DNA from: Agarophyton chilense
Taxonomy: Eukaryota; Rhodophyta; Florideophyceae; Gracilariales; Gracilariaceae
Assembly (NCBI GenBank): GCA_030374765.1
Contig: JARGXX010000086.1
Coordinates: 868,001-932,000, forward strand
Reading direction: 5' to 3'
DNA length: 64,000 bases
A model generated the notes under the pieces. The model did not search any database. It had not been told where the DNA came from and saw nothing but the letters and a program-made list of their open reading frames with translations. Both the position numbers and the translations under genes were made by a program. This document shows, one piece after another, positions 1-64,000 of the stretch (positions are counted from its first letter, which is position 1; each line of letters begins with the position of its first letter).

Positions 1-379
1 GGTAAAAGAACGACCTTAGGAAAGCACAACCATTAATTTATTTGACTAACTAACAGAGGTATAACAGCCCTCACCATGACCTTAAGGTTCGCGGAAGCGC
101 TCGGAACACCAACAAGACTTACTGGGCCGGCACAGGAGTAACTCCGTCGTACTTATGGGAATCCGCAGGAGCAAAACCGGGACAAGGGTCACCCGAGGAG
201 CCAGCTGGACCACTAGAACCGGCCCCAGCGAGCCGAGCACGCCTCTTCGGCGGAGATTCACCTGAGCAACTATTTTCAGCATTGGAAGCCTGCCGGTCGC
301 TCAAATTTAGACGATACCGGGCATCCAAATCCGCAGTAACCCTCTAGGACATCACTTGGGCATTCTGCTGTAGGATGTT
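1..379. other. Unassigned GC-rich retroelement-like debris
   Basis: No gene can be supported. Composition and small open frames rich in Ala, Gly, Pro and Ser (for example minus strand 119-328) resemble the low-complexity parts of the LTR-element proteins seen elsewhere in the window. It lies against a lone LTR, but there is no primer-binding site or polypurine tract at that junction. It may be a fragment of an older element; this is a weak inference from composition. Confidence 0.3.
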
Positions 380-1266
380 TGTAGGACAACCCTTGGATCG
401 GAGGCACTACGAAGATGTTCGGGATCTTCCTCTCTTGGGAGACACGCCTCAGGCGGGGGAGACGCGTCCCAGCGGAGCACAGAAACAGAGCCACTCTGGA
501 AAGGCACGACGGAGTCGGGTGTAAGACCGAGGCCAATCCGGGGGGATATACCTAGAGTGTTTAGGTGAGCACGGCAACAGTCCGGGGTGAGATCAATCCT
601 AGGCGGAGCGGTTTCACGGCGATTGTTGGAAAAGGAGCGAGGAAACACTCGTATGAAGTGGACGAGCGGGGTGAGTGGTGCGGCCACTCACGAGAGCCAA
701 AAAAGAGAACAAGAGGAAAACGGGGGCGAAACCCTATACAGGGGCGAGACTACGACAAGTGTCGGAGTTTAAATATGAACCCACAGTGGTGGTTGCACTC
801 TGGTCGACAGAGGGGTGGATGAACTAACGTGCCACGGGCGCTCACGCAATATGCGTTGAAGACACGCCGAAGACGAAAAGTTCAGAGCCAAGACTCCCTC
901 CTTGGATCTCCCAAGAGGGTGTTTACTGGGGAGCAGTGCTCAACCTCCTAAGTAGTGTGGCGTGCGGCCCCTGACAGGGGGCGCGCGCCCGAAAAATAGA
1001 CACTCAATACTGATAGCGTAGCCAAATAAATACTAAAAATTACTAAATAATACTAACCATTAGGTAGAGTCCGGGCCACGTGTGGCACTCCTCGTACTCG
1101 AGCGTTGGCATCCGTGCAGTCCACTTGTTCCACCCGTGTGCACTTCCGGTCCTAATCGGCCGTCAGCACGCAATGGCGGTATAGCTTGTCATAGCCCAAG
1201 CTATTCCTCAAGCGAGCGAAACTTCTAAGTCCTGCGAAGAAACCCCTTGAAGGGCATTGTCCTTCA
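380..1266 (-). repeat. Lone, diverged LTR of the same superfamily as element A
   Basis: The block begins TGTAGGACAAC and ends ATTGTCCTTCA, a near-perfect terminal inverted pair like that of the A/B LTR (TGTAGTGCAAC ... GTTGCACTTCA). It is collinear with the A LTR: an early 'gaagatgt' block, a 'cgagagccaaaa' block, an AT-rich stretch near 1010-1060, a 'gggccacgtg' block and a terminal 'aagtcctg' block. It therefore has the same orientation as A, a minus-strand element. No target duplication is visible (atgtt on the left, atttg on the right). No primer site or polypurine tract adjoins it, so it is a truncated or solo copy. The start could also be at 369. Confidence 0.6.
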
Positions 1267-1302
1267 ATTTGTACCCGTTTATCGGCAAAGTACCTTCTTG
1301 AA

Positions 1303-2096
1303 TGTAGTGCAACGCCAAGGGCGGCGGAAACACACGAAGATGTCCGAGTCTTCCTCCAAGGAGGGTAGCTCGGCGACGGAGCCTCTCCGGAGTGAACACG
1401 ACTAAGTCGGGGTGTAAGGCCGAGGTTCACCGTCACGACAAGCGGGGAGAGTGCGGGAGGCTAGAAGGGAGCAGACCAGGTATGAGCTGTATTCCACGGG
1501 AGTAGGCAAGTGATAAAGGGGGGACCACCCAGTGGGGGCGATCGGGGGCATGGGCCACGAGAGCCAAAAGAAATATGTAGCAAACCCAATACTGGGGCGA
1601 GAACACGGCAGTGGTATGAAAGATATACACGCTAACAGCGGTGAGTCTCCTGTTGACGCAGGGTGGATAAGTCTACCGTTAGTAACGCGGCTTCACCTCC
1701 GTAGAGTGTGGAAGACTCGCCAAAGCGAAAAAAGACTTAGAGCCAAGAACCCTGGTTGGGGAGGTTTACTGAGTGTCAGAGCGAGATCGCCCTGGCACTA
1801 TATAGTGTAGAATACTGTAAAGAGCTCCCTAACCTAGTGTAATAAAGCTAAATAAATAGAGAAATATCCAGCTATGCTGTGCCAACCTGTCCTGGGCCAC
1901 CCGTGCTACACGTGGGTAAGTCACACCCGAATCGGGGCCACGGCGCACGGCCGCCGGTGCACTTCGCGTACAACGCGTATACACCTGGCTACGCCAGCCC
2001 GATAGAAGCGGTATTACTCATAGATCTCACAAGTATCGCCCGAGGCGGAAAAACAACCAAGTCCTGGAAAACGGCCCTCACGAGGGTTGCACTTCA
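1303..2096 (-). repeat. Element A left LTR (3' LTR in element orientation)
   Basis: The LTR is bounded by TG and CA with an 11-bp imperfect terminal inverted repeat (TGTAGTGCAAC / GTTGCACTTCA). The internal polypurine tract abuts its inner end, which makes it the 3' LTR. The plus-strand extra ORF starts only about 35 bp beyond this LTR, so any promoter for that ORF would have to lie in the LTR and fire antisense to the element. Confidence 0.95.
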
Positions 2097-2116
2097 TATC
2101 CCCCTCCTGAGGCGCG
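2097..2116 (-). other. Polypurine tract of element A
   Basis: Read on the minus strand the sequence is a purine run, GGAGGGGGATA, ending exactly at the LTR boundary. This is the plus-strand priming site of LTR retroelements. The same tract occurs in B (35401-) and, slightly varied, in C (52951-). Its position fixes the element's orientation as minus. Confidence 0.85.
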
Positions 2117-2131
2117 AGTACGACATCCGCG

Positions 2132-4069
2132 ATGGTGGGCGACGCGCCGAGACGAATGCATAAGAGTGCAACCAGCTCGCTGGGATCCACTTCATCCGAT
2201 GCCAACAAACGCAGTGCGGCAAAACCCCAGTCTCCTGGCAACAACCGTTCTCAACGTTCCATTTCAACCGAGTCCGCATCCTTGCGTGCCAGTCTTCCGA
2301 TTCCTCGGCATCGTCTTTCGCTTCGCCGGTCTCCTCTTCCGGTCATCCGGCCTCTTCGCTCACCGATGAGCAACCAAAACAATCAACCCAACCGTCTCCC
2401 TGCGGGGTACTTCTCCGGCTTTCGGTCCGCTCCGCTTCCGCAAAACGCGTCATCGGCTGCGCCGCAGATTCCTGTCACGAACGCGGCTGCTGCTCCGTAC
2501 GGAATGTTCCCCCCGAGAGGGTGGCCGCCATAAGACATGCTTGTCGGGCGCCATCCTGGGCATCATGCGTCCGTTCTCCGGCTTGCGCCGTGGTTCCACC
2601 CGATTGCAGTGTTAAACGAAGCGCTCATAGCGATGTACAACGATGGAAACAGGATGCTGCCGGGCGATATTCCGGCCGTGGCGACAACTTTGTTGGATTG
2701 GCGACGCCGCGTAGCGGTTCCGGTCCACGCTGTGGCGCGCCGGGGTAGGGAAACCTCAGCTTCCGCTCATGCGGCCTTCGTCCTTCTTGGCCATCAACGG
2801 CTTCGCCGGGCTCCTTTCGAATATCCCATCCCCGATGGTCTCGGCACCGACATTCGGCTTTACCGCACTCAAGGTGAGATTGGTTACGTCGACCGCCTGG
2901 CGGGTTTGGAAACAATATCGTGGAGGGGCATCCCGATAGCACGGCAAGAGGCCGTGTGCTGGACGCGACCGATTATCCGGGCAGAATTCCGCTACATGCG
3001 TCGACTTGCGCCGGCCAACTTCCTCGCCCTGATCCGCTTCGAGCGTCGAGCACGATCCTGATTCGGGTATTTGGTCCCGTATCAGAACGTGGAGATCGAA
3101 CGCCTTCGCGTGGCCGACCGACGGGGTCGCTATGTCCTCATTCCACCGTGGTGGTCGAACCTCGAGGCCTGCCGGGGCTGTTACATCGAGCTGCCACCAG
3201 TCATCACGTATTACGGTTCGTACCTCATCGAGGATCCCGAGTCCGGACTGTGGTCCGTGGTGATTACCGAATGGGCCGTCCGCGCGGCGGTGTTCATCCT
3301 CTGGGAGGTGTATGACCAGTACAGACTGTGGTTCCTCCCGTTCCGATTGAGGTCCGCGACTCGCAGCCTGGACCTGAGCATCCCACTTGGTGGAGTAACC
3401 AACGCCGAAGAAGTGGCGGGTCTTCTCGATTACATCGACCAGTTGGACTGGACCACCGTTCTGATTGAACAAAGCGGGCGCACCGTGGGTAGCCGGGGTC
3501 AGGACCTGTCACCAGGAAGGCGTACTCCCTTGGGAGGTGATTTCGTATACTTTGACCTTTGGGAAGGGCACGAAATCTCCGCGCAGGAAGCGAACGAACT
3601 CCGGTTTGCACCGCGCCATATCCCCGAGGGGCTTCCGATCGTTTTTGTGGACGCGGATGAATATTACCACGTCTACGACGGCGACGATCCAATGGTGGAC
3701 AACGAACCCGACGACGGGGAAGCGTACGCCGAGGCGGAGGTCGAGGGATCCGAAGCGGAAGGTCCCTATAACGCGAGGACGCCAGCCACGCCTTACGTGG
3801 ATTTGGATAACCCCGCGGGGGCTGGGTCGGAGTACGCGGTAGCTGGACCACCTCCGGTTCCACCGGTGAATCTCCAAAGTGGTGGGGCGTCCGCCCCAGG
3901 CGATGCGAGCTCCGCTCCGGCGGGTCAAGCGGCCGTGATCTCCCAGTTCCTGCGACAGGTGGGGCTGGGGACCAACGCAGCGAGTGGCGATGTTGCCGCG
4001 ATGCGCGAGGCCTTGATCACCCGCCTCCAGGGAGGTAACCAACCCGGGGGCGGTGAGTCGAACCCGTGA
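2132..4069 (+). pseudogene. Antisense accessory ORF of element A, broken by two stops
   Basis: This is the counterpart of the 625-codon ORF in element B, running opposite to gag-pol between the chromodomain end and the 3' LTR. The frame is kept throughout but is cut by TAA at 2531-2533 (TAC in B) and TGA at 3059-3061 (CGA in B). The three open pieces are 2132-2533, 2537-3061 and 3071-4069. The last piece continues about 20 residues past the point where B stops (GAG here, TAG in B), so the ancestral protein was about 645 residues. No recognised domain. See the B copy for its description. Confidence 0.8.
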
Positions 4070-4271
4070 CGGGGCACGCGATCCCGATGGAAAGCTTTCC
4101 CTTGTGACTTAGAGTAGTATCCCGAGTACTCGGTATTCCATCGATAGCTTCGAATAAAAACCAAGTGACTTGTGTAACCGAAACCTTCCTTCACTAGCCT
4201 GTTCTCAAGCAAACCTACTTCTCTTTTCTCTTCCACCGAGGTGGGTGTTATCCCACCTGGGCTTTAACAAC

Positions 4272-7200
4272 CTATGCCGGGATTCCCGTCCGCGTTCTGC
4301 GGTTATATGACACCACCTTCGAACGTGGGAGATGTTCCATCGGCTCATCCGAATCCCATTCGGGCCCTAAACCGTACCAACGGACGAGGTATTGAATATA
4401 ACCATCCGGATGGTATGAGTGCCCCACTATGTGGTCGATCACGAACTTTTTCTCGTAGACTTCCCGCCCTTGCGGTGAACGCGTCACCGGACCAAACCGG
4501 TGTACGTCCGCGGGTGCGTGTGGGCTACTGTGCCCTTCCCCCGAGGGGTCCATGGGTTGGCGTTGCCTTTCCATGCCCTGGGTAGGGGAACGAACCGGGT
4601 TCCGGATTGCCTTGGCCGCTTGGCGGGTTGCTTCCGCCAAGGCGTCATGACGAAGAGCGTCAGTTCGACGGCTTCGGCCGGAGGCCTTCCCGTGGGGCAA
4701 TTCTCCCAGTTTTTGGGTCGAAATGCTTTCCGAGAGTTCTCGTGCAGAGGCTACCCTTCGGGGGAACGCGGACTCATCCCAAGGCTGGGTTTCGCGGTCG
4801 CGTTCCGCGAGTCGTCGGGGTGAAATCCTTCGCGACGGTGCTGGACTTGACGCGGGAGGCGGTTTCATCACGGGGCGTCGTGCCTTGCCGGGTGAGCCGC
4901 CTTGGGCGTTGATTGGCGTGTCTCCCGAGCCGGGTGTCGTCTGGTCACGTGACACGTCCGGCTGATGGCTGGGAGTACTCCGCGCAGTGCTGCATTCCGC
5001 CTCCTCACGTGAGGGCGTGTGCAACGGAGCTGCCGGTATGTCTGCGCGCTTGGGCGACAAAGTACCGCGACGGGCGTGCAACTCCGGGTAAACCGTGCCT
5101 TCCTCACCAACGGGCGGCGTGGTGCGCGGCGAAGAACCCCTGCGGGGAGCGAGTTCGTCCTCAACTATCCCTTTCGAGGGTTCAACTTCACTCGGCGACG
5201 AGGTGCTTCCGTCCTTGACGGGCACATTCTCCGGGGTGACCGGGGCGCCTTCGACAACGCTGTCGGGGTCAACCGAGACACTCGGAGTGCGTCCGCCACT
5301 GCGCGCGGGTTCTGAACCAGCATCAAGCGTGCTGGGTGTGAATCTCCCGTCTGCTACGGTGTGCTTGCCCGGCTTAGCCGGTGTGTCCTGCCGTACAGTA
5401 CGAGGGACCACCTCCGATCGATTCGGCCTAGAGGGGCCTGCGAGGGCGTGCTCTAAGTTTTCCAGCGTAGCTGGTGTCGACGAACCGTGACCCACAGGCT
5501 GCGGGTCAACGCTCGACGGCATAGCCGGTCCAGTATCGAGAGGGCGACCAGCATCCTGCGACGATTTCGGTTTCGCCTCAGCGAGAGGGTTTCCACTACG
5601 TGGTGCGTCCTGTCGAGTAGAGTCCCCATTGGAAGTGCGATCAGACGCAGATGCGGTGGCGCTTCCCATAGAGGGTTCAGCAATGGCTGTAGCGCGCAAA
5701 TGCGGAGATGCCACGTCGGTAGACGGGACGTCCGGATCACCGTTGTTCTTGCTGGTGTGTCCAGGAGTCCGTGCACCACGGTTTTCATGACGCGACGAAG
5801 CGGTTTCCGTCTCTCGACGAGAGTTATGAGCCTCCTCCCCCTCCTGAGACGGAGCGGCATGGCGAGTGGTTGAAACGCCCAACGGGCGGGGGTAGACACC
5901 GCGCCGTGGCGTGAGAGAAGAGAGGCCATTCTGGCCTTGTTCCGATAAGATCGGCAAGTCAGAGAGTCCCCGGGTAGGGTGTGGTAACACAGAAGGTCTG
6001 GAAACCACGCCAGTGGGCTGAGCCACTGTTGTGTGCCGAGCACCATCATCCTCAGAGAGGTATTGTTGACCCATTTCGGTTACTTCCAACGTCGGTGGCG
6101 GGGCGAGTACAACGCGGTCGCGGGAGATCCGCTCATGAGCGTCGACAACTTCCACCACGATGGTGTCGTCTTTCACCGAAATGACCTTGTAAGGACCGTC
6201 CGCGACGGAAGAAAGCTTGTGCTTCTTTTCCTTTTCAGGGTTCCAGTACTCCTTACGGACGAACACGAATTCACCGGCTTTGATTGGCGGGGCCTTACCG
6301 CGTACGCGAGAGTCGAAATCACGCTTGTAAGCGGCTTGGGCACGAGCCATCGAGCTTCGGGCGACCAGGATCAGCTTCGTAAGCCACTCTTTCCACCTGT
6401 GGCGATAATCCTTCACGGAAGGGAACGCATCCAGCGTGGGCTGGGGTTCTAACGCGACAGCGGGCGGAGGGCGGGACAAGACCAGTTCGAATGGAGTCAA
6501 GCCCGTAGTACGGTGTACCTGCGTATTGTACGCGAACGTCAAGGCGTCGGTATATAAATCCCATGTCTTTGGGTGGTCGGCCGCGTAAGAACGGAGAGAC
6601 GCTAATAGCGTTCGGTTAAACCGCTCCACTTGCCCATTACACTGGGGGTGATAGGTCGTGGTGAACAGGTTCTTGATGTCAAGAATCCTGCACACGTCCT
6701 CGAAGAATCGCGATGCGAACTGTTTCCCGTTATCGGATAGAAGATTAACCGGCGGGCCGTAGACGAATACCCAATGGGTTACAAATGCTTGTGCAACCGT
6801 GAAAGCGGATATCTTCCGTAAAGGTACGGTCCGAACCAGTTTTGAGAAACGATCCGTGATAACGAGTAAAAACTTATGCCCACGTCGTGTGGTGAGGAGC
6901 TCGCCGAGGATGTCAATGGCGACAAACTCGAGAGGAGCCCGTGCCGGGAATAGTTTCAACTTCGTTGAGTACTTGCGAAGTTTCACCCGATTCTTAGCAC
7001 ATTCGGTACAAAACCGCACCGTTGCGTAGCAATCCACCGCCATGGCGGGCCAGTAGAAATTCCTTCGCAAAGTGAGGTTGAGTTTCCGTCCACCGGCGTG
7101 TCCACCAAGTTTCGCATAGTGCGATAGATGCAAAACTCTTGACTGTAGAGTATGCGGCACCACGACTTGTGGGGATGACTGAACCGCCCTGACGAGGTAT

Positions 7201-10017
7201 CCAAGATCGTTCACCTCGAAAGGGAGTTGTGCACCGCCATTAAGCCAGGCGCGAATCTTCGTACAGAAGGGGTCACCCTGCTGTTCTCTGACCATCTCCT
7301 CCGGGGGTATGGGCACAAAATTACCCGGCGGGGGTTTCTTTGAATCGTCCGAGACGAGCAATGCGTCAATATTATCGTCCGATTCCGGGCTTTCGTTCCA
7401 TTTATCGTGTAACCAATCCGGGTTTCCCGGTGTTCCATCGTCTACGACGAAGCAAGGTATATCCTCTTCATCGACGGCTAGAGCTTCCCCATTCGTGGGT
7501 AAACGCGAGAGCGCGTCCGCTTGCGCGTTCTGAGTGCCCTTCTTGTAGATCACTTCAAAGTCATATTCCGCGAGGCGGAGTCTCCAACGCATTAAGCGGC
7601 CTGACGGCTCCGAGATGGTCATGAGCCATCGTAGGGACGAGTGATCCGTGTAAACGGTAAAGTGCACACCCATGAGGTAGGGGCGGAGTGTAGATGAGGT
7701 AGGGGCGGAGTGTAGAGAGGGCCCACACAACTGCGAGGCACTCCTTCTCCGACACGGAGTAGTTCCGCTCGTGGACATTGAGCGAGCGTGACCAGTACCC
7801 AATGGGTGTGCGTTCTCCTTCGGGAGTAGTTTGAAAGAGCGCACAGCCTACCTGGTAGTCGCTAGAGTCCGTGTCCACGGAAAACGGTAGTCCGGGTTTC
7901 GGTAGCGATAGAATCGGTGCTGATGTGACAGCCTCCCTAAGGGAGTTAAAAGCATCCGTCTGGGCGGACGTAAAGGGGTCCAGTTTAGGTGGTTGACCTT
8001 TCCGCAGAAGCGCGTTCAAGGGGGCCGCGATGTCAGCGAAGTTAGGGATAAACCGTCGGTATACGTTGACCAATCCTAGAAAGGAGCGCAGTTCCGTCTG
8101 GGTAGCGGGTTCTTTCGCCTTGCGAAGGGACCTCACTCGAGCTTCCTCGATCATTACACGTCCAGGACGGATAATGTGCCCGAGATACTTCACAGTATCG
8201 GTAAAGAACTCACATTTCCTCAGTTTGAGGGTTATTCCAGCGTCACGTAGCGTGGTCATTATGTCCCTGACTTGGGTGAGATGGTCATCCAGATTGTCTG
8301 AGAATACAATGATATCGTCCAAATAGACGAGGCAAGTACGCCACTTAAAGCGGGCCAACAAAATGTCGATAGCACGCTGAAAGGTAGCTAGAGCATTGGT
8401 TAGACCAAAACGCATCCGTTTGAAACGATAGAGTCCCGAGTGACAGACAAACGCAGTCTTACCTTGGTCCTCCTCCCTAACGGGAACCTGCCAATATCCC
8501 CAATTGGCGTCCAAAGCCGTGAACACGGTAGCAGTGCCGAGAGAGTCGATGTACTCATCCATTCGTGGGATCGGATACACGTCCTTGACGGTAACATCAT
8601 TCAAGCGACGGTAGTCGATGCAAAAGCGCCAGGACCCATCGGGTTTCGGAGCCAGTACCACTGGGGATGCCCACGGCGACTGAGCCGGTTCGATCACTCC
8701 AGCTCGGAGCATTTTGTCCACTTGGAACTGTTCCTCTTCTCGAGCCTTGGGGCCTGCCCTGTAAGGGTGTTGAGCCACCGGTCGGGTGTTCGGCAATAAA
8801 TCTATCCGGTGTTCCGTTGTATTTCTCTCACCAAGAGAGCCATCCCACATTGTGGTAAACTCCCGTAATATCTCACGCAGACTTTCACGGTGTGACTCCG
8901 GTACATGACCGAGGTCGAGTTCCTCGAGTTCTTTCACGGGGTCTACCCGGTCGTAACTCGTCGGAACGGGCTTCTTTTCTGTTTCGGCAGGTTGCGATTC
9001 CGAATCATTCGGTGATTGGACGGCAGCTTCCTCCCCCTCTTTAGATTGAACGAGACCGAGGACTTCGGCAGCGGTCAGCCTAGTGGGGACCATCGCGGTG
9101 GGGTGAGGCATTACCAATCCAATAACTTGGGTTTTCACCAGTGACTGGGGGGTTGAGCCCAGATTGGCAACGAGCACGGTGAACGGCTTGTCTGGGACAA
9201 TCTGCGCGACTCCATTCGCCACGGCGAGTTGATATCCATCGTACAGAGATGAGAGAGGCTGAATGACTCGTAAACCGTGTTGACGGGAAGTGACACGCAC
9301 CCATACTTGGGACTCTGGCGGGATTCGGACAGACGCAGCCACGCGGAGCTTGGTAGACTCCCGAGAAGCGGGTGGAGTTTCCTGCGCGGCAGGGAGCGGT
9401 ACGTGCTTCTTGGAGGCACGCCGCAGCGGACGACGGACAATCGGGACCGACGAGCCGTCTTCCATCTCAACACGCTTTAAGCGGGGCCTTATGGCGTCAA
9501 CGAATCTGTCACAGAAGTCACATCCCAAGATGATGGGGGCAGCCAATTTCCGGCATACAATAAAGTCGAGTTTCACCACGAAGGAGCCCAAGCGAACGAC
9601 GAGAGCGACGGTTCCAACCGTTGACAACGGGTTGTTATTCGCGTCCGCGACGTCGGGCGCCACGCCAAGGCGGATCTGAGACCGCAAGGGCGGGAGCAGC
9701 AGCGACTCCACGATGAAATTCGGACCAGCATCTGTGTCCAAAACAGTAAGGACTCGAACCATAAACTGGTTAGAAAGGCCAAGGTCAGCATAAACCTAGT
9801 AATTGCGCTTGGCCATTACTAAGACTCTATCCGGGAACCAGCGGTTAAGAACACGTTTCCACGGTCGACGTAGAACACCAAAGTGTTCAGAGTCCACGTT
9901 TGAGACGGCCTGTTTCCTCGTGAGGATTGTGACCGGGGAGCGAGGCGGAGACGCCTCGGGCGTCGTCAACCTCACTGTTGGGGACGCCTCTCCAAAAGGG
10001 GAGACTCCCGAAATCAT
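4272..10017 (-). pseudogene. pol: Element A pol (protease, RT, RNase H, integrase, chromodomain), disrupted
   Basis: In order: an aspartic protease whose catalytic DTG triad reads DTDA (about 9735); reverse transcriptase with the YLDD box and the RFCIDYRRLN motif; RNase H with the VDTDSSDY and EKEC motifs; an integrase with HHCC-type zinc finger (H..H, CTEC) and core residues in AIDILGE, LLSDNGK and QVERFNR; a GPY/F module; a Pro/Ser/Thr/Arg-rich linker of about 530 residues; and a terminal chromodomain (FVIDHIVGH ... LVRWYG). The frame starts with ATG overlapping the gag stop (ATGA at 10014-10017) and is broken by TAG at 9796-9798 (AAG in B). A 22-nt tandem duplication near 7673-7716 shifts the frame inside RNase H. 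The stretch 7844-4272 is open for 1,190 codons. Confidence 0.9.
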
Positions 10018-12142
10018 TTTTCCTGAGTCCCATCCGCCTGGGGCGGGGCCTCAGAATCCTGAACCACTAGCAATGGGGCGCCAGCGGCGGGGTTTGAAGG
10101 AACGGAGCGGTGGTCGGAAGCCTGCTCGGCAGGGTAAAGCAACGCATTGCGCGGTTTCGCCTCCGGAATACTCCGTGGAAAATCGATCTTCGCTCGAAGA
10201 TACGACGTCATCGGAACAATCCGCTTTTCCACTGGGGTCAACGCCTCATAATTACCGATTACTCGGGCTACTTCTCTCATGGTGAGGATACAGTCCGGTG
10301 AAATGTGACCGTATTCGTAGCATATGTGGCATATGAGTCCCTGGCGTGAGGGCTGCAAACCGGAGCGAGAATCCGTGAACTTCACCGCTTGGCGGGTATC
10401 CTTCCATCCAGGGCGACTGTGTCGGAGCGCACCGTTTGAATACGGGATGCGAGGTCCGTGAACACGGGGAGAGTCTGCGTACAGCAGGGGTCCATCCTGG
10501 GCCGTGTCATATGAGTCGTCCGTCGTAGACGGTAGTTCGGTTGTCGGGACCGAATGGATATCGCTTCGGGCGAAGTGTACGTTGTCGTACTCCTGTTGGG
10601 GGCGCTCAATCGCAATCAGCGATAGGGATGGCGACTTCGTTTCCATCACCAACGCCTTGGCGGTTCGCGACCTGTGTCCGGGGGCACGAGCTCTTAAAGC
10701 GTCACCTTCCGCTTGCGCATGTTGGACCAACTCCAGATACGTGGTTTTTCTTCGGTCTTCCCGGTAACGGGCCACGAGTGTTCGGATAGCGGGGTTCAGT
10801 CCATCGATGAACATGGTGCAGCGCTCTCCGGCGGAGTGTACGTTCCCACTACGGTGGAAAGCCTTGTTCAGGCGCACCGAGAATTCGGTTTCCGTTTCTC
10901 CAGACTTCTGGCGCGTATCGCGAAGAGCGAGAATGGCCGACTGAATCGCGTGATTAGTGGCGTAGGACCTCAAGAGGTATTGTACTGCTTCTGGCCAGCA
11001 GGTTACCCCTCCTTCGGAGGCTCTAAACGAACCTCTTACAGAGTTGTATTGATCCTCGGCGAGGCCTTTCATAAAGTACGGGAGTGCAATAAACGCCTGT
11101 CCTTCGGTCATACCGAGAATATCCGCTTCGGCGACGAACCTCGCAAGGAAATCCAACACCAAAATGGGGTCTTCTCCAGAAAAGTTCTGGTTCCTGAGGG
11201 ACAGTTGCATACGATTTATGCAATCCTTCACTCTACCCGTGCCACGAAGCGTGCGATCCAAAGAGGAGTTCTCTAGCCGATAGTATCGGTAAGAAACCAA
11301 CTTCTTGTACAGGGGGTTGGTGCATTTCAGCTCCTTCAACCCGGAATGTTTCCTTCCCTTCTCGCCGGCGCGGATCACACCTTGGGTGGCACACGACCGT
11401 TTAGAACGGGATGAACGCCTGCGATGGCCATCGTCAGAAGACGAATGTGACGAGTCCGACCCATTTCAATGGTGAGAGCCACGCGACGACCGTGAGGAGT
11501 TCGACGAGTCCGAGTCATCGCTGTCACGCTTCCCACGCCGACGGCGGATATCGTCCCTTTTCCTCTCGTGTTTCGCTTGGTGCGACACAGCAACCGGCTT
11601 CTCCGGGACGTCTTCCATCAAGATGGTTTGCTCTAACGTCTGGAGACGGGCGCTAACACGATTGAATCGGGTCTCGACACCTTCTACGTAAGCGGCGGGA
11701 CCACCAAAACATTCCAACAGGGTGTTGACGTCCGCCCGCAACACGCGGAGGTCGTCAACCACTTCCTTCATAGAAGAGCCATCACACCTGGAACGCAGGG
11801 CTTCGAACTCTTCCACGAAGGCATTGTGCGCTTCCGCATTACGCGGATCTGCTGCCTCACACTTGAGTTTATGTCGATGTGGAACTCGTTTTTCTGGGCC
11901 TTTTCGTCGGCAGGAGCCGGGTCATCCACGGCAGGGGCCGGTCCAGCACCAGAATTGGGTCCATTCTTCGACGCCTTAGGTGGTAGCTTGTTGTTCTTGG
12001 AGGAGTTCAACCCCTTACTCTTGCCTTTGGGAGCGGCTTGAGGTAACGGCGGGGGAACCCTTCCAGGGTCCGCAGGCGCCACGTCATTGACGGAACGGCT
12101 CCGCGTGATCGCGGGTTCCGCTTCCGTCGGTAGTCGTGACAT
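10014..12142 (-). pseudogene. gag: Element A gag, disrupted
   Basis: The capsid-type protein starts at the ATG at 12142 (MSRLPTEAE). It has a Pro/Lys-rich N-terminus, a heptad-like segment, an Arg/Ser-rich stretch, a retrotransposon gag domain (DFLARFVAEADILGM onward) and a CCHC knuckle (CHICYEYGHISPDC) near the C-terminus. Relative to B, one base is missing in the 11830-11850 region, which shifts the frame, and a TCA codon has become TGA at 11466-11468. Downstream of that, 11378-10014 is open and carries the whole gag domain and knuckle. The stop overlaps the pol ATG. Confidence 0.88.
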
Positions 12143-12280
12143 GGTCGTAGCGTTGACCACTAAGAATAGGACAACAAAAGCTTCCACCAAGTGGGTCCAA
12201 ACCAAGAAATTGGAAAGCAGATCTCGACGAGAGAAGACAGCACAGCAATGTGAAAAACAACCAAACCAGGTCCGCTTAGC

Positions 12281-12299
12281 CTTCTAAGTCGGGAGACCA
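12281..12299 (-). other. Primer-binding site of element A
   Basis: On the minus strand, three bases (AAC) after the 5' LTR, the sequence TGGTCTCCCGACTTAGAAG begins with TGG, the complement of a tRNA CCA end. The same 19 bases occur in B and in the otherwise diverged C, which is strong support for function. The matching tRNA would have A73 and a C1-G72 pair, as in eukaryotic tRNA-Tyr. The tRNA identity is inference. Confidence 0.85.
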
Positions 12300-12302
12300 G
12301 TT

Positions 12303-13096
12303 TGTAGTGCAACGCCAAGGGCGGCGGAAACACACGAAGATGTCCGAGTCTTCCTCCAAGTAGGGTAGCACGGCGACGGAGCCTCTCCGGAGTGAACACG
12401 ACTAAGTCGGGGTGTAAGGCCGAGGTTCACCGGCACGCCAAGCGGGGAGAGTGCGGGATGCTAGAAGGGAGCAGACCAGGGATGAGCTGTATTCCACGGG
12501 AGTGGGCAAGTGATAAAGGGGGGACCACCCAGTGGGGGCGATCGGGGGCATGGGCCACGAGAGCCAAAAGAAATATGTAGCAAACCCAATACTGGGGCGA
12601 GAACACGGCAGTGGTATGAAAGATATACACGCTAACAGAGGTGAGTCTCCTGTGGACGCAGGATGGATAAGTCTACCGTTAGTAACGCGGCTTCACCTCC
12701 GTAGAGTGTGGAAGACTCGCAAAAGCGGAAAAAGACTTAGAGCCAAGAACCCTGGTTGGGGAGGTTTACTGAGTGTCAGAGCGAGATCGCCCTGGCACTA
12801 TATAGTGTAGACTACTGTAGAGAGCTCCCTAACCTAGTGTAATAAAGCTAAATAAATAGAGAAATATCCAGCTATGCTGTGCCAACCTGTCCTGGGCCAC
12901 CCGTGCTACACGTGGGTAAGTCATACCCGAATCGGGGCCACGGCGCACGGCCGCCGGTGCACTTCGCGTACAACGCGTATACACCTGGCTACGCCAGCCC
13001 GCTAGTAGCGGTATTACTCATAGATCTCACAAGTATCGCCCGAGGCGGAAAAACAACCAAGTCCTGGAAAACGGCCCTCACGAGGGTTGCACTTCA
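12303..13096 (-). repeat. Element A right LTR (5' LTR in element orientation)
   Basis: This 794-bp LTR has the same boundaries as the left one and about 17 differences from it. It adjoins the primer-binding site, so transcription of the element would start here and run leftward. The sequence to its right, beginning 'catttattg', is AT-rich host DNA. Confidence 0.95.
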
Positions 13097-13185
13097 CATT
13101 TATTGCATCCTTTTTACTATCAAGCTATTTGAGTAGGTTATTGTAGCTCCTTAATCCTGGAACACGCTTAGAAAATGCTTCGGCA

Positions 13186-13465
13186 TTAATTTAATAAAAG
13201 GATGATAACATTACTGTCAATTTTTTCCCAGCAATCATTGATACAATTTTTTTTCAAATCAGAAACCATATCGAACTGCCTTCCTTTCCCATTTACCATG
13301 CGGGCTAACATTCTCTGAATATGTTTGATGGGATTTAAGTCAAGGGAGCGCGCAGGCCATTCCAAAACCGACAAATTTAGACAACTAAACCAATATTTCA
13401 TATCATTAGACTTACGCACAGGGGAATTACCCTTATGAAAAATGAATTCTTTTTTACGTGCATAC
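13186..13465 (-). pseudogene. Tc1/mariner transposase C-terminal remnant
   Basis: The translation reads FHKGNSPVRKSNDMKYWF then VLEWPARSLDLNPIKHI, which matches the Tc1 family segment usually seen as QDNAPCH ... WPAQSPDLNPIENLW. The second catalytic Asp (normally in QDN) is Gly here, and the third catalytic acidic residue (normally Glu/Asp in PIENLW) is Lys. It is therefore an inactive fragment of about 90 residues. No upstream half or terminal inverted repeats could be recognised. It sits just beyond the right LTR of element A. Confidence 0.75.
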
Positions 13466-14758
13466 AGGATTAAAAAGGTAGCAAATAGTTTTCTAGAACC
13501 TCAGCAAAGTTCCCAGAGTCCATATAAGTTTCAAAAAAGGTAATTCAGTTGTCGTTTTTTAGAGATTATATCCCACAGTATGGCTGATATCCTTCAAGAA
13601 TTCCCCGGGACAACTTCCTTCTTTTCTTTTCGTAGGTCATGCAAACAAAATTTATAGCAATTTGGACCCTCGAAGTTGAACTGTTTTTCGTTACAAAAAA
13701 TAAAAAAACTTAATTTTTTAGTTTTCCGATAAGCCTTTTAAGCACAAGATTGGACAAGGTTTCTCTTGTTTTGGTCTTTAAAAAACAGTTTTTCACATTT
13801 TTTTGTACTTGAACAAATTTTGACGATTAAATTCATAATATACGGGTGTGAGAGACAGTCAGTACAATTAAACGTATATTATTTGCATAATGCTCCGTTG
13901 AGTGAGAGATATTTGCCTCAATCACGCTGAATTCGCCAATGAAAGCTAAATAGGGCTATAGCGCCTTTTGATATTGTCAACGCCGTGACATGAGACATAG
14001 TTCATGCCAATGGGCCCAAGCAAAACGATATAAACACCTAGTTTGGGTGTAGAATAAAAGTATGGCAACGGCAGAGCGAATAAGAGTGGCTAAGTCTTGT
14101 GCTTGACAAGTTCGCTTGTGTCAGATATCATCTGTAGATAGTCCCCTCCGTAGATGACATCTTCTTAATCGAAATTTCCGACGACACCGTACAGGATTTA
14201 ATCACAGTAGATCTTGTAGGAAGCAAAATTAAAAATGTGACAATCTTTCGGCAAGATGAATTGTTACGAAAAAGTTTTCGTTTAATTACACGTTTAGTAG
14301 CCGGAGAACGTGATGTAGGTCTTCCAGGTGACTGCTTTTTTCAGTATGTAGCGGGGTTTTTAATGAAGTTGCTGATTGTTTTTGGGCTGTGCTTGAGTTA
14401 TCGCCCTATATCTGCTGTAATCATACCCTGACCCACTATCTCCATGATTTGCAGCTGTTCAGAACGCGCAAGAGGGGGGGCCACGAGCCATATTTGAGCT
14501 AGTGATTGTATAAATGATAAACTTTCGGAAGTGTTTTTGACTTGGTGGTTTTTATTTGGTGCGAAATGTGCTCTACAGTACATGAAATGCCTTTTAGGCG
14601 CAGTTTTTGTCAAGGGATATAATTTTGAAACGCACTGTAGCTAATGGACCGCATTTTGGGAAACCTTGTTCCCAACGTAGAAGAGCACACTAACTCCATC
14701 ATCAAGGTTTGAGGATATGTTCATCACTTGCTCTTGGACCATCCGCTAGACGTTCCAA
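13466..14758. other. AT-rich intergenic region
   Basis: No gene can be supported. Many T and A runs are present. A 64-codon frame at 14237-14431 matches nothing I recognise. Further decayed DNA-transposon sequence continuing from the Tc1 remnant is possible but not shown. Confidence 0.4.
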
Positions 14759-15109
14759 ATGACCAAAAGTCCTCTTACCACTCATGCGTTGGATACGTCG
14801 TTGGGAAAGCCGGCAGCCGGTCTCGAAGTCGTGCTTCTTCGTATATGGTCAGAGAATGAGGCAACTCTAATCACGTCGAAAGTATGCGATAAAGATGGTC
14901 GCGTGAACGACATGATGTCTGATTCCCAGTTATGGATTCCTGGGACATATCGTTTACGGTTTGCAACGGGCAAGTACTATGACAGGCAAGGACAGAAAAG
15001 TTTTTATCCTCATGTGGATGTGACGTTTAATATAGAGAATCTCTCTGAACATTACCATGTTCCCCTTCTTCTCAGTCCATTTGGCTACAGTACATATCGT
15101 GGCTCCTAA
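14759..15109 (+). CDS. uraH: 5-hydroxyisourate hydrolase (transthyretin-like)
   Basis: The protein of 116 residues has the usual length of the core enzyme. It hydrolyses 5-hydroxyisourate, the product of urate oxidase, to OHCU in purine breakdown. Visible family marks are LTTHALDTSLGKPA at the N-terminus with the catalytic His at residue 9, the PGTYRLRF strand, EHYHVPLLLSPFGYSTY, and the terminal YRGS tetrapeptide that separates these hydrolases from true transthyretins. The start is the first ATG after an in-frame stop. No obvious N-terminal targeting extension is present. It converges on the Ulp-type protease gene, with about 340 bp between stops. Confidence 0.93.
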   Translation: MTKSPLTTHALDTSLGKPAAGLEVVLLRIWSENEATLITSKVCDKDGRVNDMMSDSQLWIPGTYRLRFATGKYYDRQGQKSFYPHVDVTFNIENLSEHYHVPLLLSPFGYSTYRGS

Positions 15110-15446
15110 TTTGGAGAGTATGGGGACAAAGAAATAAGAATAAGTCCGGACTTGACACCTACGGCACCGGATATCGATTCATCAAGTTGTCTTTCCTAGC
15201 AGCACATCACCTGTCACGATGAATCTACGTGCGCAAGAAGTGGGGTTTGAAGCAAAACATCACAAGCAACACCTTGACTGTGACCTGGTTGCGGAAGTAG
15301 AAGTTGCAGAGCCAAAGTATACAAGTTTTTGATGCAGTTAGTACGTACCCGCCTTGTTTCCCGAAACATTAGTTAGACGTTTTGATATTTCGAGTGAGAC
15401 AGGGTTCCTTCACCTACCGGATGCTTTTTCCGTAAACGATTCTCTT
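15110..15446. other. Intergenic, between convergent genes
   Basis: Shared 3' region of the hydroxyisourate hydrolase (plus) and Ulp/SENP (minus) genes. Nothing further is seen. Confidence 0.5.
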
Positions 15447-18368
15447 CTACATATGAGGATCTTTATGAGCAATACGTCTTTCGTAAGTCTTCCTATCACC
15501 AATATGATCGTAAGTATCCAGTTTTTCTACATTATGGCCTGAAAGCTTCGCTGAGTTTGAATGATTGGATGTATGTGATTCAAGCACGCTATTGCAATTG
15601 CTCTTGTTCGAGTATATATCGATCCCACCTCCAACGGGCTCATCAGTGTCATCACACTTCTCTCTCAAATCCCCACCTCCGGCAAGACAGTGTAGACGTT
15701 TAGTATTTCCACCATATCCAACCTCAATACGCGGTTCCGAGATTTGAAAAGAACATGTCTCCGGGTCGAACGTTTCGCATGGTTCTTCATCTACTCTTTG
15801 GGACCATTGTCGACTGATCTGCGATCGCCCCTTTAATTCAGAAACATGCAGAGATGATGATTTGATGTATGACAGGCTATGACCGTTGTCCCTAGCAAGC
15901 AACCCTCCAGGCGTTATTGAAGTCTTTCCACCTTCCTCAATGTCAGAGTAATGACTCTTTTCAGAACTGCATACACGGTTTTGAGTCGCTGCAATCATGA
16001 CTTTTTGGGGGACATTCATATTGCTTTCATTGTTTTCCAGATGCTCACTGCCCGGCTCTAGCAAACTGTCTGCCTCTTCATTTTTGAAACCATATATGGC
16101 TTCTTTCTGGCTCTCACGCGGATCAGCTTCTTCGAGAGGCCATTGACGCATGTAACCAACTGAGGCTGACCCTTCTGCAATTGCTTGATGGATTGGATTT
16201 GGTGTAAATACTTTTCCGCGATCTTGAGATCCGCGACCTGCTTTCGATAGCATTTCTGAATTTTGTGATCCATGTCGGCTTGAAAACATTGTCTTGCGTT
16301 CTTCCGTGTCCTCGGTAAACTCATTACCATAACTTCTATAAAATGTACCATTCCCTCCATTGATTTGAGGGCTTCTTTCTGCTCGCATGTCGTTCTGTAT
16401 CTGCTCCTTCGATACTTCACTGGCGTTACAAGATTCAGAAGTTTTTTCAGCCTTGAAATAGTACTGCTCATCAGGCACATGGTTTTCGTCATTTAGTTGG
16501 CTAGTATCTTTAGGAAATATTTCTTTCGCAGCCATTTGATCGGGCGCGTGCTCGTTTTCATTTGTTTTGACTTGTGCATCGTCGGACAACGAGCGCGTCA
16601 TTTCCCTCCATTCTAGCTCAAAATGGTCCATGAGAAGCACAAGTCTCTCTCTTAGCATCTGAATATCAACATGAGTGTAGACTTCCGAGACTTGATCCTC
16701 ACCACAAAGCAGATCATCCATGAAACACCCGTCATTGTTCAAGAACATCTGCAAGCTGTTTAGTACGTACAACCCGCAGTCATATTCATTTGTTTGAAGC
16801 GGAACTCTGGCTTTGAGGAGGGGAATAGCGGACTTGAACCGCTGCAAAAGAGCCTTTTTCCGTACATCATCTGCTGTAAGCTGTTTCTTGCGACACAGCC
16901 ATTCTTCAACGAGGTACCGTCGTATTGAGTCCACAAAAGTAGAACCACGCGAAGGATCCAATGAATCAAGGTATACAATCCTTGGGCGTTCGTGTTCAAC
17001 ATGTTCTACACATTCTTCGTCCAAAACGTCATTCAGATTGTGCAGGTTCGCGATAATGATCAGACTCCAATGGTATGAGTCACATATAGGAACAAAAACG
17101 AATTGCTTGGAAAAGATGTCAACGTCCTTGGTCCAGCTTCTCACTCCTTCGTAATCAATAGGCTTAGTTCTCCGAAGACGGCCAAAAAAGAATGAGCTGA
17201 AGAATTTGGCAGTCATCTGTAACCCCGGGGCACGTTGTTGCAGTGCTACTTCTTGATACTTAAAAAAGAAGTCGATCAGGCTATCATTGAGATACTTTTT
17301 CTCCTCCAAACGGCCGCGTTCCTCCGCTGTAACCCGTATTTTTCCTTTTTGACCTCTCGGGTATTCGAAGATCAAGTGCGTTGGGCCGCTATACGGAGCA
17401 TCAATATTGAGGTCTTTCGCTTCTTGAACTTCTTCTTCTTGTTCCAGAGGCAACATCTCTTCTGACTCAGAAATGCTTCGCGGATGTCTTGTAGTGGCAT
17501 TTTCACTCACCGAAATAACATCACAATCTTTTTCGATCTTGGGAATGTACTCCAGGTCATGGTCATATTTCACGTTTGAATGTCTAACGTCCATCCGATC
17601 TGGTTCTTTTTCGTTTTCTCTATGCTTTTCCCCATCTTCCTCATTATAATCCTCGTCTTCAATACTAATAGGTTCAGCTAATGTTCTTTCCTTTGGTTGA
17701 TAAGGCACTTGAGGTGGACCGTCGTTCAATGTAGTAGATTTGTTCGCCTCTCGCCTTTGCCGGTCTACTTTCATTTGCCTTAAGCCATCTTCTTTGCGGC
17801 AAAGGGATGATCTTCTCGAGGATCTCCTCTTAGATGGAGCAGTTCGATTAGTTTGCTCCGAACGTCTCTTTCGCGGGGGTGCCGAGCCTCCATCCAAGTC
17901 CACTGCAGGGCTATTTTGTTGCTGGTGTATGACATGGTCGTCGCTTTCCATCTGAGTACTAGGGGCATCCACATTGCTCTCTTCTTTCTTCAGATGATCA
18001 GGGGTGTTTGCTGGTTTGCGGTGCTCTACGTCAGACGAAGAACTTACTGATTGAATATCTTCTCCAAGCTTACTCTTGGGTTTTAGATGATTTTTCCTGA
18101 CAAGATTCTTTCTTCTTGCCGCTTGGCGGTCCGAAGTCGACGGGCCAGGAATGTGAACAGAATCATCGCTGTCAAAAGATTGAAGCAGTGGTTGAGGTAG
18201 AGATGACTGTGGTACACTTCTCCCTTCGCCGACATGCTCACTTGCAACAAAGCGCAAAGTGGAAGGCATTCTTCTACGCACGAATGGCTTGTTGGTCTCT
18301 GCGTCAGAGTCAAGTGCAATAACAGAGTCATCGTTAGACGCGTTGATGCCTGACAAGGTATGCGACAT
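15447..18368 (-). CDS. Ulp/SENP-type SUMO protease (C48 family)
   Basis: The predicted protein has 973 residues without introns. A cysteine protease domain occupies roughly residues 335-580: KKYLNDSLIDFFFKY (substrate groove), YHWSLIII with the catalytic His (about 431), LDSLDPSRG with the Asp, and LQTNEYDCGLYVL with the oxyanion Gln and nucleophile Cys (about 528). An insertion within the domain and long flanks resemble the SENP6/7-Ulp2 branch, which edits poly-SUMO chains, rather than Ulp1. The N-terminal 330 residues are acidic and basic low-complexity with hydrophobic VIALDSDAE-type stretches that could be SUMO-interacting motifs. The C-terminal 390 residues are hydrophilic and unassigned. 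The start is the first ATG of the frame. Subfamily is inference. Confidence 0.9.
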   Translation of the reverse strand: MSHTLSGINASNDDSVIALDSDAETNKPFVRRRMPSTLRFVASEHVGEGRSVPQSSLPQPLLQSFDSDDSVHIPGPSTSDRQAARRKNLVRKNHLKPKSKLGEDIQSVSSSSDVEHRKPANTPDHLKKEESNVDAPSTQMESDDHVIHQQQNSPAVDLDGGSAPPRKRRSEQTNRTAPSKRRSSRRSSLCRKEDGLRQMKVDRQRREANKSTTLNDGPPQVPYQPKERTLAEPISIEDEDYNEEDGEKHRENEKEPDRMDVRHSNVKYDHDLEYIPKIEKDCDVISVSENATTRHPRSISESEEMLPLEQEEEVQEAKDLNIDAPYSGPTHLIFEYPRGQKGKIRVTAEERGRLEEKKYLNDSLIDFFFKYQEVALQQRAPGLQMTAKFFSSFFFGRLRRTKPIDYEGVRSWTKDVDIFSKQFVFVPICDSYHWSLIIIANLHNLNDVLDEECVEHVEHERPRIVYLDSLDPSRGSTFVDSIRRYLVEEWLCRKKQLTADDVRKKALLQRFKSAIPLLKARVPLQTNEYDCGLYVLNSLQMFLNNDGCFMDDLLCGEDQVSEVYTHVDIQMLRERLVLLMDHFELEWREMTRSLSDDAQVKTNENEHAPDQMAAKEIFPKDTSQLNDENHVPDEQYYFKAEKTSESCNASEVSKEQIQNDMRAERSPQINGGNGTFYRSYGNEFTEDTEERKTMFSSRHGSQNSEMLSKAGRGSQDRGKVFTPNPIHQAIAEGSASVGYMRQWPLEEADPRESQKEAIYGFKNEEADSLLEPGSEHLENNESNMNVPQKVMIAATQNRVCSSEKSHYSDIEEGGKTSITPGGLLARDNGHSLSYIKSSSLHVSELKGRSQISRQWSQRVDEEPCETFDPETCSFQISEPRIEVGYGGNTKRLHCLAGGGDLREKCDDTDEPVGGGIDIYSNKSNCNSVLESHTSNHSNSAKLSGHNVEKLDTYDHIGDRKTYERRIAHKDPHM

Positions 18369-19215
18369 TCTCTACACGCTGGTTAGAGTGTAAAAAGTTC
18401 AGGCAGAATCAAAAGATCAACAGTAGGCTAGAATCACATTGCCGAACTTCTTGTGGGGGAAACAATGGGGAATTCCGATACGCGAATGATGGCGTGTCCT
18501 GTTACGTAACTTGCGTTCTTCAAGCTTTAGTGGAAACTTTTACACACTCGGGCTAACTAGCTAGCGTCTTGTTCCTTGTTCTTAGTTCATGCTTAACGTG
18601 GTTTTGCCAGGGGTGACGCATTCGGAGACGTGGGGCAAAGGAATGCAATCCTCGCTGGGAAATCTAAGCAAGTTCTTTACCGTGGATAGCTACAGTACTC
18701 GGATTTCGTTGCGACGTGGTCAATTACAGCAATCACTAATCACAAATGGTAGCAATCTAGCAATCCTAACCCTCTACCTTTGTAGACGTACTGTAGACAG
18801 AATGTAGTCCGCGATGTTATCCAGGATAATAAAAAGCGACAGTACCCTTGGTAGCGGTCCAAACATACTCAGGTATCTCTAGTACCAAGCTTGTTTGGTG
18901 TCAACGTGGATGAGCTGTATGACAGTGGGGGGGCTACTATGCGCACTTTACGGGTATCCCTAGTAGCCCCACTATTGAGATCTTGCCTTGGCAAGATTCT
19001 GGATAGCGAGAACTACAGGATATCCCGATGGTGCAGCCAATCTCATGATCACATCCCGTCAGTGAACTTGACCTTTCTTTGTCGGGCGAGATCTTGCTCG
19101 TGTGATAGAAAGTATACAACATCGGTAATACCCTTCTCCGTGCCCTCACATTCGCATCACACCCCGTTCAACCCTTCAGTGACTAGCGGTGATTTCGGGA
19201 CAGTCATCCGCTAAC
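18369..19215. other. Intergenic between divergent genes
   Basis: About 850 bp separate the Ulp/SENP start (minus) from the plastid-type protein start (plus). Short frames here (for example 18589-18807) show no recognisable family. It probably holds both promoters. Confidence 0.5.
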
Positions 19216-20499
19216 ATGCAACAGCGGTGGCGTGTTTCGATTGCGGAGCACAATGCAATGTCCTCAGATTCCTTCTCGCCGTTTACCTGCTTTTCTTCAT
19301 TGACGGCACCAAACCTGTTTCTTTCATCTAAAAATGCACCTAGGCGTATGAAAGGAATTTGTATTTCTGCAAATGCTCGGAAAAGCCCAAACCAGAAGCG
19401 AGCGTCCCGGGCTGCAAAAAGCAAGAGGGTCTCTGGAAAGGTTGAACCGTCAACAAAACAGAACACTACTCTTGCAGAACAGCAATCGGATTCCAATAAT
19501 GTGGCTGTTGATGATGTGCAAAGGGAGCATACCTCCGGAGAGCAAGGGGATGAAACCCCTCATCGCGCATTTACCGAACCTTCGTTTAGAAAGATGGATA
19601 ATCCAGAAATTGACCCTTTGGATGCCCCTACAGAGCCTTTAATTATACTCCCGATACTTACAAGAGAGCGAATCAAGGGCCTTCGTTTTGACCCCAGGTC
19701 TCAGGCTGACGAGGTCATTGAGCATTTTGCAGATGCCCAAAAGCGAGACGATTTTTCCGAGGTGATTGTCGCGAACAGAGATTTCGTGACTGAAACCGTA
19801 TTGTATCGCTTCACCAGTGCTATACTTCAAGTTGAGATTAGAGGCTATGACCTAGAGACCAGGGAAGAAGAAGCACAAAATATGCGCAACTTGCGCAAAG
19901 CTCTCATTGCCCATTGCTGGAGTTTAGATTTCCCACTCAAGGTCGGGGTCCAGCTGGCAGAAGAACGTTTACTTAATGTGCTGAAGGGTGGAAATATAAA
20001 ATCTGACGTCGCACGATACTGCGGTAGTAGTACAATTGAAGTTGACTCGCTCTGGATTGTCATCTTTGCAGCAGTAGCTGCTTGGGAGGAACGTGGTCGG
20101 GAGAACCCCGAGCTCGTGAACGTGGACATGCAAAAATCCTTAGCGCTTGCTGCAGATGCGTGCAAGACGTTGAAGGTCGTGAACGACTACTTGAGTCCTT
20201 CACTAAAGGCAGTTCAAGAAATATTGACTTCGACAGATCCAGAAGTTCAGAGAACTGTTGTGGCAGACTTCAATGATGAAACAGTTTCTGAATTGAGCTC
20301 GTTCACGGAAAAGATCCGACTGTTACCGACCCCGGCGTATGGCGCCCTCGTTCGACGGTTGAGGTCGATTAGAGACTATGTGAAGTCTGAGAAGTATGGC
20401 ATTGAACCACCAACGCTGGAACCATTCCGCTTCACTCCCGTTGAGGTCAAGAGGGAATCAAAACTAGCAACGATTTCCGACACGAAAAGGTCTGTTTAA
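19216..20499 (+). CDS. Unrecognised protein, probably plastid-targeted
   Basis: I do not recognise this 427-residue protein. The N-terminal 80 residues are rich in Ser, Ala, Lys and Arg with few acidic residues and end near GICISANARKSP, as in plastid transit peptides. An Asp/Glu/Gln-rich stretch follows to about residue 120. From about residue 150 the sequence is evenly mixed and looks folded and mostly helical, without membrane segments; it contains two Cys and several Trp. The first in-frame ATG is at 19216; a second at 19258 (MSSDSFSPF) would also give a transit-like start. It is probably a conserved plastid protein of red-lineage algae; that is a guess from targeting and composition. Confidence 0.75.
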   Translation: MQQRWRVSIAEHNAMSSDSFSPFTCFSSLTAPNLFLSSKNAPRRMKGICISANARKSPNQKRASRAAKSKRVSGKVEPSTKQNTTLAEQQSDSNNVAVDDVQREHTSGEQGDETPHRAFTEPSFRKMDNPEIDPLDAPTEPLIILPILTRERIKGLRFDPRSQADEVIEHFADAQKRDDFSEVIVANRDFVTETVLYRFTSAILQVEIRGYDLETREEEAQNMRNLRKALIAHCWSLDFPLKVGVQLAEERLLNVLKGGNIKSDVARYCGSSTIEVDSLWIVIFAAVAAWEERGRENPELVNVDMQKSLALAADACKTLKVVNDYLSPSLKAVQEILTSTDPEVQRTVVADFNDETVSELSSFTEKIRLLPTPAYGALVRRLRSIRDYVKSEKYGIEPPTLEPFRFTPVEVKRESKLATISDTKRSV

Positions 20500-20675
20500 T
20501 GTTATGTGTAAACGTAAATGGAATAACAGATATGGATTCCATAATCTGGTAGGGTAGTTGTACATGTGTTGGAATGCAGAATGGTTATCATGTCGGTGAG
20601 CAATTCCCGAGGTAAAGATGTGTTTGTGAAGCTCAGCTGCAAACTAAGTCTCAATTTTCTTTATGCACGAAGTAT

Positions 20676-21266
20676 TCAAGACGTCAAACTGCTTTCAGAA
20701 ACTAAATTAATAACTAATGGCTCAGAGTACACTTTTTGGTGGACATCTTTGACCTCAAGCCACCACGAGAGCTCCGCGTAAGGCCAAGAGGGAACATGCT
20801 GCGTGTTGACTATGACAAGCAAAACTCCCTGTTGCCATTCGATGCGACCCAGGACGCTGACAAAATCTCCGAGGGATATGACAGGAGAATGTTCCGCGTC
20901 ATCGTTCCAAAGCACACATCGAGCGGTTGCACTGCCATCGTCCACAAGATATCTCGAAAACTTATGACAAACACACAAATGAGATTAGGTAGGTGCAATT
21001 TTACACGGAAGGAGCGTTTGTACCGCTGAATAAATTGAGGGACGTACTTTGGTGTGACGGGCTAGGAAGACGACGATGCCAGATATGTGCACCAGGCGAA
21101 GCGGTCGGGCTGGCTGATGAGGGGCGTATCGGTAAAAAGCGACGGCTTTCGTTTTGTGACTCTTGGGCTGCGTGAGTCGGTGTAGCATGCCTACAAGCAT
21201 CTTGACATGAGCATGAAACAAAGGGTCCAAACCCCAATTGAGATGGTTGTCATAAAAGGAGCTCAT
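20676..21266 (-). CDS. STN1: Stn1-like OB-fold telomere protein (CST complex), one intron
   Basis: Two exons: 21266-21048 (73 codons) and 20960-20676, joined across an 87-nt intron at 20961-21047 (minus strand GTACGT ... CATAAG). Splicing after AAA keeps frame and joins LARHTK to FSRYLVDDGSATARCVLWND, the uninterrupted OB-fold core expected of Stn1. Other family marks are DPLFHAHVKMLV near the N-terminus, RPLRLVHISGIVV before the junction, and LGDFVSVLGRI and WLEVKDVHQKVYSEPL after it. The product is 167 residues, so it is essentially only the N-terminal OB domain; the C-terminal winged-helix domains of human STN1 are absent. Stn1 binds Ten1 and single-stranded telomeric DNA. The splice sites are predicted from sequence only. 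Its ATG is 37 bp past the Myb-like gene's stop on the same strand. Confidence 0.78.
20961..21047 (-). other. Predicted spliceosomal intron in the Stn1-like gene
   Basis: On the minus strand it begins GTACGT and ends TTTGTCATAAG, with a possible branch site CTAAT about 35 nt before the 3' end. Length is 87 nt. Reading through it gives a stop after IAPT, while removal restores the conserved OB-fold. Confidence 0.75.
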
Positions 21267-21303
21267 TGGATTGCAAAGAAGATGAGAAAAGAATGGCTAC
21301 GAG

Positions 21304-21831
21304 TCAACGAGTCGGCGGCTTGGTGCGAGTAGACACGATGGCAGGTCCAAACATGTTTTTGGTGAGCCCAATTGATTTAGCTCTGTTCGCAATCATTTTG
21401 GCGGTATACTCCTTGGGCAACTTGCCCGATGCGGCAATGCGAGCCCAACAGCCCCAGCCAAACTTGGAGAGCGACTTTCGGACAATCTTGTCCATGTCAG
21501 GCGTCCAATTGCTAACGAAGCGCTTCTGTCGTTTGGCGCCCTTAAGAGGTTTGTCAGGCGCTTGAGCCGTTCTCTCTGCCGGCCGCTTTACAGACCCGCG
21601 CTGGTCGGCAACTTCTAATTCCACGGCGTGGGCGCACGTAAAAAAAGACAACGTCTCAGCGGAGAAAGCATCCAGAGGCACGGGAGTGCGGCGCCCCCCG
21701 CAGTGGCGCGATGCAGTAAACGGCAGTGGAACGCGTAAAGCACCGCAACGAGCCTCGAGGATAGCGAGATCGTTTCCGATGCCGTCCACGCCCGCCGATG
21801 CGCTGCACCCCTCGCCCTGGTGATTCGTCAT
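21304..21831 (-). CDS. Single Myb/SANT-domain protein
   Basis: The protein of about 175 residues has one Myb-like repeat at roughly residues 105-160: SNWTPDMDKIVRKSLSKFGWGCWARI then GKLPKEYTAKMIANRAKSIGL, with the spaced Trp residues of the Myb fold. A basic patch (KGAKRQKR) just before it could be a nuclear signal. The N-terminal 90 residues are unassigned and contain several Cys. The first ATG of the frame is at 21831; an upstream exon cannot be excluded. It is divergent from the Erv gene (about 290 bp apart) and in tandem with the Stn1-like gene. A chromatin or telomere role is possible from the fold and neighbour only. Confidence 0.65.
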   Translation of the reverse strand: MTNHQGEGCSASAGVDGIGNDLAILEARCGALRVPLPFTASRHCGGRRTPVPLDAFSAETLSFFTCAHAVELEVADQRGSVKRPAERTAQAPDKPLKGAKRQKRFVSNWTPDMDKIVRKSLSKFGWGCWARIAASGKLPKEYTAKMIANRAKSIGLTKNMFGPAIVSTRTKPPTR

Positions 21832-22123
21832 CAAACGCACAGCAGAACGCAGCCAAGCCCGAATCGCACAAGTTCCCGCGCCATCTGCGGCGATGACCTG
21901 TAAACGACAGAGGCCTTTGTTTTACTTGTAACGCGTCGGCGGCCCGTCAAAAATAACGGTGCCAGCACATTCCGCACCCACCGGAGATTCGCTCGACAGC
22001 AGGCACCCTTGCAGAGTCGCTGATTGCCATTCCTCCTCTATGGCAGAGCGGCCGCTATCATCTGTGCGTGCGCACGCGTCTCGTTCCGATTTACCTCCAC
22101 TGCGTCACACCAGGCCCTCGCGC

Positions 22124-22705
22124 ATGGCGAACGTCCCACAGCTGCTTACAGTTACTGGAATCGTGCTTATCTTTATGGCTCTGTGTGTGGATGTCTCCAT
22201 GGTGCATCCTCGCCTCCGTGCTGCAGCGCTTGCCGCCCCTCTCTCTCGAACAGACCTTCCTCCCAACCTGCCTCACCCCTACACGCCCAATTCGCTCGCC
22301 ATGTCGAATCCGACTAGGAATACCAGAAGGTCGAGCGCCGCCGGCAGCTCGCACCAGCCGAAAGCGCCTTCAAAGAAGGAGATAGGCAACGCAGGCTGGA
22401 CTCTCATCCACGCCATTGCCGCCAACTTTCCAAAAGACCCTTCCGAAAAGGAAAAGCATCACGCCAGGGCCTTTCTTCGCAGTATGACAAAGCTATATCC
22501 GTGCAAGAGGTGCCGCCTGCACTTCAGCAAGTATCTCGCTTCAACGCCTCCCAGCCTGTCCAGCAGAGAAGCTTTCATGATGTGGGCTTGCGGTGCGCAT
22601 AATGCCGTCAATCAGAGACAAGGAAAACAAGTGTTTCCCTGCGACATGAAAACGCTGGAAGACAGGTGGGGTGACTGTGGTTGCTCAGTGAAAAGTACCG
22701 AATAA
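22124..22705 (+). CDS. Erv/ALR-type FAD sulfhydryl oxidase with N-terminal membrane anchor
   Basis: This predicted 193-residue protein introduces disulfides using FAD and oxygen or cytochrome c. The Erv/ALR domain covers about residues 85-185: GWTLIHAIAANFP, the redox pair in YPCKRC (about 126-129), SSREAFMMWACGAHNAVNQ with the FAD-binding HN, and CDM closing the structural Cys-X16-Cys pair. A DCGCS motif near the C-terminus could be a shuttle disulfide. A hydrophobic segment, LLTVTGIVLIFMALCV, follows the start at 22124 and could be a signal anchor, suggesting an ER (Erv2-like) or intermembrane-space location. ATG at 22040 would add 28 residues in front. The stop is 43 bp from the convergent RbfA stop. 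Confidence 0.87.
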   Translation: MANVPQLLTVTGIVLIFMALCVDVSMVHPRLRAAALAAPLSRTDLPPNLPHPYTPNSLAMSNPTRNTRRSSAAGSSHQPKAPSKKEIGNAGWTLIHAIAANFPKDPSEKEKHHARAFLRSMTKLYPCKRCRLHFSKYLASTPPSLSSREAFMMWACGAHNAVNQRQGKQVFPCDMKTLEDRWGDCGCSVKSTE

Positions 22706-22748
22706 ACCCATCCTTTACGAGGTTTGCTTTACACTGGCACACGGCCGA

Positions 22749-23555
22749 TTATCTCTTCAAGTTCTCTCGGCCCGTATTTCTCTGTGCTCTAAGTATGCTA
22801 CGTTCTTCATTATCATTGTCATAGTCCTCGTCCTCGTCTGCGTCCTCGACCTCTACAATCAACCCCGAATCGTCATCGATATCCATGTCATCGACAATAA
22901 TTGCATTATCTAGCGATGCGTCAAGCTCGAGTTCGTCTTCGAATAGGTCTCTTCCGTGGGGGATCGTAGTCGGACTTTCTTGACTTGCCTTCGCCATTTC
23001 ACGTTTTCTCTGATTCTTTGCGGCAATCTCGTTGATAATGTTTACAGTATTCACCGCAGCGGCCATCTGACTTTCTTCAAACATCAATTCAGGAGTATGT
23101 TTTAAGTAAACACGACGCGCCAATTCTACACGTAGTTCCTTCCTTGCGCTGCGAAGCCACTTGAGAGTGTTATTTTTCTGTTCAGAACTACCCATTATAG
23201 AAACTTGCACGCGTGCATGTCTCAAATCGTCAGAGCATCGCACGTCAACAACACTCAAAAGCAGCGGTCCCTCACTCTTGTCATGAGAAAACGCACGCCT
23301 GTATCCATCATCAATCACGACGGAAATCTCACGCTTAACTAGCTCTGATACACGATTTGGCCTTCGCCCATCTCCAAAACGTCGTTCTTGATGCTTCGAT
23401 CCTCGCCGGCAATAAACGTCACACCTTCTTTGCTTTGTGTGGTGTGGAGGACAGGAAAGACTTCGGCGTGACCTGCACCTTTGTGTAAATGAGCTCTTTG
23501 GCGAACAGAAGGTTTGTAAAGTTACCGCACGAGTAGCAAATCCGGGAGCAACCAT
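22749..23555 (-). CDS. rbfA: Ribosome-binding factor A, probably plastid
   Basis: The protein of about 268 residues matures the small ribosomal subunit. The KH-type RbfA domain lies at about residues 65-185: RPNRVSELVKREISVVI, then LLLSVVDVRCSDDLRHARVQVSI and the helix LRVELARRVYLKHTPELMFEE. About 65 residues rich in Ser, Arg, Cys and Thr precede it (MVAPGFATRAVTLQTF...), as expected of a plastid transit peptide; bacterial RbfA is only about 120-130 residues. A strongly acidic C-terminal tail (VEVEDADEDEDYDND) follows. ATG at 23555 is preferred; another in-frame ATG is at 23633. It is divergent from the TrhO-methyltransferase gene. Confidence 0.9.
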   Translation of the reverse strand: MVAPGFATRAVTLQTFCSPKSSFTQRCRSRRSLSCPPHHTKQRRCDVYCRRGSKHQERRFGDGRRPNRVSELVKREISVVIDDGYRRAFSHDKSEGPLLLSVVDVRCSDDLRHARVQVSIMGSSEQKNNTLKWLRSARKELRVELARRVYLKHTPELMFEESQMAAAVNTVNIINEIAAKNQRKREMAKASQESPTTIPHGRDLFEDELELDASLDNAIIVDDMDIDDDSGLIVEVEDADEDEDYDNDNEERSILRAQRNTGRENLKR

Positions 23556-24329
23556 TTTGGGAGTTCTGTCAATTGCGTTCAAAGTGTATTCAGTTGGAGA
23601 CCAGTTTCTTGACCAAAGCCAAACCTCTAACATGTCCAAGATCAAAAGCCTCAATTAGGCCTTCCTGGTAGAGAAAAAAAGGGCAAGTGCCAGTGTTCTT
23701 TGGTGTCTCTCTAATTACGAAGGGTAGATATGTGCAGAAATCCAGCCCATACGAGATGGTGTGGTGAGGACATGCTGTCGGCGTTGATCTCCTGAACATT
23801 TTCAACAAACAAATCAGAAATCTTTGCGCTCCAGATTCTCGGAGAAGAAATCCGACAAATATAATAATCTGGGAAAATAAATGGATTTTCCAGGAACACA
23901 GAAGAAGATTTATTTCGCGCTGTAAGTTCTGCGATTGCCGAGCTCTTGCCCGCTGCTGACACAGCATAACAGCAGCAGCGCCGCTGGCGCCTGCGAACGC
24001 GGCGGGCAGTCCCCGACAAGCCCTCGAGCTCAGCTTGGCCGGTGGCGCTTCCTTCGTTTTTTTCGTTTTTTTTTTCCACCACCCCCACCCTGGGACAGCC
24101 GGTCTTTCGGAGACTGGCTGTGTGCAGTTCGTCTTGCGAACTGCGCCAAGGAGCAGTGCTACTGCTCCCTTCACACCTGACCAAAAATAAAGATCGAGCG
24201 AGGCTTAACGAAAGGCACAAAATAAAGTCATTATATTGTCTATTTGTGATCATCCGGCCAAGTTCTAGCTCAAGATGCTATCAGTTTTTTCACCGCCCGG
24301 GTGAAAAGTATTACGAGTTGTTGAGGGTA
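23556..24329. other. Divergent promoter region with GC-rich island
   Basis: It lies between the RbfA and TrhO-methyltransferase starts. Positions 23940-24060 are GC-rich with repeated CAGCAG/GCCGCTGGCGCC units, followed by T runs and C runs. Long minus-strand open frames here are low-complexity and have no recognised homologue. No gene is called. Confidence 0.45.
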
Positions 24330-26648
24330 ATGGGACTGTCCTTCGTGCCTGGACGTTTGCTGTTTGGTAGCCCCTCATTGTATCGGTCGAGATCCAGCAG
24401 ATTGTTGGTAAGAGCTTGCGCGCAACACGCTTCTGTAGCACCGAAGCAACGAGCCAGAGAACGAAGGAGAGAAACGGTATTGGCGCGCTTGAATGCGCAC
24501 AAAACCATAAAGCAGGAATTGGAAGAACGGTCAGGAAATCTCGTTGGCGCAGTTGTTGTACTCCCTTCTTATGTACGGGAAAGGTGCTCTCTAACACCGA
24601 AACTGGCCAGAGTAAAAGTATTTCTTGAAAAGGCAGATCTTAGCGATGTTGATCTATTCAGGGGGCGCATCAGATCGCGATTGGTGCATATATTCCCGGA
24701 GCTGGAAGATCGCTGTCTTCTTCGCGATTCAGATGGGTTTGACATAAAAGTGGGGGGTAGTAGCGTTGTTGAAGACGTTGAGGCATTGAAATGCGGGCTC
24801 GAAAAGTGTCATAGAGTTGGCTCTCCGGTGTTTGTTGAGGTCATACCGCACAACACTCCACCTCCGAAGCAACCGTTCTCAGAACGGGTCCAGAAAGTTA
24901 AACAGAAGGCTCACATTGCGGAGCAGAATCCTGACGAGCTATTGCACATGATAAGCCTTTACAAGTTTGTGAACATTGAAAGGCCTGAGGCATGCAGCAG
25001 TATATTGCGTAGAGTATGGTCATGGATGGGTGTGAAAGGGAGGGTATACGTTGCCACAGAAGGCGTCAATGCACAGTTGGCAGTTCCTGTTTCTGTTGTA
25101 ACAGATTTTCGCGATGCTATGAGCGGAATATGGATGGAACGTGGTGAAACGATTGTCCCAGCTGAGATCGTCGGTACTTTCTTAAATGTTGATAACGTGG
25201 TGAAGAAGGTAGAACAACCCTTTCAAAAGCTTCAAGTGAAGCCTCGGGAAAATATCCTCGCCGATGGATTTCAGCAGCCACTAGATTGGAAACGTGCAGG
25301 GAAATCAATACCTCCGGAACAGTGGCATCAGCTCTTGAAATCCAAACCAGATGATTTTATTCTGCTTGACTGTCGAAATGATTATGAGAGCGATGTAGGA
25401 CGATTTGAAGGAGCTGAACTTCTAAACACGCCGACGTTTCGAGATTCTTGGGAAGAACTTGAGAAACGATTGAACCACGTGGATCGAAACAGAAGAATTT
25501 TGACATATTGCACTGGCGGCATCCGATGTGTGAAAGTCAATGCATTCCTTGAACAGAAGATGGGCTTCTCAAACACTGGCAGGCTACAAGGAGGAATAGT
25601 ATCATACGCTCGCAACCTACGAGAAACTGGGCGTTTAAATGAGTCGGCTTTCAAGGGTGTAAATCATGTGTTTGATGGCCGGATGGGAGAAGTTATCACG
25701 TCGGACATACTTGACAGGTGCACGACCTGTGGTCAACCGTGTAATATCCAAACGGATTGTGCAAACGTGCAATGTCCTCGACCATTTGACTCTCGGATTT
25801 TTGTCCAATGCGAAGAATGTGCTGTCCTGATGAAAGGGGCATGCTCATCTGAGTGCCTCTGTGCAATGACACCGTCGAAAGAGTCCTATGTGACTTCGAG
25901 ACATCATCCCTCAGTTCCGCGCGATTCAGAACTCTATGCTGAAGCTTTCACAAGCACACTTGTAGGCGAATACATGGCGTTGAGACGACGGACGGAAGAA
26001 GAGTTTCCGGACAGGGTTCGAATGCTAAGCTCCATTAGCCAGGCATCTTTGCTCCGTCTACTGGTACAGATATCAGGTGCGAAGAGGGTGCTAGAAATCG
26101 GCACTTTCACAGGATTCGCGACACTAGCAATGGCATCTACAGTGCCCGACGGTGGACTGGTGGTGACATGCGAACACGATGAGAAAGCCGCTTCAATCGC
26201 AGAAGAGTTTTTCATAAAGAGTGGACAATACCAAGACAAAATTCGGCTATACCGAGGAAGGGCTCTCGGCACCCTTGAACGATTTCGAAAGGAAAATATA
26301 GAACCGTTCGACTTCGCCTTTATAGATGCCGATAAGGGAGGGTATCTCGAATACGCAAAACGACTCTTGGACTACAATCTCGTAAGAATCGGTGGTCTAC
26401 TAGTATTCGATAATGTTCTTTTCCGTGGAGAGGTTGCCAGTGTATGGAACGAAGAGACTTCAAGCAGCGTGATTAGGCGGCAATTTCATCTTAGACGACT
26501 AGAAAATCTCAACCGGGCTCGACGTACCGCTGAAAAGCTGCATCAGTTCAACAAATACATTAGAGAGGAGGGTAGAGTAGAACAGGTCCTTCTTCCCTTT
26601 CGGGACGGTCTAACTATTGCTAGACGGTTAGAATCGATGACGATGTGA
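24330..26648 (+). CDS. Fusion of tRNA U34 hydroxylase (TrhO) and TrmR-like O-methyltransferase
   Basis: The 772-residue, single-exon protein has four parts. A transit-type N-terminus (MGLSFVPGRLLFGS ... LLVRACA) suggests plastid import. An unassigned domain spans about 50-190. A TrhO/YceA unit spans about 205-510: LYKFVNIERPE, YVATEGVNAQLAVP, a rhodanese loop YCTGGIRC (Cys about 394) and a Cys-rich end (CTTCGQPC ... CEEC). A class I SAM methyltransferase of the TrmR/caffeoyl-CoA type spans about 525-770: VLEIGTFTGFATLAMA binds SAM and FAFIDADKGGY is the metal-binding motif. In bacteria TrhO makes 5-hydroxyuridine at tRNA position 34 and TrmR methylates it to 5-methoxyuridine; the fusion would do both steps. 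Substrate and compartment are inference. Confidence 0.9.
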   Translation: MGLSFVPGRLLFGSPSLYRSRSSRLLVRACAQHASVAPKQRARERRRETVLARLNAHKTIKQELEERSGNLVGAVVVLPSYVRERCSLTPKLARVKVFLEKADLSDVDLFRGRIRSRLVHIFPELEDRCLLRDSDGFDIKVGGSSVVEDVEALKCGLEKCHRVGSPVFVEVIPHNTPPPKQPFSERVQKVKQKAHIAEQNPDELLHMISLYKFVNIERPEACSSILRRVWSWMGVKGRVYVATEGVNAQLAVPVSVVTDFRDAMSGIWMERGETIVPAEIVGTFLNVDNVVKKVEQPFQKLQVKPRENILADGFQQPLDWKRAGKSIPPEQWHQLLKSKPDDFILLDCRNDYESDVGRFEGAELLNTPTFRDSWEELEKRLNHVDRNRRILTYCTGGIRCVKVNAFLEQKMGFSNTGRLQGGIVSYARNLRETGRLNESAFKGVNHVFDGRMGEVITSDILDRCTTCGQPCNIQTDCANVQCPRPFDSRIFVQCEECAVLMKGACSSECLCAMTPSKESYVTSRHHPSVPRDSELYAEAFTSTLVGEYMALRRRTEEEFPDRVRMLSSISQASLLRLLVQISGAKRVLEIGTFTGFATLAMASTVPDGGLVVTCEHDEKAASIAEEFFIKSGQYQDKIRLYRGRALGTLERFRKENIEPFDFAFIDADKGGYLEYAKRLLDYNLVRIGGLLVFDNVLFRGEVASVWNEETSSSVIRRQFHLRRLENLNRARRTAEKLHQFNKYIREEGRVEQVLLPFRDGLTIARRLESMTM

Positions 26649-26701
26649 GGAAAACAATGGGCAAAAGCACGCTACAATTCCTGATAAATTTCTTCCGTAC
26701 G

Positions 26702-26719
26702 AGGTGTAAAAATACACCT
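26702..26719 (-). terminator. Histone-type 3' hairpin after H2A
   Basis: On the coding strand it reads AGGTGTATTTTTACACCT: a 7-bp stem and a TTTT loop, starting 20 nt after the H2A stop. The identical 18 bases, with shared A and C flanks, follow H2B at 28103-28120. This is the position and form of the stem-loop that ends replication-dependent histone mRNAs, though the stem sequence differs from the animal consensus. Confidence 0.75.
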
Positions 26720-26739
26720 TTGAATACGATGGGATGGAT

Positions 26740-27108
26740 TTAGACCTCTTGAGAGGCGTCACCCTTGGACTTCTTGCGTGGCATAAGAACTTGGTGGATG
26801 TTGGGGAGCACACCACCGCTTGCGATTGTCACATTTCCAAGGAGCTTGTTCAATTCTTCGTCGTTTCGTACAGCGAGCTGAATGTGGCGCGGAATGATAC
26901 GAGACTTCTTATTGTCACGAGCGGCGTTTCCGGCGAGCTCTAGGACTTCAGCAGTAAGGTACTCCATTACGGCAGCCATGTAGACAGGGGCACCTGCACC
27001 AACACGATCGGCATAGCCTCCTTTGCGAAGGAAGCGATGAATACGTCCAACAGGAAACTGGAGACCAGCCTTACTAGAACGAGATTGGGCAGTCTTTTTG
27101 GGAGCCAT
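26740..27108 (-). CDS. H2A: Histone H2A with H2A.X-type SQ tail
   Basis: The 122-residue protein matches core H2A along its length: [38 protein letters not shown], the acidic-patch region, [17 protein letters not shown] and [14 protein letters not shown]. It ends KGDASQEV, so an SQE-hydrophobic motif is at the very C-terminus, the site phosphorylated at DNA breaks in H2A.X. It is paired head to head with H2B, about 570 bp between ATGs, as is usual for core histones expressed together in S phase. The gene is intronless, with a 3' hairpin shared with H2B. Confidence 0.97.
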
Positions 27109-27330
27109 TTCGATGAATGTGCGTAACTCTTGTGTTCAATGAGAAATAGGTTGATATGGAGGAGGAGAGGAGTAGTGAAGTGAGAAAGGCAGATGGAGGA
27201 CGGCTGCGAGGCACTTAAGTAAGCCTGTGCGTTGTGTTGGCATGGCTACCTTCCGACAATGGGCAGGCAGGTCAGTACCCGAAATTCTCTTGGATACTCT
27301 TGCATTGCCACTGGGGGGACCAGCTAAACG

Positions 27331-27447
27331 ACCAATCATGTTTCAAGACAGCGGGATGAAAACCAGCAATGCAAAAGAGAGACACCCAATACAACCAATG
27401 GAATTGCAGGACAGTAAAAAAGCAGTTTAAAACGAAGTTCTACCAAT
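27331..27447. promoter_or_regulatory. CCAAT-box cluster in the H2A-H2B divergent promoter
   Basis: Four CCAAT pentamers on the plus strand lie within 117 bp, at about 27332-27336, 27386-27390, 27395-27399 and 27443-27447, between the divergent histone genes. CCAAT boxes bound by NF-Y-type factors are common in histone promoters of other eukaryotes. Function is inferred from clustering and place. Confidence 0.5.
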
Positions 27448-27676
27448 AGCGAGGCTTGAATTGCGCGCCAAACCATACAAATGATTCGAAAGTCAAGGCC
27501 TTTTTCAGAGGCAGCCTAGCACAATGAAGCCCAGCAGAACAAGTCCGAGCACATAAAAGGACTTGGCGTCCACCCTCTCCACGATTGCCAGGGTGTCTCC
27601 ATCCCACACCCACCATATCCGTTTCATCGATCACAGTTGTTTCGTCGTTCACAAATCGTCCGAAAAAGAAAGCACC

Positions 27677-28051
27677 ATGGCACCAAAAGGCAAGAGCGTC
27701 CCTGTTGCTGAGAAAAAAGTCGCCAAAAAAGGCATGGCTGGAGGCACTGAGAAGTCTACCAGAAAGAAGAAGCGAAGCGAATCGTATTCTATCTACATCT
27801 ATAAGGTGTTGAAGCAGGTGCATCCTGACACCGGTGTCTCCTCTAAGGCGATGAGCATCATGAATTCTTTCGTTGCTGATCTTTTCGAGAGGATTGCCAC
27901 TGAGGCCGCAAAGTTGGCGTCCTATAACAACACCAAAACTCTCACTTCTCGAGAAATCCAAACTGCAGTTCGCCTCCTTCTTCCTGGAGAGCTGGCCAAG
28001 CATGCCGTATCCGAAGGTACGAAGGCCGTCACAAAATACAGCTCGAGCTGA
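27677..28051 (+). CDS. H2B: Histone H2B
   Basis: The 124-residue protein has a Lys-rich tail ([18 protein letters not shown]) and the conserved fold: [82 protein letters not shown]. The Lys in AVTKYSSS is the usual H2B ubiquitination site. The ATG in the 'caccatgg' context at 27677 gives the normal histone start; the frame stays open 38 codons upstream but that part is not H2B. It has no intron, is divergent from H2A, and has a 3' hairpin 51 nt after the stop. Confidence 0.97.
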
Positions 28052-28102
28052 GCACCGTATGCTGTTGAACGTTCGGTTATGTTCGTTCTTTGATCCTTTC
28101 AA

Positions 28103-28120
28103 AGGTGTATTTTTACACCT
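28103..28120 (+). terminator. Histone-type 3' hairpin after H2B
   Basis: AGGTGTATTTTTACACCT forms a 7-bp stem with a TTTT loop and is identical to the H2A copy. It lies in a context 'caaAGG...CCTcga' that is also shared with the H2A copy over several flanking bases. Confidence 0.75.
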
Positions 28121-29436
28121 CGACCGAAGACGCTTGTCAGTTCTATATCGCCCGTGCCCCTGCAGCCCACCATGTTAGTATCCTTTCATATCCTGCATGA
28201 TAACGGAGCCATTTCCGTTCCACAACTCAAATAGCGCATCTAGGACGTGATTCCATGGCTCGAGTGTCAACCCACATTTAGTCGCAATCTTCAGTTTGCA
28301 GTCGTCGCTTCATGTATAGACTCTGGTCAGTGCTCTTGGAGCCACGGTGAGTTGAAAGTGGTCATAAACTTCGCCAGATTGGCGTGTCACATCTTTCCTT
28401 GATGTTCGGACTGGTAGAAAAGGCTGTCTTCTTTTGAATTGGGTTGAATCTACCATTAGTAAACTTTCCGTTCATATTAACTAGTGTAGTAGGCGGCATC
28501 CTCAAAGAACACTGACGCAAGTTCCTCTCGGTACAATGCCCCTACAGCAGCATGTGCAGCAACACGGAATGAAGTATCACTGACGACGCAGGCGACAAAA
28601 AACGGCCGCGACCACAACCTCCCTTCGCCTAATCGCCGACCCTCTCTTCGCGGAGAGCCTTCTACGTGCTCCTTCTGAGTCGTGATCTGCGTGGCTTGCT
28701 TTCACGCTCCCATTGCTCTGCTGTAGCTTCCACCTCTGGGAGCTATCGCCCCGCAGAGCTGTGGGCCAATTGCTCTGAATAAGCTTTTGATGAGTGACAA
28801 GAATGCTGTTTGCGCTTCTCAGCAATGAAGGAGATAAGCGTCTCAACCGCGGCCCGAGCCAGAGCCCGAGCCAGAACCAGATCGAATCTAAATAACAATT
28901 TTCACTTTCTTTCAGCCGACACTGCCGCTTCACCAACTTTTCCTTATGTAGACCTCGCAACTTTAGTACCATATCGAGTCCGGAATTCGCCGGCTGGAGC
29001 ATCCGTCTAGTTAGCTAAATATTTATAGGTTAGCAATAACCGCCACCATCCTATCTAGCTAGAGATGCAACACCCAGCCAGAGAGGTCCAGAGGAAGTGC
29101 ACTGCGCATGAGCGCTGCCCAGCGCACAGCGCTCAGTACACACGCGCTCTTTTCCTAGATCCAAATACAAATAAACACGAAAACTAAAACTTTCGAACTC
29201 GAAGACTGGCCACCAAAGGTTTTTGCTTTTGCTATTTTGTGCTTTGTGTGGTCTACAAAGGGTACAGTAGATACTGGTATGTGTATTTTGATCATACCTC
29301 GTAGACCACTGATACGAAGTGGTGGCCGAGACACTCGTAATAACTTTACCTTCTACCGAGGAACAGACTCTTACCCAGAAGATTCGACTGATACATTCTT
29401 TGCGTTAGGGTGTCCAAAGCCAAAGCTGTCGCTATT
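28121..29436. other. Intergenic region without a supported gene
   Basis: Open frames here (for example minus 28577-29002) are low-complexity Arg/Ser/Leu-rich and match nothing I know. Short tandem copies of 'gcccgagccaga' occur at about 28852-28876. Confidence 0.45.
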
Positions 29437-29996
29437 ATGGTCAAGAACATGTGCCTCGTTTGCAACGAGCAGCATGCGAAGTACAAATGCCCCACATGTC
29501 GTCTTCCATTGTGAGTTGCATTCTTTTCTCGGGAAGGTAGACAAAGCGTTGACCATTTGTCTGACTTCGTCTTTTTCGAAATAGCTGTTCGGTCCCATGT
29601 TCCAAATCCCATAAACAGAACTGTGCTCCACTGCCCCTGGTTACAGCCCCAAGATTGAAGGTAGTCGATGAGCAGAAAGCAAAGCGACAGCAAGAAGAAG
29701 AGAGCCTGCCTGTCGACCTCCTGCTTTTGAAGACGGAGCAGTTGCGAAGCTTGGAAAATGACAGAGAAGTGCAAAGGAAATTGCGCGACGACAGGCTCTT
29801 GGAAATTCTGCAACATATTGACTCCTCATCAAATCGTGTGAAAACTCTGGAAATGAGAATGAAGGATCCAGCTTTCTTGGAGTTTTGCGATGATGTTTTA
29901 AAGGCTCTAGGTTGCAAATTGTTGCCAGATGCACCTCTTACATTGGAGGAGACACTTCGGCTGAAGTTGGAGAGCCTGAAGTCTAAACACGATTAA
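29437..29996 (+). CDS. ZNHIT3: HIT zinc-finger protein, ZNHIT3-like, one intron
   Basis: Two exons, 29437-29510 and 29585-29996, give 161 residues. Splicing joins CLVCNEQHAKYKCPTCRLP to FCSVPCSKSHKQNC, which restores the Cys/His pattern of the zf-HIT domain; neither part makes a domain alone. The rest is helical and charged, with DPAFLEFCDDVLKALG near the C-terminus like the ZNHIT3/Hit1 tail. In yeast and human this protein stabilises the Rsa1/NUFIP-Snu13 machinery for box C/D snoRNP assembly in the nucleus. There is an in-frame stop upstream of the first ATG. The intron boundaries are predicted. Confidence 0.83.
29511..29584 (+). other. Predicted spliceosomal intron in the ZNHIT3-like gene
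   Basis: The 74-nt interval begins GTGAGT and ends TTCGAAATAG. It contains a possible branch site 'ctgac' about 24 nt before the 3' end and a T-rich run. Read-through would end immediately at TGA. Confidence 0.78.
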
Positions 29997-30573
29997 TATT
30001 TGAAATGAAACATGTCCAACATGGTCCCATTTTCGACACTCTGAGGCGCTATTGTTGTGGACAAGGGGACACGCATCTCGTGAGTTGAATACCCACTTGG
30101 TCAAGAGTCATGATTATTATATCTAAATCAAGAATAGGAGAACGAAAGCATTCCGATGCGACGTCAGTGAACCCAAGATTTATTGCTATGTTTAAACGTC
30201 TATACGTCAAAGAAGATGTTTGATACAAATATGTGAGTTATTCGATGGGGATGGAGACGATGATGCCGCGAGAAGCTCATCTTTTCCAGCTTATTTTCAG
30301 ATGACCTTTTTACACTTGAAGAGATGGTTCTTTCACATCCGAGTCCGTGGATCCTTTCCCCTGTGTCCAAAAAGAAGCGCAAGCATGTTATGCTTGATAC
30401 ATTCATGGATGATTGTCATCTCCTTCGCCGATTCCGGTGCCATATCCTCACCAAATTTCTCTCTTTGCTTGTCAGTCTTATCGCTGTTCACACACCAGGT
30501 GTAGCGCGACACGTCTTTTATACAAGAGTGAATCCATCACTTGCGCTTATTAACCACAAAGCCCATTGGAAAT
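29997..30573. other. Intergenic, between convergent genes
   Basis: The 3' regions of the ZNHIT3-like gene (plus) and the phosphorylase (minus). Short frames on both strands have no recognisable homology. Confidence 0.45.
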
Positions 30574-31338
30574 TTAAGAAACAAAACCACCACTTTCTGG
30601 CTGGAAGCGTTTAAGCACAGAGGCCACGCATTGCTCAACGACGCTCAAATTCTTCGTAACATTGGCATTGAACTGCTCCTTGGATAACTCGGTCTCCGTT
30701 AATCCGTTCGCCATATTGTCAACCATTGCCAGAATAACATACGAAATTCCCAACTCCTTCGCAAGAGTTGCTTCTGTTGCACCAGTCATGCCGATTATAT
30801 CCCCTAAAGATGAAAGAAACCGAACTTCTGCTTTAGTTTCAAATCGGGGACCGACGGTTTGAACGTAAACAGCGCCGGCTTTTCGCAACGTCAAAACCTC
30901 GTCCTCATGTAGTACTTCTACCAGTTTCGCCCTAAGGTCCGTATCAATGCCTGGGACAATATGTGCTCTTGCATCATCGTAATACGAGACGGACGGACCG
31001 AACAAGTAAAAATAATCATCAGGAATCACTACAGTGCCAATTTCAATTTCTTTCGAAAGAGAACCAACGCAGCAGACGGAAACGATCCTATCAACTCCTT
31101 CTGCGGCCATAGCCGCCATATTTGCTCGAAAATTGATAAGGTGCGGCGGTCGGTAGACATCTTTTCCAGCGGCTCCATCTGCGTGGTGACGTTGAACGAA
31201 AACAATTGAGTCAGGACGTTCAAGATCACAGAAAACAATGACATCTCCATGTGGTGTGGCAATTGTTTTTGACTGCAGCAACGAGAACATGCCACTCTTG
31301 AACAAACTTGTTCCCCCAAGAATGCCCAACCTGCCCAT
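30574..31338 (-). CDS. MTA/MTI-type purine nucleoside phosphorylase
   Basis: The 254-residue core of the PNP/MTAP family cleaves a thio- or ribonucleoside with phosphate. Visible motifs are LGILGGTSLF (phosphate loop region), FVQRHHADG with the paired His, PPHLINFRANM, and GMTGATEATLAKELGISYVILAMVDNMANG. In adenine-specific MTAP the last motif reads ATDYD; here the base-contacting Asp positions are Asn and Ala, as in 6-oxopurine or methylthioinosine phosphorylases. Substrate preference for MTI over MTA is therefore inferred. The ATG at 31338 gives the family's normal start. ATG at 31536 would add 66 residues, possibly a targeting peptide. Confidence 0.82.
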   Translation of the reverse strand: MGRLGILGGTSLFKSGMFSLLQSKTIATPHGDVIVFCDLERPDSIVFVQRHHADGAAGKDVYRPPHLINFRANMAAMAAEGVDRIVSVCCVGSLSKEIEIGTVVIPDDYFYLFGPSVSYYDDARAHIVPGIDTDLRAKLVEVLHEDEVLTLRKAGAVYVQTVGPRFETKAEVRFLSSLGDIIGMTGATEATLAKELGISYVILAMVDNMANGLTETELSKEQFNANVTKNLSVVEQCVASVLKRFQPESGGFVS

Positions 31339-31740
31339 TCTACTTGACGGCTCTTGATATAAAAGCCTAGTTCCGGCAACGAAAAGTGCTTTGGTGCTTG
31401 TAATGAAGTTTCGTTTTGAAGGCAGGTTTAATTTGGGGTTATTCTGAGAGTTTGAGTTTAAGGGTTGCAATGTACAGTCCCCGAAAATTGAAACGCAACA
31501 ACGCCACCCAACGCTTGTCTGACACCCCAGCGACATTGCGCTAATATCAAACAGTCCGGCCGAAAGGCTTTTATTCGTAGTGCCTTAAAAATGTGATCAT
31601 ATCTTGCTATCCCTTTCAGTTTTGGTACCCAAGCATAAAACAGTATCTACACCCCAATAAAGACCACGATATTACAACGCGCACAATTACGTCACAAGCT
31701 CAGCACATTTCTTTATTAGTACTTTGTAGCATCGCCCATA
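31339..31740. other. Upstream region of the phosphorylase gene
   Basis: Up to 31536 it may encode an N-terminal extension of the phosphorylase (ATG at 31536). Beyond that it is AT-rich with nothing recognised. Confidence 0.4.
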
Positions 31741-31944
31741 GTGTCTATACGACCACTGTCCTCATATGAGGCCAACATTACAACATCGATAAGTTTTGTA
31801 AACTTTGTCAATTTCGTTAAATTTTTGTGCCTAGACGTTGTCAACACTCTCTTCTTCTCTGGCGTCAACCTCAAAGATCACGAACGATCGTCCACAACCT
31901 GTAAATACATCATCTTTACTTCATTCTTTCATAATTTATCAAAT

Positions 31945-33524
31945 ATGTCATCATCTATGGATCGCCGTCGTGTAGTGAGAAAAAGAGTACATACCCGCGC
32001 ACGTCTCACCACATCAGAGAGCGAATGTAAACGCTTCTTTGGCACTCAATGGAAAACGAAACTGGTCAGCAGAAGTGTTACAAAAGTGGATGTTGTTGTC
32101 AAAAATAATCAAAGACACACTTTTGTCAAGATAAACTTCGAGCTACCTGGTCGCGAGAAAATATGCACTCTCAATTTTTGCAATGTAAAAGCCGGCGATC
32201 ATGTCAGGGTTCAGGAAACTGCTTCACAAGCCATCAATTCCAACGTGGATATAAATTGTGCTGCTATTACTAATGAAGATTCGAACAACCAAGAGAAAAA
32301 TACTGCCACGGATGGCAATCAATGTCACAAACTGAATCCGTTGAGGCCTCCTACTGTGACAAACAGTGACACGCAAGACAGCTTTTTGGAAGTTCATTCG
32401 ACGAAATGGACAACTGAAAATGTATCCTTGAATCTGAATGGTCCAGTGCAAATGCATCAATGAAAAGTCACGGGATCTGTAGGAAATTTTATCTCCGCCA
32501 TTCATACACCTTCGGGACTCTCTCCATACGATTTCTTCATTTGGATGTTTCCTGTAGCTCATTTGGAATAAACAGTTCGATCTACCAACTCTCAGCTCGA
32601 ACAAAAAGGCTTTAAGCAGACTACAGGAGGTGAAAGATTTAAGTCTTTCGGTTTGATGGTGTTAATGACACGCTTCGAGTTTTCAAATAGACGATCGCTT
32701 TGGTCTAAGGACACGTTTTCTAAATATATAGAATCTCCGCAGCTCGGAAAGATCATGTCACGAAATCGCTTTGAACATATACGGCAATTCATCGTTTTCA
32801 GTGGCTCTGAAAACGATCAAAAATCAGAAGAATGCAGATGGCCATGCATTTCTGAGTTTGTGAAAGCTATAAATGACCATCGGATAGCGTTCGTAACTCC
32901 GTCACACACTTTGCGTGTGGACGAAAGTATGTCCCATTGGTATGGACTTGGAGGGAACTGGATTGAAATTGGACTTTCACACTACACTTCTCTTGATAGG
33001 AAACATGAAAATTGTTGTGAATTAGAAACAGTGTGTTGTGGAAGGATTGAAATTATTCTCAAAATAGAAATCACGATGGGAGCTACGAAACCAGATGTAC
33101 GGCCTTTTGAATCAGAACATGCACATGGAAAGCTGTTTCAATGAGAATTGTTGAAAATTGGTTCGGAACTGATCGAATCGTTTGTACCGATTCATATTTT
33201 GCATCTGTTGAAACCGCTGAAGAACTTTTGAAAAGAGGAATGCGATTTATTGGGGTCGTAAAAACAGCCACCAGAAGGTTTCCTATGAAACATCTTTCCG
33301 AACTTACGATGACGACACGAGGCCAGCACGTGTCAATGGTTTCGAAACTGCCTGAATTGGATCGAAAGTTAATTTCTGTGCTCTGGGTGGACCGCGAGCG
33401 GAGATATTTCATCAGCACTTGTAGCAGTACCCAACCAAAAACTTCCATTTCTCGTGAAAGATGGAGGACACCTGATGGAATAACAAAGAAAATTCCGAGT
33501 TACACTGAACTCAGCGAGGTTTGA
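31945..33524 (+). pseudogene. piggyBac-like transposase, frameshifted
   Basis: Pieces in different frames read as one protein. From 31945: CKRFFGTQW and INFELPGREK, the N-terminal region seen in algal and oomycete piggyBac proteins. Then SPYDFFIWMFP, and from 32653 LMTRFEFSNRRSLWS, LRVDESMSHWYGLGGNW and YTSLDRKHENCCELE. From about 33141 come CTDSYFASVETAEELLKRGMRF and GVVKTATRRFPM, the DDE_Tnp_1_7 core. The frame breaks at about 32463 (TGA) and 33125-33145 (shift), with a further TAA near 32568. Terminal repeats and TTAA target duplications were not located. It is a dead copy. Confidence 0.82.
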
Positions 33525-33866
33525 AATCTGTTTTTATCAGTCTCCGAGAGGTCGTGAAACCACTGAGCTGCTGTTATTGAAGACAACTGTCTAAGATATG
33601 TACTTTAAACCAGGAGGAACATGGTTAGAAACTTAGTTTTTTTACTTAGAAAATAGAATACGGCGCTGCAGTATGGAAACCAGCGATTTTTACTATTTTT
33701 TTCGAAAATAGAACTGGCCTCATGTGAGGCCAATCCGCCGGGCGTGTAGACAGTAGATAACAGATGCCTTTTAATACTGTGATACAGATTCAGTAAGTAG
33801 ACTATAGCATTCTCTTTTCACACCTCTACAATAGTTTCCTTCAATTCTTCTACATTTTTGAACTGC

Positions 33867-34178
33867 TTATAGCCAGCACAAACTTTTTCTAGCCATTTCT
33901 CCCCACATATTCTCAATTATATTGAGATTCGGGAATTTGGCAGCCCAAGGTAAATTAGGCACACGATACTGAAGTAGCGAATTGCGCGTGAATTTTGCAG
34001 TATGAAAAAAGGCATTGTATTGTTGAAAAATATACTTAAATGATTCTCCGAAGACCTCAGCCACAAAAGGCAGCAAACTCGTCTCTAACATAGAGCAGTA
34101 CCTCTCTTCATTCTGATAACAACTTGTAGTTATGAGCTCAAACACACTAAGAAGGACGTTGGTTGTGTCTCGAATCAT
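33867..34178 (-). pseudogene. Tc1/mariner-like transposase C-terminal remnant
   Basis: The open piece of about 100 residues reads IFQQYNAFFHTAKFTRNSL and then LPWAAKFPNLNIIENMWGEMARK, matching the Tc1 family QQDNA..HT and WPA.SPDLNPIENLW motifs. The catalytic Asp of QDN is Tyr, so it is inactive, although the terminal Glu is kept. It differs from the remnant at 13.2-13.5 kb and is probably another family. Confidence 0.7.
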
Positions 34179-34606
34179 TTAAATAGTATTTAAGACCGTC
34201 TAGGCTATCCACTTTAAACTTCTTCACATCAGAGAAACCCATGTTTTTTCTAAGAGGGTCTTCTTTGGATATTTCCCTACTTGTTCATTGGAGGCGCTTT
34301 TATTTGGGACTTTTATTCATGTTTGGTGTTTTCGATTTTTTTTGGTAGTCAAAATGAGCAGTGTATGGCAATATCTTTCGTATTCGTCGAACACTAATGT
34401 GCAAGTTGAGTCTTGTTTTTAATAAATAAACGATATAGTTTTCTGTAGACACGAGGCTGAATATTAGCCTTGTTCTTTTTTCAGATATTTTTAGAGCATC
34501 TTTAAGGTACGTATTGGGATTGATTTTGGTATGGTGCTTTCACAATCGAGGTATAGTCTTTAACTACCTACAATTCTGGTCCTTTACGTGAAGAATCGGT
34601 AGTTGT
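34179..34606. other. AT-rich flank of element B
   Basis: No gene is seen. It ends with the GTTGT target duplication (34602-34606) of element B. Sequence related to the Tc1-like remnant may continue here. Confidence 0.4.
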
Positions 34607-35400
34607 TGTAGTGCAACGCCAAGGGCGGCGGAAACACACGAAGATGTCCGAGTCTTCCTCCAAGGAGGGTAGCACGGCGACGGAGCCTCTCCGGAGTGAA
34701 CACGACTAAGTCGGGGTGTAAGGCCGAGGTTCACCGGCACGCCAAGCGGGGAGAGTGCGGGATGCTAGAAGGGAGCAGACCAGGTATGAGCTGTATTCCA
34801 CGGGAGTGGGCAAGTAATAAAGGGGGGACCACCCAGTGGGGGCGATCGGGGGCATGGGCCACGAGAGCCAAAAGAAATATGTAGCAAACCCAATACTGGG
34901 GCGAGAACACGGCAGTGGTATGAAAGATATACACGCTAACAGCGGTGAGTCTCCTGTTGACGCAGGGTGGATAAGTCTACCGTTAGTAACGCGGCTTCAC
35001 CTCCGTAGAGTGTGGAAGACTCGCGAAAGCGGAAAAAGACTTAGAGCCAAGAACCGTGGTTGGGGAGGTTTACTGAGTGTCAGAGCGAGATCGCCCTGGC
35101 ACTATGTAGTGTAGACTACTGTAGAGAGCTCCCTAACCTAGTGTAATAAAGCTAAATAAATAGAGAAATATCCAGCTATGCTGTGCCAACCTGTCCTGGG
35201 CCACCCGTGCTACACGTGGGTAAGTCACACCCGAATCGGGGCCACGGCGCACGGCCGCCGGTGCACTTTGCGTACAACGCGTATACACCTGGCTACGCCA
35301 GCCCGCTAGTAGCGGTATTACTCATAGATCTCACAAGTATCGCCCGAGGCGGAAAAACAACCAAGTCCTGGAAAACGGCCCTCACGAGGGTTGCACTTCA
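34607..35400 (-). repeat. Element B left LTR (3' LTR)
   Basis: The 794-bp LTR has TG/CA ends. The polypurine tract, GGAGGGGGATA on the minus strand, abuts it at 35401. It is nearly identical to the right LTR. Confidence 0.97.
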
Positions 35401-35420
35401 TATCCCCCTCCTGAGGCGCG
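35401..35420 (-). other. Polypurine tract of element B
   Basis: A purine run (GGAGGGGGATA on the minus strand) lies directly inside the 3' LTR, identical to that of element A. Confidence 0.85.
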
Positions 35421-35435
35421 AGTACGACATCCGCG

Positions 35436-37313
35436 ATGGTGGGCGACGCGCCGAGACGAATGCATAAAAGTGCAACCAGCTCGCTGGGATCCACTTCATC
35501 CGGTGCCAAGAAACGCAGTGCGGCAAAACTCCAGTCTCCTGGCAACAACCGTTCTCAACGTTCCATCTCAACCGATTCCGCATCCTTGCGTGCCAGTCCT
35601 CCGATTCCTCGGCATCGTCTCCCGCTTCGCCGGTCTCCTCTTCCGGTCATCCGGCCTCTTCGCTCACCGATGAGCAACCAAAACAATCAAACCAACCGTC
35701 TCCCTGCGGAGTACTTCTCCGGCATCCGGTCCGCTCCGCCTCCGCAAAGCGCGTCATCGGCTGCGCCGCAGATTCCTATCGCGAACGCGGCTGCTGCTCC
35801 GTACGGAATGTTCCCCCCGAGAGGGTGGCCGCCATACGACATGCTTGTCGGGCGCCATCCTGGGCATCATGCGTCCGTTCTCCGGCTTGCGCCATGGTTC
35901 TACCCGATTGCGGTGTTAAACGGAGCGCTCATAGCGATGTACACCGATGGAAACGGGATGCTGCCGGACGATATACCGGCCGTGGCGACAACTTCGTTGG
36001 ATTGGCGACGCCGCGTAGCGGTTCCGATCCACGCTGTGGCGCGCCGGGGTAGGGAAACCTCGGCTTCCGCTCATGCGGCCTTCGTTCTTCTTGGCCATCA
36101 ACGGCTTCGCCGGGCTCCTTTCGAATATCCCATCCCCGATGGTCTCGGCACCGACATTCGGCTTTACCGCACTCAAGGTGAGATTGGTTACGTCGACCGC
36201 CTGGCGGGTTTGGAAACACTCTCGTGGAGGGGCATCCCGATAGCACGGGAAGAGGCCATGTGCTGGACGCGACCGATTATCCGGGCAGAATTCCGCTACA
36301 TGCGTCGACTTGCGCCGGCCAACTTCCTCGCCCTGATCCGCTTCGAGCGTCGAGCACGATCCCGATTCGGGTATTTGGTCCCGTATCAGAACGTGGAGAT
36401 CGAACGCCTTCGCGTGGCCGACCGACGGGGTCGCTATGTCCTCATTCCACCGTGGTGGTTGAACCTCGAGGCCTGCCGGGGCTGTTACATCGAGCTGCCA
36501 CCCGTCATCACGTATTACGGTTCTTACCTCATCGAGGATCCCGAGTCCGGACTGTGGTCCGTGGTGATTACCGAATGGGCAGTCCGCGCGGCGGTGTTCC
36601 TCCTCTGGGAGGTGTATGACCAGTACAGACTGTGGTTCCTCCCGTTCCGGTTGAGGTCCGCGATTCGCAGCCTGGACCTGAGCATCCTACTTGGTGGAGT
36701 AACCAACTCCGGGGAAGTGGCGGGTCTTCTCGATTACATCGACCAGTTGGACTGGACCGCCGTTCCGATTGAACAAAGCGGGCGCACCGTGGGTAGCCGG
36801 GGTCAGGACCTGTCACCGGGAAGGCGTACTCCCTTGGGAGGTGATTTCGTATACTTTGACCCCTGGGAAGGGCACGAAATCTCCGCGGAGGAAGCGAACG
36901 AACTCCGGTTTGCACCACGCCATATCCCCGAGGGGCATCCCATCGGTTTCGTGGACGCGGATCAATATTACCACGTCTACGACGGCGACGATCCAATGGT
37001 GGACAACGAACCCAACGACGGGGAAGCGTACGCCGAGGCGGAGGTCGAGGGATCCGAAGCGGGAGGTCCCTCTAACGCGGGGACGCCGGCCACGCTTTAC
37101 GCGGGTTTGGATAACCCCGCGGGGGCTGGGTCGGAGTACGCGGTAGCTGGACCACCTCCGGTTCCACCTGTGAATCTCCCAAGTGGTGGGGCGTCCGCCC
37201 CAGGCGATGCGAGCTCCGCTCCGGCGGGTCAAGCGGCCGTGATCTCCCAGTTCCTGCGACAGGTGGGGCTGGGGACCAACGCAGCGAGTGGCGATGTTGC
37301 CGCGATGCGCTAG
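35436..37313 (+). CDS. Antisense accessory ORF of element B (625 residues, unknown function)
   Basis: This uninterrupted frame runs opposite to gag-pol in the gap between the chromodomain and the 3' LTR, its ATG 35 bp from the LTR. I recognise no domain. Residues 1-125 are Ser/Pro/Arg-rich and basic. Residues about 130-470 look folded, with hydrophobic and aromatic stretches (LIPPWWLNLEACRGCYIEL, VFLLWEVYDQYRLWFLPF). Residues about 470-530 are acidic (DYIDQLDW, FVYFDPWEGHEIS, YDGDDPMVDNEP) and the tail is Pro/Gly/Ala-rich. The TAG at the end replaces GAG of element A, so about 20 residues are lost. A homologous acidic segment occurs in the distinct element C, which argues for a real protein. 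Transcription would have to start in the LTR. Confidence 0.8.
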   Translation: MVGDAPRRMHKSATSSLGSTSSGAKKRSAAKLQSPGNNRSQRSISTDSASLRASPPIPRHRLPLRRSPLPVIRPLRSPMSNQNNQTNRLPAEYFSGIRSAPPPQSASSAAPQIPIANAAAAPYGMFPPRGWPPYDMLVGRHPGHHASVLRLAPWFYPIAVLNGALIAMYTDGNGMLPDDIPAVATTSLDWRRRVAVPIHAVARRGRETSASAHAAFVLLGHQRLRRAPFEYPIPDGLGTDIRLYRTQGEIGYVDRLAGLETLSWRGIPIAREEAMCWTRPIIRAEFRYMRRLAPANFLALIRFERRARSRFGYLVPYQNVEIERLRVADRRGRYVLIPPWWLNLEACRGCYIELPPVITYYGSYLIEDPESGLWSVVITEWAVRAAVFLLWEVYDQYRLWFLPFRLRSAIRSLDLSILLGGVTNSGEVAGLLDYIDQLDWTAVPIEQSGRTVGSRGQDLSPGRRTPLGGDFVYFDPWEGHEISAEEANELRFAPRHIPEGHPIGFVDADQYYHVYDGDDPMVDNEPNDGEAYAEAEVEGSEAGGPSNAGTPATLYAGLDNPAGAGSEYAVAGPPPVPPVNLPSGGASAPGDASSAPAGQAAVISQFLRQVGLGTNAASGDVAAMR

Positions 37314-37575
37314 GCCTTGATCACCCGCCTCCAGGGAGGTAAACAACCCGGGGGCGGTGAGCCGAACCCGTGACGGGGCACGCGATCCCGATGGAAAGTT
37401 TCCCTTGTGACTTAGAGTAGTATCCCGAGTGCTCGGTATTCCATCGATAGCTTCGAATAAAAACCAAGTGACTTGTGTAACCCAAAACCTTCCTTCACTA
37501 ACCTGTTCTCAAGCAAACCTACTTCTCTTTTCTCTTCCACCGAGGTGGGTGTTATCCCACCTGGGCTTCAACAAC

Positions 37576-40500
37576 CGATGCCGGGATTCCCGTCCGCGTT
37601 CTGCGGTGATATGACACCACCTTCGAACGTGGGAGATGTTCCATCGGCTCATCCGAATCCCATTCGGGCCCTAAACCGTACCAACGGACGAGTTATTGAA
37701 TATAACCATCCGGATGGTATGAGTGCCCCACTATGTGGTCGACCACGAACTCCTTCTCGTAGACTTCCCGCCCTTGCGGTTTACGCGTCACCGGACCAAA
37801 CCGGTGTACGTCCGCGGGTGCGTGTGGGCTACTGTGCCCTTCCCCCGAGGGGTCCATGCGTTGGCGTTGCCTTTCCATGCCCTGGGTAGGGGAACGAACC
37901 GGGTTCCGGGTTGCCTTGGCCGCTTGGCGGGTTGCTTCCGCCAAGGCGTCATGACGAAGAGCGTCAGTTCGACGGCTTCGGCCGGAGGCCTTCCCGTGGG
38001 GCAATTCTCCCAGTTTTTGGGTCGAAATGCTTTCCGAGAGTTCTCGTGCAAAGGTTACCCTTCGGGGGAACGCGGACTCATCCCAAGGCTGGGTTTCGCG
38101 GTCGCGTTCCGCGAGTCGTCGGGGTGAAATCCGTCGCGACGGTGCTGGACTTGACGCGGGAGGCGGTTTCATCACGGGGCGTCGTGCCTTGCCGGGTGAG
38201 CCGCCTTGGGCGTTGATTGGCGTATCTCCCGAGCCAGGTGTCGTCTGGTCACGTGACACGTCCGGCTGATGGCTGGGAGTACTCCGCGCAGTGCTGCGTT
38301 CCGCCTCCTCACGTGAGGGCGTGTGCAACGGAGCTGCCGGTATGTCTGCTCGCTTAAGCGACACAGTACCGCGACGGGCGTGCAACTCCGGGTAAACCGT
38401 GCCTTCCTCACCAACGGGCGGCGAAGTGCACGGCAAGGAACCCCTGCGGGGAGCGAGTTCGTCCTCAACTATCCCTTTCGAGGGTTCAACTTCACTCGGC
38501 GACGAGGTGCTTCCGTCCTTGACGGGCACATTCTCCGGGGTGACCGGTGCGCTTTCGACAACGCTGTCGGGGTCAACTGAGACACTCGGAGTGCGTCCGC
38601 CACTTCGCGCGGGTTCTGAACCAGCATCAAGCGTGCTGGGTGTGAATCTCCCGTCTGCTACGGTGTGCTTGCCCGGCTTAGCCGGTGTGTCCTGCGGTAC
38701 AATACGAGGGACCAATTCCGATCGATTCGGCCTAGAGGGGCCTGCGAGGGCCTTCTTAAAGTTTTCCAGCGTAGCTGGTGTCGACGAACCGTGACCCACG
38801 GGCTGCCGGTCAACGCTCGACGGCCTAGCCGGTCCAGTATCGCGAGGGCGAACAGCATCCTGCGACGATTTTGGTTTCGCTTCGGCGAGGGGGTTTCCAC
38901 TACGTGGTGCGTCCTGTCGAGTAGAGTCCCCGTGGGGAGTGCGATCAGACGCAGATGCGGTGGCGCTTCCCATAGAGGGTTCAGCAACGGCTGTAGCGCG
39001 CAAATGCGGAGATGCCACGTCGGTAGACGGGACGTCCGGATCACCGTTGTTCTTGCTGGTGTGTCCAGGAGTCCGTGCACCACGGTTGTCATGACGCGAC
39101 GAAGCGGTTTCCGTCTCTCGACGAGAGTTATGAGCCTCCTCCCCCTCCTGAGACGGAGCGGCATGGGGAGTGGTTGAAACGCCCAACGGGCGGGGGTAGA
39201 CACCGCGCCGTGGCGTGAGAAAAGAGAGTCCATTCTGGCCTTGGTCCGATAAGATCGGCAAGTCAGAGAGTCCCCGGGTAGGGTGTGGTAACGCAGAAGG
39301 TCTGGAAACCACGGCAGTGGGCTGAGCCACCGTTGTGTGCCGAGCACCATCATCCTCAGAGAGGGATTGTTGACCCATTTCGGTTACTTCCAACGTCGGT
39401 GGAGGGGCGAGTACAACGCGGTCGCGGGAGATCCGCTCATGAGCGTCGACAATTTCCACCACGATGGTGTTGTCTTTCACCGAAATGACCTTGTAAGGAC
39501 CGTCCGCGACGGAAGAAAGCTTGTGCTTCTTTTCCTTTTCAGGGTTCCAGTACTCCTTACGGACGAACACGAAGTCACCGGCTTTGATTGGCGGGGCCTT
39601 ACCGCGTACGCGAGAGTCGAAATCACGCTTGTAAGTGGCTTGGGCACGAGCCATCGAGCTTCGGGCGACCGGGATCAGCTTCGTAAGCCACTCTTTCCAC
39701 CTGTGGCGATAATCCTTCACGGAAGGGAACGCATCCAGCGTGGGCTGGGGTTCTAACGTGACAGCGGGCGGAGGGCGGGACAAGACCAGTTCGAATGGAG
39801 TCAAGCCCGTAGTACGGTGTACCTGCGTATTGTACGCGAACGTCAAGGCGTCGGTATATAAATCCCATGTCTTTGGGTGGTCGGCAACGTAAGAACGGAG
39901 AGACGCTAATAGCGTTCGGTTAAACCGCTCCACTTGCCCATTACACTGGGGGTGATAGGTCGTTGTGAACAGGTTCTTGATGTCAAGAATCCTGCGCACG
40001 TCCTCGAAGAATCGCGATGCGAACTGTTTTCCGTTATCGGATAGAAGATTAACCAGCGGGCCGTAGACGAATACCCAATGGGTTGCAAATGCTTGTGCAA
40101 CCGTGAAAGCGGATATCTTCCGTAAAGGTACGGTCCGAACCAGTTTTGAGAAACGATCCGTGATAACGAGTAAGATCTTATGCCCACGTCGTGTGGTGAG
40201 GAGCTCGCCGAGGATGTCAATGGCGACAAACTAGAGAGGAGCCCGTGCCGGGAATAGTTCAACTTCGTTGAGTACTTGCGAAGTTTCACCCGATTCTTAG
40301 CACATTCGGTACAAAACCGCACCGTTGCGTAGCAATCCACCGCCAGGGCGGGTCAGTAGAAGTTCCTTCGCAAAGTGAGGTTGAGTTTCCGTCCACCGGC
40401 GTGTCCACCAAGTTTCGCATAGTGCGATAGATGCAAAACTCTAGACTGTAGAGTATGCGGCACCACGACTTGTGGTGATGACTGAACCGTCCTGACGAGG

Positions 40501-43298
40501 TATCCAAGATCGTTCACCTCGAAAGGGAGTTGTGCACCGCCATTAAGCCAGGCGCGAATCTTCGTACAGAAGGGGTCACTGTGCTGTTCTCTGACCATCT
40601 CCTCCGGGGGTATCGGCACAAAATCACCCGGCGGGGGTTTCTTTGAATCGTCCGAGACGAGCAATGCGTCAATATCATCGTCCGATTCCGTGCTTTCGTT
40701 CCATTGATCGTGTAACCAATCCGGGTTTCCCGGTGTTCCATCGTCTACGACGAAGCAAGGTATATCCTCTTCATCGACGGCTAGAGCTTCCCCATTCGTG
40801 GGTAAACGCGAGAGCGCGTCCGCTTGCGCGTTCTGAGTGCCCTTCTTGTAGATCACTTCAAAGTCATATTCCGCGAGGCGGAGTCTCCATTGCCTTAAGC
40901 GGCCTGACGGCTCCGAGATGGTCATGAGCCATCGTAGGGACTAGTGATCCGTGTAAACGGTAAAGTGCACACCCATGAGGTAGGGGCGGAGTGTAGAGAG
41001 GGCCCACACAACTGCGAAGCACTCCTTCTCCAACACGGAGTAGTTCCGCTCGTGGACATTGGGCGAGCGTGACCAGTACCCAATGGGTGTGCGTTCTCCT
41101 TCGGGAGTAGTTTGAAAGAGCGCACAGCCTACCTGGTAGTCGCTAGAGTCCGTGTCCACGGAAAACGGTAGTCCGGGTTTCGGTAGCGATAGAATCGGTG
41201 CTGATGTGACAGCCTCCCTAAGGGAGTTAAAAGCATCCGTCTGGGCGGACGTAAAGGGGTCCAGTTTAGGTGGTTGACCTTTCCGCAGAAGCGCGTTCAA
41301 GGGGGCCGCGATGTCAGCGAAGTAAGGGATAAACCTTCGGTATACGTTGACCAATCCTAGAAAGGAGCGCAGTTCCGTCTGGGTAGCGGGTTCTTTCGCC
41401 TTGCGAAGGGACCTCACTCGAGCTTCCTCGATCATTACACGTCCAGGACGGATAATGTGCCCGAGATACTTCACAGTATCGGTAAAGAACTCACATTTCC
41501 TCAGTTTGAGGGTTATTCCAGCGTCACGTAGCGTGGTCATTATGTCCCTGACTTGGGTGAGATGGTCATCCAGATTGTCTGAGAATACAATGATATCGTC
41601 CAAATAGACGAGGCAAGTACGCCACTTAAAGCGGGCCAACAAAATGTCGATAGCACGCTGAAAGGTAGCGGGAGCATTGGTTAGACCAAAAGGCATCCGT
41701 TTGAAACGATAGAGTCCCGAGTGACAGACAAACGCAGTCTTATCTTGGTCCTCTTCTCTAACGGGAACCTGCCAATATCCCCAATTGGCGTCCAAAGCCG
41801 TGATCACGGTAGCAGTGCCGAGAGAGTCGATGTACTCATCCATTCGTTGGATCGGATACACGTCCTTGACGGTAACATCATTCAAGCGACGGTAGTCGAT
41901 GCAAAAGCGCCAGGACCCATCGGGTTTCGGAGCCAGTACCACTGGGGATGCCCACGGCGACTGAGCCGGTTCGATCACTCCAGCTCGGAGCATTTTGTCC
42001 ACTTGGAACTGTTCCTCTTCTCGAGCCTTGGGGCCTGCCCTGTAAGGGTGTTGAGCCACCGGTCGGGTGTTCGGCAATAAATCTATCCGGTGTTCCGTTG
42101 TATTTATCTCACCAAGAGAGCCATCCCACATTGTGGTAAACTCCCGTAACATCTCACGCAGACTTTCACGGTGTGATTCCGGTACATGACCGAGGTCGAG
42201 TTCCTCGAGTTCTTTCACGGGGTCTACCCGGTCGTAACTCGTCGGAACGGGCTTCTTTTCTGTTTCGGCAGGTTGCGATTCCGAATCATTCGGTGATTGG
42301 ACGGCAGCTTCCTCCCCCTCATTAGATTGAACGAGACCGAGGACTTCGGCAGCGGTCAGCCTAGTGGGGACCATCGCGGTGGGGTGAGGCATTACCGATC
42401 CAATAACTTGGTTTTTCACCAGTGACTGGGGGGTTGAGCCCAGATTGGCAACGAGCACGGTGAACGGCTTGTCTGGGACAATCTGCGCGACTCCATTCGC
42501 CACGGCGAGTTGATATCCATCGTACAGAGATGAGAGAGGCTGAATGACTCGTAAACCGTGTTGACGGGAAGTGACACGCACCCATACTTGGGACTCTGGC
42601 GGGATTCGGACAGACGCAGCCACGCGGAGCTTGGTAGACTCCCGAGAAGCGGGTGGAGGTTCCTGCGCGGCAGGGAGCGGTACGTGCTTCTTGGAGGCAC
42701 GCCGCAGCGGACGACGGACAATCGGGACCGACAAGCCGTCTTCCATCTCAACACGCTTTAAGCGGGGCCTTATGGCGTCAACGAATCTGTCACAGAAGTC
42801 ACATCCCAAGATGATGGGGGCAGCCAATTTCCGGCATACAATAAAGTCGAGTTTGACCACGAAGGAGCCCAAGCGAACGACGAGAGCAACGGTTCCAACC
42901 GTTGACAACGGGTTGTTATTCGCGTCCGCGACGTCGGGCGCCACGCCAAGGCGGATCTGAGACGGCAAGGGCGGGGGCCGCAGCGACTCCACGATGAAAT
43001 TCGGACCAGCACCTGTGTCCAAAACAGTAAGGACTCGAACCATAAACTGGGTAGAAAGGCCAAGGTCGGCATAAACCTTGTAATTGCGCTTGGCCATTAC
43101 TAAGACTCTATCCGGGAACCGGCGGTAAAGAACACGTTTCCACGGTCGACGTAGAACACCAAAGTGTTCAGAGTCCACGTCTGAGACGGCCTGTTTCCTC
43201 GTGAGGATTGTGACCGGGGAGCGAGGCGGAGACGCCTCGGGCGTCGTCAACCTCACTGTTGGGGACGCCTCTCCCAAAGGGGAGACTCCCGAAATCAG
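37576..43298 (-). pseudogene. pol: Element B pol, disrupted
   Basis: The domain order is as in element A. The protease active site is intact (LDTGAGPNF). Protease, RT and most of RNase H are open from 43277 to 40941. A TAG then follows YTDH (TCG in A). Downstream, TGA replaces TGG in the zinc finger at 40353-40355, TAG replaces GAG near 40234, one base is missing at about 40257, and TAA replaces TAC within the chromodomain at 37693-37695. The integrase C-terminus and the long Pro/Ser-rich linker (39999-37693) remain open. The ATG that begins pol in A is CTG here (43298-43296). Confidence 0.9.
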
Positions 43299-45423
43299 TT
43301 TTCCTGAGTCCCATCCGCCTGGGGCGGGGCCTCAGAATCCTGAACCCCTAGCAATGGGGCGCCAGCGGCGGGGTTCGAAGGAACGGAGCGGTGGTCGGAA
43401 GCCTGCTCGGCAGGGTAAAGCAACGCATTGCGCGGTTTCGCCTCCGGAATACTCCGTGGAAAATCGATCTTCGCTCGAAGATACGACGTCATCGGAACAA
43501 TCCGCTTTTCCACTTGGGTCAACGCCTCATAATTACCGATTACTCGGGCTACTTCCCTCATGGTGAGGATACAGTCCGGTGAAATGTGACCGTGTTCGTA
43601 ACATATGTGGCATATGAGTCCCGGGCGTGAGGGTTGCAAACCGGAGCGAGCACCCGTGAACTTCACCGCTTGGCGGGTATCCTTCCATCCAGGGCGACTC
43701 TGTCGGAGCGCACCGTTTGAATACGGGATGCGAGGTCCGTGAACACGGAGAGAGTCTGCGTACAGCAGGGGTCCATCCTGGGCCTTGTCATATGAGTCGT
43801 CCGTCGTAGACGGTAGTTCGGTTGTCAGGACCGAATGGATATCGCTTCGGGCGAAGTGTACGTTGTCGTTCTCCTGTTGGGGGCGCTCACTCGCAATCAG
43901 CGATAGGGATGGCGACTTCGTTTCCATCACCAACGCCTTGGCGGTTCGCGACCTGTGTCCGGGGGCACGAGCTCTTAAAGCGTCACCTTCCGCTTGCGCG
44001 TGTTGGACCAACTCCAGATACGTGGTTTTCCTTCGGTCTTCCCGGTAACGGGCCACGAGTGTTCGGATAGCGGGGTTCAGTCCATCGATGAACATGGTGC
44101 AGCGCTCTCCGGCGGAGTGTACGTTCCCACTACGGTGGAAAGCCTTGTTCAGGCGCACCGAGAATTCGGTTTCCGTTTCTCCAGACTTCTGGCGCGTATC
44201 GCGAAGAGCGAGAATGGCCGACTGAATCGCGTGATTAGTGGCGTTGGACCTCAAGAGGTATTGTACTGCTTCTGGCCAGCAGGTTACCCCTCCTTCGGAG
44301 GCTCTGGACGAACCTCTTACAGAGTTGTATTGATCCTCTGCCAGGCCTTTCATAAAGTACGGGAGTGCAATAAACGCCTGTCTTTCGGTCATACCGAGAA
44401 TATCCGCTTCGGCGACGAACCTCGCAAGGAAAGCCAACACCAAAATGGGTCTTCTCCAGAAAAGTTCTGGTTCCTGAGGGACAGTTGCATACGATTTATG
44501 CAATCCTTCACTCTACCCGTGCCACGGGGCGTGCGATCCAAAGAGGAGTTCTCTAGCCGATAGTATCGGTAAGAAACCAACTTCTTGTACAGGGGGTTGG
44601 TGCATTTCAGCTCCTTCAACCCGGAGTGTTTCCTTCCCTTCTCGCGGGCGCGGATCACACCTTGGGTGGCAGACGACCGTTTAGAACGGGATGAACGCCT
44701 GCGATGGCCATCGTCAGAAGACGAATCTGACGAGTGCGACCCATTTGAATGGTGAGAGCCACGCGACGACCGTGAGGAGTTCGACGAGTCCGAGTCATCG
44801 CTGTCACGCTTCCCACGCCGACGGCGGATATCGTCCCTTTTCCTCTCGTGTTTCGCTTGGTGCGACACAGCAACCGGCTTCTCCGGGACGTCTTCCATCA
44901 AGATGGTTTGCTCTAACGTCTGGAGACGGGCGCTAACACGATTGAATCGGGTCTCGACACCTTCCACGTAAGCGGCGGGACCACCAAATCATTCCAACAG
45001 GGTGTTGACGTCCGCCCGCAACACGCGGAGGTCGTCAACCACTTCCTTCATGGAAGAGCCATCACACCTGGAACGCAGGGCTTCGAACTCTTCCACGAAG
45101 GCATTGTGCGCTTCCCGCATTACGCGGATCTGCTGCCTCACACTTGAGTTTATGTCGATGTGGAACTCGTTTTTCTGGGGTTTTTCGTCGGCAGGAGCCG
45201 GGTCATCCACGGCAGGGGCCGGTCCAGCACCAGAATTGGGTCCATACTTCGATGACTTAGGCGGTAGCTTGTTGTTCTTGGAGGAGTTCGACCCCTTACT
45301 CTTGCCTTTCGGAGCGGCTGGAGGTAACGGCGGGGGAACCCTTCCAGGGTCCGCAGGCGCCACGTCATTGACGGAACGGCTCCGCGTGATCGCGGGTTCC
45401 GCTTCCGTCGGTAGTCGTGACAT
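43295..45423 (-). pseudogene. gag: Element B gag, disrupted
   Basis: It starts at ATG 45423 (MSRLPTEAE). TGA at 44989-44991 replaces the TGT of A, and a one-base deletion near 44447-44450 shifts the frame in the gag domain (GEDPILVL). The C-terminal part, 44503-43295, is open and holds the rest of the gag domain and the CCHC knuckle (CHICYEHGHISPDC). Confidence 0.88.
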
Positions 45424-45561
45424 GGTTGTAGCGTTGACCACTAAGAATAGGACAACAAAAGCTTCCACCAAGTGGGTCCAAACCAAGAAATTGGAAAGCA
45501 GATCTCGACGAGAGAAGAAAGCACAGCAATGTGAAAAACAACCAAACCAGGTTCCCCTAGC

Positions 45562-45580
45562 CTTCTAAGTCGGGAGACCA
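45562..45580 (-). other. Primer-binding site of element B
   Basis: TGGTCTCCCGACTTAGAAG on the minus strand, three bases inside the 5' LTR; the same as in A and C. Confidence 0.85.
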
Positions 45581-45583
45581 GTT

Positions 45584-46378
45584 TGTAGTGCAACGCCATA
45601 GGGCGGCGGAAACACACGAAGATGTCCGAGTCTTCCTCCAAGGAGGGTAGCACGGCGACGGAGCCTCTCCGGAGTGAACACGACTAAGTCGGGGTGTAAG
45701 GCCGAGGTTCACCGGCACGCCAAGCGGGGAGAGTGCAGGATGCTAGAAGGGAGCAGACCAGGTATGAGCTGTATTCCACGGGAGTGGGCAAGTAATAAAG
45801 GGGGGACCACCCAGTGGGGGCGATCGGGGGCATGGGCCACGAGAGCCAAAAGAAATATGTAGCAAACCCAATACTGGGGCGAGAACACGGCAGTGGTATG
45901 AAAGATATACACGCTAACAGCGGTGAGTCTCCTGTTGACGCAGGGTGGATAAGTCTACCGTTAGTAACGCGGCTTCACCTCCGTAGAGTGTGGAAGACTC
46001 GCGAAAGCGGAAAAAGACTTAGAGCCAAGAACCGTGGTTGGGGAGGTTTACTGAGTGTCAGAGCGAGATCGCCCTGGCACTATGTAGTGTAGACTACTGT
46101 AGAGAGCTCCCTAACCTAGTGTAATAAAGCTAAATAAATAGAGAAATATCCAGCTATGCTGTGCCAACCTGTCCTGGGCCACCCGTGCTACACGTGGGTA
46201 GGTCACACCCGAATCGGGGCCACGGCGCACGGCCGCCGGTGCACTTCGCGTACAACGCGTATACACCTGGCTACGCCAGCCCGCTAGTAGCGGTATTACT
46301 CATAGATCTCACAAGTATCGCCCGAGGCGGAAAAACAACCAAGTCCTGGAAAACGGCCCTCACGAGGGTTGCACTTCA
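45584..46378 (-). repeat. Element B right LTR (5' LTR)
   Basis: The 795-bp LTR has one extra base near 45599 relative to the left copy and about three substitutions. It is followed at once by the GTTGT duplication. Confidence 0.97.
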
Positions 46379-48540
46379 GTTGTTCGCTTCGCAGTGCTAC
46401 AAGTTGGCCTTTTTCGTAGTTAGAAAGGTAGCCATGGGGTAGCATAATTGTACTTCCTAGGACAAAAAGATGCGCGCACGTGATAGAATACTGTTGGTGA
46501 AGTACCGCTGCAAGATATAATGCCAATCAGTCATTTGGTTTGGCGGGAATGTTTAATGAAAGTATTTGTGCGTGTTGTATTTTTGCATTCTTGTTCGCCC
46601 CATATTCGATGAAACGCACGTAAAAAAATAGAATCCAAAGCATGCAGGGTAGTAATTCATCTATGTTAGAAGGGAATGAAATACTGTGAAGTCATTTGCT
46701 TTATTCTGCGATTGGAGGAAGCGTTGTAGTTTCGATGTCTACATCTTGCGTGTTTCGTTTCAACTTTAGGAGACCGTGATAATTTAAGATACAGCTTATC
46801 ATCGCAGAACACCTCTGTGGTCCAGCGGGAAATATGTACCATTCCACAGGAACAGTGGAAATCTTTTCCGTAGATAAATCTCATGACCACCTTACAATGC
46901 GCAAAAAGCGAAAAGAAACAAGGCCACTATTTGCTATTTCAAGCACGAAAGGGCTCATCAGAATCCTACCAGCCCAACAAAGAACTTTGCATCTATAGTA
47001 AACCCCATCCGTTGTTGGCTGTCCCATTTCTTGTTCTAAAAGGCTTGATTTGAGACATATTCTAAAGATTTAAACATATTCCGAAGACAAACCTGGTCTT
47101 TGCGTTTTTTTGCAGCAAAGCAGATGCCCAATCATGGGCACATGGAGCACATATAGATTTAATTTATTTACAAGAACAATTGCCATAATCATCTTAAAAA
47201 CATATGTTTTAGAAAGCAGTTCTTGACAAAATCCATCTGGGATATTTTGAGTCACCTTCAAGTCTCCAGACCCAAGTCCAAATCCAGCTCAACAAATTCA
47301 AAACTCACATGCGCGGCGACCTGTAACACGAACACATTAACACGATGCCGACCCTCAGTATCACCACCACCTTTTTGCGTTGTTTTGATATCTTTCTTTG
47401 ACGTTTATGCTACACCTTCCCGACAGTCATAGCTTGTCTCAAAATATGCTGGTTTGGTTTTTTGGATTTTTTGTTTCTGCGATCAAAGTGTTACGCGGCC
47501 ACATTTACACTTCTTGAATCTTTTTTTTAAGGCGCAAATGATATCTACTTCTCTACGGTTTTTTACCAGAGCTTTCGATTTTTTCCTGCACTCGTTACAC
47601 TCCAAATGTTTCTTTGATATCTCTTCCGAGCTGTTATACAGTGCAGGAAAACATTATTCTCGACATTCTTTCTCCTCTGCGTTCGCTCTCCATTTTAGAG
47701 CAATCCGCCAGGTTTCTAGCATCATGGACCACTTGATTTCAAGTGTTCTTCAAGGTCACATTGGCGCCCCTGTGGCAATTCACATACTTCATCGGATTAC
47801 TTTTGACAGTCTTTGCGCTCTTCAGAGCCTTTTAGATGTTATGAAGTTTCGAATTTTCAAAAAGATATCATATTTAGTTTTAAATATACCTTACAATGCA
47901 CTTTAGGGATTGCTTCTCTGATCGGCGCTTATGTGAACTACGAATTCTAAATGTAATAAAACATGATTTAGGCGTTTTTTTCGGTGTCAACATGGTCAAA
48001 ACCTACTTTTTGTGCTTTGGGGCACTTGAGGGCCGTTCTGAACAATCGTTAACGAGCGTTTACGTGAACGAGCGTGAACGAATATTTTGAGGTTTTAAAG
48101 AATAGAGTACAGTCATTTAACATCTGTAAAAAGAAATCAGAGCTACTTTACAGATGTCGGGCCAATTTCCATTTCTCCATACTGTGCATCATGTTTGTAT
48201 TGCGACCAAAAAGGTGATCAAATCCATTCTCTCCAACTTGTGAGTGTCATAGCACTTGGATGACACTCTCCATGGCAATCAACTTCTCGTTCAGAAAATC
48301 TGGTTTGAATTGCGATCAGGAGATAACAGCGTTCATATGTTGACATACGAATTAGTCCTACTGTCACAAATCAATCATAATCCATGTTACCAAGTATGTG
48401 CCATTCCCTGTTCTTTTACGATTTTCATCGCTGTTTTTCCTGTCTAACTAACTTTCAATTTTGTTCATTTAAACAGCAGCTCTACTTATACAGCAGTTGT
48501 CACAAAACTTTCTTGTGTCGTACAATCACCTCTGGGGTAT
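46379..48540. other. AT-rich region without a supported gene
   Basis: No recognisable coding sequence. The longest frame (47454-47906) is Phe/Leu/Ser-rich and T-driven, without homology. Decayed transposon DNA is likely. Confidence 0.45.
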
Positions 48541-49045
48541 GCTACTGTCTTGTCTCGGGAGCGTGGTGACGCTCAACCTTAGAAGGCAGACGTAATAAAC
48601 CTCGATGGTAACAGGGCACAGTGAAAATCCACAGGGGCAAACGGCGGGGCAACTAGCCTATACCGTGTAGGTGAACGATGGTAGGCGTCGACGCGCGGAA
48701 AGGCCTGTGTGGTAGTTGAGAAACAATGAACCAAAAGGTAAAGTCGTGACCCAAGTGGTGCCTGTCTTTATCAGACTAGGGTGGAGGAGGTGCAGTTCCC
48801 TATATGCAGTGGACTGCACTCTCCAAGTCACCCGGAAGTTGCCAGCAAGGCACGGTCTCTGACCTAGTGTCCGAGACCTGGCCAGCACTGTATACAGTGC
48901 CAGGTAGCCACTCCACTACTTTACTAAAATACGTATAATTACAATTACAATTACTAACAATCACTCAACCAGAAGGTACATGTCAACACTACACGTGGCT
49001 GACAACACCTAGATGGTAGCTCGCCCGGAGCTGCGTGGCCGATGA
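48541..49045. repeat. GC-rich island resembling a degraded LTR
   Basis: A sharply GC-richer block in AT-rich surroundings shows features shared with the LTRs here: an internal run of 'aattacaattacaatta' type A+T sequence and a 'ctacacgtgg' block near the right end, as in the A/B LTR. TG/CA ends and target duplications could not be fixed. Confidence 0.3.
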
Positions 49046-50595
49046 TCCCTCGCATCCATAACCTACAAGGTCAGTGTAGTATATCCACAACCTCAAAGTC
49101 CAAACCTTTTGCCACTATACGACATCCGTGCAACATAATATCTGGGTCGGATGTCTATGTGAAGAATGAACGTCGAGAAAGAGCAATAATGATGTCGATT
49201 GTTGTTAGGACTGTCCTACTGTGTGTTTCATGTGTTGCACGAATGATTCCAGAACTGGTCTTTCCATGAATCCATTCTCGGAGATTTTCAAAAACCATTC
49301 TTGTGGAATCTAATTCTTCCTTTGAATCTGTGGATTACTCTTCTCTGTCGAAATTGAAAGGTATATTCTACTGATTTTCACCATTAGAGCACTTTCGTTT
49401 CCCTGTGACGAAGAAAAATGAAGAAGCCACATAGCCAGCAGCGAACGTGGCCATGTCTGCAGTGATGTGCTTCTTCATCCCATAAGTGGATGTAACAACG
49501 TTCTTTCAATCATTGTTTTATTTCGAAGAAGAAAAGCCACGGTATCATTTTTTGAGCTGCCAGTTTCAATCTTTTAATACTGAGATTTTGTTCGTTGTTC
49601 GCGAGAATCGGATGACGCCCTGGTTAGATTATACTGCTCAAGAGATACTTGAGTTGATCTTGATGGTTTGTTTGTAAGCATTTGTGTATCTTATACACAG
49701 TGATTCGGTGTAATTCTGTTGCAAAATGTAGTATTCTGCTTGTTCAGCCGAACTGATGGCGAAATTTTTGGCGAGGTCACGGTTGGAACTCATAAATGAG
49801 AAGAATGGTCAATAGGGTGATATGATGCGGCGTCCCGCACAAGTTCCCTAATGGCTGGATATATCAGTTGACCATGTGTTGGCACGGTTCATTTGGACTG
49901 CTACGGTGCGCGCGCATTTGCGGCCCTTTTAGAGAAATGCAATACTATTAATGGCACATTCAGTGGCGATCCATTTGTCGATTATTAATGCCCTTTATGG
50001 ATTGAAGTCCACTAAGTACCATACTCGTACAGTGATTTGGCTACTTCGCTGACTTCTGGGTTTTATGTATGAATTATCTGGGACCCTACCCTGTTACACA
50101 GTTGATAAGGTGCCAGAGGTGAGCTCTGAATCCAAGTAAAAAAGAAAACATGAGTATCATGACTCCAACATTTTTCGCTCAGGACTCTTGAACTAGAGAT
50201 GTGTATGAGCTATAATAGAGAGTCAACCCACTACTACTTCCCGAGCCATCTCGTCTACTACGTCTACAGTTGCACTATTCACCCTCGCTGGCCAGTAGTG
50301 GCCTCACAACCCACTTCCAAGTCGCTGGTGATGCAGCCCTAAACCCCTTTTTCCTTCCCCGTAAGCACCACATCGGCAGTACAAACTCTGTCGCAGGTGT
50401 CTGCACTTGCCGAAAGAGCGGAGACAACAACTGATCTCTCTACCTATTACCACTGTGATCAGTTGCATTGAATGTTTCTTTTCCGGAACGTGGAACCATT
50501 CTCGATACTTGGAATTTGTAACGCAATGGCTGGTAGCTCAGCGTACTGGTCTCAACCGGGGGTAGCGTGGTAAAGCGGGTCCTAAGGTTCGTATT
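49046..50595. other. AT-rich region without a supported gene
   Basis: Nothing is recognised. It ends with CGTAT (50591-50595), the left target-duplication copy of LTR D. Confidence 0.45.
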
Positions 50596-51508
50596 GTAGA
50601 GCAACGCCCAGTTAGGGGATACTTGAAGATGCAACTCATAGAATGAGGGTTGAACCCTCCGAGGGTTATGATTATGATCCCCTCTATGGTGTGCTGAGGT
50701 GGCACTGTTTTCTGGTTATATTTCGCCTATAAGGGAAAATTCGGATGGCCCATGGTTGGATTGGCCCCGTGATACACGTGGCTTAATTTTGGCACCGAAT
50801 TTCGGATATTTGTTAGAACGTTGGATTTTTGGGCCCTGGCAGTGGGATCTCCACGTGTATGGCCCTGAGCAGGTGTGCACTACTGTAGAGTTTAGATAGT
50901 GGGCCCTACTTAGGGGGATGAGATCTGCCAGTCCGAAGCTCAGAGTAAATGGTAACCAAGGTTGGTCTTCGATACCTTTAGAGGTTCTTCGTCGCCATCG
51001 TTTCGGCCTTACAACCCGGAACGGGCTCTGGTTAGCAACGCCTGCGTAGGAACACGACTCCACTTGGAGAGTGCCCACGTTTGGGTTCCGTGCAACCACC
51101 CCCTTGGGACCGCTCAGACGACCTGCGTGCACGATACCCCGTGGGGGTTCTGCTTACTTGTTGCGTGCTTTTTGTGTTTCCTTTCGAGGACAGGTTTTCG
51201 CCCCTGCATTGGGTTTCTTTTGTTGTTTTGCCCGTTTTCTGGTTCTCGGGTCCGGTGCCTGTTAGTGCCCGACCCTCGCCCCGTTTTTCCTCTTCGCCGG
51301 ATTTTCCCCCATTCTTTGGGATACCCATACCCATTCCCGATCCATGGTTTCTACCCCCCACCTCCGTCGGTACTGCCGGAATCCCCCGTGGGAGTAACAC
51401 CCCACACTACGGGTGGAACGGAGGGCTCTGTCTCTGAGTCTGCCTCCCCCAGGGAGCAAGGCTTCGAACACCTTGAGAGCACTTCCCGTCGCCGGGTTTT
51501 GCTCCACA
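50596..51508 (+). repeat. Solo LTR D, inverted relative to element C
   Basis: The 913-bp sequence is the reverse complement of the left LTR of element C, from TGTAGAGCAAC to GCTCCACA. Neither a primer site nor a polypurine tract adjoins it, so it is a solo LTR. Its flanks do not match each other: CGTAT on the left, GTCAG on the right. These are the same two pentamers, in exchanged positions, that flank element C (see findings). Confidence 0.92.
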
Positions 51509-52037
51509 GTCAGGTCACACTTCGTCGCACCCCAGCAGGTGATGACGCCGCGACGTTCCTTCGCGCCCAATGGTAATGGGAGCAACTAGGCGCTCACGTC
51601 CCCTGGGTCAATCATGAGGCAATCTGGACTTCGCCCTGACGGTCGAATCCTAAGGAGGGAGATATGTGAAGGAGCAGCGATAACGGTTGAGCCCTGCAAG
51701 CCCCCAGGGCCTGAGGTATCCTACAGACGCCACGTGGATTGGCCGACCTCAGCTGGACTTCTTGAGATAATTATTTTATTTTAATTAGTGCAATAGATTA
51801 ACATTACAGTGCCAGGGAGATCCCAGCGCTTCCCCATTGCTATTTACTTGACTTGAGTTACGTTTATCCCTTAGAGTAAGGTAGGAACCGTTAGGATACT
51901 AAATTACCTTCTTTGGTACATTAGTTCCACCAATTGGTCTTCAAGCCGTCGTTACCGTAACTCGGAGCTGTAGGACTATGCAGTAAACGCCAGCCCATTG
52001 CACCAAGTATTCTGGGAGTGCCGCCGTCAAGGATACG
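51509..52037. other. Inverted spacer holding the end of an older element (E)
   Basis: The 529-bp spacer, including both swapped pentamers, lies between the inverted LTRs D and C-left. At about 51652-51664 the plus strand reads AAGGAGGGAGATA followed by TGTGAAGGAGC: a polypurine tract and an LTR start in the style of A, B and C. The rest (51665-52032) would be part of that LTR, with its AT-rich block near 51775. Turning the spacer round places this tract in front of the orphan ORF at 59085. Confidence 0.6.
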
Positions 52038-52950
52038 TGTGGAGCAAAACCCGGCGACGGGAAGTGCTCTCAAGGTGTTCGAAGCCTTGCTCCCTGGGGG
52101 AGGCAGACTCAGAGACAGAGCCCTCCGTTCCACCCGTAGTGTGGGGTGTTACTCCCACGGGGGATTCCGGCAGTACCGACGGAGGTGGGGGGTAGAAACC
52201 ATGGATCGGGAATGGGTATGGGTATCCCAAAGAATGGGGGAAAATCCGGCGAAGAGGAAAAACGGGGCGAGGGTCGGGCACTAACAGGCACCGGACCCGA
52301 GAACCAGAAAACGGGCAAAACAACAAAAGGAACCCAATGCAGGGGCGAAAACCTGTCCTCGAAAGGAAACACAAAAAGCACGCAACAAGTAAGCAGAACC
52401 CCCACGGGGTATCGTGCACGCAGGTCGTCTGAGCGGTCCCAAGGGGGTGGTTGCACGGAACCCAAACGTGGGCACTCTCCAAGTGGAGTCGTGTTCCTAC
52501 GCAGGCGTTGCTAACCAGAGCCCGTTCCGGGTTGTAAGGCCGAAACGATGGCGACGAAGAACCTCTAAAGGTATCGAAGACCAACCTTGGTTACCATTTA
52601 CTCTGAGCTTCGGACTGGCAGATCTCATCCCCCTAAGTAGGGCCCACTAACTAAACTCTACAGTAGTGCACACCTGCTCAGGGCCATACACGTGGAGATC
52701 TAACTGTCAGGGCCCAAAAGTCCAACGTTCTACAAATATCCGAAAATCGGTGCCAAAATTAAGCCACGTGTATCACGGGGCCAATCCAACCATGGGCCAT
52801 CCAAATTTTCCCTTATAGGCGAAATATAACCAGAAAACAGTGCCACCTCAGCACACCTTAGAGGGGATCATAATCATAACCCTCGGAGGGTTCAATCCTC
52901 ATTCTATGAGTTGCATCTTCAAGTATCCCCTGACTGGGCGTTGCTCTACA
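52038..52950 (-). repeat. Element C left LTR (3' LTR)
   Basis: It has TG/CA ends and a polypurine tract at its inner edge. It is a different LTR family from A/B, though the ends are similar (TGTGGAGCAAAAC ... TTGCTCTACA). It is preceded by ATACG, the reverse complement of the CGTAT left of solo LTR D. Confidence 0.95.
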
Positions 52951-52968
52951 TCTCCCCCTCCTTAAGAC
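52951..52968 (-). other. Polypurine tract of element C
   Basis: On the minus strand, AAGGAGGGGGAGA ends at the LTR boundary. Confidence 0.8.
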
Positions 52969-53031
52969 GAGGAAGAACATTCCGAGCCGCGGCTGTCTAG
53001 CTCTCCGATCAATATACATACTTCCCTCCCA

Positions 53032-53929
53032 ATGGGGTCCTTCACCACTTCTGAGGATCGCCACAAAACCGGCACATCGGTACAACTTTCTTCTACTCCT
53101 CCGACTTTCGGCGATAAGCAACTTCTCGCAACAGCGGTCTCAACCAGCCCTCTCAAGGGGATGAACCCATACGTGATCAACCCACTCTCGGGGCCATCGG
53201 CCTCCGCGCCGGGGGACAACGAAGCTCCCCAGCAGGGTGGAGATTTCTCCGATGCTACGGACCATCATGCGTCAGATCGACCTTGTCCCAGCGTTTTGTT
53301 CGGCCAGCAACGTGCAGGACCTGTATCCAATCTTGGACGTGATCGACAACACCCAATGGGATCGAGTTCCAATGGAAAAACAGCCCGCAGGGGAAGGATC
53401 CGTGCGAGACAATTCTCCTGGCCGGTACGATCCGGGCTCCGGTAACTGGGTCTATTACAATCCCTTCGAAGGGGTTCGCATCAGCGCGGCGCAAGCACGG
53501 GCGCTGATTGACTCGCCTCGACCGATGCCGGTGGGTCACCCGACGGGGTTCATTCATACCGATGATTACGAGTACGAGCCTCCAGTAGACCTGGACGATC
53601 CAGCGTTGGATAACGACATGCCAGCTCCTAGTGGAGTACTCCCTGTGGAGCCATCTGCACCCTTCCAACCAGTGGGAACGACCTCAGCTGCGGCGGCGAA
53701 TGCCTCCGGTGGCGTTCCATCTGCTCCCCCCGGGTGGGGTGTGAACACCCTTGCGCAGGCGCCGGTTGCCACTCTGCAAGTGGACAGTGTGCGACAAGGC
53801 CTCGTGAACGCAGTCATTCCGATTCCCCCGGGTATGACGGATGTGAGCCAGATGTTGGCTTTCGCCTCGGCGTACCATCAGGGTCAGAATCCCAACGGTG
53901 GGGCGGGTCCCTCCTCGGGCTTTCCGTAG
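53032..53929 (+). pseudogene. Antisense accessory ORF of element C, shortened
   Basis: The frame open from 53237 to 53929 contains WDRVPMEKQ, NWVYYNPFEGVRISAAQA, MPVGHPTGFIHTDDYEYE and DDPALDNDMP, then a Pro/Ala/Gly-rich tail. This aligns with LDWTAVPIEQ, DFVYFDPWEGHEISAEEA, IPEGHPIGFVDADQYYHV and DDPMVDNEP of element B. A frame starting at 53032 (MGSFTTSED) gives a Ser/Thr-rich N-terminus but is out of phase with it, and about 900 bp of the central region present in B is missing. It sits in the same place and orientation as in A and B. Confidence 0.75.
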
Positions 53930-54326
53930 TTCCGCCTTCGGGCAATTGTAGAGTCCATAGCTTGGCGACAATAGTAAACTTCTGATATTTGCATAACTTC
54001 TTTTCTTCTTCCTTCCTAGGATCTTAACTTCTACTTCCTCTTCTTCCTTCTTAGGATCTTCTTCATCTTCGTCTTCATCTTCTTCCCTTCCTAGGGTCCA
54101 ATCTTCTTTTTAATCTTCTTCTCCACTTCGTGGGTCTTCTTTTCCTTTTTCATCATAAACTGTCTCGATAACCGGTGTTGTGTTCCCCGGTTAACGGCGC
54201 TAGGCCGAGGGCCAGTAGACCTTCTCTCTCAATACGTGTTCTTCGGGATACTCTCCTCAATTCCTCTTCAGAGGTCCAACATCTTCCTCACTTCGAGGTC
54301 GCATCCACACCAGTTCCCGTGGTGGC

Positions 54327-54644
54327 TTACCCGACTTGGGCACGATCCAGACTTGGAGGCAAGGTTACCCGAGCGCGTCGGTGATAGGATAAAACCTTAG
54401 ACCTCGGAAGGTGCTCAATGGGTTCCACTGTATCTTCATCAGGCGAGAATCCGTACCATCGGACTTGGTAGCGAACTTCTCCCTCGGGGGTGTAGATGTG
54501 ACGCACGATGCGATCGATAACGAATTCCTGCGGGTACACTTTTCCCTGTTCGGGCTTCTCTTCCATCTTGGAACGCTCAAGTTCCCTTGAAGGTGTTAAC
54601 GTGGGGTCTAGACACACCCCTGTGGGTTCTTTTCCGTGTTGCAA
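54327..54644 (-). pseudogene. Element C pol remnant: integrase-terminal chromodomain
   Basis: The frame contains YPQEFVIDRIVRHIYTPEGEVRYQVRWYGFSPDEDTVEPIEHL and ends shortly after. This is a chromodomain homologous to the C-terminus of element A pol (EFVVDHIVGH ... LVRWYGLGP). It is an orphan: the catalytic integrase that should precede it is missing. Confidence 0.85.
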
Positions 54645-55626
54645 GCGGGTCTCAGCACTTCGTCCAAACGGCGCCGAGTGGCCTGTGGGCTACGTTGTAA
54701 CTTCCGTCTACGGAGTCAAAACGGCCCAGTTTTGGGTTTTTCTTAAAGCTGAGATCTTCCCAATAACAACGGTGTTCTTAGATTCCGTGACAGTTGAGAA
54801 ACAGCGACGCGGTAGCGTCTCCAATTTCAGGGGGGTAAGACTTCAACGTCAACCCGAGCTACGGGGACGAATGTTGCTCTGGTGCAACGCGCCGTGCGAC
54901 GGAGGCGGTTTACGCGACGGTTGGTCGTCAGAGCCTTTTGATTGGCTCGGTGCCATTCGACGTGGGCCACGTAAATGCGCAGGCGCCAGTTGCCACTCCG
55001 CAAGCGGATATGAGGTGGCGCTTTAGGCACGCGCTAGCACTCTCCTGAGCTGTCCCCGACGGGTCTCACTCATTTATTTCCCATTCCTGAGGGTTCCAGT
55101 GTCTCCATAGGAGTTCCTATTCCCATCCCATGACGGAGAGCCAAATTTGGTCAACCTCGTCGTCGAGATCTTCCCCGTGCGGGTCCGCTGACACAGCTCG
55201 TTCCCGAGAAAGCGGGGTGTGAGTGTGCGACACCTCAGTGTCTCTTCCGCGGCGGCGGGTGATCGTCGGCTCTGTAGGCGTTCCGGCTGCGGAGTTCTCC
55301 ACACGACTCTCCCTAGGCGGGTTTTCGTCATCTTTTCTGACGTCGTGCTCGGCTGGGTCGGCGGTGATGTCGCTACCCATATGCTGGGGTTGTGACTTCT
55401 CTGTCGCCGGCTCGGTCGGGCTCGCCGTCTCACTGTGAGAACTAGGTTCCCTGTTAGGGCGACTGGCTGACGCCGAAACATCGTCCTGCGAAGGAACTAA
55501 GTCCTCCTCCCCCTCCTTAGGCGGGGAGCCAGGAGGCTTGATTACCTCCGGTGGGGGAGTAACTCTGTAAGAGTTCGTTGACTGGGCCCTTGAGGGAGCG
55601 GGCCCAGGTTCAGGAGTACCCGAAGT
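54645..55626. other. Element C internal mosaic: linker remnant and duplicated fragment
   Basis: On the minus strand 55074-55600 encodes Pro/Ser/Thr/Arg-rich sequence resembling the long linker before the chromodomain in A and B. At 54976-55007 a 33-nt segment repeats 53752-53784 of the antisense ORF in the same direction with three mismatches. About 4.5 kb of pol is absent between the gag end and this linker. Confidence 0.6.
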
Positions 55627-57657
55627 TTAGTTTTTCGAAGTGGACCCCACCGAATTCGGTGCAGCTGCCTCGAAGGGGACCGGTTGTTCCCCGTTCGCGG
55701 GTACAAGTTCTATATCCCTGTCAGCAAGGTGAGCTCGGAGTATCCTTTGTTCCTCATAGGACCTACTTGGGACTCGAGCTTTCTCCTCAGGGGTCAGAGC
55801 CTCGTACTGAGCGATAATTCGTGAACCCTCCCGCAGGGGAAATGTCCAGTCTGGTGCTTTGTGACCACGGAGGTAACACAAATAGCAAATCAGCTCTGCC
55901 GGCTTCGGTTGTGGACGTGAATCCACGCGACGTGGTGCTGTATCCTCCCATTCGAAGCGAGAGAACCGAGCAGCGGTATTCGCAACAGGTAGCGATGCGG
56001 CTGGCACCCTCCGTCCGTGGGTATAGAGCGCAGGGTCTTCATCCATAGTCGGAGCGGATGTCGACGGCAACTCAGACGTACCCATAGATTCGGGGTTGCT
56101 TCCCATGAAGTGAATGTTATCATTGACCCCCACAGGGGTACCGCCTCCTGCGAGTGACAAAGACGAGTTACCTCCATCGGCGAGGAGTGCACTTGTCGGC
56201 CGACTCTTTCGGTTCTGCCGGGCACGGAGAGTATCCCCCTCAGCCTGGGCGTACTGAACCACTTCCAAGTAGGTCAGCTTGCGCTTCTCTTCCCGATGTC
56301 GGGCAACCAATGCCCTTATCGAGGGGTCCAAACCATCCACAAACATGGAGCATCTCTCGTAGGCGGGGAATACATTCCCGCATCGGTGAAACGCTTTATT
56401 CAAGCGAGTTGAATACACCGTTTCGGTTTCCATCGGCTTTTGCCGCGTATCCCTTAATGCAAGGATTGCTTCCTGAATCGCATTTCCAGTAGCGTATGAC
56501 CTCAAGAGGTACTGCACCGCTTCGGGCCAGCACGTGACTCCCCCTTCCGAGGCTCGGGATGATCCACGGACGGAGTTGAACTGGTCTTCAGCCATCCCCT
56601 TTAAGAAATAGGGTAATGCAAGATAGGCTTGCGCTTCACTCATACCGAGGATGTCAGCCTCCTGGACGACCCTCGCAAGGAAATCGAGCACCAGAATTGG
56701 GTCTGTTCCTGTGAACTCCCTCTTCTGTAGGGTGATGCTCAGCCTTTTGATGTAGTCCTTGACCTTACCCGTTCCGCGGGATGTTCGATCTCCAGAAGGG
56801 TTATCCAACCGGTAATAGCAATACGATAGCAGCTTCCGATAGAGAGGATTCGTCGGCTTCAGCTCCCTTAATCCAAGGTGTTTCCTACCCTTCTTCCGGG
56901 TACGGATTGCCCCTTGAGAGGTGTAAGTAGCCTTCGACCGAGTCGCCCGGGATGACCGGCGTCCATCTTCACTATCCGAAGATTCGGAGGACGAACTCGA
57001 TGACGAGCGATTGGGATCGGAATCCGATAAATCCTCTTGGAGGTGAACGCTCTTCTTTGACTTGCGGCGGTCCCGTTTAGCGGAGCGGTGTTCTTCGTCT
57101 CCCGAAACGTCGGGTTTATCCTTCGAGGCTTCTGCGTCTCCGTCCATACGGATAATGGCCTCGAGGGTGTCCAGCCGAGCTCGGAAGCGTTCTGCTTGCA
57201 CGCGGTGTTCCTCCACGAGGCTCCGGTACTCCTGGATAAAGACCCCAGGGGTACCAAAGCTTTCCAAAAGGGAGTTCACATCCCTCCTCAGGGTACGAAG
57301 GTCATCGGCGACTCCCCGCACCTGGGCGTCCTCCACCCTGAGGCGGAGGGTAGTAACCTCCTGAAGGAGCTCGATATGAGCCGTGTTGGCGATATCAATT
57401 CGAGTCTCCAGGCGCTGTAGTTCAGGGTCGGCCCGACTTCGGGGTGCTGCTGAGGGGGTCTCCACCACTGGAGCTGGGCCCACAGCCACGACCTCTCGAG
57501 GACCTGAAACCACTGAGGGTGCTCTCCGAGTGTCCGGATCGATACCGGAATCGTTCCGATCTTCGGGAATTGAGCTCCTCGACCTAGGCGGGGCCGGGGG
57601 CACTGAATCCGCTTGACGGTTCGATCCAGTCCTGGAACCACGGGTAGGCGGCGTCAT
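55627..57657 (-). CDS. gag: Element C gag, intact (676 residues)
   Basis: This is the only unbroken gag in the window. It has a Pro/Arg/Ser-rich N-terminus, a predicted coiled coil at about 80-170 (LQRLETRIDIANTAHIELLQEV, FRARLDTLEAII), a basic/Ser-Asp patch, and a retrotransposon gag domain from about 315 (DPILVLDFLARVVQEADILGM, LALPYFLKGMAEDQFNSVRG, LRDTRQKPMETETVYSTRLNKAFHR). The zinc knuckle near 590 reads CYLCYLRGHKAPDW, so the last Cys ligand of the CCHC motif is Trp. Gag packages the element RNA; an intact gag without pol suggests that pol functions must come from another element. ATG 57657 lies about 205 bp inside the primer site. Confidence 0.9.
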   Translation of the reverse strand: MTPPTRGSRTGSNRQADSVPPAPPRSRSSIPEDRNDSGIDPDTRRAPSVVSGPREVVAVGPAPVVETPSAAPRSRADPELQRLETRIDIANTAHIELLQEVTTLRLRVEDAQVRGVADDLRTLRRDVNSLLESFGTPGVFIQEYRSLVEEHRVQAERFRARLDTLEAIIRMDGDAEASKDKPDVSGDEEHRSAKRDRRKSKKSVHLQEDLSDSDPNRSSSSSSSESSDSEDGRRSSRATRSKATYTSQGAIRTRKKGRKHLGLRELKPTNPLYRKLLSYCYYRLDNPSGDRTSRGTGKVKDYIKRLSITLQKREFTGTDPILVLDFLARVVQEADILGMSEAQAYLALPYFLKGMAEDQFNSVRGSSRASEGGVTCWPEAVQYLLRSYATGNAIQEAILALRDTRQKPMETETVYSTRLNKAFHRCGNVFPAYERCSMFVDGLDPSIRALVARHREEKRKLTYLEVVQYAQAEGDTLRARQNRKSRPTSALLADGGNSSLSLAGGGTPVGVNDNIHFMGSNPESMGTSELPSTSAPTMDEDPALYTHGRRVPAASLPVANTAARFSRFEWEDTAPRRVDSRPQPKPAELICYLCYLRGHKAPDWTFPLREGSRIIAQYEALTPEEKARVPSRSYEEQRILRAHLADRDIELVPANGEQPVPFEAAAPNSVGSTSKN

Positions 57658-57863
57658 GCTGCAGACACGACACCGACGATTCGGGGTAACGATGAAATCC
57701 GATCACGAGATTCCCGGAGAACGGATGACGTAACACAAAACAAAAATAAAAACCAATTCCACCCTTTCCAAAGGGGACCACTACAACAAATCTTCACGAC
57801 TGTGCTTCCTCTTCCAAGAGATATTCCAACACGTGGAAGACCAACCCAAAAGTCCGAGAACGG

Positions 57864-57882
57864 CTTCTAAGTCGGGAGACCA
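57864..57882 (-). other. Primer-binding site of element C
   Basis: TGGTCTCCCGACTTAGAAG on the minus strand, two bases inside the 5' LTR; the same 19 bases as in A and B. Confidence 0.85.
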
Positions 57883-57884
57883 CT

Positions 57885-58798
57885 TGTGGAGCAAAACCCG
57901 GCGACGGGAAGTGCTCTCAAGGTGTTCGAAGCCTTGCTCCCTGGGGGAGGTAGACTCAGAGACAGAGCCCTCCGTTCCACCCGTAGTGTGGGGTGTAACT
58001 CCCACGGGGGATTCCGGCAGTACCGACGGAGGTGAGGGGTAGAAACCGTTGGATCGGAAATGGGTATGGGTATCCCAAAGAATGGGGGAAAATCCGGCGA
58101 AGAGGAAAAACGGGGCGAGGGTCGGGCACTAACAGGCACCGGACCCGAGAACCAGAAAACGGGCAAAACAACAAAAGGAACCCAATGCAGGGGCGAAAAC
58201 CTGTCCTCGAAAGGAAACACAAAAAGCACGCAACAAGTAAGCAGAACCCCCACGGGGTATCGTGCACGCAGGTCGTCTGAGCGGTCCCAAGGGGGTGGTT
58301 GCACGGAACCCAAACGTGGGCACTCTCCAAGTGGAGTCGTGTTCCTACGCAGGCGTTGCTAACCAGAGCCCGTTCCGGGTTGTAAGGCCGAAACGATGGC
58401 GACGAAGAACCTCTAAAGGTATCGAAGACCAACCTTGGTTACCATTTACTCTGAGCTTCGGACTGGCAGATCTCATCCCCCTAAGTAGGGCCCACTAACT
58501 AAACTCTACAGTAGTGCACACCTGCTCAGGGCCATACACGTGGAGATCTAACTGTCAGGGCCCAAAAGTCCAACGTTCTACAAATATCCGAAAATCGGTG
58601 CCAAAATTAAGCCACGTGTATCACGGGGCCAATCCAACCATGGGCCATCCAAATTTTCCCTTATAGGCGAAATATAACCAGAAAACAGTGCCACCTCAGC
58701 ACACCTTAGAGGGGATCATAATCATAACCCTCGGAGGGTTCAATCCTCATTCTATGAGTTGCATCTTCAAGTATCCCCTGACTGGGTGTTGCTCTACA
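57885..58798 (-). repeat. Element C right LTR (5' LTR)
   Basis: The 914-bp LTR is adjacent to the primer site and is followed by CTGAC, the reverse complement of the GTCAG right of solo LTR D. Confidence 0.95.
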
Positions 58799-59084
58799 CT
58801 GACCATTGGCGCTGGGGTGGAAATTAATTTTCCTAACGACTGAAACTCAAGCGCCCCGTCAACACTAGCCATAGGTGCATCCCCGGCGCATTCTTTGTGG
58901 CTTGTTGGCGAGATTGTCCCTTGTCTTCTACTCCCCTGACGGTCATTGGGGTCTTCTTTATTCTCCGCCTTTCCTTTGGCGACCCTACGAGCTTCGTCCC
59001 CCGTCATTTTCGTCTGTCAGTCCGCTCGAGTCAATTCCATTATCTCATCTTCCCATTGCGGGACTTTTCCATTGGTCGCGCGCG

Positions 59085-59792
59085 ATGGGGAACTCGCCTT
59101 ATAAGCCCGTCGGATACTCCATTCTCCCTCCAAACTTTGTCGCTTTCGTCGGTTTTCTTATCTATCGCCCGGCGTACCAGTCTGTGGGCAGCGGCGCCAT
59201 AGCTTCGAACAACCAAGCGGGGAGCTTTTCGGGATACCAAGTGGCTTATGAGCGCCCCGGGGACCTTTATGACCATACCATCGGACGAAACCCGCGGGCA
59301 GAGCGTCATGTGATTCTGCCGAACTCTGTGAAAGAATGCCAGAGGTTCTGTCACGTGTATCTCGAAGCCCGAAGATTTACTGAGATCTCCGATTTCCGGA
59401 GGGGCAGTAGGAACGCGGGCAATATCTCGTGCTATAACCGTTGGTTGCAATGTTCTGTGGATCCACGTTCGGCGACGCGTTGTCTTACCCTCATCCAAGC
59501 GGACAGGACGTATTTCCGTTGTGAGGAGGAAGCCGATTACCAGTTCAGGGTGAAAAAACTCCTTTCGGATCTATACGAGGACTTCCTTTCGCCTCACGGG
59601 AGATTTCCTCCGGTGCATACAGCAGGCTCTTTGAGGGATCGTAGCTCCGGTTTCGCTCCAGCAGGTTCCAATCCCTACAAGAAAGTTTTTCTTTTTTGGA
59701 AGGGTTGTTGGAGTGCAATTTGCCACAATTGGGTCGCATGGAGGGTAATTAGAGTGCAATCGGAGTGCATGGGGTCGAGACACTTTCGCTGA
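59085..59792 (+). CDS. Orphan retroelement ORF, diverged relative of the antisense accessory protein
   Basis: I know no domain for this frame (235 residues from the first ATG; open upstream to about 58875). It shares a weak but ordered pattern with the B accessory protein. GYQVAYE here corresponds to GYLVPYQ in B. RHVILP, then about ten residues, then FCHVYL corresponds to RYVLIP ... GCYIEL. A Trp follows at a similar distance. It begins just right of element C. With the spacer re-inverted, a polypurine tract and LTR would lie about 150 bp before C's insertion point, which is the usual place of this ORF. C probably inserted into its 5' part. Homology needs a profile comparison. Confidence 0.5.
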   Translation: MGNSPYKPVGYSILPPNFVAFVGFLIYRPAYQSVGSGAIASNNQAGSFSGYQVAYERPGDLYDHTIGRNPRAERHVILPNSVKECQRFCHVYLEARRFTEISDFRRGSRNAGNISCYNRWLQCSVDPRSATRCLTLIQADRTYFRCEEEADYQFRVKKLLSDLYEDFLSPHGRFPPVHTAGSLRDRSSGFAPAGSNPYKKVFLFWKGCWSAICHNWVAWRVIRVQSECMGSRHFR

Positions 59793-61329
59793 TGGGTTCT
59801 GTAGACGGAAAATTGCGCGCAGATGGAGGGCGCCGTTTCTGCTAATTACAGACTCACTTTCCAAAACTTCTTTACTGAAACATTTATGCGCCCAATGCAC
59901 ACTCCAAGTACCGCTGTACTGCTGTACCTTCGTCTTTCAGAAACCACATCATCCGAATTCCGAGAGTTTCTCGCCTCCCTCCATCCTGTAGTCCCCTTAC
60001 CATTTCTTATTCTTTGTGCCAACATTAACACTATGTATTCTGTAGTATAGCAAAGGGCGCGCTGCGTCAGTTGCACTAAGGCAGTCCTTTGCACATCAAG
60101 CAAACCGAAGCCACACTAAACAACATCTCCGCCTCGCTTGAACCGCAGTCAGCACTTGCTCTCGCCGATCGCTTGTTTCACCGTCCACCTCAGTCTTCAG
60201 TGAGTCCACTCAAAACTATGCATGCGTTCCATCTTCTCGATCAACGTGTTCTTCCCCCGGTTACCAACTTGCCAGATCGGTTTGGTCTGTATTTTCGTCG
60301 ATTTGCGCTGCGATAGGTGGCTCCAAACCCCGCTGTGTTCCTGGTTGCATACCAACAACACTCTTTCGTTTCTGGCCGCATTGGCTGTACGAGAGGGGTC
60401 CCAGCGCTATCTTAACTTCATTAGCGAAGTCATTGCGATGCCCGCCCGCAGTGACTGTCGAATACTCACTCATATCTCGGATGAAACATATGCATTTCAA
60501 TTCTCTATACATCATAAGCGCCTTCATTAACTTTGCCATGCAATGGCTTTCACTCTTTCAACCATCCTTCCGTTCATCACTTCTGCAGCTGACAACGTCC
60601 ACAACACTGTTAACTCCAATGCTCTCTTACCGCTGTACGGTGCATACGATCTTTTCTGTCATGGACCTCACATAACGTGCAGTTCTCCATGCGTGTTGCT
60701 CATTCATGTTTCATGCTGTTTTCCGACGCACGAGATGAAGTACGAAACGAAGTTTTAAACGCACTTTTCAATTTTGTTGGAAGAACCTTGAGGTTAGCAG
60801 TCGTCATAGAAGGTGGTTTCAATCCGATTGGGGTAGATCTCCGTCAGAGTGGCACTGCAGCGCGGACATAACTGCGAGGAACGTGGCGAGAATGAGTCTG
60901 ATCGCCCGCCAAGAAAAACTGCGGTTGCTGAATCAGCATCTTGATGATCAACGCAGGAGCTGATGTGCGGCAGTGAAAGCAACTTAACGGATGCTTTCAC
61001 TTAAATTGAGGATTGCTACACTTTGCGAACGCCAAAGCACTGTCCAGTGTACGAACCACGCAGTTGGGGGCTAGCCTCTAGCTAGAGGGCTTGCTGTAGC
61101 GCTAGCGATCTACCGTTTACTGCATTGGGTTAGATTGGTAGCAATTGCTATTCCTGAAGTCCAGCATCAATTTTGCCCGAAAATGCACTGCGTAGTTCTG
61201 AATTTTGGCTATTATCCCCTTGCCCTTCTCGCTTGCAGATGCCTTGAACCCTCACATCTAGGCAAAATAGCAGAGAGCACCAAGGCCACGAAGGCGTAAT
61301 CTTGAGGCGAGATAGGTAAGCCTGGCTTG
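59793..61329. other. Region without a supported gene
   Basis: Short frames only, none with recognisable homology. A small imperfect palindrome, 'gctagcctctagctagagggc', lies near 61071. Confidence 0.45.
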
Positions 61330-62269
61330 CCGCCGCGAATTGTGGCTCTGCTTCTAAGTGCTACTGAAATGATGTTTGAAATCGGTGCTGCTCCGAACAT
61401 TGTAGGTGTGACGCACGAGTTTGACTTCCCCCCCGGAGCAAATCATCTTCCAAAATTGCACAGAAAATCTCCTTCCCCCAAACCTGAGTGCCAAGCAAAT
61501 AGATGATGCTGTTTCCAAAGTTCTCACCGAAGATTCTCATTCCATATACCGATTAGAATTGGAGAAACTTCAAAGCTTGAAACCAGATTTAATTGTCACA
61601 CCAAGCTTTTGTGCAGTCTGTGCTGTTCCGGAATCAACAGTTCGTGATGTTTCGGGCACCTTCCCATTTGATTGTCGCTTTGTATCCTCGGATCCGCACA
61701 CGTTACACGAATCGTTCGATTCTGTTCTATACATTTTTCATGCCGTTGGAAACTATAGCCAGGCTCGCGCAATTGTTGAGAACCTTAAGTCTCGCTTGAG
61801 CCGAGTGCGTCAACTCGTTTTTTCGATCACAAAGAAACCAAAAGTTGTTGTGATTGAATGGCCAGATCCTCCATAAGCTCCAGGCCATTGGGTTCGTGGT
61901 ATGATAGAAGCGGCTAATGGAGTCTACATTCTCGAAGAAAGTGGCCAGAAATCCAAAAGGGTAACATGAGAACACCTTTCCGCGTTTCAGATTGATGTTG
62001 TGATTTGTGCGTTTTGTGGTTATGCCCTGGGCCGTAATCAACAGGAATGCAAAAAAGTCAGAGAAACGGCAGAATGGTGCTCGTTTGCAAAAGAAGCCCA
62101 AGTATACGCAACGAATGCCAGTGCGTTTTTCTCACGCCCTGGAATTCTATTAATAGATGGAACAGAGCTCCTTGCATTTCTGCTTCACCTTACGGAGAAG
62201 TTACGACCCGAGACTGGCTGTGCTTCTCTACTTCGCGAGGGGGATTGGATTGATGCTTCTGAACTTTAA
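61330..62269 (+). pseudogene. BtuF-like substrate-binding protein, decayed
   Basis: Pieces read in order as a cobalamin/iron-complex binding protein of the BtuF type. From about 61335: RIVALLLSATEMMFEIGA and GVTHEFDFPPG. From 61421 in another frame: LSAKQIDDAVSKVL, LEKLQSLKPDLIVTPSFCAVCAV, SSDPHTLHESFDSV and VVVIEWPDPP. After a TAA come APGHWVRGMIEAANG and, past a further TGA, VVICAFCGYALGR and SRPGILLIDGTELLAFLLH. One frameshift near 61440-61480 and at least two stops break it. Such proteins bind corrinoids in bacteria; homologues occur in some algae. It may be a dead duplicate of a working gene elsewhere. A very short intron cannot explain both stops. Confidence 0.72.
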
Positions 62270-64000
62270 TTGGAGAAAATCCGAGCTTTGTCGCCATTTT
62301 TCTTAATGCTCGCTTCGTGTTTCATACGCTCGTTTTAAGCGCGTGTGAGATAGAGTGAAAAACTGTTCGCAATCATCAAGAACTTTATGTCACTCAACTT
62401 CTGATTGTAGCTTTAGAATGATGGGTTCTGATGCGAGACAATACCTGAACGTCTTCACGATGTTTATATTCCTGAGAAAGCCTTGTTCTGCCTCGTTGTC
62501 TGTAATATACACCATGTAAACTTCCATACGTTTGTATTACGAAATCCAATCATGTCTATACTTGGTAAATGGTTTGACTTGCGTAGCGAGACAGACTTCG
62601 TATCGCGGTTGGGATTCAGCAGCTTCTGGACCTGGATGCAATTGCTTGAACGGTGAGCTGTTTGTACCTGTGTAACCAAGCCTTGCGAGTGGCAAGTTCT
62701 TCCTGAAAAACAAAAGGGGGTACCAGAACAGCTGCTATCAATATCAAAACAGCGACAAACTACACAATACGCTAACAGGCGTGCTGGTAACCGAGACTCG
62801 ACAGCACGCAAGCAGAGTAGCAGGTGGTTTAAAATCGTGGATAACTGGTTTATGCAGAGGAGTGTGCACATCAGAGTTGGATCACCGTTTTGAAGACATG
62901 AATGCCGAGAGCTAATGACTCAATGCTACGACAGCCGAAGAACAGGAAAGTAATCTTAGGAGTGTATCAAGGTAGAAACTGAGCATATGGATAGCATTAC
63001 AATAGGAAGGTGGTTTAGGCATTGCGAGGTGTGGATCCGTTTTGCGTTAGGCTGCCTGTTCGGCCAACCGAACAAAGCCTTTTAAAATTGTGAGGGTATT
63101 TGGAGGGCAGATGGATTTAATTGTGTTACTATGAATGTAATTGGAGTGCATATGGCGCTGTTCCTGTTCTGCCTGGCTTGGTTGCTGGAACAGAAACATG
63201 TGTAGTGCAGTCGGAGCATCCTGGAAACCGCAACTTCGGTACGAGAACATACTTCGGCTTCCTCCATATTCACACTCTCCACTCGTCTTCCGATGGTCAT
63301 CCCCGCTCGCTTCCCTTTAGCAGCGACGATGTTTTCCCCGGGCGCAAACGCACGCACCGTCCCCCGCAGCCCGCGCCACAAAATGGGCGGTGCCATAATG
63401 CAGCCTAAGGACGATCCACTGTGCAACCTTTCTATTCGTTACGACCTGCCGTCTTGTTGTCTCGCTTCCTCGGTTCTACTTCCTTCTCTCTCCCTTACCT
63501 CACCCCCGATCTTGGGTTCTCGCGAGTCCGCGCCCTCTACTCGTCCGCGGTTTCGTTGCTTCACTCTGCGCCCCAACTTTTTTTGCATCCCATCCTACCA
63601 GCTGCATTTGTCCAGGCCTTTCCAAACAATCTCCCTTTCACTTCCAACTGCTGCGCCTGTCTTCCTAAGACTCCACGTGCTTGCGTCAACTTCCAATCTC
63701 AAGCGCTTGAGTTTCGCACTGCCAAACTACCTCCCCCAACTCCGCCAGTAATATTCTATTTTCCCTCAACGGTTTGCAACGCTCCATCGTCTCTCACGGA
63801 ATTTTTGACAGCTTGTTTCATCCTGTGACCCTGTGATTCAACCCCTTAAGCCCTTCTGCGCGCGCAGTCAAGCGCACGATCATCCTTTAGCCGCAGCAGC
63901 GTTCAAGCTGTAGTTTTCTTGTATAGCAAAGCGCTTTGGAGGGGAAACGCCCGTGCTTCAAACTGAGCAGTCGCAAGTCGTGGCAAACGCTCCTTAGCAC
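62270..64000. other. Region without a supported gene; C/T-rich toward the end
   Basis: No recognisable coding sequence. From about 63290 to 63900 the plus strand is rich in C and T, so all frames look Pro/Ser/Leu-rich; it may be the upstream region of a gene beyond the window. Confidence 0.4.

Follow-up and report, generated by a model that had tools for sequence, protein, structure and literature searches.

Does the long open reading frame that runs opposite to gag-pol in a retrotransposon of the red alga Agarophyton chilense encode a protein and, if so, what might this protein do for the element? The frame lies in element B, one of three LTR elements (A, B and C) in the window, by which we mean the whole stretch of 64,000 nucleotides analyzed (contig JARGXX010000086.1, positions 868,001 to 932,000). 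We refer to this antisense ORF and its homologs as aORF. A first-pass annotation of the window had proposed it as a conserved antisense accessory gene.

The antisense frame and its host elements

In element B, the ORF list and profile searches place gag, RT and integrase on the minus strand, opposite to the aORF, and the direct repeat GTTGT, read off the flanks, forms the target-site duplication of B. All features are given in Table 1. The ATG of the aORF is found on the internal side of the 3′ LTR, directly beyond the polypurine tract, and its distance of about 35 bp from the LTR edge, as annotated at first, is 35 bp in A/B. A tract similar to the polypurine tract of B was also seen in copies of families C, D and E. 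The stop of the aORF in B is an early one (codon 626), 20 codons short of the A/B family length of 645; in B coordinates, the usual stop of the family is at 37371–37373.

Elements A, B and C share one arrangement of LTRs, gag-pol side and aORF. The polyprotein of A contains the Pfam domains RVT_1, RNase H, Integrase_H2C2 and rve as well as a chromodomain match below the cut-off (PF00385, residues 1134–1178 of 1190, E 3.3e-4, 21.0 bits with a cut-off of 25.1). At the flanks of A, no matching target-site duplication was seen. Element C retains gag, with 60% identity to gag of A over 398 aa, and the chromodomain end of pol, and no match to protease, RT or integrase was found in C at E 1e-3. The initial claim that all three elements carry a long antisense ORF thus holds for B, where it is near full length, but not for the other two copies: the aORF of A is interrupted by two stops, and that of C is broken, with most of the core lost, out of frame and 230 listed codons remaining.

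Table 1. Coordinates of retrotransposon features in the window.
Feature	Position	Strand	Remark
Element A	1303..13096	−	LTRs 1303–2096 and 12303–13096, 97.9% identical
aORF of A	2132..4069	+	two internal stops (row C86:870132); longest listed piece 3071–4069, 332 aa
3′ LTR of B	34606..35400	−	from LTR comparison; presumed site of the antisense promoter
Polypurine tract of B	35401..35412	−	AGGAGGGGGATA on the minus strand, between LTR and aORF
aORF of B	35436..37313	+	625 codons from ATG to early stop
AATAAA of B	37456..37461	+	possible polyadenylation signal of the aORF transcript; precedes the convergent pol end
3′ pol part of B	37693..39999	−	integrase end, long Ser/Pro-rich tail, chromodomain region
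RT and RNase H part of B pol	40941..43277	−	RVT_1, 3.4e-36
gag of B, partial ORF	43295..44503	−	zinc-knuckle match only at noise level
5′ LTR of B	45583..46378	−	99.5% identical to 3′ LTR of B
Element C, pol-deleted derivative	52035..58798	−	LTRs 52035–52950 and 57882–58798, 99.1% identical
Remnant aORF of C	53032..53929	+	ATG 53032; internal deletion and frame change; C-terminal part open 53237–53929
gag ORF of C	55627–57657	−	676 codons open

Some further observations were made in the window. A primer-binding-site-like sequence, TGGTCTCCCGACTTAG, is common to A, B and C near the 5′ LTR (12280–12303, 45560–45583 and 57860–57885), and in pol of B an unusually long Ser/Pro-rich stretch separates the integrase from the chromodomain region (37693–39999). 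Apart from the elements, genes with long ORFs were seen, such as Ulp1-like, Erv1/Alr, RbfA and a rhodanese-methyltransferase; the latter (24042–26648) combines UPF0176/rhodanese domains and an O-methyltransferase in one long ORF and looks like an unusual fusion.

Families, selection and decay across the genome

The genome (79.8 Mb, 135 contigs) was searched for further copies. With the protein of B, 70 copies were scored out of 1972 first-look candidates, and in 27 of these 70 the matched stretch is free of stops, the match being partial for two of the 27 (hand count); copies with the frame kept, which the first-pass annotation had expected elsewhere, are therefore present. Nine further A/B sites were found by an exact-pattern search. 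In the 30 A/B copies fetched after the protein search (L009–L038), the frame is open to codon 644 or beyond in 15, and the stop was found at codon 646 in 28, at codon 645 in one and was unseen in one, in agreement with the 645 codons first given for the family. Since the copy lists of A/B, C, D and E were picked by protein score, these intact counts lean toward preserved copies, and so does the scarcity of indels among the 31 copies aligned.

The aORF accompanies elements with a reverse transcriptase. Pairing was assessed for the best 75 RT matches of A/B (93–100% identity), and for 67 of them an oppositely oriented aORF lies at a distance of 3.6–5.4 kb, mostly 5.3 kb. Two of the eight RT matches without a paired aORF (C34 and C13) have a core-pattern match about 5 kb off. 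Conversely, 12 listed aORF sites have no RT partner among the best 75, and at least three lower-ranked A/B-like RT matches outside this set each have a nearby aORF when checked by hand.

The core motif VPYxxVExE matched the genome 280 times, compared to 0 matches for the reversed control, and some of the first 100 places listed belong to a third, older family, D (at least 24 copies, 72–100% identity). All four D copies that were read are decayed. Additional lineages with 87–89% identity appeared in the RT search, initially without known aORF matches. Two of them, E and F, were known beforehand from their RT matches alone; for one member of each, place and strand of a putative aORF were computed from the other families and the sequence at that place was then fetched. 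An aORF was found in both lineages (2/2) and on the right strand in each case, with 54% identity to A/B over 280 aa in E (E-value 2e-89) and 59% over 390 aa in F (E-value 1e-168), the latter being open across the entire 1.3 kb fetched. Family E has at least 150 scored copies, many with frames open for 618–685 codons, and family C likewise has at least 150 copies. In total, the genome has at least five element families with homologous aORFs (A/B, C, D, E and F), and the matches listed amount to at least about 400 copies. In A/B, the ORF lies between pol and the 3′ LTR. In C, it adjoins the LTR and is opposite to RT in the pairs checked by hand; in E, it adjoins the LTR-side tract and is opposite to RT. 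In F, where the pol side was read, it is opposite to RT, and in D, where the LTR side was read, it adjoins the tract.

Family C deserves separate mention. Its intact copies elsewhere have frames open for 640–650 codons, or 618 codons counted from the ATG in 5 of 30 C loci (L045 and four others), and the ATG in C is located 81 bp past the LTR edge. The broken aORF of the window is no isolated case: copy L044 is of the same type, and 33 of the 150 C-type matches listed are short, starting at query residue 1 or 2 with a frame of 250, 253, 254 or 269 codons (hand count). Judging from these copies, the truncated type seems to have undergone amplification of its own, and with this share of short or broken matches the aORF is not required in cis for amplification. 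The C-like truncated elements constitute a gag-only non-autonomous family, presumably mobilized in trans.

Two clusters were seen besides. At C68:3138493-3157576, three family-E aORF matches with identical scores follow each other in exact steps of 9,197 bases, perhaps a tandem array sharing LTRs, and RT matches cluster at uneven steps at C22:1516245-1534083.

The coding capacity of the aORF was assessed in several ways. When positions 34601–38600 were shuffled 300 times (order-2 Markov), the longest ORF over all six frames showed a median of 231 codons, a 95% point of 325 and a maximum of 432, compared to 625 codons in B. When intact copies of A/B (L013) and C (L045) are compared, the aORF frame shows 36% identity over 600 aa (E 9e-109, 340 bits), whereas the best other frame pair, which is on the opposite strand with the wobble positions facing, reaches 186 bits and contains 19–23 stops in the four copies counted (two A/B, two C). 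Coding by the sense strand of this region was rejected on these grounds. Codon usage did not distinguish the reading frames of the aORF region. Identity by codon position is.528/.592/.342 between the aORFs of A/B and C, compared to.64/.77/.34 for gag of A and C, and among the 214 residues identical between the A/B and C aORFs, not counting Met and Trp, 131 are encoded by different codons.

Ratios of dN/dS (NG86) were 0.29 for A/B and C (core 0.21), 0.27 for A/B and E (core 0.20), 0.23 for the core of C and E, 0.19 for A/B and F, and 0.27 for C and F; as dS in these pairs is 1.7–2.4 and thus near saturation, the values are rough. C and D gave 0.09 at a dS of 5.4, while A/B with D, E with F and the gag control of A with C are saturated and yield no ratio. 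Between families, the aORF thus shows purifying selection on its protein, with dN/dS of about 0.2–0.3, which marks it as a real protein gene. The proposal of an antisense accessory gene conserved between A/B and C is borne out by this selection, by a length beyond the shuffle maximum and by homologs reaching at least five families.

Within the A/B family, the picture is different. In 31 recent copies, the raw dN/dS of the aORF is 0.66, compared to 0.72–0.99 in the five other frames. Relative to the expectation from the mutation spectrum, N/S of the aORF is 0.83 for singletons (other frames 0.88–1.22) and 0.96 for shared changes (other frames 0.89–1.17), so that amino-acid changes show no deficit among the shared changes of these copies. 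Stop mutations were observed 21 times among singletons (20.7 expected) and once among shared changes (3.9 expected). Copies thus decay almost freely after insertion, and the within-family data neither prove nor disprove selection. A low dN/dS among recent copies was rejected as proof of selection; the dN/dS comparison suggested in the first-pass annotation gives near neutrality within A/B and strong constraint between families. For C, one of the 16 aligned loci (L041) is of the short type, and within-family figures were left out.

Between A and B themselves, counts are small, with dN/dS of 0.79 for the aORF, 0.70 for the 3′ pol ORF, 0.64 for gag, and 1.24 and 0.89 for two overlapping RT ORFs; gag and pol appear to decay like the aORF among recent copies. 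An open frame of at least 1800 codons was found in 5 of the 75 best RT matches, and equal decay, extrapolated by hand from 27 of 70 stop-free copies at 645 codons, would leave about 4 of 75 open at a length of about 1900 codons. Since the intact fractions match equal decay of a shorter target, the earlier argument that the aORF is far better preserved than gag or pol, and hence of special importance, falls. The inference from better preservation to an essential function was rejected, as length explains the preservation.

The nearly neutral decay of recent copies would suit a function of the antisense RNA alone, which might, for instance, feed back on the element as double-stranded RNA, in which case the open frame would be incidental, and non-coding antisense transcripts are described for micropia and TART (reviewed in PMC7264820). 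However, a protein frame conserved with changed codons at between-family dN/dS of about 0.2–0.3 argues against such a function, and the codon pattern has largely refuted it already. We consider it highly improbable.

The protein and its possible role

Intact A/B and C proteins have 618–645 residues and 68–70 kDa. In both, a Ser/Pro/Ala-rich N-terminus is followed by a core of about 260 residues that is basic and rich in Arg and Trp (pI 9.9 in A/B, 8.7 in C), and the tail is acidic and rich in Gly, Ala and Pro (pI 4.1 in A/B and C); the part after the core plus the tail has a pI of 4.1–4.3. A second conserved block, [DN][FW]VY[FY][DN]P, is present in A/B, C and D and varied in F. A likeness of this block to methyl-CpG-binding domains was considered but dropped, as profile searches gave nothing. 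The pI of the N-terminus is 12 in A/B and 5.8 in C; as it is basic in A/B only, a conserved nuclear signal cannot be claimed. In a crude membrane test, the maximum 19-residue Kyte-Doolittle mean was 1.54 in A/B and 1.30 in C, the usual cut-off for a membrane span being 1.6, so no segment of either protein is hydrophobic enough for a typical span.

The first reading had recognized no relative of the protein, and database searches agree. Nothing beyond noise was found among the protein families of Pfam, NCBIfam and PHROGs, searches of PDB sequences gave nothing or single chance-level matches, and no relatives were found in phages, IMG/VR or GTDB genomes. As the latter three collections are prokaryotic or viral, absence from them says little about eukaryotes. 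AlphaFold, applied to the window sequences alone, gave no confident fold (mean pLDDT 28.9 and 41.3).

With the ATG so close to the LTR, there is scant room for anything other than an LTR-borne or boundary promoter, and from its position the LTR is plausible as the two-way promoter first suggested. The antisense mRNA would start in, or adjoining, the U3 part of the 3′ LTR and would end near the AATAAA ahead of pol. The C copy L045 has a TATATA about 20 bp ahead of the antisense ATG (position 331 in aORF orientation), which is absent from the A/B copy L013. Should this be a TATA box, transcription would begin at the ORF or within it, and the true start codon may lie further in. A bacterial promoter scan was set aside as inapplicable to this genome.

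A regulator or cofactor is the best fit for a protein that would be soluble, combines a basic core with an acidic tail and would have an antisense mRNA of its own. The protein would act in the nucleus and in trans, binding nucleic acid, and candidate tasks would be the tuning of LTR transcription or accompanying the cDNA to chromatin. To the model as a whole, i.e., an element-encoded accessory gene with an antisense mRNA from the LTR region and a nuclear, trans-acting, nucleic-acid-binding regulator or cofactor as its product, we assign a little less than an even chance.

The basic core would also serve a cofactor of virus-like particles or of the pre-integration complex rather than a regulator of transcription. 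Such a protein would be expected in elements with RT, as found for 67 of the 75 best RT matches, and the codon-position pattern of the aORF resembles that of gag between A and C. Nevertheless, it would be odd for a stoichiometric particle protein to be made from an antisense mRNA of its own, and no capsid or nucleocapsid family matched the aORF protein in Pfam, PHROGs or PDB searches, so that we regard a particle or integration cofactor as unlikely.

The RT of B is about 85–91% identical to that of the other listed families, whereas the aORF of A/B shares 38–59% with C, E and F; on these identities, the aORF is evolving much faster than the RT domain. Fast evolution is common in proteins that meet host factors. 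A factor countering host silencing of the element would be in line with this rate and with retention of the aORF in high-copy families. However, fast evolution suits other roles too, and we hold an anti-silencing function on its own to be quite improbable. More broadly, an undescribed protein family, so far seen only within these chromodomain-bearing elements, could provide the major families with a second gene unit driven by the 3′ LTR, its product being a self-encoded regulator or anti-silencing factor that aids their expansion; we think of this as possible, though doubtful.

Finally, the aORF could be cargo, either captured from the host or nested in the element as a foreign gene. Captured extra ORFs are described for LTR elements of rotifers (PMC5408684), and the aORF protein matched none of the element protein families in Pfam and PHROGs. 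Against this stand its presence in five families, at an age sufficient for near-saturation of synonymous sites, and the lack of a relative outside the elements in the databases searched, although a host copy outside elements could be hidden below the top-ranking matches to which the genome listings extend. A cargo origin therefore seems very remote.

Comparison with known systems

The architecture as such is already known, described as aORF-3R and as eORF-3′R (PMC6317226). An antisense ORF between pol and 3′ LTR is described for Grande (gene23), RIRE2, Retand (TRP28), PvRetro13 and Boty of Botrytis, and plant aORF-3R are said to be present in most copies of a family and to be of unknown function (PMC7264820, PMC11963269). 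The aORF resembles them in its place between pol and 3′ LTR, its orientation and its presence in most A/B copies (67 of the 75 best RT matches); it is opposite to gag-pol and exceeds the 250 codons given as the threshold for eORF-3′R (PMC6317226). Likeness to Grande, RIRE2, PvRetro13 and Boty is one of layout. For Retand, the domain of TRP28 (PF04195, Transposase_28) gave no match above the cut-off in the aORF or in the genome; the sole genome match is sub-threshold (E 0.05, 20.2 of 26.2 bits), and the listed aORF closest to it is about 9 kb away. In the literature searched, which was largely without subscription papers, no title or abstract concerned an antisense ORF in algal (or similar) chromodomain elements. 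Nor did the protein family itself, its association with chromodomain-like ends or its sharing by five families of a single genome come up in this literature.

Precedents for a nuclear role come from plants, where the Grande protein is described as nuclear and that of PvRetro13 as having an SMC domain (PMC7264820). The promoter of Grande gene23 is placed in the region upstream of the gene (PMC7264820), whereas the ATG of the aORF is only 35–81 bp away from the LTR. HBZ of HTLV-1 is likewise an antisense gene and a precedent by position; it is reported to be transcribed from a 3′ LTR promoter and to encode a nuclear protein of 31 kDa which lowers sense expression (PMC10186651). In contrast to HBZ, the aORF protein has no bZIP (Pfam gave other families at noise level) or other known domain and is about twice as large (68–70 compared to 31 kDa). 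An extra gene after pol is also known as env-like/ORF3 of bdelloid rotifers (PMC5408684) and as plant aORF-3S (PMC7264820). The aORF shares this position; however, aORF-3S is in sense orientation and env-like proteins have membrane segments, whereas the aORF is antisense and its product has no strong membrane segment.

Antisense accessory ORFs of LTR retrotransposons have been reported from plants and one fungal element. Here, one protein family with a strong coding signal is found in at least five element families at widely different divergences and in at least about 400 copies, a set deep enough for attempting a structure and for testing promoter and function. While Retand is called a non-chromovirus (PMC11963269), the host elements of the aORF have a chromodomain-like end, which places the aORF architecture in such elements, with a protein that gives no match to the plant TRP28 domain.
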